The position numbers and the translations under genes were made by a program. The notes beneath the pieces were generated by a model. That model was not told where the DNA came from. It made no database searches and saw only the letters and a program-made list of their open reading frames with translations. From an uncultured Neomegalonema sp. (GTDB taxonomy: Bacteria > Pseudomonadota > Alphaproteobacteria > Rhodobacterales > Rhodobacteraceae), in NCBI GenBank assembly GCA_937928005.1, contig CALFVD010000044.1, forward strand, positions 21,584-85,583: a stretch of 64,000 nucleotides of DNA, given 5' to 3'. Shown in pieces: positions 1-64,000 of this stretch (positions are counted from its first letter, which is position 1; every line of letters begins with the position of its first letter).

Positions 1-316
1 ATAAAGCCGATGAGTATATCAGACTAGACGAGCTGCACGCCGGGACTGCATTCATCGAGCGGTTGATTGGGCGGTGTGGTGAGTAGTTTTGATCCAAAAG
101 TGATATTATGGGTTATAGTGGCACCCTCAACCGCTGCCGAGCGATCGGGCGCGGCCCTGAACATTTTGTTGGAACCGCCGGAAACTTCTACCATAATTAT
201 AGCGAATTGCGATAAACTTGAGCCATATTTCACGCCAAGAGCGGCGTAAAATATGGCGCTTGATAATTCAGGATAATCGCAATTCGCTTTAAGATCACGT
301 TAGACACTTGGTAGCT
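1..316. other. Non-coding left edge with one repeat copy
   Basis: No gene is supported in this stretch. Short open frames on both strands run through the palindromic repeat at 197-292 and have no ribosome binding site or recognisable product. The reductase gene transcribed towards it ends at 317. Confidence 0.6.
197..292 (+). repeat. 96 bp palindromic interspersed repeat, copy 1
   Basis: This is the first of five 96 bp copies in the window. The outer arms are TATAGCGAATTGCGATAAAC at the left and a near-complement ending in AATTCGCTTTA at the right. An inner palindrome pairs CCATATTT with AAATATGG. There is no coding capacity. The size, the terminal inverted repeats and the position between genes fit a MITE or REP-like element. 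Confidence 0.85.
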
Positions 317-1297
317 TTAGCTTTTTACCGCCGCTGCTTCCTTCATTGCGTCCTCGCCTTTTTTCCACAGATTGCCCTGCCATAGCTCTTCAAGGCCGGT
401 TTCGCCGGATGCACCCGCCGTTGTGAGATAGTCGTAATAGGAGGTCGGCTTGTGGCCCGTGATGTTGTAGAAATCGGGGCTACAACGGCAGTAGAAGCCA
501 TTCGATAGGTACTCAAAGAATTCGGCACGGGTACTGCCGAAATCACGCTCGAAATCTTCCATGCTCTGGGCGCGGTAGGTCAGGTCTTTGCCCATTGCCC
601 GACCTAGATCGGCGGCGATTTCATCCATCATCTGCGGCTCTGGGCCGGTAATGTCGTAGAACTTGTCCGCGTGCTTTTCTGGTCCTTCGGTCAGTAAAAC
701 GAAGGCAGCCTCGGCGATATCGCGGGTGGCGACGAAGGAATTGCGGGCCGAACCCAACGGATTACTGAACCAGCCCTCGCCGAGGATATTATCGCTATCG
801 GTTTTAAGCAGGTGGTTCATAAAGAAATTGTTGCGCAACACACTGACCGGCAGGCCCGCATCGATCAATGCCTTCTCACCCCACCAATAATGTTGGAGCA
901 TCAAAGGGATACCCGCCCCTGCGCGCGAGGAATGTTTGGTGGCATCATAGGAGGCGGTGTTCGTATCCGCGCCCATGCAACTGACACGCACCACATGCTT
1001 GATCTGATCCGTACGATTGCCGAGCTCCTTTGCGAAAGCGAGATGACCCTCTAGCATTGGATCAAGCGAGGCAGAGTAGATGGCGCTGACACCATCAAGG
1101 GCGGCATCCCATGTTGCCGGGTCGTTGAGGTCGAATTTCACGACTTCATCGGCCCCTAATGCCCGCAAGGAATCGGCTTTGTTATCGCTGAAGGAGCAAG
1201 CGCGGATGGTGAACTGTCCGTCTTTCGCCAGAAGTGCGAGCAATTCCTTGCCAATGCGACCAGAGGCAGAAGTGATAAGGACGATGGGTTTAGACAT
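317..1297 (-). CDS. NmrA-like NAD(P)-binding oxidoreductase
   Basis: The protein has about 326 residues with an N-terminal Rossmann motif (TSASGRIGKEL, residues 8-18) and a pattern typical of atypical SDR/NmrA proteins: a FDLNDPATW segment after the dinucleotide fold and a long C-terminal substrate domain with FYDITGPEP. The likely role is an NAD(P)H-dependent reductase or redox sensor acting in the cytosol; the substrate is unknown. I chose the ATG at 1297, preceded by GGAATTCCC, over a longer frame starting at 1336 that would add 13 atypical residues. It lies 29 bp downstream of the idnO-like gene on the same strand, so co-transcription is likely. Confidence 0.8.
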   Translation of the reverse strand: MSKPIVLITSASGRIGKELLALLAKDGQFTIRACSFSDNKADSLRALGADEVVKFDLNDPATWDAALDGVSAIYSASLDPMLEGHLAFAKELGNRTDQIKHVVRVSCMGADTNTASYDATKHSSRAGAGIPLMLQHYWWGEKALIDAGLPVSVLRNNFFMNHLLKTDSDNILGEGWFSNPLGSARNSFVATRDIAEAAFVLLTEGPEKHADKFYDITGPEPQMMDEIAADLGRAMGKDLTYRAQSMEDFERDFGSTRAEFFEYLSNGFYCRCSPDFYNITGHKPTSYYDYLTTAGASGETGLEELWQGNLWKKGEDAMKEAAAVKS

Positions 1298-1326
1298 GGG
1301 AATTCCTGTTCGGTGAGGACGCAAAA

Positions 1327-2091
1327 TCAGAGGCAAGTCGTGATGCCGCCGTCGACATAGAGAATATGGCCGTTGACGAAATTGGAGGCGTCGGAGGCGA
1401 GGTAGATGGCGGCCCCTGACAGTTCCTCGACATCGCCCCAGCGGCGGGCGGGGGTACGGCCCGTGAGCCAGCCGCTAAACTCTTCATTATTGACCAATGC
1501 CTCAGTCAATTCCGTCTTGAAATAGCCGGGGCCAATGGCGTTGACTTGGATATTATGCGGCCCCCAGTCGATACACATGCCCTTGGTGAACATCTTGAGC
1601 GCACCCTTAGAGGCGGCATAAGGGGCGATGGAGGGGCGGCCCATCTCGGACTGGACCGAACAGATATTGATGATCTTGCCACGCTTGCGGGGGATCATGT
1701 GGTTGGCAACGGCCTTTGAGACGTAGAAAACCGAATCGAGGTTGGTATCCATCAATTCGCGCCAATCGTTTTCGGGAAAGTCTTCAAGGGGCGCACGGCG
1801 TTGGATGCCCGCGTTATTGACGAGGATATCGATGGGGGCGATATCGCGCTCGATACGGTCAATGCCTTCCTTGACCGAGTCGGCATCGGTGACATCGAAG
1901 ACGGCTTCATCGACGGTATAACCTTCGTTGCGTAGGGTTTCAGCGGCTTTAGCCAATTTGGCGGGGCCGCGACCATTGAGGACAATGCGTGCGCCTGCAC
2001 TCGCCAGCCCACGCGCAAGGGCAAAGCCGATACCTTGGCTAGAGCCGGTTATGATGGCAGTGCGGCCCTTGAGGCTAAACATATCGAGCAT
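1327..2091 (-). CDS. idnO: Gluconate 5-dehydrogenase-like SDR
   Basis: This is a classical SDR of 254 residues. It has the cofactor motif GSSQGIGFALA near residue 17, NNAG near 90, and the catalytic YAASK preceded by a Ser in NICSVQSEMG. The C-terminus YVDGGITTCL is standard for 3-oxoacyl reductase/gluconate 5-dehydrogenase relatives. It probably interconverts 5-keto-gluconate and gluconate. It is divergent from an L-idonate 5-dehydrogenase-like gene 64 bp away, the usual pairing for idonate use, and that supports the assignment. The start at 2091 follows GAAAGGACC; an upstream in-frame extension lacks a ribosome site. Confidence 0.78.
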   Translation of the reverse strand: MLDMFSLKGRTAIITGSSQGIGFALARGLASAGARIVLNGRGPAKLAKAAETLRNEGYTVDEAVFDVTDADSVKEGIDRIERDIAPIDILVNNAGIQRRAPLEDFPENDWRELMDTNLDSVFYVSKAVANHMIPRKRGKIINICSVQSEMGRPSIAPYAASKGALKMFTKGMCIDWGPHNIQVNAIGPGYFKTELTEALVNNEEFSGWLTGRTPARRWGDVEELSGAAIYLASDASNFVNGHILYVDGGITTCL

Positions 2092-2120
2092 GGCATTGGT
2101 CCTTTCGTGAATTGTCTGTA

Positions 2121-2135
2121 GAACGCTTATCGTTC
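2121..2135. promoter_or_regulatory. Inverted repeat in the idnO/idnD divergent promoter
   Basis: GAACGCTTATCGTTC is a perfect 5+5 bp inverted repeat with a 5 bp spacer, centred in the 64 bp gap between the divergent idnO-like and idnD-like genes. A shared operator for a sugar-acid regulator is plausible. No regulator gene is adjacent, so the binding protein is unknown. Confidence 0.35.
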
Positions 2136-2155
2136 CCACAAGGAAAGGTCATCCC

Positions 2156-3190
2156 ATGAAAGCCGTCGTCATTCATGCCGCCCGCGACCTGCGCGTCGAA
2201 GATCGCCCCGTTGGGACGCCCGGTGAGGGGGAAGTCGAGGTGGCAATCCGGGCGGGAGGGATATGCGGGTCTGATCTGCATTATTACACGAATGGCGGTT
2301 TCGGAGCGATCAGGGTAGTGGACCCAATGGTACTGGGCCATGAAGTGGCGGGCGAAATACGGGCGCTGGGGCCGGGGGTCACGGATCTATCGGTTGGGGA
2401 CCGGGTGGCGGTGAATCCGTCATTGCCCTGCCGGGAATGTGCGTTCTGCCTACGCGGACAGCCCAACCACTGTCTCGATATGCGGTTTTATGGCTCCGCG
2501 ATGCGGCGGCCCCATGTGGATGGGGCGTTTCGCGAAAGCCTTGTGGCGAAGGTGTCGCAATGTATCGTCGTGCCGCACGATATGCCGTTTGGCCATGCCG
2601 CCTTTGCCGAGCCATTGGCGGTCGTGCTGAATGGTGTACAAAAGGCAGGGCCATTGCTCGGGCGACGGGTGCATGTGGCGGGATGCGGGCCGATTGGTGT
2701 CCTCGCCGTACTGGTCGCGCGGGCGGGCGGAGCAGCGGAGATTGTGGCGACGGATATGGTCGAGGGGGCACTCGCCATCGTGCAGCAGGTGGGGGCAGAT
2801 CGAGCAATCAATATTGTCGATGAACCAGAGGCAATGGCCGCTTATGCCGCCAATAAAGGGCATTTCGATGTTATGTTCGAGGCGTCCGGCAATGGCGAGG
2901 CGCTGCGCACGGGGCTGGATGTGGTTCGCCCCGGCGGGACCATCGTACAGCTTGGGTTAGGCGGTGATATCACGCTGCCGCAGAATACGGTGGTGGCCAA
3001 GGAATTGACGATCCGGGGAACGTTTCGCTTTCATGATGAGTTCGCGATTGCGGCGCAGATGATTGCCGAGGGCAAGCTCGATATCGCGCCGCTTCTGACC
3101 GAAACGCTACCAATCGAGCGGGCGGAAGAGGCGTTTGCGCTGGCAACCGACCGAAACCGGGCGATGAAAGTACAACTCGCCTTCGGTTGA
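2156..3190 (+). CDS. idnD: L-idonate 5-dehydrogenase, zinc-dependent MDR family
   Basis: The 344 residues match a zinc alcohol dehydrogenase/medium-chain reductase. Catalytic zinc ligands are visible: Cys in GICGSDLHYY (near residue 37) and His-Glu in LGHEVAGE (near 61). The four-cysteine structural zinc lobe CRECAFCLRGQPNHC is near 92-106, and a Rossmann motif CGPIGVLAV near 178. The SDLHYY and FRFHDEF segments are typical of L-idonate dehydrogenases. With idnO it would oxidise L-idonate to 5-ketogluconate and pass it to gluconate. A strong AAGGAAAGG site precedes the ATG. Confidence 0.85.
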   Translation: MKAVVIHAARDLRVEDRPVGTPGEGEVEVAIRAGGICGSDLHYYTNGGFGAIRVVDPMVLGHEVAGEIRALGPGVTDLSVGDRVAVNPSLPCRECAFCLRGQPNHCLDMRFYGSAMRRPHVDGAFRESLVAKVSQCIVVPHDMPFGHAAFAEPLAVVLNGVQKAGPLLGRRVHVAGCGPIGVLAVLVARAGGAAEIVATDMVEGALAIVQQVGADRAINIVDEPEAMAAYAANKGHFDVMFEASGNGEALRTGLDVVRPGGTIVQLGLGGDITLPQNTVVAKELTIRGTFRFHDEFAIAAQMIAEGKLDIAPLLTETLPIERAEEAFALATDRNRAMKVQLAFG

Positions 3191-3271
3191 TTGCTTTTCA
3201 CGGTATTGAAACACCCTGCCCGTACACCTGTAGCAAATGGCGCATGACGCCCTTCGCTCAGGAGACGGAAA

Positions 3272-3883
3272 ATGAAGAACCCCGCGATTGCGATGATCGG
3301 CCTGCTTGCCCTTGCCGCATGTGGCGAGGAAACGAGCGCACAGAACGATAGGACGCAACAGAGTGTCGAGGCTCCCACGGAGCAAACCGACGCTGCATCC
3401 AAGGTAGAGGAAGTCGCAGAAGCGACAGCTGCGCCCGCCGCCGAGCCGGAGCCGGTAGTCGATGCCGTGATCGCGTTTAAGAGCGAAGATGGCGAGCTTG
3501 CCCTGCCCCGCGAAGCCCTGATGATGGTGTCACCCGTCCATGATGGCGATGGCGACACATGGTCGGTTTTCGTGCAAATGGAAGAAGCGGCGGCTGAGAG
3601 GTTCTATACCCTGACGACCAAGATCGCCGGTGAGGCCATGTCGATCATCGTGGATGACATGGTGGTAAGCACGCCGATTCTGGACCAGCCGGTCTATGGT
3701 GGTGGATTTGTTTTCCAAGTCGATAACGACAAAGTGGCCAGCACTGTCGTCGCGGCGCTGAAAGGGCAGGAAGAGGCTTTACCGTTGGGTGTTGCCGTTG
3801 CCGCCGAAGAGGCTTTGCCAAGCGATGAAAACGACGCCGAAGAGGTGGCGAGCGCGGATGAGGCGGATGATTTGGACGAATAA
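3272..3883 (+). CDS. Lipoprotein with SecD P1-head-like domain
   Basis: The 203 residues begin with a lipoprotein signal peptide (LLALAACG, lipobox Cys at about 17). An acidic, Ala/Glu/Pro-rich linker runs to about residue 68, followed by a folded segment whose ERFYTLTTKIAGEAMSIIVD and STPILDQPVYGGGFVF stretches resemble the head subdomain of the SecD P1 region. It is probably anchored to the inner or outer membrane facing the periplasm. The C-terminal 40 residues are very acidic. A role in export or envelope binding is only an inference. It has its own ribosome site (AGGAGA) and no close operon partner. Confidence 0.6.
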   Translation: MKNPAIAMIGLLALAACGEETSAQNDRTQQSVEAPTEQTDAASKVEEVAEATAAPAAEPEPVVDAVIAFKSEDGELALPREALMMVSPVHDGDGDTWSVFVQMEEAAAERFYTLTTKIAGEAMSIIVDDMVVSTPILDQPVYGGGFVFQVDNDKVASTVVAALKGQEEALPLGVAVAAEEALPSDENDAEEVASADEADDLDE

Positions 3884-3929
3884 CCGATAAAGAGATGCAG
3901 AGGGACTGCACCACCCCGTTTCCCTGATT

Positions 3930-4025
3930 TTAAAGCGAATTGCGCAAACGTTGAGCCACAAAGTATCAGGTTTCACGCGAGTCTTGGCGGGAAACCTGAT
4001 TCAATAAATGCGCAAATCGCTATAG
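3930..4025 (-). repeat. 96 bp palindromic repeat, divergent copy 2 (inverted)
   Basis: It has the same length and outer arms as the other copies (TAAAGCGAATTGCG at the left, CGCAAATCGCTATAG at the right), but in the opposite orientation. The centre differs: it pairs ATCAGGTTTC with GAAACCTGAT instead of CCATATTT with AAATATGG. It therefore represents a second subfamily with conserved ends and a replaced core. Confidence 0.8.
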
Positions 4026-4062
4026 GGAAGCGGGGTTTTTTGCGCGCTGACCTGCGCCATGT

Positions 4063-4158
4063 TTATAGCCATTTGCGATAAACATGAGCCATATTTCACG
4101 CCAAGAGCCGCGCAAAATATGGCGTCTGGTAATTCAGGATAATCGTCATTTGCTTTAG
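4063..4158 (+). repeat. 96 bp palindromic repeat, copy 3
   Basis: Full-length copy with TTATAGCCATTTGCGATAAA at the left and TTTGCTTTAG at the right. Its last bases overlap the scoB gene: the scoB stop codon (4155-4157, complement) lies inside the repeat end. It sits 37 bp from copy 2 in the opposite orientation. Confidence 0.85.
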
Positions 4159-4778
4159 TTAATGAGCGTTGCCGCCGTTTTTTCGCGCATCTCGGCATCG
4201 GTAACATTGGGCGCAAGCTCAACAACTTTCAAACCGCCCTCAACCACATCGAAAACGCCAAGATTGGTGATGATACGATCAACAACGCCCGCACCGGTCA
4301 GGGGAAGCGTACATTCCTTTAGAAGTTTGGATTCGCCTTTTTTATTGGCATGATCCATCACAACGATCACGCGGCCCACACCAGCCACAAGATCCATCGC
4401 GCCGCCCATACCCTTCACGAGTTTGCCGGGGATCATCCAATTGGCGAGGTCGCCGTTTTCGGCCACCTCCATCGCGCCGAGAATCGCGGCGGCGATCTTA
4501 CCCCCCCGGATCATGCCGAAGGATGTCGCAGAGTCGAAATAAGCAGTACGCGGAGCTTCGGTAATTGTCTGCTTACCCGCATTGATCAGGTCCGGGTCTT
4601 CATCGCCCTCAAAGGGAAATGGCCCCATGCCCAGCATCCCGTTTTCGGATTGCAGGGTGATATCCTTGTCACCCGTATAGTTGGCCACCAACGTCGGGAT
4701 GCCGATACCGAGATTGACGTACATGCCGTCTTCGAGTTCCTGCGCGGCCCGTTCGGCCATCTGGTTACGATCCCACAT
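4155..4778 (-). CDS. scoB: 3-oxoacid CoA-transferase subunit B
   Basis: The 207 residues are the normal size for the beta subunit of class I succinyl-CoA:3-ketoacid (acetoacetate) CoA-transferase. The motif SENGMLGMGP near residue 44 carries the catalytic glutamate that forms the enzyme-CoA thioester. GIGIPTLVANY near 25 and GGAMDLVAG near 125 are also family hallmarks. It activates acetoacetate using succinyl-CoA, consistent with the leucine-catabolic gene ivd elsewhere in the window. The partner scoA lies upstream with a small gene between, and a shortened repeat copy sits in the 171 bp gap. The stop codon falls within repeat copy 3. Confidence 0.92.
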   Translation of the reverse strand: MWDRNQMAERAAQELEDGMYVNLGIGIPTLVANYTGDKDITLQSENGMLGMGPFPFEGDEDPDLINAGKQTITEAPRTAYFDSATSFGMIRGGKIAAAILGAMEVAENGDLANWMIPGKLVKGMGGAMDLVAGVGRVIVVMDHANKKGESKLLKECTLPLTGAGVVDRIITNLGVFDVVEGGLKVVELAPNVTDAEMREKTAATLIN

Positions 4779-4815
4779 GGGCTTGGTTCCTCTTCATAAC
4801 TCGTCTCTGGCCTAT

Positions 4816-4899
4816 CTATAACGATTTGCGGTGAATCTGAGCCATATTTAGCGCCAGATATGGCGCTTGGTAATTCAGCATCATCGCAATTCGCTGTGG
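4816..4899 (+). repeat. Shortened copy of the 96 bp repeat (84 bp)
   Basis: CTATAACGATTTGCGGTGAA at the left and ATCGCAATTCGCTGTGG at the right match the family. The centre has lost 12 bases (GCGCCAGATATGGCGC replaces the longer hairpin loop). It lies between scoB and the small gene upstream of it, so it is probably transcribed within the sco operon and could form an mRNA hairpin. Confidence 0.75.
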
Positions 4900-4949
4900 C
4901 GTGCGTCATCGTTGCGGTACAGCCTTCCAGCCAAGAGCCGAAAGGGTCG

Positions 4950-5276
4950 TTATTTCTTTTTCCGTGGCGCTTTTGTCGGAGCGGGTTCAGGGGCAAGCAG
5001 GGAGTTGAGGTCGAAACCGCCCACATCATCATCACCCATCGCCGCCAGCATTTCCCCAAGACCACTAGACCCCATGGCCATCGTTGCCGTCATGAATGAA
5101 CCCAGATTGGTTGCGCTGGCGATCATGTATTGCCCGACAAGCTGCGGATTTTTTCTCGCATATCCTTCACCGAAAACAGAGTCGATGGAGTCAACGGCGG
5201 CGTGCAAGAAATCGTCTGTATAACTGATAGCGGCGTCCGAAGAGCTATCACTATCATCTATGTGGTCAATCGACAT
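4950..5276 (-). CDS. Small acidic hypothetical protein in the sco operon
   Basis: I do not recognise this 108-residue protein. It starts with an Asp/Ser-rich segment (MSIDHIDDSDSSSD), has a probable helical middle (NPQLVGQYMIASATNLGSFM) and ends in a Pro-rich basic tail (KAPRKKK). The start at 5276 overlaps the scoA stop as TAATG, so translation is coupled to scoA; longer frames upstream would lie inside scoA. A CoA-transferase accessory or polymer-granule-binding (phasin-like) role is possible from size and context, but nothing in the sequence proves it. Confidence 0.6.
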   Translation of the reverse strand: MSIDHIDDSDSSSDAAISYTDDFLHAAVDSIDSVFGEGYARKNPQLVGQYMIASATNLGSFMTATMAMGSSGLGEMLAAMGDDDVGGFDLNSLLAPEPAPTKAPRKKK

Positions 5277-5983
5277 TATGCTTCGCCCTTCTTGCGGGTG
5301 GTACGCTGTTCGATGCGCTTTTCGTGGCTGCCCTGAATCAGCCGATGCACAAAGATACCAGGCAGGTGGATATGGTCGCCGTCGAGCGACCCGGTGGGGA
5401 CGATTTCCTCGACTTCCATAAGGCATATCTTGCCGCACATTGCCGCTGGCGGATTGAAATTTCGGGAGGTTTTACGGAAAATGCAATTCCCTGTTTCATC
5501 GGCCTTCCATGCCTTGACGATGGCGATATCGGCGACGATGCCGCGTTCGAGAATGTAAGTCTCCCCGTCGAAATCCTTATGCTCCTTACCTTCGGCGACC
5601 TGCGTGCCAACGCCCGTCTTGGTGTAGAAACCGGGGATGCCCGACCCGCCCGCCCGCATACGTTCGGCGAGCGTACCTTGGGGGTTGAATTCAATCTCCA
5701 ATTCGCCCGCGAGATATTGGCACATGAATTCGTCATTTTCGCCAACATAGGACGAGCACATCTTCTTAACCTGGCGCGTCTGGAGCAGGATGCCGAGGCC
5801 GAAATCATCGACGCCCGCATTGTTAGAATAGACCGTCAGGTCTTTGGTGCCCGCATCGCAAATACCTGCAATCAGGTTTTCGGGAATACCGCAGAGGCCA
5901 AACCCGCCCGCCGCAATAGTCATCCCGTCGAACAAGACACCGTCTAATGCGGCGGCGGCGGAATCATAGATTTTCTTGGCCAT
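5276..5983 (-). CDS. scoA: 3-oxoacid CoA-transferase subunit A
   Basis: This is a 235-residue alpha subunit. AGGFGLCGIPENLI near residue 25 is the family signature for CoA binding, followed by NNAGVDDFGLG and GGSGIPGFYTKTGVGT. It pairs with scoB to move CoA from succinyl-CoA to acetoacetate. The unusual point is that a small hypothetical gene and a repeat separate it from scoB, whereas the two subunits are usually adjacent. The gene starts 163 bp from a divergent hypothetical gene, so that gap probably holds both promoters. Confidence 0.92.
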   Translation of the reverse strand: MAKKIYDSAAAALDGVLFDGMTIAAGGFGLCGIPENLIAGICDAGTKDLTVYSNNAGVDDFGLGILLQTRQVKKMCSSYVGENDEFMCQYLAGELEIEFNPQGTLAERMRAGGSGIPGFYTKTGVGTQVAEGKEHKDFDGETYILERGIVADIAIVKAWKADETGNCIFRKTSRNFNPPAAMCGKICLMEVEEIVPTGSLDGDHIHLPGIFVHRLIQGSHEKRIEQRTTRKKGEA

Positions 5984-6146
5984 GTCATCCCCAGAAATTC
6001 AATGTGTTCGGCACTCTTACAAGGCGCAGTGTGACAAGGCAATCATCGCTATCAACCCTACCAAAGCACGATGGCAGATTAAATCACACTTGACAATGTT
6101 CTTTTTATGATCTTTTTTGTCCATGATTTGTTTTTGAGGTTCCGCT

Positions 6147-6794
6147 ATGAATTTTCCGCTTGCCATTGATGCGAATAAGGCAATTCTCCTACGCATTGTG
6201 GCGGGGTTGGTGGCAATGTTGGGCGGCCTGTCGGTAAAGACGGTGAGGCGGCACATTCATCTCTATGCTTTGGCGATTCTGAGGCCCACCGAATCCGCGA
6301 CGCGGCGGCTGATCGCAATTCTCGCTCATGAGATAAGCGTACCGATACGCAGGGCGAGAAACGCGCTAAAAGCTGGTATTCCGAAAGGAAAAGGCACGCG
6401 AATTCCGGCTTTCGGCCTGTTTGATAAAAGAAAGAATGTCGATCCAAAAACGAAACGTGTTCCGGGATATGGGCCGAGTGTGCGGGGCTTTGACGATGAG
6501 GAATATTTCCCACCACCCAAATCCACCCCACATTCGGACGATCTTGTAAATGCCGGGCCGTTAATGCGGCGATTACTGGCTTTACAGCAGGCGCTTGGTG
6601 ATCTGCCCCGACAGGCAAGGCGGCTGGCGCGGATGCTTGGATCTGGCAAGGCAAAATGGCCGCGCGCAATGCGACCCGGTCGACCACCAGGACATCGGGC
6701 GAAGGGGTCGCATCCAGTTGATGAAGTGCTTGCCGATTGCCACGAACTCGCCTTGATGGCCCTTAATGAGCCGCCCGAAAGAACACCTCCATAA
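6147..6794 (+). CDS. Hypothetical membrane-anchored basic protein
   Basis: The 215 residues have one hydrophobic N-terminal segment (AILLRIVAGLVAMLGGL, about residues 12-28), then a very basic tail with an Arg-rich helix (RQARRLARML). It is not recognised. The topology suggests a single-pass inner-membrane protein with a cytosolic basic domain. A good purine-rich site (GAGG) precedes the ATG, and it is divergent from scoA. Confidence 0.6.
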   Translation: MNFPLAIDANKAILLRIVAGLVAMLGGLSVKTVRRHIHLYALAILRPTESATRRLIAILAHEISVPIRRARNALKAGIPKGKGTRIPAFGLFDKRKNVDPKTKRVPGYGPSVRGFDDEEYFPPPKSTPHSDDLVNAGPLMRRLLALQQALGDLPRQARRLARMLGSGKAKWPRAMRPGRPPGHRAKGSHPVDEVLADCHELALMALNEPPERTPP

Positions 6795-6864
6795 GCCCTT
6801 TCACACCCGCAAAATCGCCCTGCCATTCTCCTCGATTTGGGGAGCGCCTTGTCCTGCGCGATGG

Positions 6865-7518
6865 TCAGTCGGCGAGGTGTTGCATCAGGAATTGGGCGGC
6901 GGCGGCTATGCCGCGCTCATCAATACCATGACCTAGGCCGGGACGCGGGAAACCGGATACCTCAATCCCAACGGCGGCAAGACCTTCACCAGCCTGCTGC
7001 ATCGACTCGAAAGGAACGACCGCATCAGCATCGCCATGAACCAGCAAAATAGGTGGTTTCGTGCGGATCTCATTGCCAAGGCGTTCAGGCTCAAGCAGAC
7101 GACCCGAAAAACCGACAATGCCCGCAAGCGCATGCTCGCGACGCGGACCAACATGGAGAGACATCATCGTGCCTTGCGAAAAGCCCATAAGAGCAACTTT
7201 ATTAGCGGGTAGACCGCTGCGCTCGATCTCGGCGGTGATGAAGTCGTCGAGGGCAATAACGGCGCGGGCCATCCCATCGCGCATTTCCTGCTCGGAGGAA
7301 CCATCAATATACGTAATCGGAAACCATTGGCGGCCAGACGGCGCGGCGGCGCAGGGTTCGGGGGCATTGGGCGAGACGAATTCTGTATCAGCCAAAGCAC
7401 CAGCCATCGGCCCAGCCAATCCGATAAGGTCGTTGCCATCGGCCCCATAGCCGTGCAGCAAGATGACAAGGCTTTTTGCCTCGCCCGATTTCGCCTCAAT
7501 TCGTGGTCCTTCGAGCAT
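6865..7518 (-). CDS. Phospholipase/carboxylesterase family alpha/beta hydrolase
   Basis: The protein has 217 residues, the usual length for the bacterial carboxylesterase/acyl-protein thioesterase family. The oxyanion-region motif LLHGYGADGNDL is near residue 20. The nucleophile Ser lies in GFSQGTMMS (near 114), the acid Asp in HGDADAVVP (near 163) and the catalytic His in LGHGID (near 196). It hydrolyses esters or thioesters in the cytosol; the native substrate is unknown. AGGAGAG precedes the start. Confidence 0.85.
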   Translation of the reverse strand: MLEGPRIEAKSGEAKSLVILLHGYGADGNDLIGLAGPMAGALADTEFVSPNAPEPCAAAPSGRQWFPITYIDGSSEQEMRDGMARAVIALDDFITAEIERSGLPANKVALMGFSQGTMMSLHVGPRREHALAGIVGFSGRLLEPERLGNEIRTKPPILLVHGDADAVVPFESMQQAGEGLAAVGIEVSGFPRPGLGHGIDERGIAAAAQFLMQHLAD

Positions 7519-7593
7519 TCTTCTCTCCTATGCACACCCTTGTTATGCCGCGATTTCCGAGGCGGAATGTGCAATCACGCTCCTCGAAACCAC

Positions 7594-8226
7594 TCAGACG
7601 CCCTCGCGGCCTTTTGCATGGCGGTAATAGCTCCACAAGATGCGCGCCGCTACCCCGCGCCACGGCGACCATTGTTCAGCCATTGCGGCGATTTCGGTAT
7701 GGGTGGGGCGCGCGTCGAGGTCGAAAAGGACGCGCGCGCTTTCTTGAAGGGCAAGATCCTTGTCGGCGAAAATATCAGCGCGACCCACGCAGAACATGAG
7801 GTAGATTTGAGCGGTCCATGTGCCGATACCCTTGACGGCGGTGAGCATGGCCATAGCGTCATCGACATCGCCTTTGGCGCAGAAATCGAGGTCGAGACTG
7901 CGGGAGTGCAAGGCGTCGGCGATGGCTTTTGCGTAACGGACCTTTGGGCGCGACAGGCCCAAGGCGCGCAACTCATCTTCGGTCATGGCGAGGACACGGG
8001 CTGGCGTATCGACCCCGGCTTCGGTGACACGGCCCCAGATACCATTTGCGGCGGCGACGGAGACTTGCTGGCCGACGATAATCTGCAGAAGTGGCGAAAA
8101 ACCCTGCGCGCGGCGGCGCAAGGGCGGCATTCCGGCAATCTCGATGGCACCAGCAAAACGCGGCTCAATGGCGCTGAGATGAGCGACGCCTTCGGCGATA
8201 TCGGCTTCGGTCTCGATGATTCGCAT
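7594..8226 (-). CDS. DNA-3-methyladenine glycosylase II
   Basis: The 210-residue HhH-GPD glycosylase carries the helix-hairpin-helix VKGIGTWTAQIYLM near residue 130, followed by the catalytic-Asp region RADIFADKDLAL. QIIVGQQVSVAAA near 50 is typical of AlkA/Mag enzymes. It removes alkylated purines and starts base excision repair. The start at 8226 (MRIIETEADIAEG) matches the compact family length; a longer frame would overlap the divergent gluQ gene. Confidence 0.88.
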   Translation of the reverse strand: MRIIETEADIAEGVAHLSAIEPRFAGAIEIAGMPPLRRRAQGFSPLLQIIVGQQVSVAAANGIWGRVTEAGVDTPARVLAMTEDELRALGLSRPKVRYAKAIADALHSRSLDLDFCAKGDVDDAMAMLTAVKGIGTWTAQIYLMFCVGRADIFADKDLALQESARVLFDLDARPTHTEIAAMAEQWSPWRGVAARILWSYYRHAKGREGV

Positions 8227-8261
8227 TGGCGCTATCCTCCGGTCGCGGGTATATTCGCGCC

Positions 8262-9119
8262 ATGAGTAGCCATGTCGAGCGTTTCGCGCCAAGCCCCACC
8301 GGATCGCTTCATCTCGGCCATGCCTATTCGGCGATGCTGGCATATGATGCGGCGCGTAAGGCAGGCGGGCAGTTTCTACTGAGAATCGAGGATATCGACA
8401 CGATCCGTAGCCGCCCGGAATACGAGGCGGCGATATTGGAGGATTTAGCATGGTTGGGCCTGCCTTGGCAGGAACCGATGCTGCGGCAATCGGCGCGTTT
8501 TGATGCCTATCGCGCAGTGATCGAACAATTGATTGAGCGCGGATTACTTTATCCTTGCACCTGTACCCGCAAACAAATTGCGATGAGCGCGCCGCAGGAG
8601 GGCGCACCGGGGGTGGGGGTGTATCCGGGAACATGTCGTGGGCGCGGGTTTGCCGATGCGGACGGGGATTATGCGCTGCGGCTGGATATGCGTAAGGCGC
8701 TGGTGTCGTTGGGGGGCGCGGGCGTCGTGAAGAAGTTGCATTTCAAGGAAATCGGGCGTGGGCCAAACGGTGAAAAAGGCAAGATTGCGCTGGATATGGC
8801 GGCGTTGATCGACGGGGTGGGCGATATCGTATTGGCACGCAAAGATGTACCCGCAAGCTATCATCTATCGGTCGTGTTGGACGATGCTTTTCAGCAGGTA
8901 AGCCATGTGACGCGGGGGCATGATCTGTTTGAGGCGGCACCCATCCACCGGGTGCTACAGGCGTTAACCGGGCGGCCAACGCCGATCTACCGGCACCACG
9001 ATTTGATCCGTGATGAGACAGGACGGCGGTTGGCGAAACGGGATGATGCACGTAGCATTTCTACCCTACGGATGGAAGGCGCGACCCCCGATGATATTCG
9101 CGCGATGGTGGGGTTATGA
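8262..9119 (+). CDS. gluQ: Glutamyl-Q tRNA(Asp) synthetase
   Basis: The 285-residue truncated glutamyl-tRNA synthetase homologue lacks the anticodon-binding domain, as expected for GluQ-RS. The class I signature FAPSPTGSLHLGHAYSA is at residues 8-24, with a zinc-site CTCT (about 98-101) plus YPGTCRGRG further on, and a KMSKS-equivalent RRLAKRD. It charges glutamate onto queuosine at position 34 of tRNA-Asp. The start at 8262 gives the canonical N-terminus; the next gene overlaps its stop by ATGA. Confidence 0.92.
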   Translation: MSSHVERFAPSPTGSLHLGHAYSAMLAYDAARKAGGQFLLRIEDIDTIRSRPEYEAAILEDLAWLGLPWQEPMLRQSARFDAYRAVIEQLIERGLLYPCTCTRKQIAMSAPQEGAPGVGVYPGTCRGRGFADADGDYALRLDMRKALVSLGGAGVVKKLHFKEIGRGPNGEKGKIALDMAALIDGVGDIVLARKDVPASYHLSVVLDDAFQQVSHVTRGHDLFEAAPIHRVLQALTGRPTPIYRHHDLIRDETGRRLAKRDDARSISTLRMEGATPDDIRAMVGL

Positions 9120-9997
9120 CGGCGCGCGGCGGGGCCATGCTGGCAAGTTTTTATGCAGGCATCATGTTCGGCGTCTTTTGGGTGCCGATCCGTGCGCTTG
9201 AACAGGCGGGATTCGAGGGGCCGTGGCCCGCGACATTGTATGTCGCCGCGCCGGTAATCTTTACACTGCCAATCTATTGGCGATACCGGGCCGACCTAAG
9301 CAATGGGCGGGGATTGCTGGGCGGGGTGCTTTGTGGGATTGCGCTTGGCCTTTATGCGATGGCGTTTTTGTATACCGATGTCGTGCGGACGGTGTTGCTG
9401 TTCTATCTAATGCCGATCTGGGGGTTTTTACTGGGACGGATCGTATTGGGGGAGGCGGTAACGGGGCTGCGCTGGATGGCCATTGCGCTTGGGTTTGCCG
9501 GGATTGCGGTGATTTTTGGGGCAGAATCAGGCTTGCCGGTGCCGGAGAATATCGGCGACTGGATGGCGCTGGCTTCGGGCATGATCTGGGCTGTGGCGTC
9601 GATTTTGATCCTCACGAATCCGGGGGTCAACGCATGGGTGCATTGCGCGAATTTCTTTGTTTTTGCGACAATTTTGACGGTCTGTATTGCATTGGCCTCA
9701 GGAATACCGCCGCCTGATGTTGCGCTGCTGGAGCCAGTAATCTGGTGGTTGCTACCGGTCGCGTTGCTGATCGCCCTACCCGTTGGTTTTGCTACGGTCT
9801 ATGGCGCAACGATCCTAAACCCCGGTGTTGTTGGGCTGTTGTTTATGGGCGAAGTCGCGGTTGCGGCAATTTCGGCGGCAATCCTAACGGATGAGCCATT
9901 CGGGTTACGCGAAGGGGTGGGCGTGATGCTGGTCATGGCGGCGGGCTTGCTAGAGCCATTGCGGGAAATCATGGCGAACGATCAGGTGGCCGCATGA
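9116..9997 (+). CDS. EamA/DMT-family inner-membrane transporter
   Basis: The 293 residues contain about ten hydrophobic segments arranged as two EamA repeats, the second starting near IGDWMALASGMIWAV. LLFYLMPIWGFLLGRIVLGE and its counterpart VVGLLFMGEVAVAAISAAIL are typical of the family. It probably exports a small metabolite or amino acid; the substrate is unknown. It is translationally coupled to gluQ by a 4-base overlap. Confidence 0.82.
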   Translation: MTARGGAMLASFYAGIMFGVFWVPIRALEQAGFEGPWPATLYVAAPVIFTLPIYWRYRADLSNGRGLLGGVLCGIALGLYAMAFLYTDVVRTVLLFYLMPIWGFLLGRIVLGEAVTGLRWMAIALGFAGIAVIFGAESGLPVPENIGDWMALASGMIWAVASILILTNPGVNAWVHCANFFVFATILTVCIALASGIPPPDVALLEPVIWWLLPVALLIALPVGFATVYGATILNPGVVGLLFMGEVAVAAISAAILTDEPFGLREGVGVMLVMAAGLLEPLREIMANDQVAA

Positions 9998-10064
9998 AGA
10001 TGCAACGCTATCCTAACCATCGGCCTGTAAGAGCGGGGTATTACGCCTCGAACCGGAGAGAAAA

Positions 10065-11408
10065 ATGCGCATCACCATGATCGGCACGGGCTATGTGGGC
10101 CTCGTCTCTGGGGCTTGCTTCTCGGATTTTGGCCATATTGTCACCTGCATCGACAAGGACGCAGCGAAGATTGAGACGCTGCGCGCGGGCGGCATCCCCA
10201 TCTATGAACCGGGGCTGGCGGCATTGGTACAGACCAATGTGCAGGCCGGGCGGCTGTTCTTTGACACCGATGCGCGCGAAGCGATCCGATCATCGGATGT
10301 GGTCTTCATCGCAGTTGGCACACCTTCACGGCGCGGCGATGGCCATGCGGATTTAAGCTATGTCTATGCAGCAGCAGAAGAAATCGCCGGGATGATCGAG
10401 GGATTCACAGTCGTCGTGACGAAATCGACGGTGCCAGTGGGCACGGGCGACGAGGTCGAGGCGGTAATCCGACGGGCAAATCCGAAGGCCGATGTAACGG
10501 TCGTATCAAACCCCGAATTCCTACGCGAAGGCGCGGCAATCGAAGATTTCAAGAGGCCCGACCGAGTGGTTATCGGCATCGAAGACGACCGCGCACGCGC
10601 ACCGATGCAAGAGTTGTATCGCCCGCTCTACCTGAATGAGACGCCCATCGTCTTTACGCAGCGGCGCACCTCTGAGCTAATCAAATACGCCGCGAATGCT
10701 TTTCTCGCGACGAAAATCACGTTCATCAACGAGATTGCAGACCTGTGCGAAGCCGTTGGCGCGGATGTGCAACAGGTTGCAAAAGGCATCGGCCTCGACA
10801 AACGGATCGGTGGCAAGTTTCTGAATGCTGGGCCGGGCTATGGCGGGTCGTGCTTCCCTAAGGATACGCTGGCCTTATCAAAGACAGCCCATGAGGCGGG
10901 AACGCCGCTGGAAATCGTGCAATCGGTCGTGACGGCCAATGCGGATCGGAAGAAGGCGATGGCGGGCCGTATTATTGAAGCGATGGATGGCGATGTGCGC
11001 GGTAAGACCGTCGCGGTGCTGGGCCTCGCCTTCAAACCGAATACGGATGATATGCGCGATGCACCTTCGCTAGACATCGTGCCCGCGCTGCTGGCGGCTG
11101 GCGCGCGGGTGCAGGCTTACGATCCCGAAGCCATGAATGAGGCGCGCAAGTTGATGGCTGGCCCCGCCTATTGCGCGGATGCGTATGAGGCAATCGAGGG
11201 TGCAGATGCACTGGTGATCGTGACGGAGTGGGATCAGTTCCGCGCGCTCGATTTCGTGCGGGTAAAGGCGCTGTTGAACACGCCGATGATCGTGGATTTA
11301 CGCAATGTCTATGATACCGCGACGATGGAAGCGCATGGATTCGGGTATAGCTGTATCGGTCGCCCCGGCCTGCCCCTACCGAATGTTTCAGCGCGCAAGT
11401 TGGCATAG
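10065..11408 (+). CDS. ugd: UDP-glucose 6-dehydrogenase
   Basis: The 447 residues show GTGYVGLVSGACFSDFGH at the N-terminus (NAD fold), FLREGAAIEDF in the middle, and GPGYGGSCFPKDT near residue 265, whose Cys forms the thioester intermediate. FKPNTDDMRDAPS marks the C-terminal domain. It makes UDP-glucuronate for polysaccharide or lipid synthesis. No glycan genes lie next to it here, so it appears to be a stand-alone transcript with a GGAGAG site. Confidence 0.95.
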   Translation: MRITMIGTGYVGLVSGACFSDFGHIVTCIDKDAAKIETLRAGGIPIYEPGLAALVQTNVQAGRLFFDTDAREAIRSSDVVFIAVGTPSRRGDGHADLSYVYAAAEEIAGMIEGFTVVVTKSTVPVGTGDEVEAVIRRANPKADVTVVSNPEFLREGAAIEDFKRPDRVVIGIEDDRARAPMQELYRPLYLNETPIVFTQRRTSELIKYAANAFLATKITFINEIADLCEAVGADVQQVAKGIGLDKRIGGKFLNAGPGYGGSCFPKDTLALSKTAHEAGTPLEIVQSVVTANADRKKAMAGRIIEAMDGDVRGKTVAVLGLAFKPNTDDMRDAPSLDIVPALLAAGARVQAYDPEAMNEARKLMAGPAYCADAYEAIEGADALVIVTEWDQFRALDFVRVKALLNTPMIVDLRNVYDTATMEAHGFGYSCIGRPGLPLPNVSARKLA

Positions 11409-11450
11409 CGTTTTCTTATCCATTGAATTTGAATATAAATTTCAGACTCA

Positions 11451-11466
11451 TTGACGTTTAAGTAAA
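11451..11466 (+). promoter_or_regulatory. LiuR-like operator upstream of the acyl-CoA dehydrogenase operon
   Basis: TTGACGTTTAAGTAAA is an imperfect palindrome close to the MerR-family LiuR motif that I recall for branched-chain amino acid degradation genes in proteobacteria. It lies 56 bp upstream of the isobutyryl-CoA dehydrogenase-like gene, in the only sizeable gap before that operon. The match is by eye, and no liuR gene is in the window. Confidence 0.4.
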
Positions 11467-11521
11467 TGTTTTCTCTCTCGCCGGTTTGCCCTAATATCAC
11501 CAGCAACCGGGAGGAGATGAT

Positions 11522-12667
11522 ATGGATTTCGCGCTGACCGATGAGCAGGTCGCCATTCAGGAAATGGCGGCGGGATTCGCCGCCGATAAGCTTGCACCTA
11601 AGGCTTTGGAATGGGACGAAACCGGGCATTTTCCGGCGGATGTCGTGCGCTCAACCGGTGAGTTGGGGTTGGCGGGAATTTATGTGCGCGAAGATGTGGG
11701 CGGCTCTGGTCTAGGGCGGCTGGATGCCGTGCTGATCTTTGAGGCACTGGCGCATGGCTGCCCTTCCATCGGGTCATTCATCTCGATCCATAATATGGTC
11801 GCGTGGATGATTGACCGCTTTGGCACCGAGGAACAACGCCAGAAATGGGTGCCGAAGATGTGCGCGATGGAGGTTATGGGCAGTTATTGCCTGACCGAAC
11901 CCGGCTCTGGCTCGGACGCCGCAGCCCTACGCACGCGCGCAGAGATGGACGGGAACGAGTGGAAACTCAACGGAACCAAGGCGTTCATCTCTGGCGGCGG
12001 GCATTCGGATATCTATCTGGCGATGGCGCGAACCGGCGGCGAAGGGCCAAGAGGCGTGTCGGCTATGTTGATCGAAGACGGGGCCGAAGGGCTGAGTTTC
12101 GGGGCCGAGGAGCGCAAGATGGGCTGGCGCGCACAACCGACGGCGCAGGTGCAATTCGACGATTGTAAGGTGCCCGCAGACCACCTACTCGGCGAGGAAG
12201 GCAAAGGGTTTCGCTACGCGATGGCGGGCCTTGATGGGGGGCGATTGAATATTGCGGCAAGCGCGTTAGGAGCGGCACAATCGGCGCTAAATGCTTCGCT
12301 CGTCTATGCAAAGGAGCGCAAGGCATTTGGGCATTCGATTGCGGATTTCCAGTCTTTACAGTTCAAGCTGGCCGATATGGAAACCTCGCTGACGGCGGCC
12401 CGCGCGCTGCTGTATCAGGCGGCTTGGAAGCTGGACGAAGGCGCGCCCGATGCGTCGAAACATTGCGCGATGGCCAAGCGATTCGTGACCGATGCGTCCT
12501 TTACGGTGGCGAATGAGGCGCTGCAAATCCATGGCGGCTACGGCTATCTGTCGGATTACGGGATCGAAAAGATTGTGCGTGATTTGCGGGTGCATCAGAT
12601 CTTGGAGGGAACCAACGAGATCATGCGCGTTATCATCTCACGGCATATGCTGGCGGAAGCCGCGTGA
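11522..12667 (+). CDS. Isobutyryl-CoA dehydrogenase-like acyl-CoA dehydrogenase
   Basis: This is a 381-residue acyl-CoA dehydrogenase. The FAD/substrate motif YCLTEPGSGSDAA is near residue 122. The catalytic Glu is in the C-terminal position (QILEGTNEIMR, near 362), unlike isovaleryl-CoA dehydrogenase. GSFISIHNMVAWMID resembles ACAD8-type isobutyryl-CoA dehydrogenases of valine degradation. Its stop overlaps the GTG start of the next gene, so the two are coupled. It passes electrons to ETF; substrate choice (isobutyryl- versus 2-methylbutyryl-CoA) is uncertain. Confidence 0.85.
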   Translation: MDFALTDEQVAIQEMAAGFAADKLAPKALEWDETGHFPADVVRSTGELGLAGIYVREDVGGSGLGRLDAVLIFEALAHGCPSIGSFISIHNMVAWMIDRFGTEEQRQKWVPKMCAMEVMGSYCLTEPGSGSDAAALRTRAEMDGNEWKLNGTKAFISGGGHSDIYLAMARTGGEGPRGVSAMLIEDGAEGLSFGAEERKMGWRAQPTAQVQFDDCKVPADHLLGEEGKGFRYAMAGLDGGRLNIAASALGAAQSALNASLVYAKERKAFGHSIADFQSLQFKLADMETSLTAARALLYQAAWKLDEGAPDASKHCAMAKRFVTDASFTVANEALQIHGGYGYLSDYGIEKIVRDLRVHQILEGTNEIMRVIISRHMLAEAA

Positions 12668-13875
12668 CGATCACGCCGGACCTGATCCGCCAGACCCATG
12701 ATGCGATACGCGATTCCACGATCCGAACGCCGATTGTGCGGGCGACACGCCTGTCGATGCAATTGGAGATCGACCTGTATCTGAAGCTGGAGAATTTGCA
12801 GCATACCAATGCGTTCAAGGCGCGGGGTGCGCTGGCCAAGTTGTTGACACTGAACGACACGCAGCGCGCGGCAGGGGTGATCGCATGTAGCGCCGGAAAT
12901 CATGCGCAGGGCGTGGCGTATCATGCGACCCGGCTGGGCATCCCCTCAACCATCGTGATGCCGGAGGGAACGCCGTTCAATAAGCTGAAACGTACATCGG
13001 ATTTTGGAGCGCGCGTGGTGACGCATGGCGCGGGCTTCGATGAGAGTGTGCAATTCACGCTGGATATGGCGCGTGCGGATGGGTTGACCGTGATCCATCC
13101 GTTCGATGATCCGGTTGTGGCGGCGGGGCAAGGGACCGTCGCGATTGAGATGCTGGAGGACGAACCGGATCTGGACACTATCGTCGTGCCGATTGGTGGC
13201 GGCGGATTGATCGCCGGGATGGCCGTGGCGGCGAAGGATATACGGCCTGATATCGAGATTATCGGGGCGCAGGCGGTATTGTTCGATGCGGTCAAAGCGC
13301 AGGTGGAAGGCGGCGAGACGCATTTTGGCGGACAATCGCTGGCCGAAGGAATATCGGTGCGTGAACCATCAGCGGCGAATGTCGAGATCATTCGGCGGCT
13401 TGTCGATCGGGTCGAGAGCGCGACGGAGGCAGAGATCGAGGATGCGGTCTTCGATCTGTTATCCCATGAGAAACTGGTGGCCGAGGGCGCGCCGGGGGCT
13501 GGGCTGGCCGTGATCGAGAAGAATCTCGATGCTTTTCGCGGGCGCAAGATTGGGCTGGTAATCTGCGGCGGGAATATCGATTCGCGCCTGCTATCGACCT
13601 TGATTCTGCGCGGATTGGTGCGGGATGGGCGGATCACGCGGCTGACCTTTGAGATCGCCGATACGCCGGGGCAATTGTCGAATATCGCACGGATCATCGG
13701 CGATGCGGGCGCGAATGTGGTTGAAGTCATCCACCAACGCATGATGCAGACGGTTTCGCTGAAACAAGCGGAGTTGGAAGTCGTGATCGAAGCCCGCGAC
13801 CGCCCGCATGTGATCGAGATCGTCTCGGCGCTACGAGATGGCGGATTTGCTGTGCGCGCGGAAGGCGTTGCATGA
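12664..13875 (+). CDS. Threonine ammonia-lyase with ACT domain
   Basis: The 403-residue fold-type II PLP enzyme has the Schiff-base Lys in NAFKARGA (near residue 53), the phosphate loop GGGGL near 178 and CGGN near 299. A C-terminal ACT domain (FEIADTPGQLSNIARII onwards) would bind an allosteric effector. It converts threonine to 2-oxobutyrate and ammonia. It starts at GTG overlapping the upstream stop (GTGA). Its place between two acyl-CoA dehydrogenases suggests threonine-derived propionyl-CoA and branched-chain acyl-CoA degradation are co-expressed. Confidence 0.88.
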   Translation: MTITPDLIRQTHDAIRDSTIRTPIVRATRLSMQLEIDLYLKLENLQHTNAFKARGALAKLLTLNDTQRAAGVIACSAGNHAQGVAYHATRLGIPSTIVMPEGTPFNKLKRTSDFGARVVTHGAGFDESVQFTLDMARADGLTVIHPFDDPVVAAGQGTVAIEMLEDEPDLDTIVVPIGGGGLIAGMAVAAKDIRPDIEIIGAQAVLFDAVKAQVEGGETHFGGQSLAEGISVREPSAANVEIIRRLVDRVESATEAEIEDAVFDLLSHEKLVAEGAPGAGLAVIEKNLDAFRGRKIGLVICGGNIDSRLLSTLILRGLVRDGRITRLTFEIADTPGQLSNIARIIGDAGANVVEVIHQRMMQTVSLKQAELEVVIEARDRPHVIEIVSALRDGGFAVRAEGVA

Positions 13876-13908
13876 AATTTTCACGCAAGAAAGACTGAGG
13901 AAGCATCC

Positions 13909-15072
13909 ATGTTCACCACTTCCATGAATTTCGGGCTTGGCGAAGAGATTGATGCTCTGCGCGAGATGGTGCAGAAATTTGCCGCCGCCGAGGTTGCACC
14001 GCTTGCCGCCGAGATTGATCGGACGGATGAGGCACCCTATCAGCTATGGCCGAAAATGGGCGAGTTGGGGTTGCTGGGAGTGACGGCGGACCCGGATTTT
14101 GGAGGGTCCGGGATGAGCTATCTCGCCCAGACCATCGTGATTGAGGAAATCAGCCGGGCGAGTGCATCCGTGGGGCTGTCTTATGGGGCACATTCCAATC
14201 TGTGTGTGAATCAGATCAATCGCCATGGGACGGTGGAGCAAAAGGAAAAATTTCTACCCAAGCTTTGCTCAGGCGAGCATGTCGGCGCGCTGGCGATGAG
14301 CGAGCCGGGGGCAGGTTCCGATGTTGTGTCGATGAAGATGCGGGCCGAGAAGCGCAATGATCGCTTCATCCTCAATGGTACGAAAATGTGGATCACGAAC
14401 GGGCCGGATGCAGAGACTTTGATCGTCTATGCCAAGACTGACCCCGATGCGGGATCAAAGGGAATTACTGCATTTCTGATCGAACGGTCGATGGCGGGGT
14501 TCTCGGTCGCGCAGAAGTTGGACAAGCTAGGAATGCGCGGCTCGGCCACGGGGGAATTGGTGTTCGAGGATGTCGAAGTGCCGTTCGACAATGTGCTGGG
14601 CGAGGAAGGACGTGGCGTTCAGGTGTTGATGTCCGGCCTCGATTACGAGCGGATCGTACTGGCCGGAGGGCCGGTTGGGATCATGGCGGCGGCGCTGGAT
14701 GCGGTGGTGCCCTATGTCCATGAGCGCAAGCAGTTTGGCACGCCCATTGGCGAGTTTCAGCTAATGCAGGGCAAATTGGCGGATATGTATACGACGATGA
14801 ACGCTTGCCGCGCCTATGTCTACGCCGTCGCGCAGGCTGCGGATCGGGGGGAGACTACGCGCAAGGATGCCGCCGGTTGCATCCTCTACGCCGCCGAGAA
14901 GGCAACGCAAGTGGCGTTGGAATCGATCCAATGTCTTGGCGGAAACGGGTATACGAACGAATATCCGGTGGGCCGCCTGCTGCGCGATGCGAAGCTCTAT
15001 GAGATCGGCGCGGGGACCAGTGAGATCAGGCGAATGTTGATTGGGCGCGAGATGTTTCAGGAAACGGCGTAG
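13909..15072 (+). CDS. ivd: Isovaleryl-CoA dehydrogenase
   Basis: The 387 residues carry the isovaleryl-CoA dehydrogenase diagnostic: the catalytic Glu sits in [13 protein letters not shown] (about E247), while the usual C-terminal position is Gly ([12 protein letters not shown]). [13 protein letters not shown] and [14 protein letters not shown] are also characteristic. It oxidises isovaleryl-CoA to 3-methylcrotonyl-CoA in leucine degradation. It lies 33 bp behind the threonine ammonia-lyase, probably in the same operon. A 96 bp repeat begins 2 bp after the stop. The downstream mcc/auu genes of leucine degradation are not in the window. Confidence 0.93.
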
Positions 15073-15073
15073 T

Positions 15074-15169
15074 CTATAGCGATTTGCGATAAACCTGAGC
15101 CATATTTCACGCCAAGAGCCGCGCAAAATATGGCGTTTGATGATTCAGGATAATCGCAATTCGCTTTAG
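15074..15169 (+). repeat. 96 bp palindromic repeat, copy 5
   Basis: Full-length copy from CTATAGCGATTTGCGATAAA to AATTCGCTTTAG. It fills the 97 bp between the convergent ivd and rluE stop codons almost exactly, and so may serve as a bidirectional transcript end hairpin. It is the copy closest to the apparent consensus. Confidence 0.9.
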
Positions 15170-15730
15170 CTATGATTTGGGCGCTTTCTTTGGGTCTTCC
15201 GAATGACGCCAATCCCCATTTGCCAAGCCGTCCAATGACCAGTCACCTACCCGCGACCGGATCAGGCGCAAGGTTGGATGGCCGACAGCCGCCGTCATGC
15301 GCCGCACCTGTCTGTTGCGGCCTTCGGTGATGGTGATGGAGATCCAGCAATCTTCCACTGTTTTGCGCACCCGTACAGGCGGATCACGGGGCCAGAGGGC
15401 AGCGGGCGCATCCATGCGTTTGACCTCGGCGGGGCGCGTTTTTCCGTCCTTCAGGGTCACGCCCCTTCGCAAGGCGTCGATTGCCTCGAAGTCGGGAATA
15501 CGCTCGACCTGCACCCAATACGTCTTCGGCATCTTGAATTTAGGGTCGGAAATCCGGCTTTGCTGTCGCCCATTATCGGTCAATAGCAGCAGTCCTTCGC
15601 TATCGCGATCTAATCGTCCCGCCGGATAGACACCCGGCACCGAGATATAATCGGCAAGCGTCGCCCTGCCCTCCCCATCTGTGAATTGTGGCAGGACGCC
15701 GAATGGCTTGTTGAAGAGGATAAGGGTCAT
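15170..15730 (-). CDS. rluE: 23S rRNA pseudouridine synthase, RluE/RsuA type
   Basis: The 186 residues lack the S4 domain, as in RluE. The catalytic Asp is in [15 protein letters not shown] (about D42). [22 protein letters not shown] is the family C-terminal signature. It probably isomerises one uridine in 23S rRNA (position 2457 in E. coli numbering). It overlaps the upstream beta-propeller gene by four bases, which looks incidental in function. The stop adjoins repeat copy 5. Confidence 0.88.
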
Positions 15731-16677
15731 TTCGTCTCACGGATGAATAGGCCGAACGCGCGCGGGCCATCACCCGTATCGTATTCGTCGATCACATCCA
15801 GCGTTTCAGCATTGATTACCGAAATCGTGTTGGAAAACCAATTGGCGACGATCACACGCGCGCCATCCACACTGATATCAATGCCTTCGGGATATTCGCC
15901 AACGTCAATCTTGCCGATGATTTTCAGCGTATCCATGTCGAAGACAGTGACGGTATTGGCATATTGATCGGTGACAAAGCCTTTGCCCTTTGCGAAGGCC
16001 ACCGCGTAGGGGCGCTCGCCAGTTGAAACGGTGCCGATTTTCTTGCGGGCGGCGATGTCGATGACTGTCACCGTGTTGGAGCCTACATCAGCCGTGTAAG
16101 CACGCCCTTCATGGATGGTAATGCCAAAGGGGCGAGCGCCGGTTTTTACGGTTGCGATTGGCTTGTTGGTTGCCGTGTCGGTAAGCGAGACTTGATTAGA
16201 ATCGCGATCCGCCGACAACAACAACGCGCCGTCTGGCGTAATGGCGAGGCCCGATGGCGATTCACCAACCGGGATACGCGCGACAATCTCGCCAGTTTTA
16301 GCATCGATAGCGAAAATACGCGCTTCGTACCAATCGGCGACATAGAGCCTTTCGCCATTGGGATTTACTGCGATACCGAGTGGTCCGCCTTCGAGGGTAA
16401 TGCGGCGCTCGATTGTACCGTTGACTGTGTCTATGACGCTGACAGTCTTGTTTTCCGGGCTTACGACATAAGCGTATGCGCCATTTGGCGACAAGGCGAT
16501 TCCGGCGGGTTTGCCACCGACTTTCACGGTTGCGCGGGTTTCGCCAGTATCGAGGTCGATAATAGAAACATCATCACTAGATTGATTGGTGATAAATGCT
16601 TCGTCGGCCACGGCCCAGAAAGAAAGAGCAGCGGCAAGTGAACCCGCCGCCGCCCCTATCCAAAATCGAAGCGCCAT
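15727..16677 (-). CDS. Periplasmic YVTN-type beta-propeller protein
   Basis: The 316 residues begin with a signal-like hydrophobic segment (to about residue 24, [10 protein letters not shown]), followed by about seven blades of roughly 40 residues of the pattern VSVIDTVNG...[23 protein letters not shown]. It is a quinoprotein-like repeat protein without obvious cofactor residues. It overlaps the SRPBCC gene as TGATG and so is coupled to it. With the divergent substrate-binding and second propeller genes it belongs to the accessory set that accompanies PQQ-dependent alcohol oxidation; its own function is not established. Confidence 0.75.
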
Positions 16678-17222
16678 CAGTTTCCAGTAGCGAATTTTTC
16701 GGCCAGTGCAGCCAGACCAGCTTCATAGATGCCCGTTACGGCAGCAATCGCAGCGGCATCGTTCAGGTTGTCAGGGGGATTGTTGTTCGGATAACCGCGA
16801 TAGAATGCGCCTTTCCACTCGACCAACGATCCACCGTCTTCACTCGGCTTGACAGTCAGATGCGAAGAGTAATTCGTCACCGGCAGAATTTCGACCTTCA
16901 CTGCCGTAATGCGGTAGGAATAGCTGCGTTTTTTCTCGGTATCGCTATATTTGTATAGCACTTCAGCGATGGTCGGGCCGCCTTCCTCTCCGAGTGTTAG
17001 CATACGGGTCGCATCGATTTCGTTACCATTCGTGCCGTTCGTCTCATGGACGGCAGGATGCCAGCTCATATCCTGAAAATTGCCGATCACGGCCCAGACT
17101 TCAGCGGGCGGCGCGGCGACCTCTTGTGTGATGGTGACTTTTTGGCGGGTCGGGCCGTGGGCACTCGCCAGCATGGGCACGAAGGCCAATGCCGTGGCGA
17201 TGGCAAGTCCGATTATTTTCAT
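16677..17222 (-). CDS. Secreted SRPBCC-family protein
   Basis: The 181 residues start with a signal peptide (MKIIGLAIATALAFVPMLASAHG). The mature START/Bet v1-like fold shows EVAAPPAEVWAVIGNFQDMSWHPAV, the family's ligand-pocket opening. It is periplasmic and likely binds a small hydrophobic ligand. A strong GGGAGGG precedes the ATG at 17222. SRPBCC proteins like this occur in PQQ-linked alcohol oxidation loci; here it is first in a two-gene unit with the beta-propeller gene and divergent from the substrate-binding gene. Confidence 0.75.
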   Translation of the reverse strand: MKIIGLAIATALAFVPMLASAHGPTRQKVTITQEVAAPPAEVWAVIGNFQDMSWHPAVHETNGTNGNEIDATRMLTLGEEGGPTIAEVLYKYSDTEKKRSYSYRITAVKVEILPVTNYSSHLTVKPSEDGGSLVEWKGAFYRGYPNNNPPDNLNDAAAIAAVTGIYEAGLAALAEKFATGN

Positions 17223-17400
17223 GGTTTCCCTCCCTGCGGGATTATGTCGTTGCCCCATATTGACGGTGTCGCCGGGGTCTCGAAGGGAAGCCTATCAAGC
17301 GGTCAGGCGAAAACAAGGCGTCCAGTGCTTAGAAATCTCATAGAAAATTCCGACATGCATCGGTTGACGGGCGCTGGTCTGGATTGGAACACTCCGGCCC

Positions 17401-18591
17401 ATGAAGCATTTACTCCAATATTGCCTATTCGTCCTTTCCGCTGTTGTCGCTATGCCGTCTTATGCCGCCGATCCAATATCGGTCAAAGTCGGCATCCTAC
17501 GGGTTGAGCGGGAGCGCCCATTACCGTTATCGCGGCTAGATCTACCGCCCGATGATCTAGGTTTTGCCGGGGCCACGCTTGGGGAGAACGACAATAACAC
17601 GACTGGGCGTTTCTTGGGGCAGGTCTACGAAACCATCACTGAAACCGCACCGCCTGAAGAGGCGGCGGCGGCGATGGATGCGATGATTGATGGCGGCGTC
17701 GGATTCATCGTGATGATGGGTAATGCTGGGGACGTTATCGATTTGTCGGATCATGCGGCGGGGCGCGATGTACTGCTACTCAATGCGCAAGCCGAGGACA
17801 ATATGCTGCGCACCGATGAATGTCGCGCTAATCTGCTGCATGTCGCGTCGAGCCGGGCAATGATGGCGGATGGGTTGGCGCAGTTTTTAATGTGGAAACG
17901 GTGGCGCAAATGGCTGCTGATCGTTGGCTCACATCCCGAAGACGAGGCTTGGGCCGAGGCGCTACGGCGAGCGGCTTCGCGGTTTGGGGGGAAGATTGTC
18001 GAGGAGCGTGTATTCAAGGATACTGGTGGCGCACGACGCACGGATACAGGCCATGTTCAAGTGCAAAAGCAAATTCCAGTCTTCACGCAGCGAGCGAAGA
18101 AGCATGATGTAGTTATCGCCGCCGATGAGTCGGATGTGTTTGCCGGATATCTACCCTATCACACATGGGATGCGCGGCCTGTGGCTGGGTCGGCGGGGCT
18201 ACGCCCGGTTGGTTGGCATCCGGGAAACGAGGCGTGGGGCGCGACGCAGTTTCAGCGTCGGTTCGAGAAGATTGCTAACCGGCGCGTGCGGACACTAGAT
18301 TTTCAGGTTTGGCTTGCCCTGCGGGTCATCGGTGAAGGTGTCACACGAACCAGTTCAGCCGATCCAAAAGCGGTGCGCGATTACGTGCTTGGTTCCGATT
18401 TTGAGTTGGGGATATTCAAGGGCACGAAGGTCAATTTTCGCCCATGGAATCAGCAACTCCGCTCGCCCGTACTATTGGCGAATGACCGAATGATTGTCTC
18501 GGTTTCGCCGCAGAAAGAATATCTGCATCAGGTTAGCCAACTCGATACGCTTGGCTATGATGAACCCGAATCCCGTTGCTCGCTCAACTGA
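17401..18591 (+). CDS. ABC-type substrate-binding protein of the PQQ-alcohol-dehydrogenase set
   Basis: The 396 residues have a signal peptide (cleavage near PSYAADPIS) and the layout of the branched-chain amino acid type periplasmic binding fold. Features such as LLNAQAEDNMLRTDECRANLLHVASSRAMMADGLAQFL, read in two parts, match the family named for PQQ-dependent alcohol dehydrogenase systems. The usual neighbours, an ABC ATPase and permease, are absent here. The ligand is unknown; lanthanide- or PQQ-related uptake has been suggested for such loci but is not shown by this sequence. The next gene starts 11 bp after the stop. Confidence 0.78.
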   Translation: MKHLLQYCLFVLSAVVAMPSYAADPISVKVGILRVERERPLPLSRLDLPPDDLGFAGATLGENDNNTTGRFLGQVYETITETAPPEEAAAAMDAMIDGGVGFIVMMGNAGDVIDLSDHAAGRDVLLLNAQAEDNMLRTDECRANLLHVASSRAMMADGLAQFLMWKRWRKWLLIVGSHPEDEAWAEALRRAASRFGGKIVEERVFKDTGGARRTDTGHVQVQKQIPVFTQRAKKHDVVIAADESDVFAGYLPYHTWDARPVAGSAGLRPVGWHPGNEAWGATQFQRRFEKIANRRVRTLDFQVWLALRVIGEGVTRTSSADPKAVRDYVLGSDFELGIFKGTKVNFRPWNQQLRSPVLLANDRMIVSVSPQKEYLHQVSQLDTLGYDEPESRCSLN

Positions 18592-18602
18592 AGGATATCC
18601 TT

Positions 18603-19580
18603 ATGCGCGCCAGTGTTGCCGTCTTTACCGCCCTGTTGACGACCCTTTCCTGCCTCGCTCCGGCGGCCCATGCCTTCACGATCTATGTGACAAATGAGAG
18701 GGGTAATACGGTTACGATCATCGATTCCGAGACATTGGAAGTTACAGGCACCATTGATGCGGGCGCTCGGCCTCGGGGTATCACCATCAGCCCCGATGGC
18801 AGTGAATTATATGTCTGCGCCTCCGATGATGACACGGTGAATGTCTTTGATACGAAGACGATGAAGCGCAAGCACACCCTGCCCTCTGGCCCGGACCCCG
18901 AACTCTTTGTACTGCACCCAAGTGGCAATCCGCTCTACATCGCGAATGAGGACGATAATATCGTCACTGTGGTCGATGTAAAAACCCGCAAAGTGCTGGC
19001 AGAAATTCCGGTCGGTGTGGAGCCGGAAGGTATGGGGGTCAGCCCGGACGGCAAGATCGTGGTCAATACTTCTGAGACTACGAATATGGCGCATTTCATT
19101 AATACCGAAACCTTCGATATCGATACGAATGTACTCGTCGATCAGCGCCCGCGCTTCGCGCAATTCACCGATGACGGTAAGTTACTTTATGTCTCCGCCG
19201 AAATCGGTGGCACCGTGAGTGTAATCGACCCGACAAAGGGCGAAATCATCAAAAAGATCGAATTTGCCGTACCAGGTATCTTACCAGAGGCATTGCAACC
19301 AGTAGGCGTGCGAGTAACAGAAGACAGCAAAAAAGTCTTCGTTGCCCTTGGCCCCGCAAACCGGGTGGCGCTGGTGAATGGTGAGACGTTCGAGGTGGAA
19401 AAATATCTGCTCGTCGGCCAGCGCGTCTGGCAACTCGCCTTCTCACCAGATCAGAAATTCCTCTACACGACTAATGGTAATTCCAACGATATTTCCGTTA
19501 TCGATGTGGAAAAAGAAAAGGTCATCAAATCGATCCCTGTCGGGGAACAGCCTTGGGGCGTTGCCGTATCGCCCGAATGA
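18603..19580 (+). CDS. PQQ-associated periplasmic beta-propeller protein
   Basis: The 325 residues have a signal peptide (MRASVAVFTALLTTLSCLAPAAHA). Repeats of the type VTIIDSETLEVTGTIDAGARPRGITISPDGSELYV follow, giving a seven-bladed propeller typical of the PQQ-dependent-catabolism-associated family. The start at 18603 follows AAGGATATCC; an in-frame codon at 18576 lies inside the upstream gene. It is the second gene of the set 17401-20065 and a close cousin of the protein at 15727-16677. Confidence 0.8.
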   Translation: MRASVAVFTALLTTLSCLAPAAHAFTIYVTNERGNTVTIIDSETLEVTGTIDAGARPRGITISPDGSELYVCASDDDTVNVFDTKTMKRKHTLPSGPDPELFVLHPSGNPLYIANEDDNIVTVVDVKTRKVLAEIPVGVEPEGMGVSPDGKIVVNTSETTNMAHFINTETFDIDTNVLVDQRPRFAQFTDDGKLLYVSAEIGGTVSVIDPTKGEIIKKIEFAVPGILPEALQPVGVRVTEDSKKVFVALGPANRVALVNGETFEVEKYLLVGQRVWQLAFSPDQKFLYTTNGNSNDISVIDVEKEKVIKSIPVGEQPWGVAVSPE

Positions 19581-19606
19581 TTTGTCACAATAATAGGACT
19601 TCCTCC

Positions 19607-20065
19607 ATGAAAACTATTCTTGCCGCCGCAGCCCTTGTACTCGCGCCAGTCTCACTGCTTACCGCTGCTCACGCAGCCCCGCTATGCGAAGCCAAGAAAA
19701 TGGGCTTTGCTGGTCTACTGGCCAAGTGCAACAAGGAAGAATTGCCGCCTTTGACTTTGGCCTCCGGCAAGCCGCTTGCCGAGGGGGATATTACCCTGCA
19801 ATCGGGTGCCTATTACGAAATTGAGTTGATTGCGGATGGATCGGCAGAGCTGGCGCTTGCCGGGCCAGAGTTCTTTCGTGCGATCTGGATCGACGAGATC
19901 GTTATTAACGATCTGGAAATTCGCCCGCTTGGGATAGACAGCTTTGAGTTTGATGATGAAGGCGTAATCGAATTATCCTTCATTGCCATCAAACCGGGCA
20001 CCTATGAGCTGAAAATTCCCGGCAGTCGGGGCGACAGCCAAAAGGTTAAAATCTCGATCCAATAG
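19607..20065 (+). CDS. Secreted cupredoxin-like protein lacking copper ligands
   Basis: The 152 residues have a signal peptide (MKTILAAAALVLAPVSLLTAAHA). The rest is a small beta domain (LQSGAYYEIELIADGSAELALAG, ending PGTYELKIPGSRGDSQKVKI) that looks like a cupredoxin Greek key. The His/Cys/Met copper site is not evident, so it may bind another ligand or a partner. Only two Cys (CEAKK, KCNKE) occur near the mature N-terminus and could form a disulfide. It lies 26 bp behind the propeller gene with a GGACTTCC site. Confidence 0.6.
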   Translation: MKTILAAAALVLAPVSLLTAAHAAPLCEAKKMGFAGLLAKCNKEELPPLTLASGKPLAEGDITLQSGAYYEIELIADGSAELALAGPEFFRAIWIDEIVINDLEIRPLGIDSFEFDDEGVIELSFIAIKPGTYELKIPGSRGDSQKVKISIQ

Positions 20066-20216
20066 CGACGATGCGTCGAAAAACTATGCGTTGGACAGGA
20101 TGCCTATTGCGTGCGTTGACGTCGCGGCCTACTTGAGTTGCATGGAGCGCGCACACGGATTGCGCGCTCAGATCGTAATGAATGGCCAGCATATCATGTG
20201 GCCCTGAAAGGTTGCC

Positions 20217-21443
20217 GTGAACCGTGATGACATCCTTCCCGGAAAAGCAGCAAAACTGCCGCAACAGCCTAGTTGGAAGGTTCCGGCAGCACTGATTCTT
20301 GCCATGTGGGCATCGATCTTATCCACTGATCTATATACGCCCAGCCTGCCCGATCTCGATGAAGTCTTCGGCACGACCGACCGCGCCGTAAAGCTAACGA
20401 TGAGCGTTAATTTCATTGGCTATGCGCTGGGGCCATTCTTGGTCGGGCCGCTGGCGGACCATTATGGACGCCGACGGGTGCTTGCCATTGGTATGGCGTT
20501 GTTTTCGCTGGCGAGCTTGGCCTGCACGGTCGCACCGTCTATCTGGCCGTTGATCGTGGCGCGGGGAATTCAGGGCGCGACAGGAAGCGTGTCGTCGGTG
20601 CTATGCGTCGTACTGATCCGCGATATGTTTAGGGGGCCAGAAGCGGTAAAAATCCTCAGCCTCTATGGTGCCTCCATCGGCCTTGCCCCCGCAGTAGGGC
20701 CACTGCTGGGCGGCGTGGTGCATGTGCTGATCGGATGGTGGGCGAATTTCATCTTGTTGTTCGTTCTCGGTGCGTTGGCATCGATCATGGTATGGAAAGT
20801 GATCCCAGAGGGAGGGGGCGGCGCACCCTTCAACTTTCGGCTAGCGTATCGGCGATACAAACGATTGCTGAAAAACACAGTATTTCTGCGTTTTGCTGTG
20901 GCTATCGGCGCAACTTTTGCGGGGTTATTCGCGTTCATTACGGTTGGACCGTATCTTTTTATTGAGAAATTCGGCGTCGCAACGGAGGATTACGGCCTTT
21001 ATTACGGCGCGAGCGTCATCGCTTATATCCTCGGTGCGACCTGTGCCAATCGGTTTGCCGAGCGGATTAGCCCGTTTGGTTTGACAAAAATTGGTGCGAC
21101 ATTCGGAGTGACCGGGGCGTTGGTTTTCTTGGGATTGAACCTTGCCGATGCGCTGACGGCGATGACGATGTTGATTGCCATGTCTTTGTTTTCGCTTGGT
21201 CTTGGGATGTTATTTGCCGCAGCCCCGGTTCTGATGTTCGCATCGGTGCCGACCGCCCTAGGCGCAACGGCGGGGGTGTTGTTCAGCATCGGGCAAAGCG
21301 CAGGTGCCGCATTAGGGGCGGCTTCGGCGGCGATATTCCATGGCGAAACCATATTACTACTCGCCATTGTGATGGTCGGGTATGCAGTGTTTGCAAGCGT
21401 TCTGATCTTCGCGGGCGAAGAACCTAAGACAGAAAATCACTGA
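20217..21443 (+). CDS. MFS multidrug exporter, Bcr/CflA family
   Basis: The 408 residues have about 12 membrane segments. The first-helix motif ILSTDLYTPSLPDLDEVF and the loop motif GPLADHYGRRRVL mark Bcr/CflA drug:proton antiporters. The start is a GTG at 20217 behind AAAGG; no nearer Met gives a full first helix. The gene converges on and overlaps the end of the Fe-S flavoprotein gene by 7 bp. Confidence 0.85.
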   Translation: MNRDDILPGKAAKLPQQPSWKVPAALILAMWASILSTDLYTPSLPDLDEVFGTTDRAVKLTMSVNFIGYALGPFLVGPLADHYGRRRVLAIGMALFSLASLACTVAPSIWPLIVARGIQGATGSVSSVLCVVLIRDMFRGPEAVKILSLYGASIGLAPAVGPLLGGVVHVLIGWWANFILLFVLGALASIMVWKVIPEGGGGAPFNFRLAYRRYKRLLKNTVFLRFAVAIGATFAGLFAFITVGPYLFIEKFGVATEDYGLYYGASVIAYILGATCANRFAERISPFGLTKIGATFGVTGALVFLGLNLADALTAMTMLIAMSLFSLGLGMLFAAAPVLMFASVPTALGATAGVLFSIGQSAGAALGAASAAIFHGETILLLAIVMVGYAVFASVLIFAGEEPKTENH

Positions 21444-22630
21444 TCGGAATCATCCTTCGACAATCCATAAGGCGCGACGAGCCGCCAGATATGCGCCGGA
21501 ATCATGTGCTTCATCCGCGCGGATTTTTCGCGGCGCAGATGCAGCACGCTTTCCGCCGCCTTCATCTCGACCCGTGTACGGGCAAATTCCAGACCGCGAG
21601 GGCCAATGCGCGGCATGAGCCAGCCGACGATTGGGCGCAGCCATCCGGGCATTTTGCGCAATGGCAAGCCGCCCGCCGCGCGCTCGGTATTCGTGATGAA
21701 GCCCGCTACCGCGCCCTTGCGTTTGCCCTTTGAACCCGGCTCCTGCGTGATCAATTCGTCGCCAAGCAGATCGATTAACTCCTCCCCACGCTCATTGCGG
21801 ACGATAAGCCACTGATCACCCTGACCACCCATATAGCCAACGACAATATCAGCCAATGCATTGGTGTAGTCGACGCAGCTACGGCAGGTCAGCGGGAAAA
21901 AATCGGATGGCAGATCGGAAATCGGCAGTTTCAGGAACGGTATTTCCTGCGTTCGCCCATCATCGAAGCGCAATTCGACATGATAATCAGCGCGAAATTC
22001 AAGATAGCTGATCGTCTCAGGCTGATCGGATAGCAACTCAAGGAAAGCGTGAAAATTCTCGGTTGTCGTGTTGTCGGAACAGGGCGTGCCGATGACGTAG
22101 AGCCGCTCTAGCCCCAGTTCCGCCTCCAGCGCACGCAAAGCGTATACCTGACAAGGAATACCGATAATGGCGAGCCGCGTATGACCCGCCGCAATAGCCG
22201 GTTCTAACAACGCCAATAACGGCGCATAGCCCATGCGCATCCCCCGGCAAGCGGCCATATCAGCGGGGTCGGTTACGAGAGTCGGAACCGGACGCCAGCG
22301 ATCATCAGGGTGTGGTTTCATCGTCAGAACACCGCTAACCGCGCCGGTTTCGAGCAACCGTTCTGCCGTACGAGTCGTGATGCCAGTCCATTGAGCGCCG
22401 GGTTTTGGTGTGGCAAGACGCGCACGCAACAGGCGGGTAAATGTACCGAAATGAAGCTCGTCGGTGCGCGCTATGTCACGCGCGCGACCATGCGCTGATG
22501 CCTCTAAAGCAGGGTAGTCGGGCGCAATAAACTGACACGCCCGCCCGCACCGTTTCGGATCATCCGTCCGCGAAATTCCACAATCGGTACATAGGGATCG
22601 TGGAGGCGGGTCGCCTTCGATGGGAATCAC
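21437..22630 (-). CDS. F420-hydrogenase beta-type Fe-S flavoprotein (BciB/HCAR-like)
   Basis: The 397 residues have an N-terminal cysteine cluster (CTDCGISRTDDPKRCGRAC, residues 14-32) and the FrhB N-domain. GIPCQVYALRALE near residue 157 and FFPLTCRSCVDYTNALADIVVGYMGG follow; together these bind 4Fe-4S clusters and a flavin. Relatives reduce the 8-vinyl group of chlorophyllide (BciB) or hydroxymethyl-chlorophyll. No other bch gene is visible, so the true substrate is open. It starts at GTG, overlapping the ccr stop (GTGA), which ties it to ccr expression. Confidence 0.7.
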   Translation of the reverse strand: MIPIEGDPPPRSLCTDCGISRTDDPKRCGRACQFIAPDYPALEASAHGRARDIARTDELHFGTFTRLLRARLATPKPGAQWTGITTRTAERLLETGAVSGVLTMKPHPDDRWRPVPTLVTDPADMAACRGMRMGYAPLLALLEPAIAAGHTRLAIIGIPCQVYALRALEAELGLERLYVIGTPCSDNTTTENFHAFLELLSDQPETISYLEFRADYHVELRFDDGRTQEIPFLKLPISDLPSDFFPLTCRSCVDYTNALADIVVGYMGGQGDQWLIVRNERGEELIDLLGDELITQEPGSKGKRKGAVAGFITNTERAAGGLPLRKMPGWLRPIVGWLMPRIGPRGLEFARTRVEMKAAESVLHLRREKSARMKHMIPAHIWRLVAPYGLSKDDSDQ

Positions 22631-23898
22631 CCCTCCAGCGCGTCTTCGAGCGTACGCATTCCGGGGCGTTTGGCGCTGACCAGCACGGCCATATTACCGG
22701 GCTTATGCTCATTGCGTAGCATCTTGGTATGCGCACGCGGGATGTCGCGCCATGCGAAAACTTCGGACATGCAGGGATCAAGGCGGCGCTCGACCATTAG
22801 CTTGTTGGCGGCAGATGCCTGCTTGAGATTGGCAAAATGGCTACCCTGCACACGCTTCTGGTGCATCCAGAGATAACGGGCATCCATGGTCAGGTTGAAA
22901 CCCGTCGTCCCGGCGCAGATGACAACCATACCACCGCGTTTGACCACGAAGACCGAGGCCGCAAATGTCGCCTCGCCCGGATGCTCAAACACCATATCGA
23001 CATTGTTGCCTTTGCCGGTGATGTCCCAGATCGCTTTACCGAATTTGCGGACCTCGCCGAACCACGCCTTGTACTCGTCGGAATTGACGGTCGGCATCTG
23101 GCCCCAGCAGTTGTAATCCTTGCGGTTCAATACGCCCTTTGCGCCAAGCCCCATGACGAACTCGCGCTTGTCTTCATCGGAAATCACACCGATGGCGTTC
23201 GCACCCGCAGCATTGATAAGCTGAATCGCATACGAACCGAGGCCGCCTGAAGCGCCCCAAACCAGTACGTTATCGCCGGGTTTTAGGATATGAGGGCGGT
23301 GGCCGAACAGCATTCGGTAAGCCGTAGCCAACGTCAGCGTATAGCAGGCGCTCTCTTCCCATGTAAGGTGCTTTGGACGTGGCATAAGCTGTTGCGACTG
23401 TACCCGCGTGAACTGCGAAAAGCTGCCATCGCCCGTCTCATAGCCCCAGATCCGCTGGGTTGGTGAAAACATCGGGTCGCCACCATTGCACTCTTCGTCA
23501 TCGCCGTCATCTTGGTTGCAGTGCACCACAACCTCGTCACCGACTTTCCAACGTTTCACCTTATCGCCAACCGCCCAGACGATGCCGGAGCAATCTGACC
23601 CGGCGATGTGAAAATCTTGCTTGTGAACATCAAATGGTGAAATCGGCTGGCCAAGCCCCGCCCAGACACCATTGTAGTTCACCCCCGCCGCCATAACGAA
23701 GACGAGCACTTCGTGGCTGTCCAATTCCCAAACAGGCAGAGTTTCAAGCTGCATGGCCTCTTCCGGCTCACCATGACGCTCGCGCCGGATTGCCCAAGCA
23801 TACATTTCCTTCGGAACATGGCCCAGTGGTGGAATCTCTCCAATCTCGTACAAGTCTTTGACTGGTCGGTCGTTCTGGGTCTCTGCGGGTGCATCCAT
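22627..23898 (-). CDS. ccr: Crotonyl-CoA carboxylase/reductase
   Basis: The 423-residue MDR-family enzyme shows NYNGVWAGLGQPI near residue 75 and DGDDEECNGGDPMFSPTQ, an insertion specific to Ccr. FGHRPHILKPGDNVLVWGASGGLGSY is the NADPH fold, and MVFEHPGEATF and LWMHQKRVQGSHFANL follow in the C-terminal half. It reductively carboxylates crotonyl-CoA to ethylmalonyl-CoA, the key step of the ethylmalonyl-CoA pathway for acetyl-CoA assimilation. The other pathway genes (ecm, mcd, meaA) are not in this window. The 234 bp gap to the divergent PAS gene should contain its promoter. Confidence 0.95.
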   Translation of the reverse strand: MDAPAETQNDRPVKDLYEIGEIPPLGHVPKEMYAWAIRRERHGEPEEAMQLETLPVWELDSHEVLVFVMAAGVNYNGVWAGLGQPISPFDVHKQDFHIAGSDCSGIVWAVGDKVKRWKVGDEVVVHCNQDDGDDEECNGGDPMFSPTQRIWGYETGDGSFSQFTRVQSQQLMPRPKHLTWEESACYTLTLATAYRMLFGHRPHILKPGDNVLVWGASGGLGSYAIQLINAAGANAIGVISDEDKREFVMGLGAKGVLNRKDYNCWGQMPTVNSDEYKAWFGEVRKFGKAIWDITGKGNNVDMVFEHPGEATFAASVFVVKRGGMVVICAGTTGFNLTMDARYLWMHQKRVQGSHFANLKQASAANKLMVERRLDPCMSEVFAWRDIPRAHTKMLRNEHKPGNMAVLVSAKRPGMRTLEDALEG

Positions 23899-24132
23899 GG
23901 GAAAGACTCACTCTGATTGGGGCGATGGTCGCGCAACATTCGGAAAGATTTATAGTGTCGGCATTGAATGACATTTCGCAGGAGGCGGCGCAAGAGAATT
24001 TGTGCAGTGCGGTGTAACATAAATCAATCATATGTGAGCATGTGTTGATCGCCCAACGCAGGCGTTTTTACCATCCATTAATTGCAAAATTGCACGATCC
24101 GCTCCTGCAACAAAATATGTGGAGAGTTGAAG

Positions 24133-24705
24133 ATGTTAGCATACCAATACGATACTGAACTGCCTTCCCAGCTCCCCGCACTGCTGGAAAACTGTGCGGA
24201 TCGAATCCCTTTCGATAAACTGCAATGCAACGATCTAGAGTGGATCGCAGAATCCTGGGCGGCGCTTACGGTTCAAGCTGGTGAACTGTTGCCACGCTGG
24301 GACAGTTTCAATGTTGCTGACTTTGCGAGAGTTCTGGACAAGCTATGCGTATTGCATGTTCGGGATTGGCGTACGAATGACATCGAATTCGTGGTCTATG
24401 GTGGGCATCCGACCCGTTTCGTTGGCTTGGGCAAGCCAGTCAAACTAGCCAAGATGCGTAGCGACCCCGTCGCATATAATAATTATGTAGATATTTGCGA
24501 CCGCGTTGGTCGCGCCGTATGTAACTCAAAACCACAATACGCACGCAAGACACTGTCGTGGAATGGGCGCGATGATATTGAATACGAAACGCTGATATTG
24601 CCATTTGCTCCGGATGGATCTGGCGTTCAGCGTGTTCTTCAGCCAGTCAGTGCGCGTTGTACTGGTGGTGGAACCCTGTGTGTGGCGGCAAGCGGTGTTC
24701 TATGA
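24133..24705 (+). CDS. PAS-domain protein of the alphaproteobacterial PAS_5 type
   Basis: The 190 residues consist essentially of one sensory domain. WAALTVQAGELLPRWDSFN followed by HVRDWRTNDIEFVVYGGHPTRFVGLG is the pattern I associate with the PAS_5 family of short alphaproteobacterial proteins. There is no output domain, so it probably acts by protein contacts. The start at 24133 follows GGAGAGTTGAAG. It is monocistronic between ccr and uvrA. Confidence 0.6.
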   Translation: MLAYQYDTELPSQLPALLENCADRIPFDKLQCNDLEWIAESWAALTVQAGELLPRWDSFNVADFARVLDKLCVLHVRDWRTNDIEFVVYGGHPTRFVGLGKPVKLAKMRSDPVAYNNYVDICDRVGRAVCNSKPQYARKTLSWNGRDDIEYETLILPFAPDGSGVQRVLQPVSARCTGGGTLCVAASGVL

Positions 24706-24834
24706 TGGTCACACCGAGAGATGCCTTCTGTCATGTATGCCATCAAGAATTTCCTACTTTGTTCCGATTTCTCCTTTTGTTGAGCCATCGACCTGTTCTA
24801 TATCCCGATATTCCTCATAGACAGGATTACGGGC

Positions 24835-27747
24835 ATGGCCGAGACGAAATACATTTCCGTGCGCGGGGCGCGCGAGCATAATCTCAAGGGTGTCGATCTT
24901 GATATCCCACGAGACCAGCTCGTTGTGTTCACCGGCCTTTCAGGGTCGGGCAAATCCTCTCTGGCTTTCGATACGATCTATGCTGAAGGACAGCGCCGCT
25001 ACGTCGAATCGCTGTCCGCCTATGCGCGGCAATTTCTGGAGATGATGCAAAAACCGGATGTGGACCTTATCCAAGGCCTTTCCCCCGCAATTTCCATTGA
25101 GCAAAAGACGACCAGCCGCAACCCGCGTTCAACCGTGGGAACAATCACGGAAATCTACGATTACCTGCGCCTCCTGTTCGCGCGGGTTGGCGTTCCTTAT
25201 TCGCCCACTACCGGCCTGCCCATTGCGGCGCAGCAAGTATCAGAAATGGTCGACCGGGTGATGAGCATGGAGGATGGCACGCGGCTCTACCTACTTGCGC
25301 CCATTGTGCGTGATCGTAAGGGGGAATACCGCAAAGAAATCCTGCAATTGCGCAAAGACGGGTTTCAGCGATTGAAGATTGACGGCGAATTCTACGAAAT
25401 CGACGAAGCGCCCAGTCTCGACAAGAAATTTCGCTATAGCATCGATGTGGTGGTCGATCGCCTCGTGGTGCGCGAGGGGATGGAAACGCGATTGGCCGAT
25501 AGTTTCCAGACCGCACTTGGCCTCGCTGATGGTATCGCAATCATCGAAACGGCACCAAGCGAAGGCGACTCGGAACGTATCACCTTCTCCGAGAAATTCG
25601 CCTGCCCCGTTAGTGGCTTTACGATTGGCGAGATCGAACCGCGCCTTTTCTCGTTTAATGCGCCGTCAGGGGCTTGCCCGTCTTGTGATGGGCTGGGGAT
25701 GGAATTGTTCTTCGATCCCCGTCTTGTGGTGCCCGATGAAGACCTATCGCTCTATGGCGGCGCGCTGGCACCTTGGTCGAAATCGGGGCAACCATCGCCC
25801 TACTATCGGCAGACTGTTGATGCCGTCGCGCGCCATTTCAAAGGTAGCGTTCGTGAACCATGGCGTGATTTACCCGAAAATCTACGGGATGCGCTGCTGT
25901 TCGGAACCAAAGAAAAGATCAAATTCAAGTTTGATGATGGAGGCCGCGTTTACGAGGTGGCCCGTAATTTCGAGGGCGTGATCCCGAATTTGACTCGCCG
26001 CTATCGCGAGACGGATTCCAACTGGATTCGCGAGGAATTCGAGCGGTATCAGTCCAACAAACCCTGCGAAATATGTAACGGCCACCGCCTTCGCCCCGAA
26101 GCCCTCGCCGTAAAGTTAGACGGAAAACACGCAGGCGAAGTGACTCAGATGTCGGTACGACAGGCCTATGATTGGACCGAGACGCTCTGGGACACATTGA
26201 CGGAGAAACAACAGCAGATTGCGGAGAAGATTCTCAAGGAAATCGGGGAACGTCTTGGTTTTCTGAACAATGTTGGCCTCGAATATCTGACCCTATCGCG
26301 GACCTCAGGCACGCTATCGGGCGGCGAGAGCCAGCGCATCCGACTAGCCAGTCAAATCGGATCGGGTTTGACTGGCGTGCTCTATGTACTGGACGAGCCG
26401 TCCATCGGGCTACACCAACGCGACAATGATCGCCTACTAGAGACGCTACGCCGCCTACGCGATACCGGCAATACGGTGATCGTCGTGGAGCATGACGAGG
26501 AAGCCGTGCGCAGCGCCGATTACGTCTTTGATATTGGCCCCGGCGCGGGGGTACATGGCGGTCAAGTCGTCTCACATGGCACGCCTGAGCAAGTTATCGC
26601 TGATGATAACTCGCTGACAGGTCAGTATCTTAGCGGTAAAAAGGAAATTGCCGTACCAACAAACCGTCGCAAGGGCACGGGCAAGGTCGTAACGGTGCAA
26701 AACGCCACCGGTAATAACTTACGCGGCGTGACAGCCAGTATTCCGTTGGGCGTTTTATGCTGTGTGACTGGCGTTTCGGGCGGCGGAAAATCTACCCTGA
26801 CCATCGAAACGCTCTATAAAGCCGCCGCCCGCGCGTTGAATGGCACGCGCACGAATCCCGCGCCATATGACCGGATTGAGGGGCTAGAATATCTCGACAA
26901 GGTCATCGATATCGACCAATCCCCCATCGGACGCACGCCACGCTCGAACCCCGCAACCTATACTGGCGCATTCACGCCGATTCGCGATTGGTTCGCTAAT
27001 CTGCCCGAATCCAAGGCGCGTGGCTATAAACCGGGCCGCTTTAGCTTCAACGTCAAGGGTGGGCGGTGCGAAGCCTGTCAGGGCGACGGTGTTATCAAGA
27101 TCGAGATGCATTTCCTGCCCGATGTCTACGTCACCTGTGATGTGTGCCATGGCAAGCGGTACAATCGCGAGACGCTCGAAATCCGCTATAAAGACAAAAG
27201 CATAGCGGATGTCTTGGATATGACGGTCGAAGACGCCGCCCAATTTTTCAAGGCGGTACCGTCGATACGTGAAAAGATGGTGACTTTGGAGCGCGTGGGC
27301 CTTGGCTATATCAAGGTTGGCCAACAGGCGAACACCCTGTCGGGCGGCGAGGCGCAGCGCGTAAAACTGTCGAAAGAGTTGGCGAAGCGCGCCACAGGCC
27401 GCACGCTCTATATCTTGGACGAACCAACCACCGGTCTGCATTTCGAGGATGTGAACCGGTTGTTACAAGTGCTGCATGAACTGGTGGAACAGGGCAACAC
27501 GGTCGTCGTGATCGAGCATAACCTCGATGTCATCAAAACCGCAGACTGGATTGTGGATATTGGCCCCGAAGGCGGCGATGGCGGCGGCATGATCGTCGCC
27601 GAAGGCACGCCGGAACAGGTCGCCGCCATGGAGGGCAGTTATACTGGGCATTATCTGGCAAAAATGGTGACGGCAAAGGCTGCACCAAAAGCCAAGAAAA
27701 AAACTGCGACGAAGAAAAAAGCGACGAAGAAAGTCGCAGCCGAATAG
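24835..27747 (+). CDS. uvrA: Excinuclease ABC subunit A
   Basis: The 970 residues show two ABC ATPase modules: Walker [10 protein letters not shown] near residue 32 and GVSGGGKST near 648. Signature [14 protein letters not shown] and [15 protein letters not shown] segments are also present. Zinc fingers [13 protein letters not shown] and [27 protein letters not shown], read in parts, are as expected. It recognises bulky DNA lesions with UvrB. The last 25 residues form a Lys/Ala-rich histone-like tail ([15 protein letters not shown]), likely adding nonspecific DNA affinity. Confidence 0.97.
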
Positions 27748-27750
27748 CGG

Positions 27751-29004
27751 CTACAGGATACCCATCGCTGAATAGGGCATGAACGTGACCGTTTCGCCCG
27801 GCTCAACGGCGTCGCGCTCGTGGTCGAGGGCGACAAGGCCATTGGACCACGTTAGACCTCCGATAAGGCCGGAACCATCAGAGCGATATTTATCTACGCC
27901 GCCTTGTCCATCGGCGCGACCACGCAGGTATTCGGTTCGCCCCGGTTTCTTTTTCGCATGAAACCGGGCTGTCAAAGGATAACTGACAGTTTCTGGCCAT
28001 TCTGCACCCGCCAACCTTAGCAAGGCAGGTCGCGCAAAAATCAGGAAGCAGACGAATGCTGCAACAGGGTTGCCGGGCAAGCCAAAGATAGGAACCCCAC
28101 CGATTTGACCAAGCGCGAGAGGCCGCCCCGGTTTCATCGCTACGCGCCATAGCGCCATAGCGCCCATCTTTGCCAACTCGCGCGAAACATGGTCTTCATC
28201 TCCGCCCGATGCACCACCCGAAACAACGACCGCATCGGCAGCAATGGCGGCATCGCGAAGCGCCGCTACGATAGCATCAGGTCTGTCCGGTATTTGCCCC
28301 GCGTCAAGCACTTCAACACCCTGCGCGCGGGCTAAAGCGAGCAGCATTGGGCGATTTGCGTCGTATATCTGACCAGCCTCAAGCGCCTCGCCCGGTTGAG
28401 CCAGTTCATCGCCAGTAGAAAGAACCGCCACGCGCAACGGTTTATGGATGGGCATAACCGTCAGCCCGACAGCAGCGGCATGGGCGAGCTGTGCGGGGCC
28501 AAGACGCACGCCCGCAGTGAGGAGTGTATCGCCAGCGGCGACATCTTCGCCCGCAAGGCGTCGGTTTGCACCCGCTTTCAGGCCAGAGCCGAAGCGAATG
28601 GCATGGTCATCAATATCGACATCCTCATCCATGACAACCGTATCGGTATCTTGCGGCATCACCCCTCCGGTCAGGATACGAACAGCATGACCCATTGGAA
28701 CCCGCGCAGCGAAGGGCGATCCAGCCGCCGCACGGCCATCAAGTAGCGTCATCGTCTGCTCCCCTTCAGGATGCAGCGATGCATGGGCCAGCGCATATCC
28801 ATCGACCGCCGAATTATCCGCCGGGGGGAGCGATACTGGTGAAGTTATATCCGCCGCTAATATCCTGCCCTGTGCATTAACGAGCGGAACCGTTTCCACA
28901 CCGGTCACGGGCGTAAGACGCCCCCGCAAATCCGCCAGAGCCTCTGAAACCGGCGTCCACTTGACGCCCGCAGGCAAAGCGAAGCAATCGTTCTTCAGGG
29001 CCAT
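27751..29004 (-). CDS. moeA: Molybdopterin molybdotransferase
   Basis: The 417 residues match MoeA. DNSAVDGYALAHA is near residue 62, GAMALWRVAMKPGRPLALG near 280 and PIFGLPGNPVAAFV near 306. It inserts molybdate into adenylated molybdopterin. It converges on uvrA, with only 3 bp between stops, and overlaps mobB by 10 bp, forming moeA-mobB-mobA order from 3' to 5' of the operon. Confidence 0.95.
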   Translation of the reverse strand: MALKNDCFALPAGVKWTPVSEALADLRGRLTPVTGVETVPLVNAQGRILAADITSPVSLPPADNSAVDGYALAHASLHPEGEQTMTLLDGRAAAGSPFAARVPMGHAVRILTGGVMPQDTDTVVMDEDVDIDDHAIRFGSGLKAGANRRLAGEDVAAGDTLLTAGVRLGPAQLAHAAAVGLTVMPIHKPLRVAVLSTGDELAQPGEALEAGQIYDANRPMLLALARAQGVEVLDAGQIPDRPDAIVAALRDAAIAADAVVVSGGASGGDEDHVSRELAKMGAMALWRVAMKPGRPLALGQIGGVPIFGLPGNPVAAFVCFLIFARPALLRLAGAEWPETVSYPLTARFHAKKKPGRTEYLRGRADGQGGVDKYRSDGSGLIGGLTWSNGLVALDHERDAVEPGETVTFMPYSAMGIL

Positions 29005-29495
29005 GACGGAGCATCATTCAGGATAAAATCGGCAATCTCGGCCACAGCGTCGAGATTGAATTGCGGGCGGCTAAACCCGTCGATAAGGGTGTCGGTCGCC
29101 AGCGCCCGGATCGTCGCATCCCCTTCAGCAATTAGGGGGCGCGCCGCTGCCTCACGGCGCACTTCAATCTTTGGATGCGCTTCGCGTTTGTAACCTTCGA
29201 CGATGACCAAATCGACGGGCGACAGGCGTTGGAGCAATTCAGTCAATGGCGGCTCATCATCGTCGCGCAGTTCGTGTAGCAACGCCCAGCGCGTGCCACT
29301 TGCAACCAACACTTCATGCGCGCCAGCCACGCGATGACGATGACTGTCCTTTCCGGGGGCGTCGATATCGAAACCATGATGTGCGTGTTTGACGGTTGAG
29401 ACGGTCAACCTGCGCCCGGTAATTTCGGTCACGAGCCGCTCAACAAGCGTGGTCTTGCCGTTGTTCTTCCAGCCAGTCACGCCATAGAGCTTCAC
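28995..29495 (-). CDS. mobB: Molybdopterin-guanine dinucleotide biosynthesis protein B
   Basis: This is a 166-residue P-loop GTP-binding protein. Walker A GWKNNGKTTLVERL is at residues 7-20, KHAHHGFDIDAPGKDS near 36 and VIVEGYKREAHPKIEV near 98. It assists MobA in attaching GMP to molybdopterin. It overlaps both neighbours (ATGA-type with mobA), showing tight coupling. Confidence 0.93.
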   Translation of the reverse strand: MKLYGVTGWKNNGKTTLVERLVTEITGRRLTVSTVKHAHHGFDIDAPGKDSHRHRVAGAHEVLVASGTRWALLHELRDDDEPPLTELLQRLSPVDLVIVEGYKREAHPKIEVRREAAARPLIAEGDATIRALATDTLIDGFSRPQFNLDAVAEIADFILNDAPSWP

Positions 29496-30085
29496 GACGC
29501 CAGCCTTTCGGCTTCGGCCAGATCATCCGGCGTATTGACGTTGAAGAACGGGTCGAAAGGATCAGGTTCAAAGGTCGCTATCGCGCAACCATGTTGCGCC
29601 GTCCAGCGATCTACTTTTCGCTCGCCATTATCCAACGCCGCCGCCAGATTGTCTCGCAAAGCGACTGGCCAAAGCCCAAATACCGGATGCGTGCGCTCAC
29701 CCGTTGCGGCGCAGGCGAGTGGCACGCCCTGCCCTTTGGCAGCAGCGCATAGACGACTGATTAGATCATCCGGGAAAAACGGCGTATCGACCGCAACCGT
29801 CACGATATGGCTCGCCCCCGCACTCTCGGCATGGCTCAACCCTGCCAACACCCCGGCGAGTGGCCCCGCACGTGTATCATCGAGATCGGGTATGAGGGGG
29901 AGCGCAAAACGCTCAAAAAGCGCCGCATCGCTATTGGAGTTTATCGCCAATGTATCGACCTGCCGCCCCAACCGAACAATCGCACGGTCAAGCAGCGGCG
30001 CGCCCTGTAGCATCAGGAAAGCCTTGTCTTGTCCACCCATGCGACGGGCCAAACCACCCGCAAGAATCACCCCAATCATATTCAT
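29492..30085 (-). CDS. mobA: Molybdenum cofactor guanylyltransferase
   Basis: The 197 residues begin MNMIGVILAGGLARRMGGQD, the nucleotide-binding signature of MobA. DDTRAGPLAGVLAGL and VAVDTPFFPDDLI are further family motifs. It transfers GMP to the molybdenum cofactor. The start at 30085 overlaps the NnrU stop (ATGA); a Met two residues later at 30079 is an alternative. The C-terminus FDPFFNVNTPDDLAEAE is complete. Confidence 0.93.
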   Translation of the reverse strand: MNMIGVILAGGLARRMGGQDKAFLMLQGAPLLDRAIVRLGRQVDTLAINSNSDAALFERFALPLIPDLDDTRAGPLAGVLAGLSHAESAGASHIVTVAVDTPFFPDDLISRLCAAAKGQGVPLACAATGERTHPVFGLWPVALRDNLAAALDNGERKVDRWTAQHGCAIATFEPDPFDPFFNVNTPDDLAEAERLAS

Positions 30086-30648
30086 GACAATGGGTTTACG
30101 CCAAAGAGCCATGGATGCGCCAGCAGCAGCGCAACCCATGCAATAATGCCAATAGGGATAGCAGCCCATGCCCGTAATATTAAGGTATGGGGGGCGGGCA
30201 ACGGCGGTTTGCCATCTCTCCGGTTCAGTAAGATCAACTCCAGCACCGACCATGCCAGCAACCCGCCGAACAATACGACCGCCCTTATCTCGCCATTCGC
30301 AACCAAATGCAAAACCGCCCAGAGCTTGAAACCGATCAATTGTGGATGCCGCACCCATGCGCGCATAGCTGATCCCGGATAACTACCCGCGTAGAGCACC
30401 AATGTCGGCAACATCAGCGCGACGACCACATGACGCATCCAAGCGGGCGCAACCCAAAGGGCATCGGTCGGTGCATCGCGATACCCCTGCACCATCAACC
30501 AAACCGAGCCAATCAAAATCAGCGCAGCAATCGCTTTCCAAGCTACTTCACCAATCTGCGCCGTAACCCGCCCCCGTAACGGTGCGGCAATGGTTGTACC
30601 GAGATGGGCGATAACGAACAGGGCGAGGCCCAGCAGAAGAAGGATCAT
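30082..30648 (-). CDS. NnrU-family membrane protein
   Basis: The 188 residues have about five membrane helices. ALWVAPAWMRHVVVALMLP and MRAWVRHPQLIGFKLWAVLHLVANGEI, read in two parts, are the NnrU signature, with conserved His residues. NnrU proteins accompany denitrification genes or occur alone as here; the role is uncertain. The start at 30648 overlaps the upstream acetyltransferase stop (ATGA). Placement in a molybdenum-cofactor operon fits a link to molybdoenzyme respiration, which is inference. Confidence 0.82.
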   Translation of the reverse strand: MILLLLGLALFVIAHLGTTIAAPLRGRVTAQIGEVAWKAIAALILIGSVWLMVQGYRDAPTDALWVAPAWMRHVVVALMLPTLVLYAGSYPGSAMRAWVRHPQLIGFKLWAVLHLVANGEIRAVVLFGGLLAWSVLELILLNRRDGKPPLPAPHTLILRAWAAIPIGIIAWVALLLAHPWLFGVNPLS

Positions 30649-31103
30649 GTCTTGCGCTCCGGTGGACCGGGATAGAGGGCTGCACGGTCTGGATCGAGCC
30701 ATTTTTGCAGCACGGTGATCGTACCATCTTCATATCCCAACGCTTCGTAGAAAGCGATGACCGCCGCATTCTCGGGCCTGACCATCAGATGCATCTTGGG
30801 CACTCCACGCTCCGTCGCCCAAATCTCCGTCGCGCGCATGGCCGCACGGGCCAGCCCCTTGCGGCGGTAGTCAGGATGGGTGGCGAGATAGTAAACCCAC
30901 GCACGGTGGCCCTCATGGCCGACCATGACGGACGCGACCGGCACATCATCTACACGATGCACAAGAATATCCGAGGCCGTGCCATTCATCGCCAATGCGA
31001 TATCAGCTTTAGGATCATTCCATGGGCGCGTAAGGCCGCAAACCCGCCATAGCATTATGACGGCATCTGTCTCATCCTCCCGCATCGGATCAAAATCAGC
31101 CAT
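30645..31103 (-). CDS. GNAT-family acetyltransferase
   Basis: The 152-residue protein carries the acetyl-CoA-binding loop HPDYRRKGLARAAMRATE and the C-terminal AVIAFYEALGYEDGTI, typical of YpeA-like GNAT enzymes. The substrate is unknown. I chose the ATG at 31103 (MADFDPMREDE); the longer frame upstream would lie entirely inside the metallo-hydrolase gene. It overlaps that gene by 8 bp. Confidence 0.82.
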   Translation of the reverse strand: MADFDPMREDETDAVIMLWRVCGLTRPWNDPKADIALAMNGTASDILVHRVDDVPVASVMVGHEGHRAWVYYLATHPDYRRKGLARAAMRATEIWATERGVPKMHLMVRPENAAVIAFYEALGYEDGTITVLQKWLDPDRAALYPGPPERKT

Positions 31104-31974
31104 CGGGTGTGTACTCGTAGGATGCGGATGCGAAGCGATAACCTTTGCCCGCCCGCTCCACACTTCCGAATCCGGGGAATGGTAAGTGCATACCTGCAAT
31201 CTTGAGATTGTGCATTGCGGCGTCCTCTAAGATCATCCGTCGTGTTTTTTCGGCAAGGGCGCGATCAGCGTCAAAGGCTACACCAAGGCTTGGATTCGCG
31301 AACTGAACCGGCGGAACATGAACGATATCACCCCAGATCAGCAACTCATCGTCACCACTTTCGATCCGATAGCCCGTATGGCCGGGCGTGTGACCGGGCA
31401 GGAAAACCGATGCGATACCGGGCAATATCTCGCCATCGGTATCGAAGGTCGTAACCTTACCACCATAAGCGGCAACTGCCCGCCGCGCGAGTGTCACTGA
31501 CGCGCGGTTCGCATCCGTCACTTCGGCATCGTCATGGTAATGCACATATTCCTCAGCCCGCATCATCATGCGCGCATTAGCGAAGACCGGCCTTCCCTCC
31601 GCATCGAAAGCCCCACCCGCATGATCGGCGTGCAGATGGGTCATAAGGATCACATCAATTGAGTCGGGATCGACGCCGATTGCGGCCAATGTAGACTCAA
31701 GATTTCCAAGAGACGCATAGGCCGATTGTGCGCCGCCGGTATCGATCAGGACTCGCTGCCCACCGATATCGACGAGATAGGCGTTTATCGACGACCGATA
31801 CGTCTCGCCAACCGTGAAAGGCGAAGACAAAGCCGGAGAGAAGTCATCAGCGCTGGCACCGGGCAGATGCTCCCACGATAGATCGACATACCCATCGGCC
31901 AACGCCGTTACGGTGACATCACCGACCCGGCGACGATGAACACCCGGAAATTGTCCAGTCGATAATGGTTTCAT
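31096..31974 (-). CDS. MBL-fold metallo-hydrolase
   Basis: The 292-residue metallo-beta-lactamase fold protein has the zinc motif THLHADHAGG near residue 110, a further metal-ligand His in LPGHTPGHTGY, and a metal-bridging Asp in IWGDIVH. Size and sequence resemble the lactonase/hydrolase branch. No signal peptide is seen, so it is cytosolic. It starts 24 bp after the end of argG on the same strand. Confidence 0.82.
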   Translation of the reverse strand: MKPLSTGQFPGVHRRRVGDVTVTALADGYVDLSWEHLPGASADDFSPALSSPFTVGETYRSSINAYLVDIGGQRVLIDTGGAQSAYASLGNLESTLAAIGVDPDSIDVILMTHLHADHAGGAFDAEGRPVFANARMMMRAEEYVHYHDDAEVTDANRASVTLARRAVAAYGGKVTTFDTDGEILPGIASVFLPGHTPGHTGYRIESGDDELLIWGDIVHVPPVQFANPSLGVAFDADRALAEKTRRMILEDAAMHNLKIAGMHLPFPGFGSVERAGKGYRFASASYEYTPDG

Positions 31975-31998
31975 CTCTTATCAATGCCCCGCTAAGCC

Positions 31999-33273
31999 TC
32001 AGTCAAACCGAGGCAAATCACGATCCGGCACTTCCTCACGGCCCTTGCCCAAACGCCGGTCACGCATGGCCAAGAGACGCAGGCGAAGCGCATTGATCTT
32101 GATGAAGCCCGCCGCGTCCTTCTGGTCATAAGCACCTTGATCATCCTCGAAAGTGACATGCTGTTCTGAATACAGACTATCATACTCCGACCAGCGCCCG
32201 ACCACATCCGCATTGCCCTTGTAGAGCTTGACACGAACCGTACCGTTCGCCCGCTCCTGAGATTTGTCGATAGCCGCTTGAAGCATCTCGCGCTCCGGGC
32301 TGTACCAATAGCCATTATAGATCAGTTCCGCGTATTGCGGCATCAACTGATCTTTTAAATGCGCCGCGCCCCGGTCAAGCGTGATCTGCTCAATCCCCCG
32401 ATGCGCCGCCAGAAGGACCGTACCCCCCGGTGTCTCGTAGATACCGCGCGACTTCATGCCGACATAGCGGCCCTCGACCAAATCAAGCCGCCCAATACCA
32501 TGTTTGCCGCCATATTCGTTCAGCTTCGTCAGGATCGTGGCGGGCGGCATGGCCTCGCCATTGATCGCCACCGCATCACCCTTCTCGAAGGTAATCTCGA
32601 TATGCTCAGGCATATCCGGTGCATCTTCCGGCGCGACAGTGCGCTGATAGACATAATCGGGCGCTTCATCCGCCGGGTCTTCCAGCACTTTACCCTCTGA
32701 GGAGGTATGCAAAAGGTTCGCATCCACAGAAAACGGTGCTTCCCCACGCTTATCCTTTGGCACGGGAACCTGATGCTGTTCCGCCCATTCGATCAACTTT
32801 GTACGCGAGGTTAGATCCCAATCGCGCCAAGGGGCGATGACTTTGATATCCGGGTTCAGCGCATAAGCAGCCAGTTCAAAGCGCACCTGATCGTTGCCTT
32901 TACCGGTCGCACCATGGGCGATGGCATCGGCACCGGTTTCCGCCGCAATCTCGACCAACCGTTTGGAAATCAAGGGCCGCGCAATCGACGTGCCGAGCAG
33001 GTATAGCCCTTCATATACAGCATTCGCCCGGAACATCGGAAACACGAAATCACGGACGAATTCCTCGCGGATATCTTCGATATAGATATTCTCATCGGCC
33101 AACCCCATCAACTTGGCCTTCTCGCGTGCAGGCGTCAGCTCCTCTCCCTGTCCTAAATCGGCGGTGAAGGTCACGACTTCGCAGCCATATTCCTTCTGGA
33201 GCCATTTCAAGATGATCGAGGTATCGAGACCGCCAGAATAGGCGAGGACGACTTTTTTGGGCGCAGCGGACAT
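31999..33273 (-). CDS. argG: Argininosuccinate synthase
   Basis: The 424 residues match ArgG. The PP-loop [18 protein letters not shown] is at the start, [12 protein letters not shown] near 120 and [26 protein letters not shown], read in two parts, near 255-280. It joins citrulline and aspartate in arginine synthesis. It stands alone, with a 144 bp gap to the divergent complex I gene. Confidence 0.97.
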
Positions 33274-33417
33274 AGGGATTTTCCTTCAAGCAGGCGTGTT
33301 CCCAGTCGATAAGCCGCGTGTAGCGTAATGCGTCAACCTGAATCTGTTGTGATGGGCTTGCGCGGGGCGAGACAAATAGTGATACTGCGCTCCAAATCGC
33401 GACGTGCAGGATAGCCG

Positions 33418-33723
33418 ATGACCGCCCGTATCTATCAGCCCCCAAAAAGCTCGATGACCTCAGGTATGGGGAATACCAAGACTTGGGCGCTCGACTTCGT
33501 CCATGAAGGCCCAAAACCCATTGACCCGCTGATGGGTTGGACCGGCTCGACCGATACAAGCCAACAGGTACAAATGACCTTCCCGTCAAAGGAAGCAGCG
33601 GTTGATTACGCAGCGCGCCATGGTATCGCTGCACAAGTCGTCGACCCTCAAAAACGCCGCCACCGTCCGCGCAGTTACGGCGACAACTTCGCCACGGCAC
33701 GACGGGTGCCTTGGTCGCACTGA
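33418..33723 (+). CDS. NDUFS4-like complex I accessory subunit
   Basis: The 101 residues match the alphaproteobacterial homologue of mitochondrial NDUFS4 (ETC complex I subunit conserved region). ARIYQPPKSSMTSGMGNTK at the start, MGWTGSTDTSQQVQMTFPSK in the middle and the C-terminal NFATARRVPWSH are diagnostic. It stabilises the NADH-binding arm of NADH:quinone oxidoreductase. Its presence restricts the organism to Alphaproteobacteria. It lies 7 bp upstream of tRNA-Arg. Confidence 0.92.
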   Translation: MTARIYQPPKSSMTSGMGNTKTWALDFVHEGPKPIDPLMGWTGSTDTSQQVQMTFPSKEAAVDYAARHGIAAQVVDPQKRRHRPRSYGDNFATARRVPWSH

Positions 33724-33730
33724 TCCCCAC

Positions 33731-33807
33731 GGTCCCGTAGCTCAACTGGATAGAGCAACTGACTTCTAATCAGTAGGTTGAAGGTTCGAGTCCTTCCGGG
33801 ATCGCCA
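33731..33807 (+). tRNA. tRNA-Arg (anticodon TCT)
   Basis: The 77 nt cloverleaf is complete. The acceptor GGTCCCG pairs with CGGGATC and is followed by G and an encoded CCA. The D-arm is GCTC/GAGC and the anticodon stem ACTGA/TCAGT encloses loop CTTCTAA with anticodon TCT. The T-arm is GGTTCGAGTCC. It reads AGA codons. Confidence 0.96.
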
Positions 33808-34017
33808 ATATTTTCAATAGTGTAGGCGATTTTTGAGGCGTTGTAATTGTTCTAGGATGCCACATAAGTACCACGGGAACGGATTTCATTATAAATATCG
33901 CTGATGCCACCTTGTTCCGCCTCTCGATATCCGTCGTTTCGGGCATACCATCGAAGGCGCATCGCGCCTGATGCATGGACGAATGCGGTTGTTTCCGGGG
34001 GCATGGGCGAGAAGGGG

Positions 34018-37000
34018 CTACCCCATTGCCTCGATCCGTTCCACCGCCGCCGAAAGTTTTGCCTGCTCTTCTTGTGCCGCCAATAGTCGCGCGCGTTGTT
34101 TTTCGACCTCATCGGGCGGGGCTTTGGCAAGGAAGCCTTGATTGCCGAGTTTCTTCTCAAGCCCGCCGACTTCCTTGCCAAGCTTATCCAGCTTCTTACG
34201 CAGCCGCGCGCCCTCGGCCTTGAGGTCGATGATATCGGCGAGCGGCAGGTTCACCGTTGCCCCCTCGACCGCCGCGACTATGGACCCGGCGGGCGCTTCA
34301 TTGCCCACAGCCGCCTCCGACAGACGCGCCATCCGCCGGATCAGCGCACTTTGCCGAAGCAACCGCTGCGCCGCTTCCATATCGAAATCGGTGAGCAGCA
34401 ATTCGATCTTCGCGCCCGCAGGCACATTCATCTGCGCCCGCACCGACCGGATCGTCTCAATCAGCGAGATCGTCCAGCGCATCTCCGCGTCTGCCGCCTT
34501 GTCCAGCAGGTCCGCACTCTCATACTCCGGCCATGCATGGTGCATCAGCACGCCCTCGCCGCCCGTCTGCGCCCATAGTTCTTCGGTGATGAACGGCATG
34601 ATCGGGTGCAGCATGGCGAGGCATTGGTCGATGGCCCAAACCACGGTAGCCTTCGTCTCCTCCTTCGCAGGGCCATCTTCCCCCGTCAGCGCCTCCTTCG
34701 AGAATTCGACATACCAGTCGCACAGGAAATAGACGTGCTGGTACAGCCCACTCGCCGCATCGTTAAAGCGATAGGCGTCGAGCGCCGCATCCGTCGCCTC
34801 CCGCGTCTTCGCTGTCTCGCCGATGATCCAGCGGTTCACCGTCTCGGTCACGCTGGCCGGATCGAAACCGGGGTCGCGCTCGCAGGCATGGAATTCCGCG
34901 AACCGCGCCGCGTTCCACAGCTTCGTCCCGAAGTTGCGCGCCGCCTCGACCGCCGCATCCGACATGCGCGATTGCCGCCGTCCCTGCACCTCCTGCGAGG
35001 CCAGCGTATAGCGCAGCGCATCGGCCCCGTAGGTGTCGATCAGGCCTAGCGGGTCGATGACATTTCCCTTTGATTTCGACATCTTGTCGCCGTTCTTGTC
35101 CACGACGATTGAATTGATGTAGACGCTGTGGAACGGCACTTCGTCCTTGAATTCCAGCCCCATCATCATCATCCGGGCGACCCAGAAGAAGATGATATCG
35201 AACCCGGTGACAAGCACGTCGGTCTTGTAGTAGCGAGCGAGTTCGGGCGTCTCCTCCGGCCAGCCGAGGGTGGAGAACGGCCAGAGGGCGGACGAGAACC
35301 ATGTGTCGAGAACGTCGAGGTCGCGTCGAAGAGAGACGGTGAAGCGTTCGCCGTCTGCCCCATGCGAAGCGTTGCGTGAATTGCTAGACATGAATCCAAT
35401 ATCGAAACTTGCCCCGTAATACTCCTTCGCTTTCGACAGAACTTCTTCTTCGTTTGCAGCGCAGAACTGCTGCTCTTCATATTCGCTTGGATCAAGAGAA
35501 GGACCAGCACGCACGACTTCTATCGTCGGCCCATACCAGACCGGCACCTGATGCCCCCACCACAACTGCCGCGAGATGCACCACGGTTCAATATTGTCGA
35601 GCCAGTTGAAATACGTCTTCTCCCAGCTTTTCGGCACGAAGGCCGTATCGCCCTTCGCCACCGCCTCCCGCGCGGGTTTGGCCAGCGTTTCCGCATCGAC
35701 GAACCACTGATCCGTCAGCATCGGCTCGATCACGACCTTCGAGCGGTCGCCGAACGGCTGCATGATCGGTTTCGCTTCGACGTAGGGGATCATCGCGGGT
35801 GTATCGCATCCCCGGACTTGATCCGGGGTCTCGATGGTCGAGTCACCATCCTCCGCACCGCGAGGCCCCGGATCGTTGTCCGGGGCTGCGGTACTTTCAA
35901 CGGGCGCGGGCACCATAACCGCCAACCCTTCCTCCGTAATATCCGCAACGATCTTCACCCGCGCCTCGAACCGATCAAGCCCCCGATATTCCTCCGGCAC
36001 GAGGTTCACCTCAGACACATCCGGCGCTTCCGCATCCGCATCCCAGCCCCGCGCCAGTTCCCCGGCCCGTTCCGCGCTCTCGACATAGGACAACCCGTCG
36101 CTACGCATCGCGCCCTTGGTATCCAGCAACACATACAGCGGAATCCCGTTGCGCTTGGCGACCATGTAGTCGTTGAAGTCATGCGCCCCGGTGATCTTCA
36201 CCGCGCCCGACCCAAAGTCCGGGTCCGGGTAGTCATCCGTGATGATCGGGATCAGCCGCCGATGCTCCTTCGGCCCGACCGGAATCTCGCATAGTTTCCC
36301 AACCAATGGCGCATAGCGTTCATCATCGGTGTGAACCGCAACCGCCCCATCCCCTAGCATCGTCTCAGGCCGAGTCGTGGCAATCGAGATATAATCCCGC
36401 GTCTCGCGCAGGGTGGCATTGCCGTCCTCGTCTTTCTCGACGTACTCATACGTCTCACCCCCGGCCAGCGGGTACTTGAAATGCCACATATGCCCCGGCG
36501 TCTCGATATTCTCGACTTCGAGGTCGGAGATCGCCGTCTCGAAATGCGGGTCCCAGTTGACGAGGCGTTTGCCTTTGTAGATCAGGCCTTTGTTATAGAG
36601 TTCCACAAACACCTTGCGAACCGCCGCCGACAACCCCTCATCCATCGTAAAGCGTTCACGCGACCAGTCGCACGATGCCCCCAACCGCTTGAGCTGATTG
36701 ATGATCGTCCCCCCGGACTCTTCCTTCCATTCCCAGACCTTCGCCACGAAGTCATCGCGGCTGAAATCCGTCCGCTTCTCGCCCTTCTCGGCCATCTGCC
36801 GCTCGACCACCATCTGCGTGGCGATGCCTGCATGGTCCGTCCCCGGCTGCCACAGCGTGTCGAAGCCCCGCATCCGATGCCAACGCACCAAGATATCCTG
36901 CAACGTGTTGTTCAGCGCATGGCCCATATGCAGGCTACCCGTCACGTTGGGCGGCGGGATCACGATGGTAAACGTCTCATCACGCGACTTGTTGGCACCC

Positions 37001-37083
37001 GCCGCAAAGCAGCCTTTCGCCTCCCATTCCGCATAGATGCGCGGTTCGGCGGAGGCGGCGTCGAAAGTCTTGTCCAGGGCCAT
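34018..37083 (-). CDS. valS: Valyl-tRNA synthetase with palindromic insertion
   Basis: The 1021 residues form a class I synthetase. The HIGH-type PPNVTGSLHMGHAL is near residue 43 and KMSKS in DKMSKSKGN. The editing domain (TTRPETMLGD), DTWFSSALWPF and a C-terminal coiled coil (RLRKKLDKLGKEVGGLEKKL) are present. The start at 37083 gives MALDKTFDA; the longer frame upstream has no support. An extra stretch at about residues 393-430, between the editing domain and the conserved PFGDRS-VVIEPMLTDQW region, is encoded by a palindromic repeat. A second low-complexity stretch (SSNSRNASHGADGERF) precedes DVLDTWF. Confidence 0.95.
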   Translation of the reverse strand: MALDKTFDAASAEPRIYAEWEAKGCFAAGANKSRDETFTIVIPPPNVTGSLHMGHALNNTLQDILVRWHRMRGFDTLWQPGTDHAGIATQMVVERQMAEKGEKRTDFSRDDFVAKVWEWKEESGGTIINQLKRLGASCDWSRERFTMDEGLSAAVRKVFVELYNKGLIYKGKRLVNWDPHFETAISDLEVENIETPGHMWHFKYPLAGGETYEYVEKDEDGNATLRETRDYISIATTRPETMLGDGAVAVHTDDERYAPLVGKLCEIPVGPKEHRRLIPIITDDYPDPDFGSGAVKITGAHDFNDYMVAKRNGIPLYVLLDTKGAMRSDGLSYVESAERAGELARGWDADAEAPDVSEVNLVPEEYRGLDRFEARVKIVADITEEGLAVMVPAPVESTAAPDNDPGPRGAEDGDSTIETPDQVRGCDTPAMIPYVEAKPIMQPFGDRSKVVIEPMLTDQWFVDAETLAKPAREAVAKGDTAFVPKSWEKTYFNWLDNIEPWCISRQLWWGHQVPVWYGPTIEVVRAGPSLDPSEYEEQQFCAANEEEVLSKAKEYYGASFDIGFMSSNSRNASHGADGERFTVSLRRDLDVLDTWFSSALWPFSTLGWPEETPELARYYKTDVLVTGFDIIFFWVARMMMMGLEFKDEVPFHSVYINSIVVDKNGDKMSKSKGNVIDPLGLIDTYGADALRYTLASQEVQGRRQSRMSDAAVEAARNFGTKLWNAARFAEFHACERDPGFDPASVTETVNRWIIGETAKTREATDAALDAYRFNDAASGLYQHVYFLCDWYVEFSKEALTGEDGPAKEETKATVVWAIDQCLAMLHPIMPFITEELWAQTGGEGVLMHHAWPEYESADLLDKAADAEMRWTISLIETIRSVRAQMNVPAGAKIELLLTDFDMEAAQRLLRQSALIRRMARLSEAAVGNEAPAGSIVAAVEGATVNLPLADIIDLKAEGARLRKKLDKLGKEVGGLEKKLGNQGFLAKAPPDEVEKQRARLLAAQEEQAKLSAAVERIEAMG
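35810..35885. repeat. Paired GC-rich hairpins inserted in frame in valS
   Basis: CCCCGGACTTGATCCGGGG (35810-35828) and CCCCGGATCGTTGTCCGGGG (35866-35885) are each perfect 7 bp-stem hairpins. Their outer arms are also mutually complementary. Read in the valS frame they give PDNDPGPRG and TPDQVRG, peptides that I recognise as the usual translation of this intergenic-type alphaproteobacterial repeat. It behaves like a Rickettsia palindromic element, inserted without breaking the reading frame. Confidence 0.8.
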
Positions 37084-37268
37084 GATCGTAGTCTCGTCTT
37101 GGGGAGTGGGGATAATGGCCGTTCCATAAAGCATCCAGCGCCCCAGCGAAACCGCTTTGCACCGCACACAAAGATCGCATTGAAGGTATTTTGTGCTCCG
37201 GGTTAAATCTTCGCTGACCCCTTCACGATAGCGTGTATGTAATCGCGACACATACTAAGGGGCATGGC

Positions 37269-37823
37269 ATGAAGTTTCTCGGCTCAATCATCGGTAACAT
37301 TATCAGCGGAGTCATAAGCCGAGTCGTCATCATGATGGCGGTTCTCGGCGGCGGCGCATTTTTCATGCAATCGCAAGGCGGCGTTCAGGGCGTCATTGCG
37401 CTGGCAACGGGTCAGAAATCGCTGGATGTATCGGGCGGCAGCATGCCCTCAATGGCCGGACTTAGCGGCCTAAAAAGCTTACTCCCCGGTGCTACGCCAG
37501 AAGAACCGACCTACTACACACAACAAGCGCGCATCTCTGATATCGACGTCGTCTGCCGCCTAAGCATCCAAGAGGGCGGTAAATTGAACCAGAGCCAGCC
37601 GCTTGACTGCTCCCGCGCCCGTGCGGCGCTGCGTAGTGAGAAATTCGCAGGCTATAGACTTCAGAAAAACCTGACGGCCACATATATCTACTACGCAATG
37701 GACGGCGTAAATGTTCATAAGGGTAACATGGCGCTGACGGGTGCGGCCAAGACGAAACGAGTCGGCGACGTGATCAACGTTCGTGTGAACAGCAATGATC
37801 CTCGCCAATCGACGCCAATCTGA
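37269..37823 (+). CDS. Hypothetical single-pass membrane protein
   Basis: The 184 residues begin with a hydrophobic helix (IIGNIISGVISRVVIMMAVLGGGAFFM, read in parts, about residues 6-32). A Gly/Ser linker and a likely periplasmic domain with two Cys (VVCRLS, LDCSRA) that could pair follow. I do not recognise the family. The start at 37269 is preceded by AAGGGGC. It stands alone between valS (divergent) and a convergent SDR gene. Confidence 0.6.
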   Translation: MKFLGSIIGNIISGVISRVVIMMAVLGGGAFFMQSQGGVQGVIALATGQKSLDVSGGSMPSMAGLSGLKSLLPGATPEEPTYYTQQARISDIDVVCRLSIQEGGKLNQSQPLDCSRARAALRSEKFAGYRLQKNLTATYIYYAMDGVNVHKGNMALTGAAKTKRVGDVINVRVNSNDPRQSTPI

Positions 37824-37841
37824 AGACTCGGGGCGCTGATC

Positions 37842-38582
37842 CTAAATACAGCGCCCGCCATCGACCTCCATACAGACCCCCGTGACCATGCTGGCCTCGT
37901 CCGAGCATAAGAACAGCGCGGCATTGGCCAGATCTTCGGGGGTCGAAAAGCGGCCCATGGGGATCGTGGCGAGGAATTTGGCGCGCATCTCTGGTGTATC
38001 CTCGCCCATGAAACTGGCTAACAGCGGCGTCTCACCCGCCACGGGGTTTAGTGCGTTGACGCGGATGCCTTCGGGGGCGAGTTCAACCGCCATGGTCCGC
38101 GTCGCGGTAATCATCCAGCCTTTCGACGCATTGTACCAGTTGAGCCGAGGCCGTGGGCTGACCCCTGCCGTGGAAGCGACGTTAAGAATCGCCCCCCTAC
38201 CCTGCCCCCGCATATGCGGCACGATATGGCGTGCTGTCAGATAGACGGATTTTGCATTTACGGCGAATACCCGGTCGAAATCCTCCTCGCTGACCTCATC
38301 CAACGGCGTCGGCAGATGGGTAACACCCGCATTGTTCACAAGGATATCAAGCGCACCAAACGCGCCGAATGCCGCCTCACACATCGCCGCTACGCTGGTG
38401 CCGTCCGCAACATCGACGGTCTGGGCGATGCCGCCGATTTCTTGCGCGATGGATGTTGCGCCCGCACCGTCGATATCGGCCACCATGACCCGCGCCCCTT
38501 CGGCGGCGAAGCGGCGGGCAATACCTGCACCAAAACCGGATGCCGCTCCGGTCACGAGCGCGGTTTTTCCTTCTAGCCTCAT
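37842..38582 (-). CDS. SDR-family oxidoreductase
   Basis: This is a 246-residue classical SDR with TGAASGFGAGIA (residues 11-22), NNAGVTH near 88, the catalytic Ser in VASTAGVS, and YNASK. It is probably an NAD(H)-dependent 3-hydroxyacyl or polyol dehydrogenase; the substrate cannot be assigned. It overlaps the M48 peptidase gene by 4 bp (ATGA). Confidence 0.85.
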   Translation of the reverse strand: MRLEGKTALVTGAASGFGAGIARRFAAEGARVMVADIDGAGATSIAQEIGGIAQTVDVADGTSVAAMCEAAFGAFGALDILVNNAGVTHLPTPLDEVSEEDFDRVFAVNAKSVYLTARHIVPHMRGQGRGAILNVASTAGVSPRPRLNWYNASKGWMITATRTMAVELAPEGIRVNALNPVAGETPLLASFMGEDTPEMRAKFLATIPMGRFSTPEDLANAALFLCSDEASMVTGVCMEVDGGRCI

Positions 38583-39265
38583 GGCGCGTTACTCCCCTCA
38601 ATGGCCCGCTCAACGGCGGCAATGCGCTTATGGCTGGCGGGATGGCTGGCCAGCCATTCAATAGGCGCTTTGCGGCCATCGCTCATTCGGTCAAGTTTTT
38701 CGAGCAGCGTGACGCTGGCACGGGGATCAAAACCAGATCGTTCCATCAGAGCGACGGCAAAAGCATCGGCTTCGTATTCATCCTTACGGCTCAGGCTCAT
38801 ATGCGCGGCGCGGAATAGGTACTGCAATGCCTTGCCGATCATGCCGGTTAAAGCGCGGGGCAGTACGATCCCAGCAGCGGCTTTGACCGCCATTTCCGCC
38901 TGCCACGCTTTCTTGCGCCGGGCAATATGGCCCAGGGCAACATGTCCGATTTCATGGGCGATGACGGCGGCCAGCTCATTGACCGTAAACTCCCCTGCCC
39001 GATGACGATCCACTAACCCGCGTGTCAACACGATCCGCCCGTCCGGCGCGGCCAGCCCATTGATCGCTTCCTGCTCGTAGATCGCAACACGGATGTTATC
39101 GACGCCCATCGCGCCGCGAAATCGCTGAAGCGCCGAGAGCAGCGGCCCGCTATCGAGCGGCGTGGATTTGCGGTCGAGGTCGCGCAGCAACCCCTTCTCG
39201 GAATTGCGCATCGTAAACCACGCCCATGCGAGCATAGCGACAATCGGCAACAGCTTGAATAGCAT
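38579..39265 (-). CDS. M48-family metallopeptidase
   Basis: The 228 residues have an N-terminal membrane helix (LFKLLPIVAMLAWAWF). The zinc motif AHEIGHVALGH is near residue 103, and a third-ligand Glu lies in SRKDEYEADAFA. The C-terminal SHPASHKRIAAVER is typical of M48 (HtpX/Oma1-like) proteases. It is likely an inner-membrane quality-control protease. The start at ATG 39265 has AAGGAGA at correct spacing; an in-frame TTG two codons upstream is less likely. Confidence 0.86.
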   Translation of the reverse strand: MLFKLLPIVAMLAWAWFTMRNSEKGLLRDLDRKSTPLDSGPLLSALQRFRGAMGVDNIRVAIYEQEAINGLAAPDGRIVLTRGLVDRHRAGEFTVNELAAVIAHEIGHVALGHIARRKKAWQAEMAVKAAAGIVLPRALTGMIGKALQYLFRAAHMSLSRKDEYEADAFAVALMERSGFDPRASVTLLEKLDRMSDGRKAPIEWLASHPASHKRIAAVERAIEGSNAP

Positions 39266-39343
39266 GGGCAATCTCCTTCTACGGTAGGGAGAATGGGGAC
39301 GCGACGCCCTAACATCAAGGAAAAGCGAGCAAGTGCCGCAGGT

Positions 39344-40369
39344 TCAGACGAATGCTTCAACATCCAGCATATGCGCCATCGCCAGCCCGGTCTTGAAACC
39401 ACCCGTCGCCACCGCCACCCCCTGTAGCGTCGGATGCGGCCCGACCAACAAACCCCGGTCGGCGGCGCGGGGGCGCGCGGCGGCCCAGCGTTCGACCACT
39501 TGCGCGCCCTGCAATGCAGGGCAAAGCGCACGGGCGCGGGTAATCTTCTCATCTAACAACATATCCGTCATCGCCGCGTCCTCGTAATATCGCTCAGAGG
39601 TCGCCCCGACCGCCACTTCCCCACCCTCACGCGGCACGACATACGCGCCGTCATGGTAGATTATCGGTCGATCAGTCACATCAATCGCAACCGACAATCG
39701 CGCTGCCTGTCCCTTCTCGCCCCGCCCCGCCGGTTCGCCCTCGACCTCCGGTAGATGCGCAAAAGCCGCTGCGCCGGTGGCCAGTACGATCAACTTGGCC
39801 GCAATCCGCTCGCCATTCGTGAACACCGCTACCCCGTCCTCCAACCGCTCTAGCGTCATCCCCGTCACGAGACGATCCCCAACCGATGCTGCCATTGCCG
39901 CCAGATAGCGCCGCGCATCGATACGCGCCGACAAACCGCAGCATACAGCCCCGAACGGCGTAGCATCAGGTGCGATCCAGTCGGCATCGACTCGCTCGAC
40001 CAGTTCGAGCGATGCCGCCCCACGCCAGTTCTCGACCGCATCGGGCAACCGCCGTTCCCATGCACGACGCTGGTTTTCGGTCGTCAGCGGCACAAGCCGC
40101 CCGCAGCGCACATAGCCAACGCCCTGCCCCGTCTCGTCCTCCAGCGCCGCCAGATAATCCGGCAACGAGGTCAGCGCGCGAAACTGCGCCTCCTTCTTGG
40201 CATTCCAGTGATCCGGCGCATGGGGGGCCAGCACGCCAAGTGGTGTGGCGCTCGCCCCCGCACCCACGCCAGCCGCCTCCGCGACCATGACGTCACGCCC
40301 CGCAAGACGTAGCTTTCGCGCAACGCTCAGACCGAATATACCGGCCCCGATGATAAGCACATCTTCCAT
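39344..40369 (-). CDS. FAD-dependent oxidoreductase, MnmC oxidase-like
   Basis: The 341-residue DAO-family protein has the FAD motif VLIIGAGIFGLSVARKL (residues 4-20) and an ATG loop (VLATGAAAFA). The C-terminal GVAVATGGFKTGLAMAHML is the second FAD contact. Gene context (15 bp from a divergent mnmD) and size suggest it is the oxidase half of MnmC, which converts cmnm5U to nm5U in tRNA; a glycine oxidase (ThiO) role is the alternative. Confidence 0.7.
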   Translation of the reverse strand: MEDVLIIGAGIFGLSVARKLRLAGRDVMVAEAAGVGAGASATPLGVLAPHAPDHWNAKKEAQFRALTSLPDYLAALEDETGQGVGYVRCGRLVPLTTENQRRAWERRLPDAVENWRGAASLELVERVDADWIAPDATPFGAVCCGLSARIDARRYLAAMAASVGDRLVTGMTLERLEDGVAVFTNGERIAAKLIVLATGAAAFAHLPEVEGEPAGRGEKGQAARLSVAIDVTDRPIIYHDGAYVVPREGGEVAVGATSERYYEDAAMTDMLLDEKITRARALCPALQGAQVVERWAAARPRAADRGLLVGPHPTLQGVAVATGGFKTGLAMAHMLDVEAFV

Positions 40370-40384
40370 AACGGCGCTTCGACC

Positions 40385-41077
40385 ATGACCGCGCCCCTAA
40401 CACAAGACCTGTCATGGGAAGATGGCGTGCCCGTCTCGACCCGTTTCGACGATCCTTATTATTCGCGCGGAGACGGATTGGCCGAAACACGGCATGTTTT
40501 CTTGGGCGGATGCGACCTACCCGCGCGATGGCAGGGGCGCGAGGCATTCACTATCGCCGAACTTGGCTTTGGCACTGGTCTTAACTTCTGCGCTACGCTC
40601 GCAGAATGGAAAGCCACGGCCCAGCCCGATGCGCGCCTGAGCTACACTTCGTTTGAACTATACCCCCTGACAGTGCAGGAAATCGACCGCGCTCTCGCCG
40701 TCTGGACCGAAATCGCGGATGAGCGCACGGCCCTTGTTACCGCATGGCAAGGCGCGAGCAGCATCGACATTGGCCCCGTCTCCCTGACCGTCATTACCGG
40801 AGATGCACGCGAAACCGTACCCGCTTGGCCCGGTCACGCCGATGCATGGTATCTTGACGGATTCGCGCCCTCTCGCAATCCACAGATGTGGGAACCACCC
40901 TTGCTCGACGCCGTGGCCCGCGCCAGCGCCCCGGATGCAATGGCGGCAACTTATAGCGTTGCGGGGGCCGTACGCAGGGGTCTGGAGGGAGCGGGCTTCA
41001 CGCTTGAGCGCTTACCCGGCTATGGCCGAAAGCGCGAGATGCTAAGGGCGATCAAAACGACTCCAACTCCAGCGTAA
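40385..41077 (+). CDS. mnmD: tRNA (mnm5s2U34)-methyltransferase MnmD
   Basis: The 230 residues show IAELGFGTGLNF near residue 59, the SAM-binding motif. YLDGFAPSRNPQMWEP near 157 and YSVAGAVRRGLEGAGF near 182 are the hallmarks of MnmD/MnmC domain 1. It methylates nm5U34 at the tRNA wobble position. In many gammaproteobacteria this domain is fused to an FAD domain; here the two are separate divergent genes. Confidence 0.88.
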   Translation: MTAPLTQDLSWEDGVPVSTRFDDPYYSRGDGLAETRHVFLGGCDLPARWQGREAFTIAELGFGTGLNFCATLAEWKATAQPDARLSYTSFELYPLTVQEIDRALAVWTEIADERTALVTAWQGASSIDIGPVSLTVITGDARETVPAWPGHADAWYLDGFAPSRNPQMWEPPLLDAVARASAPDAMAATYSVAGAVRRGLEGAGFTLERLPGYGRKREMLRAIKTTPTPA

Positions 41078-41222
41078 CCGCCTCGCCATTGATGACCTGC
41101 TTCCCGACATTCTCGAAATTCACCGTAATTCGATCCTCAATAACTGATTGCACTTGGCCCACACCCCAGTCAGGAAATTTCGGATGACGCACGAGGACAC
41201 CGACCGTTAATAATTCGTTCAT
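41052..41222 (-). CDS. DUF3553 small protein
   Basis: This 56-residue gene reads MNELLTVGVLVRHP, then PDWGVGQVQS and NFENVGKQVI. That pattern (an RHP-x3-DWG-x-GQVQS core) is the small DUF3553 beta-barrel seen in alphaproteobacteria, related to CarD/UvrD-tail RNA polymerase-interaction folds. The stop at 41052-41054 makes it overlap the 3' end of mnmD by 26 bp on the opposite strand. A function in transcription or repair is inferred only from the fold. Confidence 0.8.
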   Translation of the reverse strand: MNELLTVGVLVRHPKFPDWGVGQVQSVIEDRITVNFENVGKQVINGEAVTLELESF

Positions 41223-41276
41223 ATTTCTCTCGTTTCTGTGTACGTCGTATTACCGTTTATTCATCTTTGGTGCCCG

Positions 41277-41897
41277 ATGACCGATCTGACCTTCGCATCC
41301 CTGCTCGCTTCGCGGATTTGCCATGACCTCATCAGCCCTGTGGGGGCGGTGAATAATGGGCTAGAAATCCTTGCCGACGAGTCAGATGCCGAAATGACCG
41401 CCCAAGCGATGGATCTGATCCGGTCAAGCGCAGCGAGCGCATCGGCCAAACTTCAATTCATGCGCCTCGCATTCGGCATGGCTGGCAACGTATCCGAGAT
41501 GGTGTCACTGGACGAGGCAAAATCGCTGGCTAACGGCATGGTTGCGAGCGGGACCACCAGGCTCGACTGGCAAGTTGGGGCGCAAAGCCTCGATAAAGCG
41601 GTCGTTCGATTATTGCTCAACATGATTCTGATCGGCTTCGAGGCATTACCACGAGGAGGCATCCTGCGCGTCGGGGTACAGCGTGCCGGAGCCACGAATC
41701 TAATGATATCCGCTGAAGGGCCAAAAGCACGACTGCCTGAGAAATCGGCGGCAATCCTGCGCGATGGGGCCGAACTCTCGGCGGTCGAACCGCGCGAATC
41801 CAACATGCTGCTCACCCACACCCTCGCTGCTAATCTCAAGAGCGGCCTGAACGTAGTGATCGGGGATGAGACCATCGAAATTGCCGCGACGATCTAA
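41277..41897 (+). CDS. ChpT-like histidine phosphotransferase
   Basis: The 206 residues open with MTDLTFASLLASRICHDLIS, in which His16 is the phospho-accepting residue of the ChpT family (a dimeric kinase-like four-helix bundle followed by a degenerate ATPase-like domain). VGAVNNGLEIL completes the H-box. In Caulobacter-type cells ChpT passes phosphate from CckA to CtrA and CpdR. It is not next to other such genes here. It converges on and overlaps the phnM-like gene by 4 bp. Confidence 0.82.
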   Translation: MTDLTFASLLASRICHDLISPVGAVNNGLEILADESDAEMTAQAMDLIRSSAASASAKLQFMRLAFGMAGNVSEMVSLDEAKSLANGMVASGTTRLDWQVGAQSLDKAVVRLLLNMILIGFEALPRGGILRVGVQRAGATNLMISAEGPKARLPEKSAAILRDGAELSAVEPRESNMLLTHTLAANLKSGLNVVIGDETIEIAATI

Positions 41898-43030
41898 AGC
41901 AGCCGTGCAGCCATGGGCGCGGCCATCCAAGCAAAGCGTCCGGCGGCTATGGTGCAGACGATCCGGCGTGTATCTTCCTCGATTATCACGAGATCGGCGC
42001 GCTTGCCTTGTTCAATAACGCCGCGATCCGCCAAACCAAGCAAACGCGCAGGGCCACTTGATACCAGCGCCCATGCTTCACCCAGCGCCATGCCATCGTC
42101 TTCCAACATCAATGCTGCCTGCGCCAATGACGGATAGTGGTAATCCGAGGCGAGCGCATCACAGAGACCATCGGCAATCAGTTCCCGCGCCGAGACCCCG
42201 CTCCCATGTGAGCCACCCCGTACCACATTCGGAGCACCCAACACGATTCCTCGCCCCGTCGCCCGTGCGGCTTCGGCGGCGGCACGGCTGATTGGAAACT
42301 CAGCAATTCCAACCCCTGACAATGTATTATCCACCGACACATCATCGTCATGGGTTCCAATTGTCACACCCGCACCGACCAACGCCGCCATAAACCCGGG
42401 CAGTCGCGCGCGAGCCTCCGGCATCCCCTCATGCAGCGCCTTCATCAATGCCAGATGATCTGCTGGAGAACACCCCGCCCGCAATGCCTGTCCATCAAGG
42501 CGTGGGGGTCGTTTGCCTGTCGCTAAGGCATCATGGGGCAGATGATCGGCTAGAACCAACATGTCGATACCGCATCCGGCCACGAGCGCGGCAACCTCAT
42601 CGAAATCGGCATGGCAGGCCGCTTCCAGTCGCAACTGCACTCGCATGTCGAGAGCCGCGTCGAAATCCGCCAGTGCAACACAAAGACGCCGCGCGAAATC
42701 TGGCCCACGCATCCCCCCTTGCCAACTCCAGAATTGCGCGAGCCATGCGGTCGTAATCCCGCATCCGCCCAGTTCGGTTTCTAACGCGCGCAGCCCATCT
42801 CCCAGATTGCGCAACGCACCTCGGCGCGGAGCGAGATGCCGCTCAAACGCATCGCCATGCAGATCGACAATCCCCGGCAGAATCAGGAAACCGCTCACAT
42901 CGACGCGCCGACCGCATGGCGCGCCAACAATCAGCCCCTTCGCCACCGATACGGCTTTGCGTGACAACCCGCCCGACAACAAAACGCGCGCACCATCCAG
43001 CGTGAAAGGCTTGGCGGCGGTAGTCGGCAT
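41894..43030 (-). CDS. phnM: PhnM-like amidohydrolase
   Basis: The 378 residues match alpha-D-ribose 1-methylphosphonate 5-triphosphate diphosphatase. LPGIVDLHGDAFERHLAPR near residue 52 holds the first metal ligands and the PhnM-specific region. VLADHLPH, THDDDVSVD and SDYHYPSLAQA, with the final metal-ligand Asp, follow. No other phn (C-P lyase) genes are nearby, so it is an orphan and could act in another amidohydrolase reaction. Confidence 0.78.
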   Translation of the reverse strand: MPTTAAKPFTLDGARVLLSGGLSRKAVSVAKGLIVGAPCGRRVDVSGFLILPGIVDLHGDAFERHLAPRRGALRNLGDGLRALETELGGCGITTAWLAQFWSWQGGMRGPDFARRLCVALADFDAALDMRVQLRLEAACHADFDEVAALVAGCGIDMLVLADHLPHDALATGKRPPRLDGQALRAGCSPADHLALMKALHEGMPEARARLPGFMAALVGAGVTIGTHDDDVSVDNTLSGVGIAEFPISRAAAEAARATGRGIVLGAPNVVRGGSHGSGVSARELIADGLCDALASDYHYPSLAQAALMLEDDGMALGEAWALVSSGPARLLGLADRGVIEQGKRADLVIIEEDTRRIVCTIAAGRFAWMAAPMAARLL

Positions 43031-43095
43031 AGGTAGGCATCCAACATCGTTACGGTCGAATCAAGCTTACCCGATTCAACCGCTTGTCGCGCTCG

Positions 43096-44394
43096 CTATC
43101 GTTTGACGCTGGTTTGCAGCCGATCGCCATTCGCAAAGGCGGCATTGACGCTAATGAATCCAGTCGCGTTAAAACCACTACCGAGCGAGAACACAACCTG
43201 CGATGCGTTAGGGTCGAACGGATTCGAGTTCCCTAATGACACAGCAGTCGTCTCAACCCCGTTGATCGTGCCCGAGCCTGCCGTCGCCGTCAGTGGACCA
43301 TCAGCCGGGCGCCCATCGGTGATGCCGGTAAAGGTGAAATCGGTCCCCGGTCCCAGCAACCGCACACTGGACAGCCCGACAATAATGCGCTCTGCCCCGA
43401 TGCTATTGGCCTCTAGCATTAGACTGCTCCCTTGCACAGGGCCAGGACCAGGGATGGGGGCTGGAGTTGGAACTGGTGCGGGAATTGGATCTGGAACTGG
43501 GGCCGGATTTGGGGCCGGGGCTGGACCGCTGGTGCGTACGATCTGCGTATCGAGCGTCACACCATTCGCGAAGGACGCATCCACATCAACCGTCCCAGTT
43601 GGATTGAACCCGCTCCCCACGCTCAAAACCGCGTCACTAAACGGACCAACGGCCACGGCGGTCGTTTGCTCACCATTGATGATGCCCGACCCTTGAGATG
43701 CCGTCAGCGGGCCATCGGCGGCACGGTTATCGGTCAGGCCCGTAAAGGTGAAATCCGTATTCGGCCCGATGATGCGGATGCTGTCAGCCCCGAAAATAAT
43801 CCGCTCTGCTCCAGCGTCATTTGGGCCAAGCTGCGACCCTTCGCCTGCGGGCGGGGATGGAGGGGGTGGTGCGACCGGCTCGCTGAACTGCACATTCTCG
43901 ACATTGCGCAGCACGACCCTGTCACCTGCATTCGAGGTGTAGGTCTGCCTGCCACGCGAGCCTTCCGTAACTGTGTAGTCAGCCTCGGAACCTTTTAGCG
44001 TAACCGTATCGCGCCCCGCACCACCATCGACATAAGCCGAGCCTTTAACCGTCACCTGATCATTGCCGCTACCAGCAAGAACGAAATCACGCCCTTCGCC
44101 CGTACGGATGCGGTCATTACCCTTGCCGCCGAGGATCAGGTCGTTGCCTCCACCGCCCGAAAGATTGTCATCACCAGAGCCGCCATTAATGAAGTCGTCA
44201 CCGCCCCGGCCCGAAATATTATCATCACCGCCCCGCCCGGACAGAAAGTCTCGCCCCTGTGTTCCCGTAAGGGTATCGCTGCCATTGGTCGGACGCGCAG
44301 GCTTGCCGCCCCGGCCCTTCGTCACCAAATCATCAAAAGTCGTGTTTGCCTGCCCACTAGAGGCTGCACCATTACCCGCTGCCCTATCGATCAT
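43096..44394 (-). CDS. RTX calcium-binding protein with tandem C-terminal modules
   Basis: The 432-residue protein lacks a Sec signal. Residues about 35-115 contain RTX nonapeptide repeats (SGRGGDDNISGRGGDDFI, GSGDDNLSGGGGNDLI) that bind calcium. After a VAPPPPSPPAGEG linker come two homologous modules of about 95 residues, each with GAERII, DFTFTG.TD, ADGPLTA, INGEQTTAV or INGVETTAV and SVGSGFNPTG or SLGSGFNATG. A long Pro/Ala-rich linker separates the modules. The architecture fits type I secretion, but no T1SS genes are in the window. It is divergent from the YcaO-TfuA region. Confidence 0.8.
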   Translation of the reverse strand: MIDRAAGNGAASSGQANTTFDDLVTKGRGGKPARPTNGSDTLTGTQGRDFLSGRGGDDNISGRGGDDFINGGSGDDNLSGGGGNDLILGGKGNDRIRTGEGRDFVLAGSGNDQVTVKGSAYVDGGAGRDTVTLKGSEADYTVTEGSRGRQTYTSNAGDRVVLRNVENVQFSEPVAPPPPSPPAGEGSQLGPNDAGAERIIFGADSIRIIGPNTDFTFTGLTDNRAADGPLTASQGSGIINGEQTTAVAVGPFSDAVLSVGSGFNPTGTVDVDASFANGVTLDTQIVRTSGPAPAPNPAPVPDPIPAPVPTPAPIPGPGPVQGSSLMLEANSIGAERIIVGLSSVRLLGPGTDFTFTGITDGRPADGPLTATAGSGTINGVETTAVSLGNSNPFDPNASQVVFSLGSGFNATGFISVNAAFANGDRLQTSVKR

Positions 44395-44944
44395 AACCCG
44401 CTCCCTTTCAATACATGTACCGTTACGAGATTACACTAAAAACATGTATCGAAACAGGACAATTTTGGGAGGCGATTCAGCCTGACGCAGCGAGTCGATT
44501 TAACCTTACCTATGATCACAGGGCCATGATGCGGATTTTAGCGATTTGCGCATTTGTTGTAGTCATGCTGCGGTTTTGGTTCCCTTAATAAGCTGATAAC
44601 AGCAGAATTAAGTATTGACCGTTCTACACCTGCCACCCTCGGAATCGTTCCGAAGGTCCATCTATCTAATATCGCTGAATTATGGATCGTTGGGACAACT
44701 CCGACAATAACGGCGAAGGAGTCAGCGATAAGAGGTGTTTTGGCACATGGTCCGGGATTTGGGGGCAAGCTTACACTGGATCAAAACACGCCATGAGACC
44801 ATTCGTGACGCGTCACAATCATTGAGATATAGACAACCTTATATTGAAACACTTTAAGTGGAGTCTGCGCATTGAAATCGGGCTTCTTCGTCCTTTTTTG
44901 ACGTGCTAACTTGTGAGCGTATTGTTTTAGCGGGAGTTCTTGAG
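44395..44944. other. 550 bp intergenic region upstream of the YcaO-TfuA cluster
   Basis: It is AT-richer than its flanks and should hold the divergent promoters of the RTX gene and the cyclase operon. A fragment TTTTAGCGATTTGCGCATTTG at about 44534 resembles one end of repeat copy 2 and may be a relic. A frame open from 44563 to 44793 has no start codon; I treat it as non-coding or as a gene remnant. No tRNA or riboswitch is evident. Confidence 0.5.
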
Positions 44945-47900
44945 TTGGCATCAGGCAGAGCGAATAATTGTCCTGAATGCTATGCTGCCAGTGATCCGAA
45001 TGCTCGATTTTGTTCCTCGTGCGGCGCACGGCTCACAAAAGTGCAGACCAGCGAAACGCCGGGTGAACACCGTCAGATCACTGTGATGTTCTGCGACCTT
45101 GTTGGCTCTACCGATTTATCGCGTAAGTTGGAGCCTGAAGACTTGCAGCTGTTGCTACGTCGGTATCAGACAATCTGCGCTGGTGCGATTGAGGCGAGAG
45201 GCGGCATGATTGCGCAGTATCTCGGCGATGGAATCTTAGCCTATTTTGGCTATCCTAAAGCCGCCGAAAACGCGGCGGAGCGAGGGATTGCAGCCGCACT
45301 TGCTATCGTTCGTGAGATACGGGAGGAAGATGCCCGTAAATCCTATGGCCCTGAGATCGAATCTGCCACCCGTATCGCGTTGCATACGGGCCGCGTTCTC
45401 GTGGGGGAGATGGGTGCGGGATCGACACGCGACCAGCATGCAATCACGGGTGTTGTCCCAAATCTCGCCGCGCGGCTCGAACAATGCGCCCCAAAGAATG
45501 GCGTCGTCGTCAGCCCGGAGACGATGTCCCTTGCCGTACGGAATTTTGCATTCCGCTCCCTTGGCCCACAAGAGTTGAAGGGCTTTGCCGACCCCGTCGA
45601 CGTGTTTCAGGTGCTCGGCCCCCGCGCCCGTATGTCGGTATTGCCCGAACATAACATACCGCTTCTGGGACGTGAGACGGAGCTTGCCGCCCTACATACA
45701 TGCTGGTCCAACGTGGAAGCAGGACACCCTGCGCGCATGGCAATTTTCTCTGCGCCGGGGGTCGGGAAATCATCCCTGACATCCGGCTTCATTGACGACC
45801 TTGAACTACCCGCGCGGCAGATCATCGAAATCTCTGGTTCCAATACCAGCCGCAACACGCCCTTCATCAGCCTGCGTGAAACGATAAAGCGGTGGCTCAC
45901 AGCATTGCGTAACGATGACGGGATATCCGATGAGGCAATTATCGCGGAATGGTTCCGCCTGCCCAATATTGCGGCCTCGGCGGATGCACAGTTCCTTCTG
46001 TCGTTCATCAGGGACGACATTACCGTTGATGCCGAAACGCGCCCTGCCCTCACCGCTGCCTGCGCTGCCCTCATTGCCGCCCTGCCTAAGCCACTTGCGC
46101 TCGTGGTTGAGGATGCCCATTGGGTTGACCACTCAACGCTGGAATTGCTGGATGGCATCGCGCGGGACCGTGCAGGAGTGCTGTTGCTGCTGCTCGCACG
46201 CCCGGACCACGGGGTCGAGTCGTTCGTGAAAGAGGCGCAGACGATCCGTCTTACCCCGCTGGACGAAGGCGCTTGCGGGCGGCTTGCCGCATCGGTGGCG
46301 GGCGCGCCCCTTGAAAAGCGGATTGTGAAGCGGATATCCGAGATATCCGACGGCGTTCCCTTGTTCGTGGTTGAGCTGACCAAGGCACAGATCGCTTCTG
46401 GTATCATTGTTCTGTCGCGCGGGGTCTATCGCGAAACAGATAATCCCGCCGTAACCGATACCCCCACATCACTGCTCGACTTGATTACCGAGCGCCTCGA
46501 TGGTCTAGGGCGCGGTAAAGTTCTGGCGCAGGTGGCCGCCGTGATTGGTCGGCGCTTCGACACATCGGCATTGAGCATCTTGCTGGACGAAGACATCGCC
46601 ACCGTCGGGATACAGCTCGACCGGTTGGTCGAGGACGGTATCGTCACCCGTGAATGGAGCGGGCAATTCGTCTTTGCCCATGCCTTATACCAGAAGGCCG
46701 CTTACGAAACCCTCGTGCGTAGCATACGCAAAGACCTCCATGCGCGATATGTCGACTGGCTGCATGAAAAACCCGCCCGGCTAGAGACGTTGCCCGCCGA
46801 AGCCCTCGGCTTTCATCTGGTGGCCTGTTATCGCTACGATCTGGCGCTGGAGCAATATCTCGCGGCGGGCCTAACGGCGAAAGTCGCCTCAGCGAGCCAT
46901 GAGGCTGTCTCCCAATTCGCCAAGTGCCGTGATCTGCTGGATCGGGCGGCACCAGATGACGGTATCCTGCGGCTGCACATTCAGGTGTTCCTTGCTGACG
47001 CCCTTCTCTCCGCGCGCGGGTCAGGGGCACCGGAGACGCGGGCCGCTTACCGTCTTGCCGTGGAGATGGCCGATGGTCTACCCGAATCCGAATGGCATTT
47101 TGCCGCCTATTGGGGGTGGTGGCGCGTGTCGGAGGATTTCGCGGTTATGGCCGAGCGGGGGCAACGTCTGTTGCAGATTTCTGACCGGATGCAGGGTGAA
47201 ATGTTCAAGCTGCAAGCCCGACACTGTGCATGGGCGAACGCTTTTCAGACAGGCCAGATCGGCTCAACCCTGGATTATGCCCGCACCGGGCTGACCCTTT
47301 ACGAGAGCGGCTCGTTCACAAAGACCGAAATGCTCTATGGCGGGCATGACTGCAAGGTTTGTGCGCATGGCAGCATTGCGTTGGCCAGTTGGTTAAACGG
47401 GGCCGGGGATGCGGCAGTTGCCGATGTCGAGGCCGCACTCACCAGTGCCGAGCGTCTCGACCATGCGGGGAGTATTCTGCACGCCCTCGATATCGCCGTG
47501 ATGCTGCATTATTATCGCGGTGATACCAAAGCTTGCCGTAGTTTGGCGCAACGCCTGCACGATCTAGCCGATATCCATGACCTTAGCGAGTATCGAGCCA
47601 AGGGCGAGATTTTTGCCGGATGGGTTGATACCTGTGAGGGCAAGTTACGCGACGGGTTGGCACGATTAGAAGCTGGGTTCGCCATTATGCGCGAAGTAGG
47701 CACGCCAGAGGATTTCCCCGTCTATAACGGGATGCGCGCCACTGCACTCGCAGCTCTTGGTGAAACCGATGCCGCCTTTGCTGCGCTGAGCGATGCGCGG
47801 GCGGTCATGGCGGAGGTTGGCGTTAGTTATTGGAGTGCCGAAATCACACGGCTTGAAGTAGAAACCATGATCCGCGCCTCTTCCCATGATGCCGTAGCTA

Positions 47901-48115
47901 TTGCGAAACAGATCAACGCCGCCACCAAAATCGCCCGTGAACAGGACGCCCGCGCCCTCGAATTGCGCATCGCGATCACGGCACACCAATATACGGGCGG
48001 AGCCGAGACTGCCGCCACCTTGCGCCGGGTATTGGATGCCCTTGGCCCCGACCATACCAGCCGTGATGCGGTCGTAGCGCGTGATCTACTCAACATGATG
48101 GAAATAGCGGAATGA
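44945..48115 (+). CDS. Zinc-ribbon / class III cyclase / AAA ATPase / TPR-type regulator
   Basis: The protein has about 1056 residues. A zinc ribbon CPECYAASDPNARFCSSCG comes first. A class III nucleotidyl cyclase domain carries both metal Asp residues (VMFCDLVGST, YLGDGILAYFG) and GVVPNLAARLE. A STAND-like P-loop (IFSAPGVGKSS) with Walker B-type LALVVEDAHW, and a C-terminal helical TPR-like half, complete it. It probably makes cAMP or is a cyclase-gated sensor. Start: TTG at 44945 with GGGAG 8 bp upstream; GTG at 44903 is possible but lacks a ribosome site. The stop overlaps YcaO (ATGA), tying this regulator to the peptide-modification genes. Confidence 0.85.
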   Translation: MASGRANNCPECYAASDPNARFCSSCGARLTKVQTSETPGEHRQITVMFCDLVGSTDLSRKLEPEDLQLLLRRYQTICAGAIEARGGMIAQYLGDGILAYFGYPKAAENAAERGIAAALAIVREIREEDARKSYGPEIESATRIALHTGRVLVGEMGAGSTRDQHAITGVVPNLAARLEQCAPKNGVVVSPETMSLAVRNFAFRSLGPQELKGFADPVDVFQVLGPRARMSVLPEHNIPLLGRETELAALHTCWSNVEAGHPARMAIFSAPGVGKSSLTSGFIDDLELPARQIIEISGSNTSRNTPFISLRETIKRWLTALRNDDGISDEAIIAEWFRLPNIAASADAQFLLSFIRDDITVDAETRPALTAACAALIAALPKPLALVVEDAHWVDHSTLELLDGIARDRAGVLLLLLARPDHGVESFVKEAQTIRLTPLDEGACGRLAASVAGAPLEKRIVKRISEISDGVPLFVVELTKAQIASGIIVLSRGVYRETDNPAVTDTPTSLLDLITERLDGLGRGKVLAQVAAVIGRRFDTSALSILLDEDIATVGIQLDRLVEDGIVTREWSGQFVFAHALYQKAAYETLVRSIRKDLHARYVDWLHEKPARLETLPAEALGFHLVACYRYDLALEQYLAAGLTAKVASASHEAVSQFAKCRDLLDRAAPDDGILRLHIQVFLADALLSARGSGAPETRAAYRLAVEMADGLPESEWHFAAYWGWWRVSEDFAVMAERGQRLLQISDRMQGEMFKLQARHCAWANAFQTGQIGSTLDYARTGLTLYESGSFTKTEMLYGGHDCKVCAHGSIALASWLNGAGDAAVADVEAALTSAERLDHAGSILHALDIAVMLHYYRGDTKACRSLAQRLHDLADIHDLSEYRAKGEIFAGWVDTCEGKLRDGLARLEAGFAIMREVGTPEDFPVYNGMRATALAALGETDAAFAALSDARAVMAEVGVSYWSAEITRLEVETMIRASSHDAVAIAKQINAATKIAREQDARALELRIAITAHQYTGGAETAATLRRVLDALGPDHTSRDAVVARDLLNMMEIAE

Positions 48116-49332
48116 GCGCCAGCAAACGCTGGCGTACAGGCGGACGCCGCGCCCGCACCCCCACCGAGACATGGCGGATACTGCGCCCCCTCCTGCCCGT
48201 CTTTGGCATTACCCGTGTCGCAGACCTAACCGGGTTGGACCGGATCGGCATCCCCGTCTTCACCGCCTGTCGCCCTAACTCGCGTTCGCTCTCGGTATTC
48301 CAAGGCAAGGGGTTGGATCGTGACGCGGCTCAAGTCTCCGCCGTGATGGAGGCGGTAGAGACATGGTGCGCCGAACAGATTACCGCCCCGCTGAAATTTG
48401 CCAGCATCGACGAAATGATGCCCACGCATGATCTAGCCGACCTTGCGCGCCTTCCTCTGATGACCCCTGAAGGCGTTGATCCGGCGCAGCCTTTCTTGTG
48501 GATTGAGGCCGATGACCTGCCCACAGGGGCACGCCGCTGGTTGCCTTTCGAGTTGGTCCACGCGAATTACGCCCAGCCCGAACCCGCACATTCGGGCGGA
48601 TTTCTTAGCACAACCAATGGCCTCGCCTCTGGCAATACGCGCGATGAAGCGGTGCTGCATGGCTTGATGGAAGTGATCGAACGGGATGCCCTGACCCTTT
48701 GGAAGCTCGGTCCGCAGGCATGGGATGGCGCGACCGCCCTCGCCCTCGATACCGTGGATGACCCCGCCTGTCGTGATATACTCGACCAGTTTAAGAGCGC
48801 GGGCATCGACGTGATGGCTTGGGATGCACGCTCCGATCTTGGCGTGCCGTGCTTTCTGGCCTTGATCTGCGACCGCGAGAGCGAGCCGGGTGTAGCTGAG
48901 TTCGGTGGCGGGGCGCATCCGGCACCTGAAATCGCTTTGCTACGCGCCCTGACCGAAGCGGCGCAGGCCCGCCTTACCTTCATCAGTGGCGCGCGTGAGG
49001 ATATTGGCGATGATGCCTATACCCGCGCCGCGCAAACCGATCGACAAGCACAGGCACGCGCAATCATTGATGCACAAGCCCCTGCACTTGCGTTCTCGCA
49101 GATCAAAAGCTGTGAAACCGAAACCTTCGCAGGCGATATCACCGTGACCCTCGACCGCCTCGCCGAAGTTGGCATTACCGAGGTGTTGACCGTCGATATA
49201 GGGATACCCGGCCTGCCCTTTGCCGTCGTTCGCACGGTCGTACCGGGGCTGGAATCCGCAATGGAGGGCGCGGACAGCCCCTATGTCCCAGGTTCGCGTG
49301 CCGCTGCCTTGCTCGGCGAGGCCACACCATGA
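48112..49332 (+). CDS. YcaO-domain ATP-dependent backbone-modifying enzyme
   Basis: The 406 residues have the YcaO ATP/Mg site in three parts: SAVMEAVETW (E80, E83), GLMEVIERDA (E186, E190) and RALTEAAQARL (E282, Q285). The C-terminus lacks the PxPxP of azoline-forming YcaOs. YcaO enzymes activate a peptide-bond oxygen with ATP. When paired with TfuA, as here, the known outcomes are thioamides (thiovarsolins in Streptomyces, McrA thioglycine in methanogens). It is coupled by ATGA overlaps to the cyclase upstream and to tfuA downstream. The likely substrate is the repeat protein at 51348. Confidence 0.92.
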   Translation: MSASKRWRTGGRRARTPTETWRILRPLLPVFGITRVADLTGLDRIGIPVFTACRPNSRSLSVFQGKGLDRDAAQVSAVMEAVETWCAEQITAPLKFASIDEMMPTHDLADLARLPLMTPEGVDPAQPFLWIEADDLPTGARRWLPFELVHANYAQPEPAHSGGFLSTTNGLASGNTRDEAVLHGLMEVIERDALTLWKLGPQAWDGATALALDTVDDPACRDILDQFKSAGIDVMAWDARSDLGVPCFLALICDRESEPGVAEFGGGAHPAPEIALLRALTEAAQARLTFISGAREDIGDDAYTRAAQTDRQAQARAIIDAQAPALAFSQIKSCETETFAGDITVTLDRLAEVGITEVLTVDIGIPGLPFAVVRTVVPGLESAMEGADSPYVPGSRAAALLGEATP

Positions 49333-50057
49333 CGACCTGCGTTTTTCTTGGCCCTACCCTATCGCTTGATGCGGCACGCGCCGCGCTGGACGCGATCTAT
49401 CTGCCCCCGGCTCGACGTGGTGACATCCTGCGCGCAGTCGAGACTTATGCCCCAGACACTATCGTTCTGATCGATGGGTATTTTGAACAAGCCGCCGCTG
49501 TATGGCACAAGGAAATCCTATGGGCCTTGCGGGAGGGAGTGACCGTTTGTGGGGCGGCCAGCATGGGAGCGTTACGCGCCGCCGATTTGGCACAATTTGG
49601 GATGATCGGCATGGGCCGTATCTTTGACGCCTATATGTCCGGCACCTATGGTCCCTTTGATGATCCATTCGACGGCGACGATGAGGTCGCGATCCTGCAC
49701 GGTCCCGCCGAAATTGGCTACTTGCCCGTCACCGAAGCGATGGCCGATATCCGCGATACGCTGGCGGAGGCGAAGCGCGCGCAGGTCATCACCGAAGTCG
49801 AGATGACTACGATTGCGGCGCGCGCCAAATCAACCTTCTACAAGCGGCGCACATGGCCCACCCTTCTCGACATTGCGTCCCCTGCCCTGCGTGACTGGGT
49901 TGCCGCCAACCATATTTCCCGCAAATCGCTGGACGCCACGCATTTACTGGGCGAAGTTAGGCGAGGGGTAATCATGTCCAAACCCCCACCGTTTCGCTTT
50001 GAGCGGACGCTGTTGTGGGAACAAATGGCACCGGGCTTTACGCCGGAAAGGGGGTGA
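49329..50057 (+). CDS. tfuA: TfuA-like protein, YcaO partner
   Basis: The 242 residues show the TfuA core: VFLGPTLS at the start, LIDGYFEQ near residue 47, VWHKEILWALREG at 58-70 and VCGAASMGALRAADL at 73-87, then GMIGMGRIFDAY. TfuA was named from trifolitoxin synthesis in Rhizobium; as a YcaO partner it is thought to help deliver sulfur for thioamidation. The C-terminal 90 residues are helical and less conserved. It overlaps the YcaO stop (ATGA); the peptidase starts one base after its stop. Confidence 0.92.
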   Translation: MTTCVFLGPTLSLDAARAALDAIYLPPARRGDILRAVETYAPDTIVLIDGYFEQAAAVWHKEILWALREGVTVCGAASMGALRAADLAQFGMIGMGRIFDAYMSGTYGPFDDPFDGDDEVAILHGPAEIGYLPVTEAMADIRDTLAEAKRAQVITEVEMTTIAARAKSTFYKRRTWPTLLDIASPALRDWVAANHISRKSLDATHLLGEVRRGVIMSKPPPFRFERTLLWEQMAPGFTPERG

Positions 50058-50058
50058 C

Positions 50059-51294
50059 ATGCGCTTTTCGCTGAATGACGCCTTTCGCGCGACCGGCACC
50101 CGCTTTGCCCTCTACGCGCAATCCCCCGTGCTCGACGGGTTCGCCGAGCCGGAGACGATCTACGTCTCCTCACCGCGCGGCACGCTCCTGCCCGGCCCTG
50201 CCGATGACCGGATGTACGTGATCCAACCGCATGAGAAGCAGCCCTATGCGGGCGATGCCCTCCCACCCTTCCGTGGTCCATTCTCCCCTATGGCCATGCC
50301 CAGTTCAGACGGCCATTTCGATCACCTAAGCCCCGACGACCCCGGCTTTCGCAATGCACATATGTTCGGGACCGTCCGGCGTGTCCTCGACATATGGGAA
50401 ATCTATCTGGGTGGCCCCATACCGTGGAGCTTTGCCAACACACATCCCCGCCTCGAACTCATCCCCTATGTGCCATGGGACAACGCCCATTTCGGCTGGG
50501 GTTTCATAGAATGTGGTGAAGGGAAGGACGATCAGGGCGTGTTGCGTCCCTTTGCGTTGAACTTTGACATTCTTGCCCATGAGACAGGCCACGGGATGCT
50601 GTTTTCTATCGTCGGGATGCCACAGCCCGAAACCCTAACCACCGCCTATCGCGGGTTTCACGAATCGGCTTCCGATTGCATTGCCATGATCTCCGCACTG
50701 CATTTCGATACCTTCATCGACCATGTTCTCAACATCACGCAGGGCAATCTGTTCGTCGAGAACGAAATGAACCGTATCGGCGAGCTGTCGCGCACTCGTC
50801 AGATCCGCCGCGCCTCCAACGCCATGACTTTGCGGGATGTGATCGCCGTGAATACTGACCCCAACAAAGCAACCGGCAAACAGATTCACGCGCTGGGGCA
50901 ACCGCTTACCGGTGCCGTGTTCGATGTTATTGCCGAATTCTTCCTCGACCGACTAATCGCGCTGAAAGTCGTAGACGCGGATTCCGTACAACAAGTGCGC
51001 ATCGCCGCCAGTAGTGACAGATTACACGCCGTCGATTCGGCCCTGTTCAGTATCCCCTATCACGCCGACCCAAAAGGTTTCGCTATGGCGCTGGCGCAGG
51101 CGCGCGACATGCTCGGCCTACGCCTTGCGGAATGTTGGCGCCGCTTAACCCCCGACGATTTTACTTTCGAGGGTATGGTCGAAACGCTGCTAACGGTCGA
51201 TGCGGAGATTTCGGGACCGATGAATCGGCAATTGATCTTAGAGTGTTTTGAGTGGCGAGGATTAAGCCTCGAAAAAGTGGACAACAGACAATAG
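50059..51294 (+). CDS. Gluzincin-type metallopeptidase of the RiPP cluster
   Basis: The 411 residues have no signal peptide. The zinc motif HETGH (174-178) lies in LNFDILAHETGHGMLFSIVG. A second motif FHESASD (200-206), 24 residues on, supplies the third ligand Glu202 in the same way as the NExxSD motif of thermolysin-type (M4) peptidases. The overall length exceeds the M4 catalytic domain, and the N-terminal 100 residues are unassigned. It is probably cytosolic and follows tfuA by one base, so it is expected to cut the repeat precursor at 51348. The start MRFSLNDAF at 50059 gives one operon-like unit. Confidence 0.8.
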   Translation: MRFSLNDAFRATGTRFALYAQSPVLDGFAEPETIYVSSPRGTLLPGPADDRMYVIQPHEKQPYAGDALPPFRGPFSPMAMPSSDGHFDHLSPDDPGFRNAHMFGTVRRVLDIWEIYLGGPIPWSFANTHPRLELIPYVPWDNAHFGWGFIECGEGKDDQGVLRPFALNFDILAHETGHGMLFSIVGMPQPETLTTAYRGFHESASDCIAMISALHFDTFIDHVLNITQGNLFVENEMNRIGELSRTRQIRRASNAMTLRDVIAVNTDPNKATGKQIHALGQPLTGAVFDVIAEFFLDRLIALKVVDADSVQQVRIAASSDRLHAVDSALFSIPYHADPKGFAMALAQARDMLGLRLAECWRRLTPDDFTFEGMVETLLTVDAEISGPMNRQLILECFEWRGLSLEKVDNRQ

Positions 51295-51347
51295 CACTCG
51301 CCGTCCGTGTAGTGTAACATCAGTATATGTTTTAAGGGGGATATGCC

Positions 51348-52160
51348 ATGACGACGACCAGCCTGACTCCGAAAAATACGTTCACACTGTTCGGAAAAAC
51401 CGTCCCGATGCTGTTCGGAACGGATGCCCTACCCGAAGATCTGGCCGCTCATGCGCGCACCCTGTCGCTCAAAGAAGGTCGTGCCGCCGCCGTTGAAGGC
51501 GACTACTTCAAGGGCGATCTGGTTGCCGTCAGTGGATACATGCGCCACGGCGAGCGCGAACCAATTACCTTGCCCGAGCCACAAATGCTGCTCCTGCCCG
51601 GTAATCCGGTACAGCCCGATGGATTGGGCGACGCTGTCGAAGCGGCCTTCCCTGCTGACGAATTTTTGCGCTGGAACGTGGTTTTAGACGATGTGACCGT
51701 CGAGATCGGTGCCGAGGAAACCACCATCGGCGAGGCACTCGCCGGGGCCAGCGACGACATGGACGTCGCAGTGGACGGGGCCGGGTTTACCCTGCGTGGA
51801 GCCGATGGCCGCCTCTACTATGTGCCACAAAGCCTTGATGGCTTTCAGGTTATGGATGGCGACGACCGTGCGACCTTGATGGTCGCCCCCGGCACTGATC
51901 GCAACGACCTTACCGTCCGCGAACTATTCGACGATGGCACCGGCGGCATAATCCAGAGCCGCGCGATGATGCAGTCACGAGCAATGATGCAGAGCCGCGC
52001 GATGATGCAGTCACGAGCAATGATGCAGAGCCGTGCTATGATGCAATCGCGAGCCATGATGCAGAGCCGCGCAATGATGCAGTCACGAGCAATGATGCAA
52101 GCCCGCGCGATGATGCAGTCAAACCTACACGGACACGGTCATCATACCGATGACGAATAA
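51348..52160 (+). CDS. Multi-core RiPP precursor candidate with QSRAMM repeats
   Basis: The 270 residues have three parts. Residues 1-202 form an acidic, apparently folded leader-like domain (GKTVPMLFGTDALPEDLAAH near the start, LTVRELFDDGTGG at its end). Residues 203-256 are nine tandem hexapeptides, eight QSRAMM and one QARAMM. Residues 257-270 are a tail with HGHGHH and acidic TDDE. No signal peptide, no homology I can name. A strong AAGGGGG precedes the ATG, 53 bp after the peptidase. Position and repeats indicate that it is the substrate of YcaO-TfuA. The Met-rich units and His tail would suit metal binding. A thioamidated structural protein, rather than a released peptide, is the alternative. 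Confidence 0.75.
   Translation: MTTTSLTPKNTFTLFGKTVPMLFGTDALPEDLAAHARTLSLKEGRAAAVEGDYFKGDLVAVSGYMRHGEREPITLPEPQMLLLPGNPVQPDGLGDAVEAAFPADEFLRWNVVLDDVTVEIGAEETTIGEALAGASDDMDVAVDGAGFTLRGADGRLYYVPQSLDGFQVMDGDDRATLMVAPGTDRNDLTVRELFDDGTGGIIQSRAMMQSRAMMQSRAMMQSRAMMQSRAMMQSRAMMQSRAMMQSRAMMQARAMMQSNLHGHGHHTDDE
51954..52115 (+). repeat. Nine 18 bp tandem units encoding QSRAMM
   Basis: Units are CAGAGCCGCGCGATGATG (1 and 3 identical) alternating with CAGTCACGAGCAATGATG (2, 4 and 8 identical), so the basic duplicating block is 36 bp. Units 5, 6, 7 and 9 differ mainly at synonymous positions, and unit 9 changes Ser to Ala. Peptide conservation with alternating Ser codons (AGC, TCA) points to selection on the peptide. 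Confidence 0.95.
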
Positions 52161-52173
52161 AGCAACATCAAGC

Positions 52174-52581
52174 TTAATTCTCCTTGGGCGGCTCCGGCGG
52201 TACGGGTAGGATCGGCACTCCTTCTTCGTGCAGTGCCTTTACATCCTCCGCCGTTACTTCACCCCGAATTGGCGCATAATCCATAAGCCCTTCGTGCATA
52301 TCGCGCGCTTGATCGGAGAAAGCCTTACCTACATCCGTCGTCTCAGCCATTACCGTCGCGCGATACTCGGTCATCTTACGCATAATCTCACGCGGACCCG
52401 GTGTCGCGCTATCCGATTTTGCTGCAACATTAGGTGCCATTACCCCCTTCACCACATCGTTCGACCCACATTCTGGACACGCGACATGCCCCGCCCCGGC
52501 GAGCGAATCGTACGTTGCGCTATCGGCAAACCACATATCGAAATTATGCTTGTTGTCGCATTTGAGGGTATAGCGGATCAT
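52174..52581 (-). CDS. DUF1178 zinc-ribbon-like protein
   Basis: The 135 residues start MIRYTLKCDNKHNFDMWFAD and carry a CPECGSNDV half-ribbon near residue 33, matching DUF1178. The C-terminus (YAPIRGEVTAEDVKALHEEG) is typical of the family. The function is unknown; the cysteines suggest zinc binding. It starts at 52581; the longer frame lacks support. It converges on the precursor gene with 13 bp between stops. Confidence 0.85.
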   Translation of the reverse strand: MIRYTLKCDNKHNFDMWFADSATYDSLAGAGHVACPECGSNDVVKGVMAPNVAAKSDSATPGPREIMRKMTEYRATVMAETTDVGKAFSDQARDMHEGLMDYAPIRGEVTAEDVKALHEEGVPILPVPPEPPKEN

Positions 52582-52692
52582 GGTCGGTGCGGATGTCCTG
52601 TGCAATGGTTCACCATCACAAGATAAGTGGATGCTTGTGCGATACAATGGCTACGATTTACCGGCAATGGTCGTGCATGATACGGCTACCGT

Positions 52693-53979
52693 ATGACGCA
52701 GCCCGATCCTCTCCCCCCCCTCGTCAAAGCCGTCACCGCAACGCGCATCCGAGATATGGTTCTGATGGCAATGGCGGGCGTAAGTGGCGCATGGCTCGCC
52801 CCAATGGGCAGCCCAGCGGGTGGCGCGCTTATGGCAATTTTGGCGGCCTCCGCCCTCCGCCTCGCCATGCCAAAAGGTGCATGGCTCTGGCGTGCCGAAA
52901 GCCTGATCTCAACCCCTACACACAAGCGAGCCACGAACCGTAATGCGGATATTCTCGACCGCCTTCCAATCCCCTACCTCATCCTCGATGCCGAAGCGCG
53001 CGTTGTCTTCTGTTCAGCCGATGCCACCGCGCTCATTGCCCGTGATCCGCTTGGTCAACATATCGCCAGCGTATTCCGCGCTCCCGCCGTTCTCGCCGCC
53101 GTCGATCAAGCCCTTGCGAAAGGAACTGACGAAAGCCTCGACTTTACTGCCCTACGCCCAAAGCAACGCCATTTTCGCGCGTCTGTCCGAGCTGTAAACG
53201 GCATTGAGCAAGGAGAGGCCCGCGTAATTCTCGCCTTGTCCGATATGACTCAGATGCGCCAACTTGATGCCATGCGCATGGATTTCGTCGCCAATGCCAG
53301 CCATGAGCTGCGCACCCCTCTTGCCGCCATCACCGGCATGGTAGAGACGCTACAAGGCCCAGCCCGTGACGACACCGCCAATCGCGACCGTTTTCTAAAA
53401 ATCATTGAACGCGAGGCGGCGCGCATGGCCCGTTTGGTCGATGATCTTCTATCGCTGAGCCGGATCGAGTTGCAGGAAAATATCATCCCGACTGACCTCG
53501 AAGACCTCGCCCCCATTCTTGCAGAGGCGATCAGCGCAACAACCGCCTTGGCAACGGAAACCGGCAACACTGTCACCGTCACTCTCGACACAGCCCCCTT
53601 AATTGTGCGTGGCGACCGAGATGACTTGCTGCGTGTTTTTCACAATCTCATTACTAATGCGATCAAGTATGGTGGCACTGGCAACCCCATCAAAATCACG
53701 CTAACCACTGGCAAACCATCGCATTTTGGCATTGCCATTCGCGACTATGGCATAGGTATTGATCCAACCCTCATCCCTCGCCTAACCGAGCGATTCTTTC
53801 GGGTTAACAAGGGCGAAAGCATCTCACGCGGCGGCACAGGTCTGGGCCTTGCCATCGTCAAGCACATCCTCACCCGCCATCAGGGGTACTTACAGATCGA
53901 AAGCGTGCCGGGACAAGGATCAACCTTCACGGCATGGTTCCCCAAAGCAGAAAATGACGCCTATAGCGATTTGCAATAA
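52693..53979 (+). CDS. phoR: Phosphate regulon sensor histidine kinase
   Basis: The 428 residues carry two N-terminal hydrophobic segments (about 22-60), a PAS-like domain (ILDRLPIPYLILDAEARV), the phospho-accepting H204 in NASHELRTPLAAI, and ATPase boxes NAIKYGG, DYGIGID and GTGLGLAIVKHIL. It phosphorylates PhoB when phosphate is scarce. It is separated from phoB by the pst genes. Its last residues (YSDLQ) and stop codon are encoded by a copy of the 96 bp repeat, so the original C-terminus was altered. Confidence 0.92.
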   Translation: MTQPDPLPPLVKAVTATRIRDMVLMAMAGVSGAWLAPMGSPAGGALMAILAASALRLAMPKGAWLWRAESLISTPTHKRATNRNADILDRLPIPYLILDAEARVVFCSADATALIARDPLGQHIASVFRAPAVLAAVDQALAKGTDESLDFTALRPKQRHFRASVRAVNGIEQGEARVILALSDMTQMRQLDAMRMDFVANASHELRTPLAAITGMVETLQGPARDDTANRDRFLKIIEREAARMARLVDDLLSLSRIELQENIIPTDLEDLAPILAEAISATTALATETGNTVTVTLDTAPLIVRGDRDDLLRVFHNLITNAIKYGGTGNPIKITLTTGKPSHFGIAIRDYGIGIDPTLIPRLTERFFRVNKGESISRGGTGLGLAIVKHILTRHQGYLQIESVPGQGSTFTAWFPKAENDAYSDLQ

Positions 53980-54056
53980 ACCTGAGCCATATCTCACGCC
54001 AAGAGCCGCGCGAAATATGGCGTTTGATGATTCAGCACAACCGTAATTCGCTTTAA
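53961..54056 (+). repeat. 96 bp palindromic repeat, copy 6
   Basis: Full-length copy from CTATAGCGATTTGCAATAAA to AATTCGCTTTAA. The left 19 bp lie inside phoR and provide its stop codon (TAA at 53977-53979). The right end abuts the stop of the convergent hypothetical gene (54059-54061). Confidence 0.9.
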
Positions 54057-54058
54057 TA

Positions 54059-54808
54059 TCAACGTTTCTGGCGTGTTGCTTCATCTGTCATTGGTTGCGA
54101 AACCGCTTCGCTCTGTTTTCGCGCTGACATGCCTACCATCACACGCAGTGTTTTCAACATGTCCGTAAGCTTCTGTATCAGAAGCGCAATCGTCGCTTCC
54201 ATTCTCGATATTTCCTTGCTGACGGCCAGCGCATCCTCTCCCGGTGCATCGGGCAATAGATGACCTTGTGTCTCGGGTCCAGCAATGGGCGCGACGGGTG
54301 GTAATACCTCAGCGCCCTGAACCGGTGCGGCATGTGTTGGCGCTGCTGGAGGCTCAGGCAGGCGCATAAGACTGAATGGATTCGGCAGTATTCCATTGCG
54401 TTGATCAAGCAACATACTGGCAAACATCGACCCTGAAATCGACCGATTGGCATGGCGAGGTTCAGGCAAAGACAGGATCATCGCCCCGTCTTTCACTGCC
54501 GCTTCATCGGCTTGCGCCGCCGTCGCCGTTGTTCCCGAAACCGTAGCGATTTCGTCGCCATACGCCGTGGCCTCAATCGAAACGTCCTCAACGATCATAA
54601 AATCTGCATCATCGGGCATCGCAGTACCCGTAGATGCCATTGACCGTATCGACGACACCGATGCGACACCCGGCCCTGCCAATGGTGGTTGTGAGACAGC
54701 GGGATTCTGCCCATCAGTGCTATTTACGACCATATTCGCAAAATCGTTCTTCGATTTGGCCTCGGACCGTAATTCCCTCGGTAGTGCGCCGATTCCAACC
54801 TCTTTCAT
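54059..54808 (-). CDS. Hypothetical protein with C-terminal helix
   Basis: The 249 residues are low in complexity and Ala/Pro-rich in the middle (PEPPAAPTHAAPVQGAEVLPP). A probable amphipathic or coiled helix lies near the C-terminus (KEISRMEATIALLIQKLTDM). I do not recognise it. ATG at 54808 with AGGGGG upstream is preferred over 54823. It has no operon partner; it is divergent from the pst operon, with 340 bp between. Confidence 0.5.
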   Translation of the reverse strand: MKEVGIGALPRELRSEAKSKNDFANMVVNSTDGQNPAVSQPPLAGPGVASVSSIRSMASTGTAMPDDADFMIVEDVSIEATAYGDEIATVSGTTATAAQADEAAVKDGAMILSLPEPRHANRSISGSMFASMLLDQRNGILPNPFSLMRLPEPPAAPTHAAPVQGAEVLPPVAPIAGPETQGHLLPDAPGEDALAVSKEISRMEATIALLIQKLTDMLKTLRVMVGMSARKQSEAVSQPMTDEATRQKR

Positions 54809-54975
54809 AGCAGCCCCCTGCATTACGTAAGACGCTCATTTTCGCTACAATGTATCAGCTTGACACAAATTGCAATCGTAAGAGGATCAGCCGTAACGGG
54901 CACTGGGAAGCCGACACTAAACCAATTAGAATGCGCACAAGTACCTGTTTATAATAAACTATCATTGTCGCTTAA

Positions 54976-54993
54976 CTGTCATCATTCCGTAAT
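54976..54993 (+). promoter_or_regulatory. Pho box upstream of pstS
   Basis: CTGTCATCATTCCGTAAT has the form of a PhoB site: a perfect CTGTCAT half-site, 4 bp, then CCGTAAT (5 of 7). A weaker TTGTCGC lies 11 bp upstream in the same phase. It sits 156 bp before the pstS start. The rest of the 340 bp gap (54809-55148) shows no other gene. PhoB induction of pst-phoU-phoB is therefore expected. Confidence 0.8.
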
Positions 54994-55148
54994 ATTTCTT
55001 TGGCTGAAAACAGTGAAATTAGATCATCGGGATTGGGAAGGTTCCTAATGGGCGTTATGTTTGGACAATCCAGTTGATGACAAGCGCCTTGTCCCGAAGA
55101 ACACGTACTTCGCGCATTAATGCGCTTATCCTAAGGAGATCTTCTGAG

Positions 55149-56159
55149 ATGAAGACCACTCTCGCCCTCGCCGCCGTAGCCTCGCTGGTTGCTTCCGCAG
55201 CAATGGCACGCGACGAAATCCGCATCGTCGGTTCGTCCACCGTTTTTCCCTTCTCGACGGCGGTTGCCGAACAATTCGGCAAAAAGACAGATTTTGAAAC
55301 ACCGGTTGTCGAGGCCACAGGATCAGGCGGCGGCCTGAAACTTTTCTGCGCGGGTATTGGTGCAGAGCATCCCGATATCGCCAATTCGTCACGCCGCATA
55401 AAGCAGAAGGAATTTGACCTCTGCAAAAGCAATGGGGTCAAAGATATCATCGAAGTCAAACTCGGTTTCGATGGCATTGTTATCGGAAATGCCATTGATT
55501 CCCCCGCCTTCGATCTGAGCCGCAAAGATATCTACAAGGCTTTAGCTGCCGATGTTGCCCAATATGGCCGCATGGCCCCAAATGCCTTCGATAACTGGAT
55601 ACAGGTCAATCCTGCCTTGCCCAGCCAACCCATCGAAATCCTCGGCCCTCCACCAACCTCTGGTACTCGCGATGCCTTTGAAGAGCTTGCTTTGCAAAAG
55701 GGCGCGCGCGCGGCTGGTTTAGACAAGGCCGAAGCTAAAGAAGTCGAAGTGCGTAGCGATGGCGCCTATATCGAATCCGGCGAGAACGATAACCTGATCG
55801 TCTCCAAGCTAGAGGCCGATCCACAAAAACTCGGCATCTTCGGCTTTTCCTTCCTCGATCAGAATGCTGACCGCATCAAGGGTGCAATGATCGAAGGTGT
55901 GGAGCCGACCTTTGAAAACATCGCCTCCGGTGAATACCCCGTATCCCGCGATCTCTGGTTTTACGTTAAAAAAGGCCATATCGGCGTGATCCCTGGCATC
56001 GAGGAATACATGGACGAATTCCTCTCCGAAGATGCCATCGGCGAAGACGGGTATGCGGTCGAAAAGGGTCTTATCCCGCTGGAAGAGGACGAATTGTCCA
56101 AATTCCAATCCGCCGTGGCGAACCAAACGGTGATGACCGGCAGTGAAGATCTGCATTAA
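55149..56159 (+). CDS. pstS: Periplasmic phosphate-binding protein
   Basis: The 336 residues have a signal peptide (MKTTLALAAVASLVASAAMA). The mature start RDEIRIVGSSTVFPFSTAVAE and the middle PPPTSGTRDAFEELAL are phosphate-contact motifs. It delivers phosphate to PstCAB. The AAGGAG at 55134-55139 fixes the start at 55149. It is the first gene of the Pho-box-controlled operon. Confidence 0.95.
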   Translation: MKTTLALAAVASLVASAAMARDEIRIVGSSTVFPFSTAVAEQFGKKTDFETPVVEATGSGGGLKLFCAGIGAEHPDIANSSRRIKQKEFDLCKSNGVKDIIEVKLGFDGIVIGNAIDSPAFDLSRKDIYKALAADVAQYGRMAPNAFDNWIQVNPALPSQPIEILGPPPTSGTRDAFEELALQKGARAAGLDKAEAKEVEVRSDGAYIESGENDNLIVSKLEADPQKLGIFGFSFLDQNADRIKGAMIEGVEPTFENIASGEYPVSRDLWFYVKKGHIGVIPGIEEYMDEFLSEDAIGEDGYAVEKGLIPLEEDELSKFQSAVANQTVMTGSEDLH

Positions 56160-56239
56160 ACCGCAGACATGATATCTTCCCCATCCGATGGCCGCTTGGG
56201 TATCGGATGGTCTGCATTTTCGGGATCGGATAACGATTT

Positions 56240-57601
56240 ATGCTGAACTGGGCCGCCCTCATCATCTTCGCGCTCATGCTTGCGAGTTACATCATGGCTC
56301 GGCAACGGGCAGTGGCGCTGGGTGGCGATACGCCAGCGATCCTACATTCGCGCCCCACCTATCACGGTGCTTATGTTGCGATTTGCACGGCGCTGGCCGG
56401 GTTTGGTGTGCTGCTGATCGGCCTGATCCTCTCTAATATCGCTATAGGAACGGCGCTCGTTTCCAGCGTACCTGACGCCTTGTCACCCATTGAGCGCGAT
56501 CTTGTTATCTCTGACGGCATCGCCATTGCCAATGATACCCTCGCCTCGCGAACCGATGAATTGCGCGAAACCATAGCCGCCCTCTACACGAAGCTGACGA
56601 CCCTTCAGATATGGGGCATCACCATCGCCTCCATTGCCGCCGCTGTATTCGCCATGCTGCGCGGTATCGGGAGTGTTGCCGTCCCTTTCCGTGCCCGCAA
56701 TCGTTTTGAGCATATCGTCGGCCTGATCCTTATGGTCTCGGCGGGGATTGCGATCCTGACCACAATCGGCATCGTCGCTTCCTTGCTTGGCCAGACCATC
56801 GTGTTTTTCTCCGATATCCCGGTATGGAAGTTCCTGTTTGGCACCCATTGGTCGCCCTTATCCGGTGTGCATGAGGGTACGATGGACCCCGATAAAGTCG
56901 GCGCAATCCCACTATTTGCCGGGACGCTGATGATAACCATCATCGCAATGATCGTCGCGGTTCCTATCGGTCTGTTCGCCGCGATCTACCTCTCCGATTT
57001 CGCAAGCGCACGAGCGCGCAGTATCATCAAGCCGATGCTGGAGATTCTCGCGGGCATCCCCACGGTCGTCTACGGCTTCTTCGCCGCCATTACCGTCGCC
57101 CCTTTCCTTCGCGATACGGGCGCGGCCATAGGGCTATCCGTCTCCTCTGAAAGCGCGCTGGCGGCGGGGGTGGTGATGGGAATTATGATCATCCCCTTCA
57201 TCTCATCCTTGTCAGATGACGTCATCAACGCAGTGCCCCAATCCCTACGCGACGGTTCCTACGGCCTCGGCGCGACAAAGGCGGAAACGATCCGCAACGT
57301 CATCCTACCCGCCGCCCTGCCCGGCATTATGTCCGCTGTCCTACTGGGCGTCAGCCGCGCAATCGGCGAGACGATGATTGTCGTCATGGCGGCGGGGCAA
57401 GGTGCAAACCTGACCCATAACCCACTCGAAGCTGTCACCACCGTTACCGTCCAGATCGTCGCCCTCATCACTGGCGACACCGAGGCATCCACCGCTGCTG
57501 GCCCCGCCTTTTCGCTCGGCTTCACATTGTTCTGCATCACGCTGATCTTCAATGTCTGGGCGCTGGCGCTCGTTCGCAAATACCGGGAAGTTTATGACTG
57601 A
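56240..57601 (+). CDS. pstC: Phosphate ABC permease PstC with extended N-terminus
   Basis: The 453 residues are longer than the roughly 320 of E. coli PstC. The permease core from about residue 225 has AIPLFAGTLMITIIAMIVAVPIG and the coupling loop region YGLGATKAETIRNVILPAALPG. The N-terminal 220 residues add several helices (four hydrophobic segments), including one near 50 and one near 125. It overlaps pstA by 8 bp. Confidence 0.93.
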   Translation: MLNWAALIIFALMLASYIMARQRAVALGGDTPAILHSRPTYHGAYVAICTALAGFGVLLIGLILSNIAIGTALVSSVPDALSPIERDLVISDGIAIANDTLASRTDELRETIAALYTKLTTLQIWGITIASIAAAVFAMLRGIGSVAVPFRARNRFEHIVGLILMVSAGIAILTTIGIVASLLGQTIVFFSDIPVWKFLFGTHWSPLSGVHEGTMDPDKVGAIPLFAGTLMITIIAMIVAVPIGLFAAIYLSDFASARARSIIKPMLEILAGIPTVVYGFFAAITVAPFLRDTGAAIGLSVSSESALAAGVVMGIMIIPFISSLSDDVINAVPQSLRDGSYGLGATKAETIRNVILPAALPGIMSAVLLGVSRAIGETMIVVMAAGQGANLTHNPLEAVTTVTVQIVALITGDTEASTAAGPAFSLGFTLFCITLIFNVWALALVRKYREVYD

Positions 57602-59342
57602 TACCGTGCAAACATCCCCCGACGCCTCGTTCCATTCAGGCGACGCGGCCAAGGCCCGCCTGCGAAAGCGCCGCAATGCTGAAACGCGCCTGCGCGCCTA
57701 TGGCATCATCGCCATCACGCTTGCGGCGCTGGCCCTTGTTTCCTTGCTGTACAATATCTTCGCCCGTACCGCGAAGGCGGCGAGCGAGCATTACATCTCG
57801 ATGGAAGCGGATATCGCCCCGGATGAGGACAATTTCCTTAAAGTTGTCAAATCCGCCGCAAAAGAAGCCTTCCCCTACGCCTCAGGTCGCAAGAACCGCC
57901 GCGCCATCTACGGCCTGTTCAGCGACGGGGCCGCCGATGACATGCGCCGCGCCGCCGAAGAAGGCACGCTCCAAACCGGCGATGCCGTGCCGATGCGCTT
58001 TTTGATGTCCGACACAGCCGACCTTTACATGCGCGGCGAATTCGGCAAGCTCCAAACCCAGCCCGGTCCCAACGCGCTCACCATCGAACCCGAAGGTAAA
58101 GGCTTCACCTTACGCACTTCCGGCGATGCCTTTGCCGATGCTTTGGGCCTTGCACGCACCGAACTCGCCAATGAAGCCGCAACATTACGGCGACAGAAAG
58201 CGCGGCAATCGGTCGGCATCGAAACCCTCGAAAAGCGTCTATCCGACCTGACCGGCCCAGAGCGCGACGACACCCTCGCCCAGATCGAAGGATTCAAGGC
58301 AAAACGCGACCAACTCGAAACAAAAGCCAACGCCCTTGATACCCTCATCACCGGTGACCGCGACACGCGCCTAAAACTCTCAAACCGTATGGCCAGCTTC
58401 TTTGTCGCGGCGAACGGTGGCATCCTAAAGCTAACCGAGGTCGCCGCCGATACTGCCCTCGCTACCCCCCTTGTGCCGATGGAAAGCGCGAGCGGCGTAG
58501 GTGGTGGTGACTGGTCTCTACGCATCCTTGAGCGCCCTGAAATCGGACGCCCGGTCAAAGATATGCAGGTCGCCATTCTGGAAACACTCAAGTCAGAAGG
58601 TCGCATTGAAGAAATCGCCAACTGGAGATTCTTCTCCCTGAGCGATTCCACCCAACCCGAAATCGCCGGGATCAAAGGCGCATTGATCGGTAGCATGTGG
58701 ACCATGCTCGTCACCTTCTGTCTCGCCTTTCCCATTGGTGTCATGGCGGCGATATATTTGGAGGAGTTTGCGCCCCGCAACCGCTGGACCGATTTCGTTG
58801 AGGTCAACATCAACAACCTCGCCGCCGTTCCTTCTATCGTCTTCGGATTGCTCGGCCTGGCCGTCTTCATCAACTTCTTCGGCACGCCCCGTTCATCTCC
58901 ACTGGCAGGGGGGCTTGTCCTCGCCCTGATGACCCTACCCACCGTTATCATCGCCGCCCGCGCCTCGATCCGCGCCGTCCCCCCTTCGATCCGCTCGGCT
59001 GCGCTGGGCCTTGGCGCATCTAAGACCCAGACGGTCTTCCATCATGTTCTACCGCTCGCCATGCCCGGCATCTTGACCGGTACGATCATCGGCATGGCAC
59101 AGGCATTGGGCGAGACGGCACCGCTTCTGATGATCGGCATGGTCGCCTTCATCACCGCCGTCCCCGAAGGCATCACCGATAGCGCGACCGTCCTACCCGT
59201 GCAGGTCTTCAATTGGGCCAATGCCTCCGAACGGGCCTTTGACATGCGCACCGCTGCCGCCATCGCCGTATTATTGCTCTTCCTCGTCGTGATGAACGCC
59301 ATCGCCATTATCCTGCGCAAGCAGTTTGAACGCCGCTGGTAA
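57594..59342 (+). CDS. pstA: Phosphate ABC permease PstA with large periplasmic insertion
   Basis: The 582 residues are almost twice the usual length. After one helix ([20 protein letters not shown]), a hydrophilic domain of about 300 residues includes a coiled coil ([20 protein letters not shown] onward). The permease core starts near 360 with [21 protein letters not shown], and [21 protein letters not shown] is the coupling loop. The domain is likely periplasmic between helices 1 and 2. ATG 57594 overlaps the pstC stop. Confidence 0.93.
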
Positions 59343-59353
59343 AGGACAAGACC

Positions 59354-60145
59354 ATGAATGCCCCCGCTTCCGCCCTCAATACCGACGACGCGATCAAGTT
59401 CCGCTGCGAGAACGTGAATGTCTGGTACGGCCCGACCCACGCCATCAAGAACAACGATATCGCCATCCACGACAACTCCGTCACGGCTTTCATCGGCCCG
59501 TCGGGTTGCGGGAAGTCAACCTTCCTGCGCTGCCTTAACCGCATGAACGATACCATCGATATCTGCCGCGTTACCGGCACATTGCTGCTCGACGGACAGG
59601 ATATCTACTCCAAGGATATCGATCCGGTTCAGCTACGCGCGCGCGTTGGGATGGTGTTTCAGAAGCCAAACCCCTTCCCCAAATCCATCTATGACAATGT
59701 CGGCTATGGCCCCCGCATCCACGGCCTCGCCCGCAACAAAGTCGAACTTGATGAAATCGTCGAAGATAGTCTGCGCGCCGCTGGCCTGTGGGATGAGGTC
59801 AAAGACCGCCTTGCCGCCCCCGGAACCGGCCTGTCGGGTGGTCAGCAACAGCGCCTATGCATCGCCCGCGCCATCGCCACACGGCCCGAAGTCCTGCTGA
59901 TGGATGAACCATGCTCGGCCCTCGACCCCATCGCAACCGAGACGGTGGAGGAACTGATCTCCACGTTGGGCGAACGGTTCTGCGTCGTCATCGTCACCCA
60001 TTCAATGCAACAGGCCAACCGTATCTCCCAACGCACTGCCTTCTTCCATCTCGGCGATTTGGTGGAATACGATACAACCGACGCGATCTTCTCGACCCCA
60101 AAAGACGAACGCACAATCGGCTATGTCAGCGGACGTTTTGGGTAA
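59354..60145 (+). CDS. pstB: Phosphate ABC ATPase
   Basis: The 263 residues have Walker [24 protein letters not shown] (PstB-specific), signature LSGGQQQR, Walker [13 protein letters not shown] and switch His in THSMQQA. It powers phosphate uptake with PstC and PstA. It begins 11 bp after pstA. Confidence 0.97.
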
Positions 60146-60163
60146 AAGCAGAAGGACAGCACA

Positions 60164-60853
60164 ATGACTTTCCAAAAAGAAATGAACGCCCTCGACGCGG
60201 CAATCTCGCAATTTGGCGGTGCCGCTGAGGATCAACTTGCCAAGGCGCTCGACGCCCTCACCCGCCGTGATGCCGTACTTGCAAAGGACGTCGTCGCTGG
60301 TGATCGTGCCTTAGACGAGATGGAAGCACAAATCGGTCGCGATACCGCCACCATGTTCGCACGTCGCCAACTCATGGCGGGCGACCTACGTACCGTTCTC
60401 GCCATCATCAAGATTGCTTCTACCATCGAACGGGTTGGCGATCTCGCCAAGAACACCGCACGCCGCTCCATCATTCTCAGCGAAAGCCCACCGCTGCGCA
60501 CAGTCTCCGCCGTAGCGCGGCTAGGGCGCGAAACGATGGTGCAATTCTCAGATTGCCTCGACGCCTTTGCTCAGCGTGAGCCGGAAATGGCCTTGACCGT
60601 CTGGTGCAAAGACGAGGAACTCGACAATCTCTATAACGGCCTACAGCGCGAGATCGTCCATGAGATGTCGGAGAACCCAGCGGCAGTAGCGGAAAACACC
60701 CAACTCCTCTTCATCGCCAAAAACATGGAACGCATCGGCGACCATGCAACCTTCGTCGCCGAAATGGCGCATTACATCGTAACCGGAGAGCAAATCGGCG
60801 AAAAGCGCCCCAAAGGTCTACCAGATGGCTCACCGCAAACGATGCAAAGCTGA
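60164..60853 (+). CDS. phoU: Phosphate transport regulator PhoU
   Basis: The 229 residues form two repeats of a three-helix bundle with metal-binding motifs (DLRTVLAIIKIASTIERVGDLAKN and LLFIAKNMERIGDHATFVAE, quoted in part). It links transporter activity to PhoR inhibition. It lies between pstB and phoB, with gaps of 18 and 3 bp. Confidence 0.95.
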   Translation: MTFQKEMNALDAAISQFGGAAEDQLAKALDALTRRDAVLAKDVVAGDRALDEMEAQIGRDTATMFARRQLMAGDLRTVLAIIKIASTIERVGDLAKNTARRSIILSESPPLRTVSAVARLGRETMVQFSDCLDAFAQREPEMALTVWCKDEELDNLYNGLQREIVHEMSENPAAVAENTQLLFIAKNMERIGDHATFVAEMAHYIVTGEQIGEKRPKGLPDGSPQTMQS

Positions 60854-60856
60854 CCG

Positions 60857-61543
60857 ATGGCCACGCGCATACTCGTTGTCGAAGACGAGGACGCTCTCTG
60901 TACGCTGCTCGAATACAATCTCGAAGCATCGGGCTTTACCCCAACCATCGTCAGAGACGGCGACGAGGCGTTATTACGATTGCGTGAAGACGAATACGAC
61001 CTCGCCATCCTTGACTGGATGCTACCCGGCACATCCGGCATAGAAATCTGTCGCCAACTTCGCGCCCGCGCAGAAACCCGCGCCCTGCCCGTCATCATGC
61101 TCACCGCACGGGGCGAGGAAACAGACCGCATCCGAGGTCTCGATATCGGCGCGGATGATTACGTGACGAAGCCGTTTTCCGTCTCTGAACTCATGGCGCG
61201 TATTCGCGCAATTCTTAGGCGGCATGGTGGCGAGCAAGACGGCTTGCGCGTAGGCGATATCTCGCTGGATCAGAACACCCACCGCGTCCACCGCGCCAAA
61301 CGCGAAATCCACCTTGGCCCAACCGAGTTTCGCCTGCTGCAAACGCTCATGCGCCGTCCGGGCCGGGTCTATAGCCGTGAGCAGCTACTCGATATGGTTT
61401 GGGGCCGCGATGTCTATGTCGAGGCGCGCACGGTCGATGTGCATATCGGGCGATTGCGCAAAGCCCTGAACCGCCCCGGAGAAACCGATCCCCTGCGTAC
61501 GGTGCGTGCGACTGGGTACTCCTTTGATGAAACCTATCAGTGA
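60857..61543 (+). CDS. phoB: Phosphate regulon response regulator
   Basis: The 228 residues carry a receiver domain with D53 in AILDWMLPG and K in DYVTKPFS, and an OmpR-type winged helix (REQLLDMVWGRDVYVEARTVDVHIGRLRKAL, read in parts). It binds Pho boxes such as the one at 54976. It is the last gene of the pst operon. Confidence 0.95.
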   Translation: MATRILVVEDEDALCTLLEYNLEASGFTPTIVRDGDEALLRLREDEYDLAILDWMLPGTSGIEICRQLRARAETRALPVIMLTARGEETDRIRGLDIGADDYVTKPFSVSELMARIRAILRRHGGEQDGLRVGDISLDQNTHRVHRAKREIHLGPTEFRLLQTLMRRPGRVYSREQLLDMVWGRDVYVEARTVDVHIGRLRKALNRPGETDPLRTVRATGYSFDETYQ

Positions 61544-61627
61544 CGAGTGTTCACGATCACGATAGTAGCGATTTTTCAGCCTCTCAGTACGCTAGAAAGG
61601 TGCGCAGCATCATCAGGAGTAACAATC

Positions 61628-63925
61628 ATGCTGTCGCGCCTCGCTCTTGTTCTAGCTCTTGCCGCCACACCGGCCTTCGTGCAGGCCGCGCCTCTACCGG
61701 GCGCGACAGCCAGCGCAGAGCTGGAATATCTGGCCACTGTCCCGCATGTCGATCCGCCCCGCACACAATATATCGATCCACAGGGTAAGCCGGTTTACCG
61801 CAACCGTCTCCTCCTCGAACGATCGCCTTACCTGCGCCAGCATGCACATAACCCGGTAAATTGGTTCCCATGGGGTGATGCGGCGCTGGCCGAGGCCGCC
61901 CGTCGCAACGTGCCGATCTTTCTCTCTGTTGGTTATGCCACCTGCCACTGGTGCCATGTTATGGAGGAAGAAAGTTTCGATAACACGGCGGTCGCCGATA
62001 TCCTCAACCGTCAATACGTTGCGGTAAAAGTGGACCGTGAGACGCTGCCCCATATCGACGCTCAATACATGCTGGCGACCCAGATCCTCGACCAGCGCGG
62101 CGGATGGCCCAACAATGTCTTTCTGATGCCCGATGGCAAACCCATCGTCGCAATGGGCTATGCCCCTCCCGGCACCTTTATGAATGCTCTCAACGGCATG
62201 GCCGATGATTGGCGGCAACCTGAAGGCCGCGCCGCTATGAGTAATCAGGCCGATTCCGTCAGTGAACTCGTCCGCCTCATCTCCCTGCGCCGCACGGCGG
62301 CGGCGGAGGTGGACGACGCCCTGTTCGAGCAAGCCGGAGCGGAAATTCTCGCCACCCATGATGATTTCGAGGGTGGTTTCGGCAAAGCCCCTAAATTCCC
62401 CAATGAGACGACGATTCTCTACCTCCTCGACCATTATGAGCGTAGCGGCGACCGCGCCACACTACAGGCTGCCACCACCTCGCTTGATCATATGGTAGCG
62501 GGCGGCATCCATGACCATATCGGCGGCGGCTTCCATCGCTACTCGGTCGATGCGGGATGGCGCACCCCTCATTTCGAGAAAATGCTATATAATCAGGCGC
62601 TTATCGGGCAAGCATTGATACAGGCGTACCGCCTGACAGACAATCCTTCTTATGAGCGCGCCGCACGTCGTGCCCTCGACTACGTGATCCGCGAAATGAC
62701 TGCACCCGAAGGTGGTTTTTTCGCTGCGCAAGACGCAGATAGCCTCATCTCACCGGGTGGCAGGATGGAGGAAGGCGCTTTCTACACCTGGAACCCTGAT
62801 CAGACCGCCGCCGCCACAGGAGCCGATGACAGCTTCGCCACCATCGCCCTTGGCCTAGACCAAGCCCCCACCGTGCCGACCGGCTCGGTTGCGCATATGG
62901 ACCCCACCATAGGGGCAGATTATGCTCGCCTCGACCCCATTCTAGAGCGGATGCGCGTTTCCCGCGCCACCCGCCCCGCGCCCCTAACCGATGAGAAAAT
63001 TATCGCGGGTTGGAATGGCCTGATGATCCGCACGCTCACCGATGCATCGGTCGAGTTCAACGAACCTCGTTATCTCGCCGCCGCGCAACGCGCCTATGAT
63101 TTCGTAACGACCCGGATGCTCGACGGCTCTGGCGCCCTTGCCCGCGCCTATGCAAATGGACCGCTCGAAAAGGGCGGCCTGCGCGATTACGCATGGATCG
63201 GCATTGGCGCGCTCGCTCTCTATGACGCCACGCATGACACTCGCTATCTAGCCACCGCCGCACGTATGGCCGACCAGACCCGCACGCGCTTTTCCGATGG
63301 TGCGGATGCCCCGCTTCGCCTATCCCAAGAACCCGGCCCATTAGGGGGCAGCTACGATGTGATTGAGGGGGCCACACCAACCGGTAACGGCTCCGCCCTC
63401 GAACTCTTCGCCCGCTTATCCCGCCGCATCGCCGACGATGCACGCGCCGTACAATATCGTGGTTATGCCGATGACCTGCTCGCCGCCCTCGCCCAATCAC
63501 TTAAGGAAGCCCCGACCGCCCATCTATCCGCCATTGATGCCGCCGCCTTGCATCACCGGGGCGAGACAGGATCACGTCGCCATCTCGGCAACGGCGTTGC
63601 AACAGCCGCCCTTGATATGCAAGGCAGCACCCTTAGCATTGCACTCGATTTCGCACCCGGCTGGCATGCCAATTCTGACCACCCTCTCAATCCAGACCTG
63701 ATCCCCACCAGCCTAACCGGGGCGGGCATCTCGAATGTGCAATACCCTGCACAAAAGGTGGTTCAACTCGGTTTCCAACAAGAGCCACTCTCGGTCATTG
63801 ATGGGAAAGTCGCGATATCAGCGCAATCGACGGGCGCACAAGCAGCGGATTTAACCATCCAGATATGCAACGACGCCCTCTGCCTACCCCCCGAACGGGT
63901 TACATTCCGACTGCCGGGAGCTTGA
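61628..63925 (+). CDS. DUF255 thioredoxin-fold protein with DsbD-alpha-like C-terminus
   Basis: The 765 residues begin with a signal peptide ([20 protein letters not shown]). The DUF255 thioredoxin-like domain has CHWC at 106-109 ([15 protein letters not shown]). An alpha/alpha-toroid region ([36 protein letters not shown], read in parts) follows. The last 120 residues ([35 protein letters not shown]) resemble the N-terminal domain of DsbD. It is probably a periplasmic thiol-redox protein. It starts 84 bp after phoB and has its own ribosome site; a longer frame from 61547 would lose the signal peptide. Confidence 0.82.
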
Positions 63926-63933
63926 ATATAAAA

Positions 63934-63973
63934 GGGCCATGAAACACGCCAGATACAGCGCACTTCATGGCCC
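63934..63973. terminator. Possible terminator hairpin after the DUF255 gene
   Basis: GGGCCATGAA pairs perfectly with TTCATGGCCC across a 20 nt loop, 9 bp after the stop codon. No run of T follows, so a Rho-independent terminator is only possible; another RNA structure is the alternative. Confidence 0.4.
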
Positions 63974-64000
63974 CAACCACTTGGTCTACTGGCTTCGTCA

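Follow-up and report, generated by a model that had tools for sequence, protein, structure and literature searches.

A YcaO-TfuA gene cluster with a QSRAMM-repeat precursor and its own peptidase: one member of a putative multi-core RiPP family

According to passages of a preprint (PMC13174530), the characterised products of YcaO-TfuA enzyme pairs comprise the thioviridamide-like, thiovarsolin, thiopeptide and chimeric lanthipeptide classes together with std. The thioamide lies at Pro-Arg in thiovarsolin (excerpts of PMC6511847) and on an Asn before Lys in std (excerpts of PMC13174530). Parts of PMC13063428 describe a YcaO-made thioamide on a Met following Arg in E. coli uL16, and name ThiS-like carriers as the sulfur source for TfuA. 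Sections of a 2021 survey (PMC8120280) report 613 families and more than 1000 proteobacterial TfuA clusters, whose chemistry is called widely unexplored; the survey may hold some of the clusters described below unnamed. Within the portions of main texts covered by our literature search, no description was found of the repeats reported here or of their peptidase with YcaO-TfuA.

In this study, we analysed a stretch of 64,000 nucleotides (the window) from an uncultured Neomegalonema sp. (contig CALFVD010000044.1) and focused on five genes on its + strand, in the order cyclase/ATPase (CYC), YcaO, TfuA, peptidase (PEP) and precursor (PRE) (Table 1). A previous reading made from the letters alone (the sequence-only reading) had placed YcaO, TfuA and a peptidase coupled or one base apart, followed by a repeat protein, and the coordinates confirm this order; its gene list was incomplete, as the cyclase/AAA gene at 44903-48115 had been overlooked. 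The CYC/YcaO and YcaO/TfuA junctions are four-base ATGA overlaps, the ATG of PEP stands one base past the end of TfuA, and PRE follows PEP after a gap of 53 bases. The CYC gene, with its ATGA overlap with YcaO, belongs to the same unit as YcaO-TfuA. It is probable that this five-gene cluster yields several copies of one sulfur-modified hexapeptide, through Ser-Arg thioamidation in each QSRAMM unit and subsequent cutting by PEP.

Table 1. Positions of the cluster genes and their elements in the window.
Feature	Position	Strand	Evidence
CYC: class III nucleotide cyclase with AAA_16 ATPase, 1070 aa, GTG start	44903..48115	+	PF00211 E 6.3e-17, PF13191 E 7.2e-14
YcaO, 406 aa, predicted thioamide-forming ATPase	48112..49332	+	PF02624 E 1.7e-82
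TfuA, 242 aa, predicted sulfur-delivery partner	49329..50057	+	PF07812 E 6.8e-42
PEP: thermolysin/M36-like zinc metallopeptidase, 411 aa	50059..51294	+	AlphaFold2 and Foldseek
HETGH zinc motif of PEP	50578..50592	+	invariant in 59 aligned homologues
Presumed third zinc ligand E202 of PEP	50662-50664	+	invariant in 59 aligned homologues
PRE: putative precursor, 270 aa	51348..52160	+	homologous leader adjoins PEP in 42/43 loci
Leader of PRE, 202 residues	51348..51953	+	N-terminal beta-rich part alignable across PEP-linked precursors
RGADGRLY element in PRE leader, FTLRGADGRLYYVP	51786..51827	+	common to small ORFs of three PEP-less TfuA loci
Nine tandem core hexapeptides, 8 QSRAMM and 1 QARAMM	51954..52115	+	repeat reading and TRF
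Follower/tail of PRE, QSNLHGHGHHTDDE	52116..52157	+	sequence reading

YcaO adjoins TfuA in the window, which makes them a YcaO-TfuA pair. The best NCBIfam models are TIGR03266 for YcaO (251 bits against a cut-off of 365) and NF033432 for TfuA (176.5 bits against 235.2), and CYC matches TIGR03903 (TOMM kinase/cyclase) with 289.2 bits against 705.75; none of the cut-offs is reached. The nearest solved chain to YcaO is MJ1094 (6pe3, E 9.3e-31), and TfuA matches the solved chain 6xp8 (E 9.4e-25). One ThiS-family protein is encoded in the window's genome, and 11 of 14 control genomes also have one.

PEP and PRE have no significant Pfam or NCBIfam family, and PRE is without any Pfam match. The peptidase had been called gluzincin-like, and the HExxH motif, the distal Glu and, in the predicted structure, the thermolysin-like fold are all present. 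Its AlphaFold2 model (mean pLDDT 91.3) resembles thermolysin and M36 peptidases in Foldseek (4ow3, thermolysin, E 2.9e-7; 4k90, E 1.3e-6), and H174, E175 and H178 of HETGH are invariant among the aligned homologues together with E202. These features assign PEP to the gluzincins of the M4/M36 kind, the Pfam M36 model itself being non-significant (E 0.16; best non-significant Pfam matches, E 0.1). PEP shows no signal peptide and no hydrophobic N-terminus (hydropathy maximum 0.38 near the N-terminus). Secreted thermolysin- and M36-type enzymes, unlike PEP, carry a hydrophobic N-terminus, and PEP is likely to be cytosolic. From gene order only, we infer that the repeat precursor is its substrate.

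The nine QSRAMM-type hexapeptides reported behind the 202-residue leader were recovered as a tandem repeat with a 36-base period (TRF score 278). Six different DNA sequences encode them, yet only two peptide sequences result: Ser codons alternate between AGC and TCA/TCG, Arg codons between CGC/CGT and CGA, and in the peptide a single residue of a single unit differs. Since, in addition, the same repeat type occurs in 8 loci (window included; once as QSRAAM), the repeat is not due to chance. The window array has a crude pN of 0.0225 against a pS of about 1.05, the latter inflated because Ser AGC/TCA switches were counted as silent. Among the arrays tested (14 of 32, including the window), pN is 0-0.08 against a pS of 0.45-1.16, so that silent sites vary around a constant peptide. 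This pattern indicates an array maintained at the peptide level rather than fresh DNA slippage; each repeat is under purifying selection. These observations also bear on a different outcome, which we consider unlikely, in which the array is thioamidated yet uncut and forms one long poly-thioamide polymer, PEP removing the leader only. Such a polymer would suit the contiguous, spacer-free repeats and would tolerate the variation in array length, which is 4-15 units in the QSRAMM loci (two of these arrays are cut by the contig end). However, selection keeps the units near-exact, whereas a polymer might allow them to drift apart.

A search with the PEP protein gave 852 proteins, of which the best 120 were listed. 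Whole-genome searches with PEP gave matches in 13 of 61 relatives and in 11 of 385 genomes of the class (8 strong), and those with its profile in 7 of 398 genomes of the phylum and 19 of the 292 from the order; each of these counts includes the window's genome, and some genomes recur between sets. Among 14 genomes of the window's genus, three are without a PEP match. Removal of duplicates of genome or contig, with every strong match retained, left 43 loci including the window, which were ascertained through PEP; the PEP-linked counts thus describe a non-random sample. Six PEP loci came from named records, each with cyclase, YcaO, TfuA and PEP. The precursor is visible in five of them (one cut at its end), and in the sixth the contig stops within the leader. 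Aestuariispira insulae is a named species carrying PEP, and five single-core precursors from named strains are annotated 'hypothetical protein'.

TfuA is present in all 43 PEP loci and has YcaO beside it in 42; the only YcaO gene of the L044 genome lies on a different contig, close to a cyclase-like ORF, and YcaO of L030 is truncated where its contig begins. In 42 of the 43 loci PEP is followed directly by the leader gene, in the same orientation; the contig of L039 ends 1 bp after PEP. Uncorrected for how common cyclases are, 36 of the 43 loci encode a nucleotide cyclase within 2.2 kb of PEP. In 18 of these it precedes PEP and has the same orientation, and in the other 18 it lies downstream of PEP in the reverse orientation. 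The loci lacking it are L030, L032, L033, L035, L039, L044 and L082, and the flank is partly cut in L030, L033, L035 and L039. No exporter or transporter was seen to recur with the unit in the flank comparison of the loci; the lack of a recurrent exporter for small peptides would agree with an uncut polymer.

The cores differ greatly among these loci. Tandem repeats occur in 32 of 43 and a single conserved HMQM..HRGG-like tail in 8, two of which have AHRNGR; no core type was assigned to L006 and L039, which are cut, or to L042, which is Arg-rich without repeats. The repeats are of the VSGAR, VSGAK and VSGSR kinds (10 xSGAR, 9 xSGAK, 2 xSGSR) or of the types QSRAMM (8), ASRAVM (L038), DLVGRS and GMNV (L044) (one locus each). 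The array of L038 has 12 RAVM units. Because eight loci have a single tail without repeats, repetition is not required. This single-core branch, with one short tail behind a leader that can be aligned and with a homologous peptidase, also speaks against an uncut polymer. On a quick tree of PEP, one change each suffices for QSRAMM and for the single-core group (support 99), and the core types together take 10 changes, compared with 24.9 after shuffling; the tree has several long branches, and deep placement is unsure. Three repeat types (QSRAMM, VSGAR and VSGSR) occur within the window's genus, so that the predicted peptides differ among close relatives. Read by eye, Arg or Lys is present in 40 of 41 readable cores, the exception being GMNV of L044, which is also the locus without a linked YcaO.

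It is highly improbable that YcaO makes azolines on the repeat Ser, as in a linear azol(in)e-containing peptide, rather than thioamides. Such a product would agree with the Ser in QSRAMM, ASRAVM, VSGAR, VSGAK, VSGSR and DLVGRS and with the resemblance, below the cut-off, of CYC to TIGR03903, which takes its name from TOMM systems. However, GMNV has no Ser and TfuA is a constant partner in the loci. In addition, the E1-like (ocin-ThiF) partner and nitroreductase-type dehydrogenase by which TOMM and linear azol(in)e clusters are recognised were not found by Pfam among the five cluster and ten flanking proteins, and no such partner was seen to recur in the flank comparison, which was read by eye.

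In contrast to the cores, the leaders remain alignable across core types. A beta-rich N-terminal part (about residues 11-112) can be aligned among PEP-linked precursors, with only M1 and W109 invariant in the 16 leaders aligned; leader lengths range from 118 to 222 residues in the 19 loci measured. The predicted PRE model is confident only in parts of residues 11-112 (pLDDT 83-95 over residues 11-30 and 51-110, 54-69 in between), and the tail and repeats are of low confidence. A profile built from the 16 leaders retrieved 21 further loci (E 1.2e-8 to 7e-32). Against the 385 genomes of the class (Alphaproteobacteria) it matched 7, all cluster-bearing, and nothing at E 0.001 in the other 378; in G107, which has a strong PEP match, the contig ends. 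Since the profile contained six of these seven leaders, the informative part is the null result in the 378 genomes. The sequence-only reading would have been contradicted by precursor homologues found routinely apart from YcaO-TfuA, and this was not the case.

A conserved leader and a variable C-terminal core beside modifying enzymes are what is expected of a RiPP. It might instead be supposed that PRE is a resident protein like McrA or uL16, whose repeats are modified in place and which serves the neighbouring cyclase as sensor or scaffold, with PEP controlling its turnover. The large leader with its confidently predicted beta-rich part, the frequent cyclase near PEP (overlapping YcaO in the window) and the absence of a recurrent transporter from the flanks would all be in keeping with this. 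The cores, however, swap completely among QSRAMM, VSGAR, GMNV and DLVGRS while the leader can still be aligned, which argues for a RiPP leader-core design rather than a functional protein domain, and we regard a resident protein as distinctly unlikely.

The best reading of the PEP-linked clusters is therefore a putative multi-core YcaO-TfuA RiPP family that has a peptidase of its own, as the gene order, conserved leader, swapped cores, purifying selection on the repeats and co-occurrence of the genes suggest. Counted against it are the YcaO and TfuA scores under the McrA-thioamidation cut-offs, the eight loci with a single tail, and L044, with no basic residue in its GMNV core and no linked YcaO. 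The comparison of loci thus upholds the earlier suggestion of a multi-core precursor tied to YcaO-TfuA and its own peptidase. The earlier statement that core, leader and peptidase match no known RiPP family holds for Pfam and NCBIfam. The related clusters with other repeats and the single-core branch, which the sequence-only reading had overlooked, make the window's cluster one member of a family and no singleton. That reading's interpretation is, on the whole, partly supported.

Within the thioamide-and-cutting model, the leader domain would dock the enzymes, and YcaO-TfuA would turn the Ser-Arg bond of every QSRAMM unit into a thioamide, S(C=S)-R, by exchanging its backbone oxygen for sulfur. 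A thioamide before a basic residue is predicted from the two published YcaO-TfuA products and from the Arg or Lys in nearly all cores. The predicted sites are S-R in QSRAMM, ASRAVM and xSGSR, A-R or A-K in xSGAR/K, and G-R in DLVGRS. By analogy, uL16 would point to the residue after Arg, that is, Ala in QSRAMM, and is a fair counter-case. A thioamide on the residue before Arg or Lys may protect that bond. Enzymes of the thermolysin type favour a hydrophobic residue just behind the scissile bond; PEP would thus cut before Ala or Met in QSRAMM arrays and before Val in VSGAR arrays, releasing units such as AMMQSR or MMQSRA from the former and VSGAR itself from the latter. The cyclase may couple the cluster to cyclic-nucleotide signalling.

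The family yields exact, testable core sequences and masses and a candidate rule for thioamide position, and Aestuariispira insulae offers a named species as a starting point. With one thioamide, the calculated [M+H]+ would be 739.305 for a QSRAMM unit, 650.311 for an ASRAVM permutation and 505.255 for VSGAR, compared with 723.328, 634.334 and 489.278 for the unmodified peptides; thio-QARAMM (723.310) nearly coincides with plain QSRAMM, and thio-VSGAR with plain VSGSR (505.273). Absorbance would be expected near 270 nm (PMC6511847). The leader-array design may let cores be exchanged, and the clusters of relatives, mostly with quite different cores, point to a little-explored source of natural products.

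Among known systems, the PEP-less alphaproteobacterial loci share with the window the YcaO-TfuA pair, often with a cyclase. TfuA occurs in 21 of the 385 genomes of the class as 25 genes, 8 in PEP loci and 17 in PEP-less loci; PEP and a leader-profile match are absent at all 17. The RGADGRLY element of the window leader is common to three of the 17 (L129, L131 and L132), where it recurs in ORFs between cyclase and YcaO (hmmsearch E 0.0021-0.0032, 2971 ORFs), but a scan of single-core and VSGAR-type PEP loci did not find it. From this distribution, the window precursor seems to be a mosaic of a PEP-linked N-terminal part and an element of the wider YcaO-TfuA group. Unlike in the window, the candidate precursor of PEP-less loci lies upstream of YcaO, and six of the 17 have a Crp-type cyclic-nucleotide-binding regulator downstream of TfuA. 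Other repeat ORFs are found at the PEP-less L126, L128 and L136 (L138 was flagged, without a clear frame), so repeats also accompany YcaO-TfuA outside PEP clusters.

The YcaO and TfuA of methanogen McrA-glycine thioamidation supply the best-scoring NCBIfam models for the window's pair (TIGR03266, NF033432) and the nearest solved YcaO (MJ1094). The window's pair stays under the equivalog cut-offs, and the methanogen substrate is an enzyme subunit, not a repeat peptide. The std cluster of S. thermodiastaticus, as given in parts of PMC13174530, resembles our prediction in its thioamide before a basic residue (SNK) and in a cluster peptidase that trims the precursor. It differs in having one core and in encoding an S8/S53 peptidase-carbamoyltransferase fusion and an MNIO enzyme that has an RRE partner; the window's five genes encode none of these proteins. 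The thiovarsolin clusters of Streptomyces and Nocardiopsis combine, like the window, YcaO-TfuA with repeated short cores (passages of PMC6511847). In the same passages these clusters have an amidinotransferase, an ATP-grasp ligase, a heme-oxygenase-like enzyme and an MFS transporter, and no specific protease; the first three are absent from the five cluster and ten flanking proteins of the window (39347-57598). Thiovarsolin repeats are imperfect and number up to five (PMC6511847, in part), whereas those of the window family are near-exact and number up to 15, and the window family differs further from the thiovarsolins in having its own dedicated peptidase and a cyclase.

In the window precursor, the serine and arginine codons alternate between neighbouring core hexapeptides, and the DNA of the array therefore has a period of 36 bases over a coding period of 18 bases. 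An RTX calcium-binding repeat protein is encoded upstream of the cluster, on the opposite strand.

Repeat ORFs also adjoin YcaO at three YcaO-TfuA loci that lack the thermolysin-like peptidase of the cluster (L126, L128 and L136). Their units are DDSQRHAANFIGTTP, AGRWA(V/I)(T/S)P and GKQRFA, and an arginine follows Q or G in every one of them. GMNV, from L044, is the only repeat without Arg or Lys.

Locations of features discussed in the text
Feature	Location	Strand	Remark
Core hexapeptide array	window 51954-52115	+	
RTX repeat protein	window 43096-44394	-	PF00353, E 2.4e-22
Repeat ORF	L126:8931-9344		
Repeat ORF	L128:8303-9253		
Repeat ORF	L136:8654-9088		
TfuA with extension	L042:5964-7292		
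Large ORF	L055:15243-17849	-	upstream of cyclase
Large ORF	L056:249-3008	+	upstream of cyclase

In several clusters (L042, L039, L044 and L082-L092) TfuA is longer at its C-terminus by about 200 residues, and this extension had no Pfam match in L042, the one scanned. In genome G269 (L044 and L143), TfuA, peptidase and precursor stand together but unlinked to YcaO, the sole copy of which lies on a separate contig near a cyclase-like ORF.

Two single-core loci, L055 and L056, share a large homologous ORF upstream of the cyclase; as judged by eye, its start resembles a protein of AMP-binding or NRPS type. P0111, a peptidase homologue with 47% identity, belongs to a record whose name describes a gammaproteobacterial MAG.

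A Crp-type regulator with a cyclic-nucleotide-binding domain is encoded downstream of TfuA at six peptidase-less loci (L125, L126, L128, L129, L131 and L132). In five of these, a match to a cyclase lies upstream of YcaO, confirmed by Pfam in L126 and L131. It is possible that regulator and cyclase form a cyclic-nucleotide circuit at these loci.
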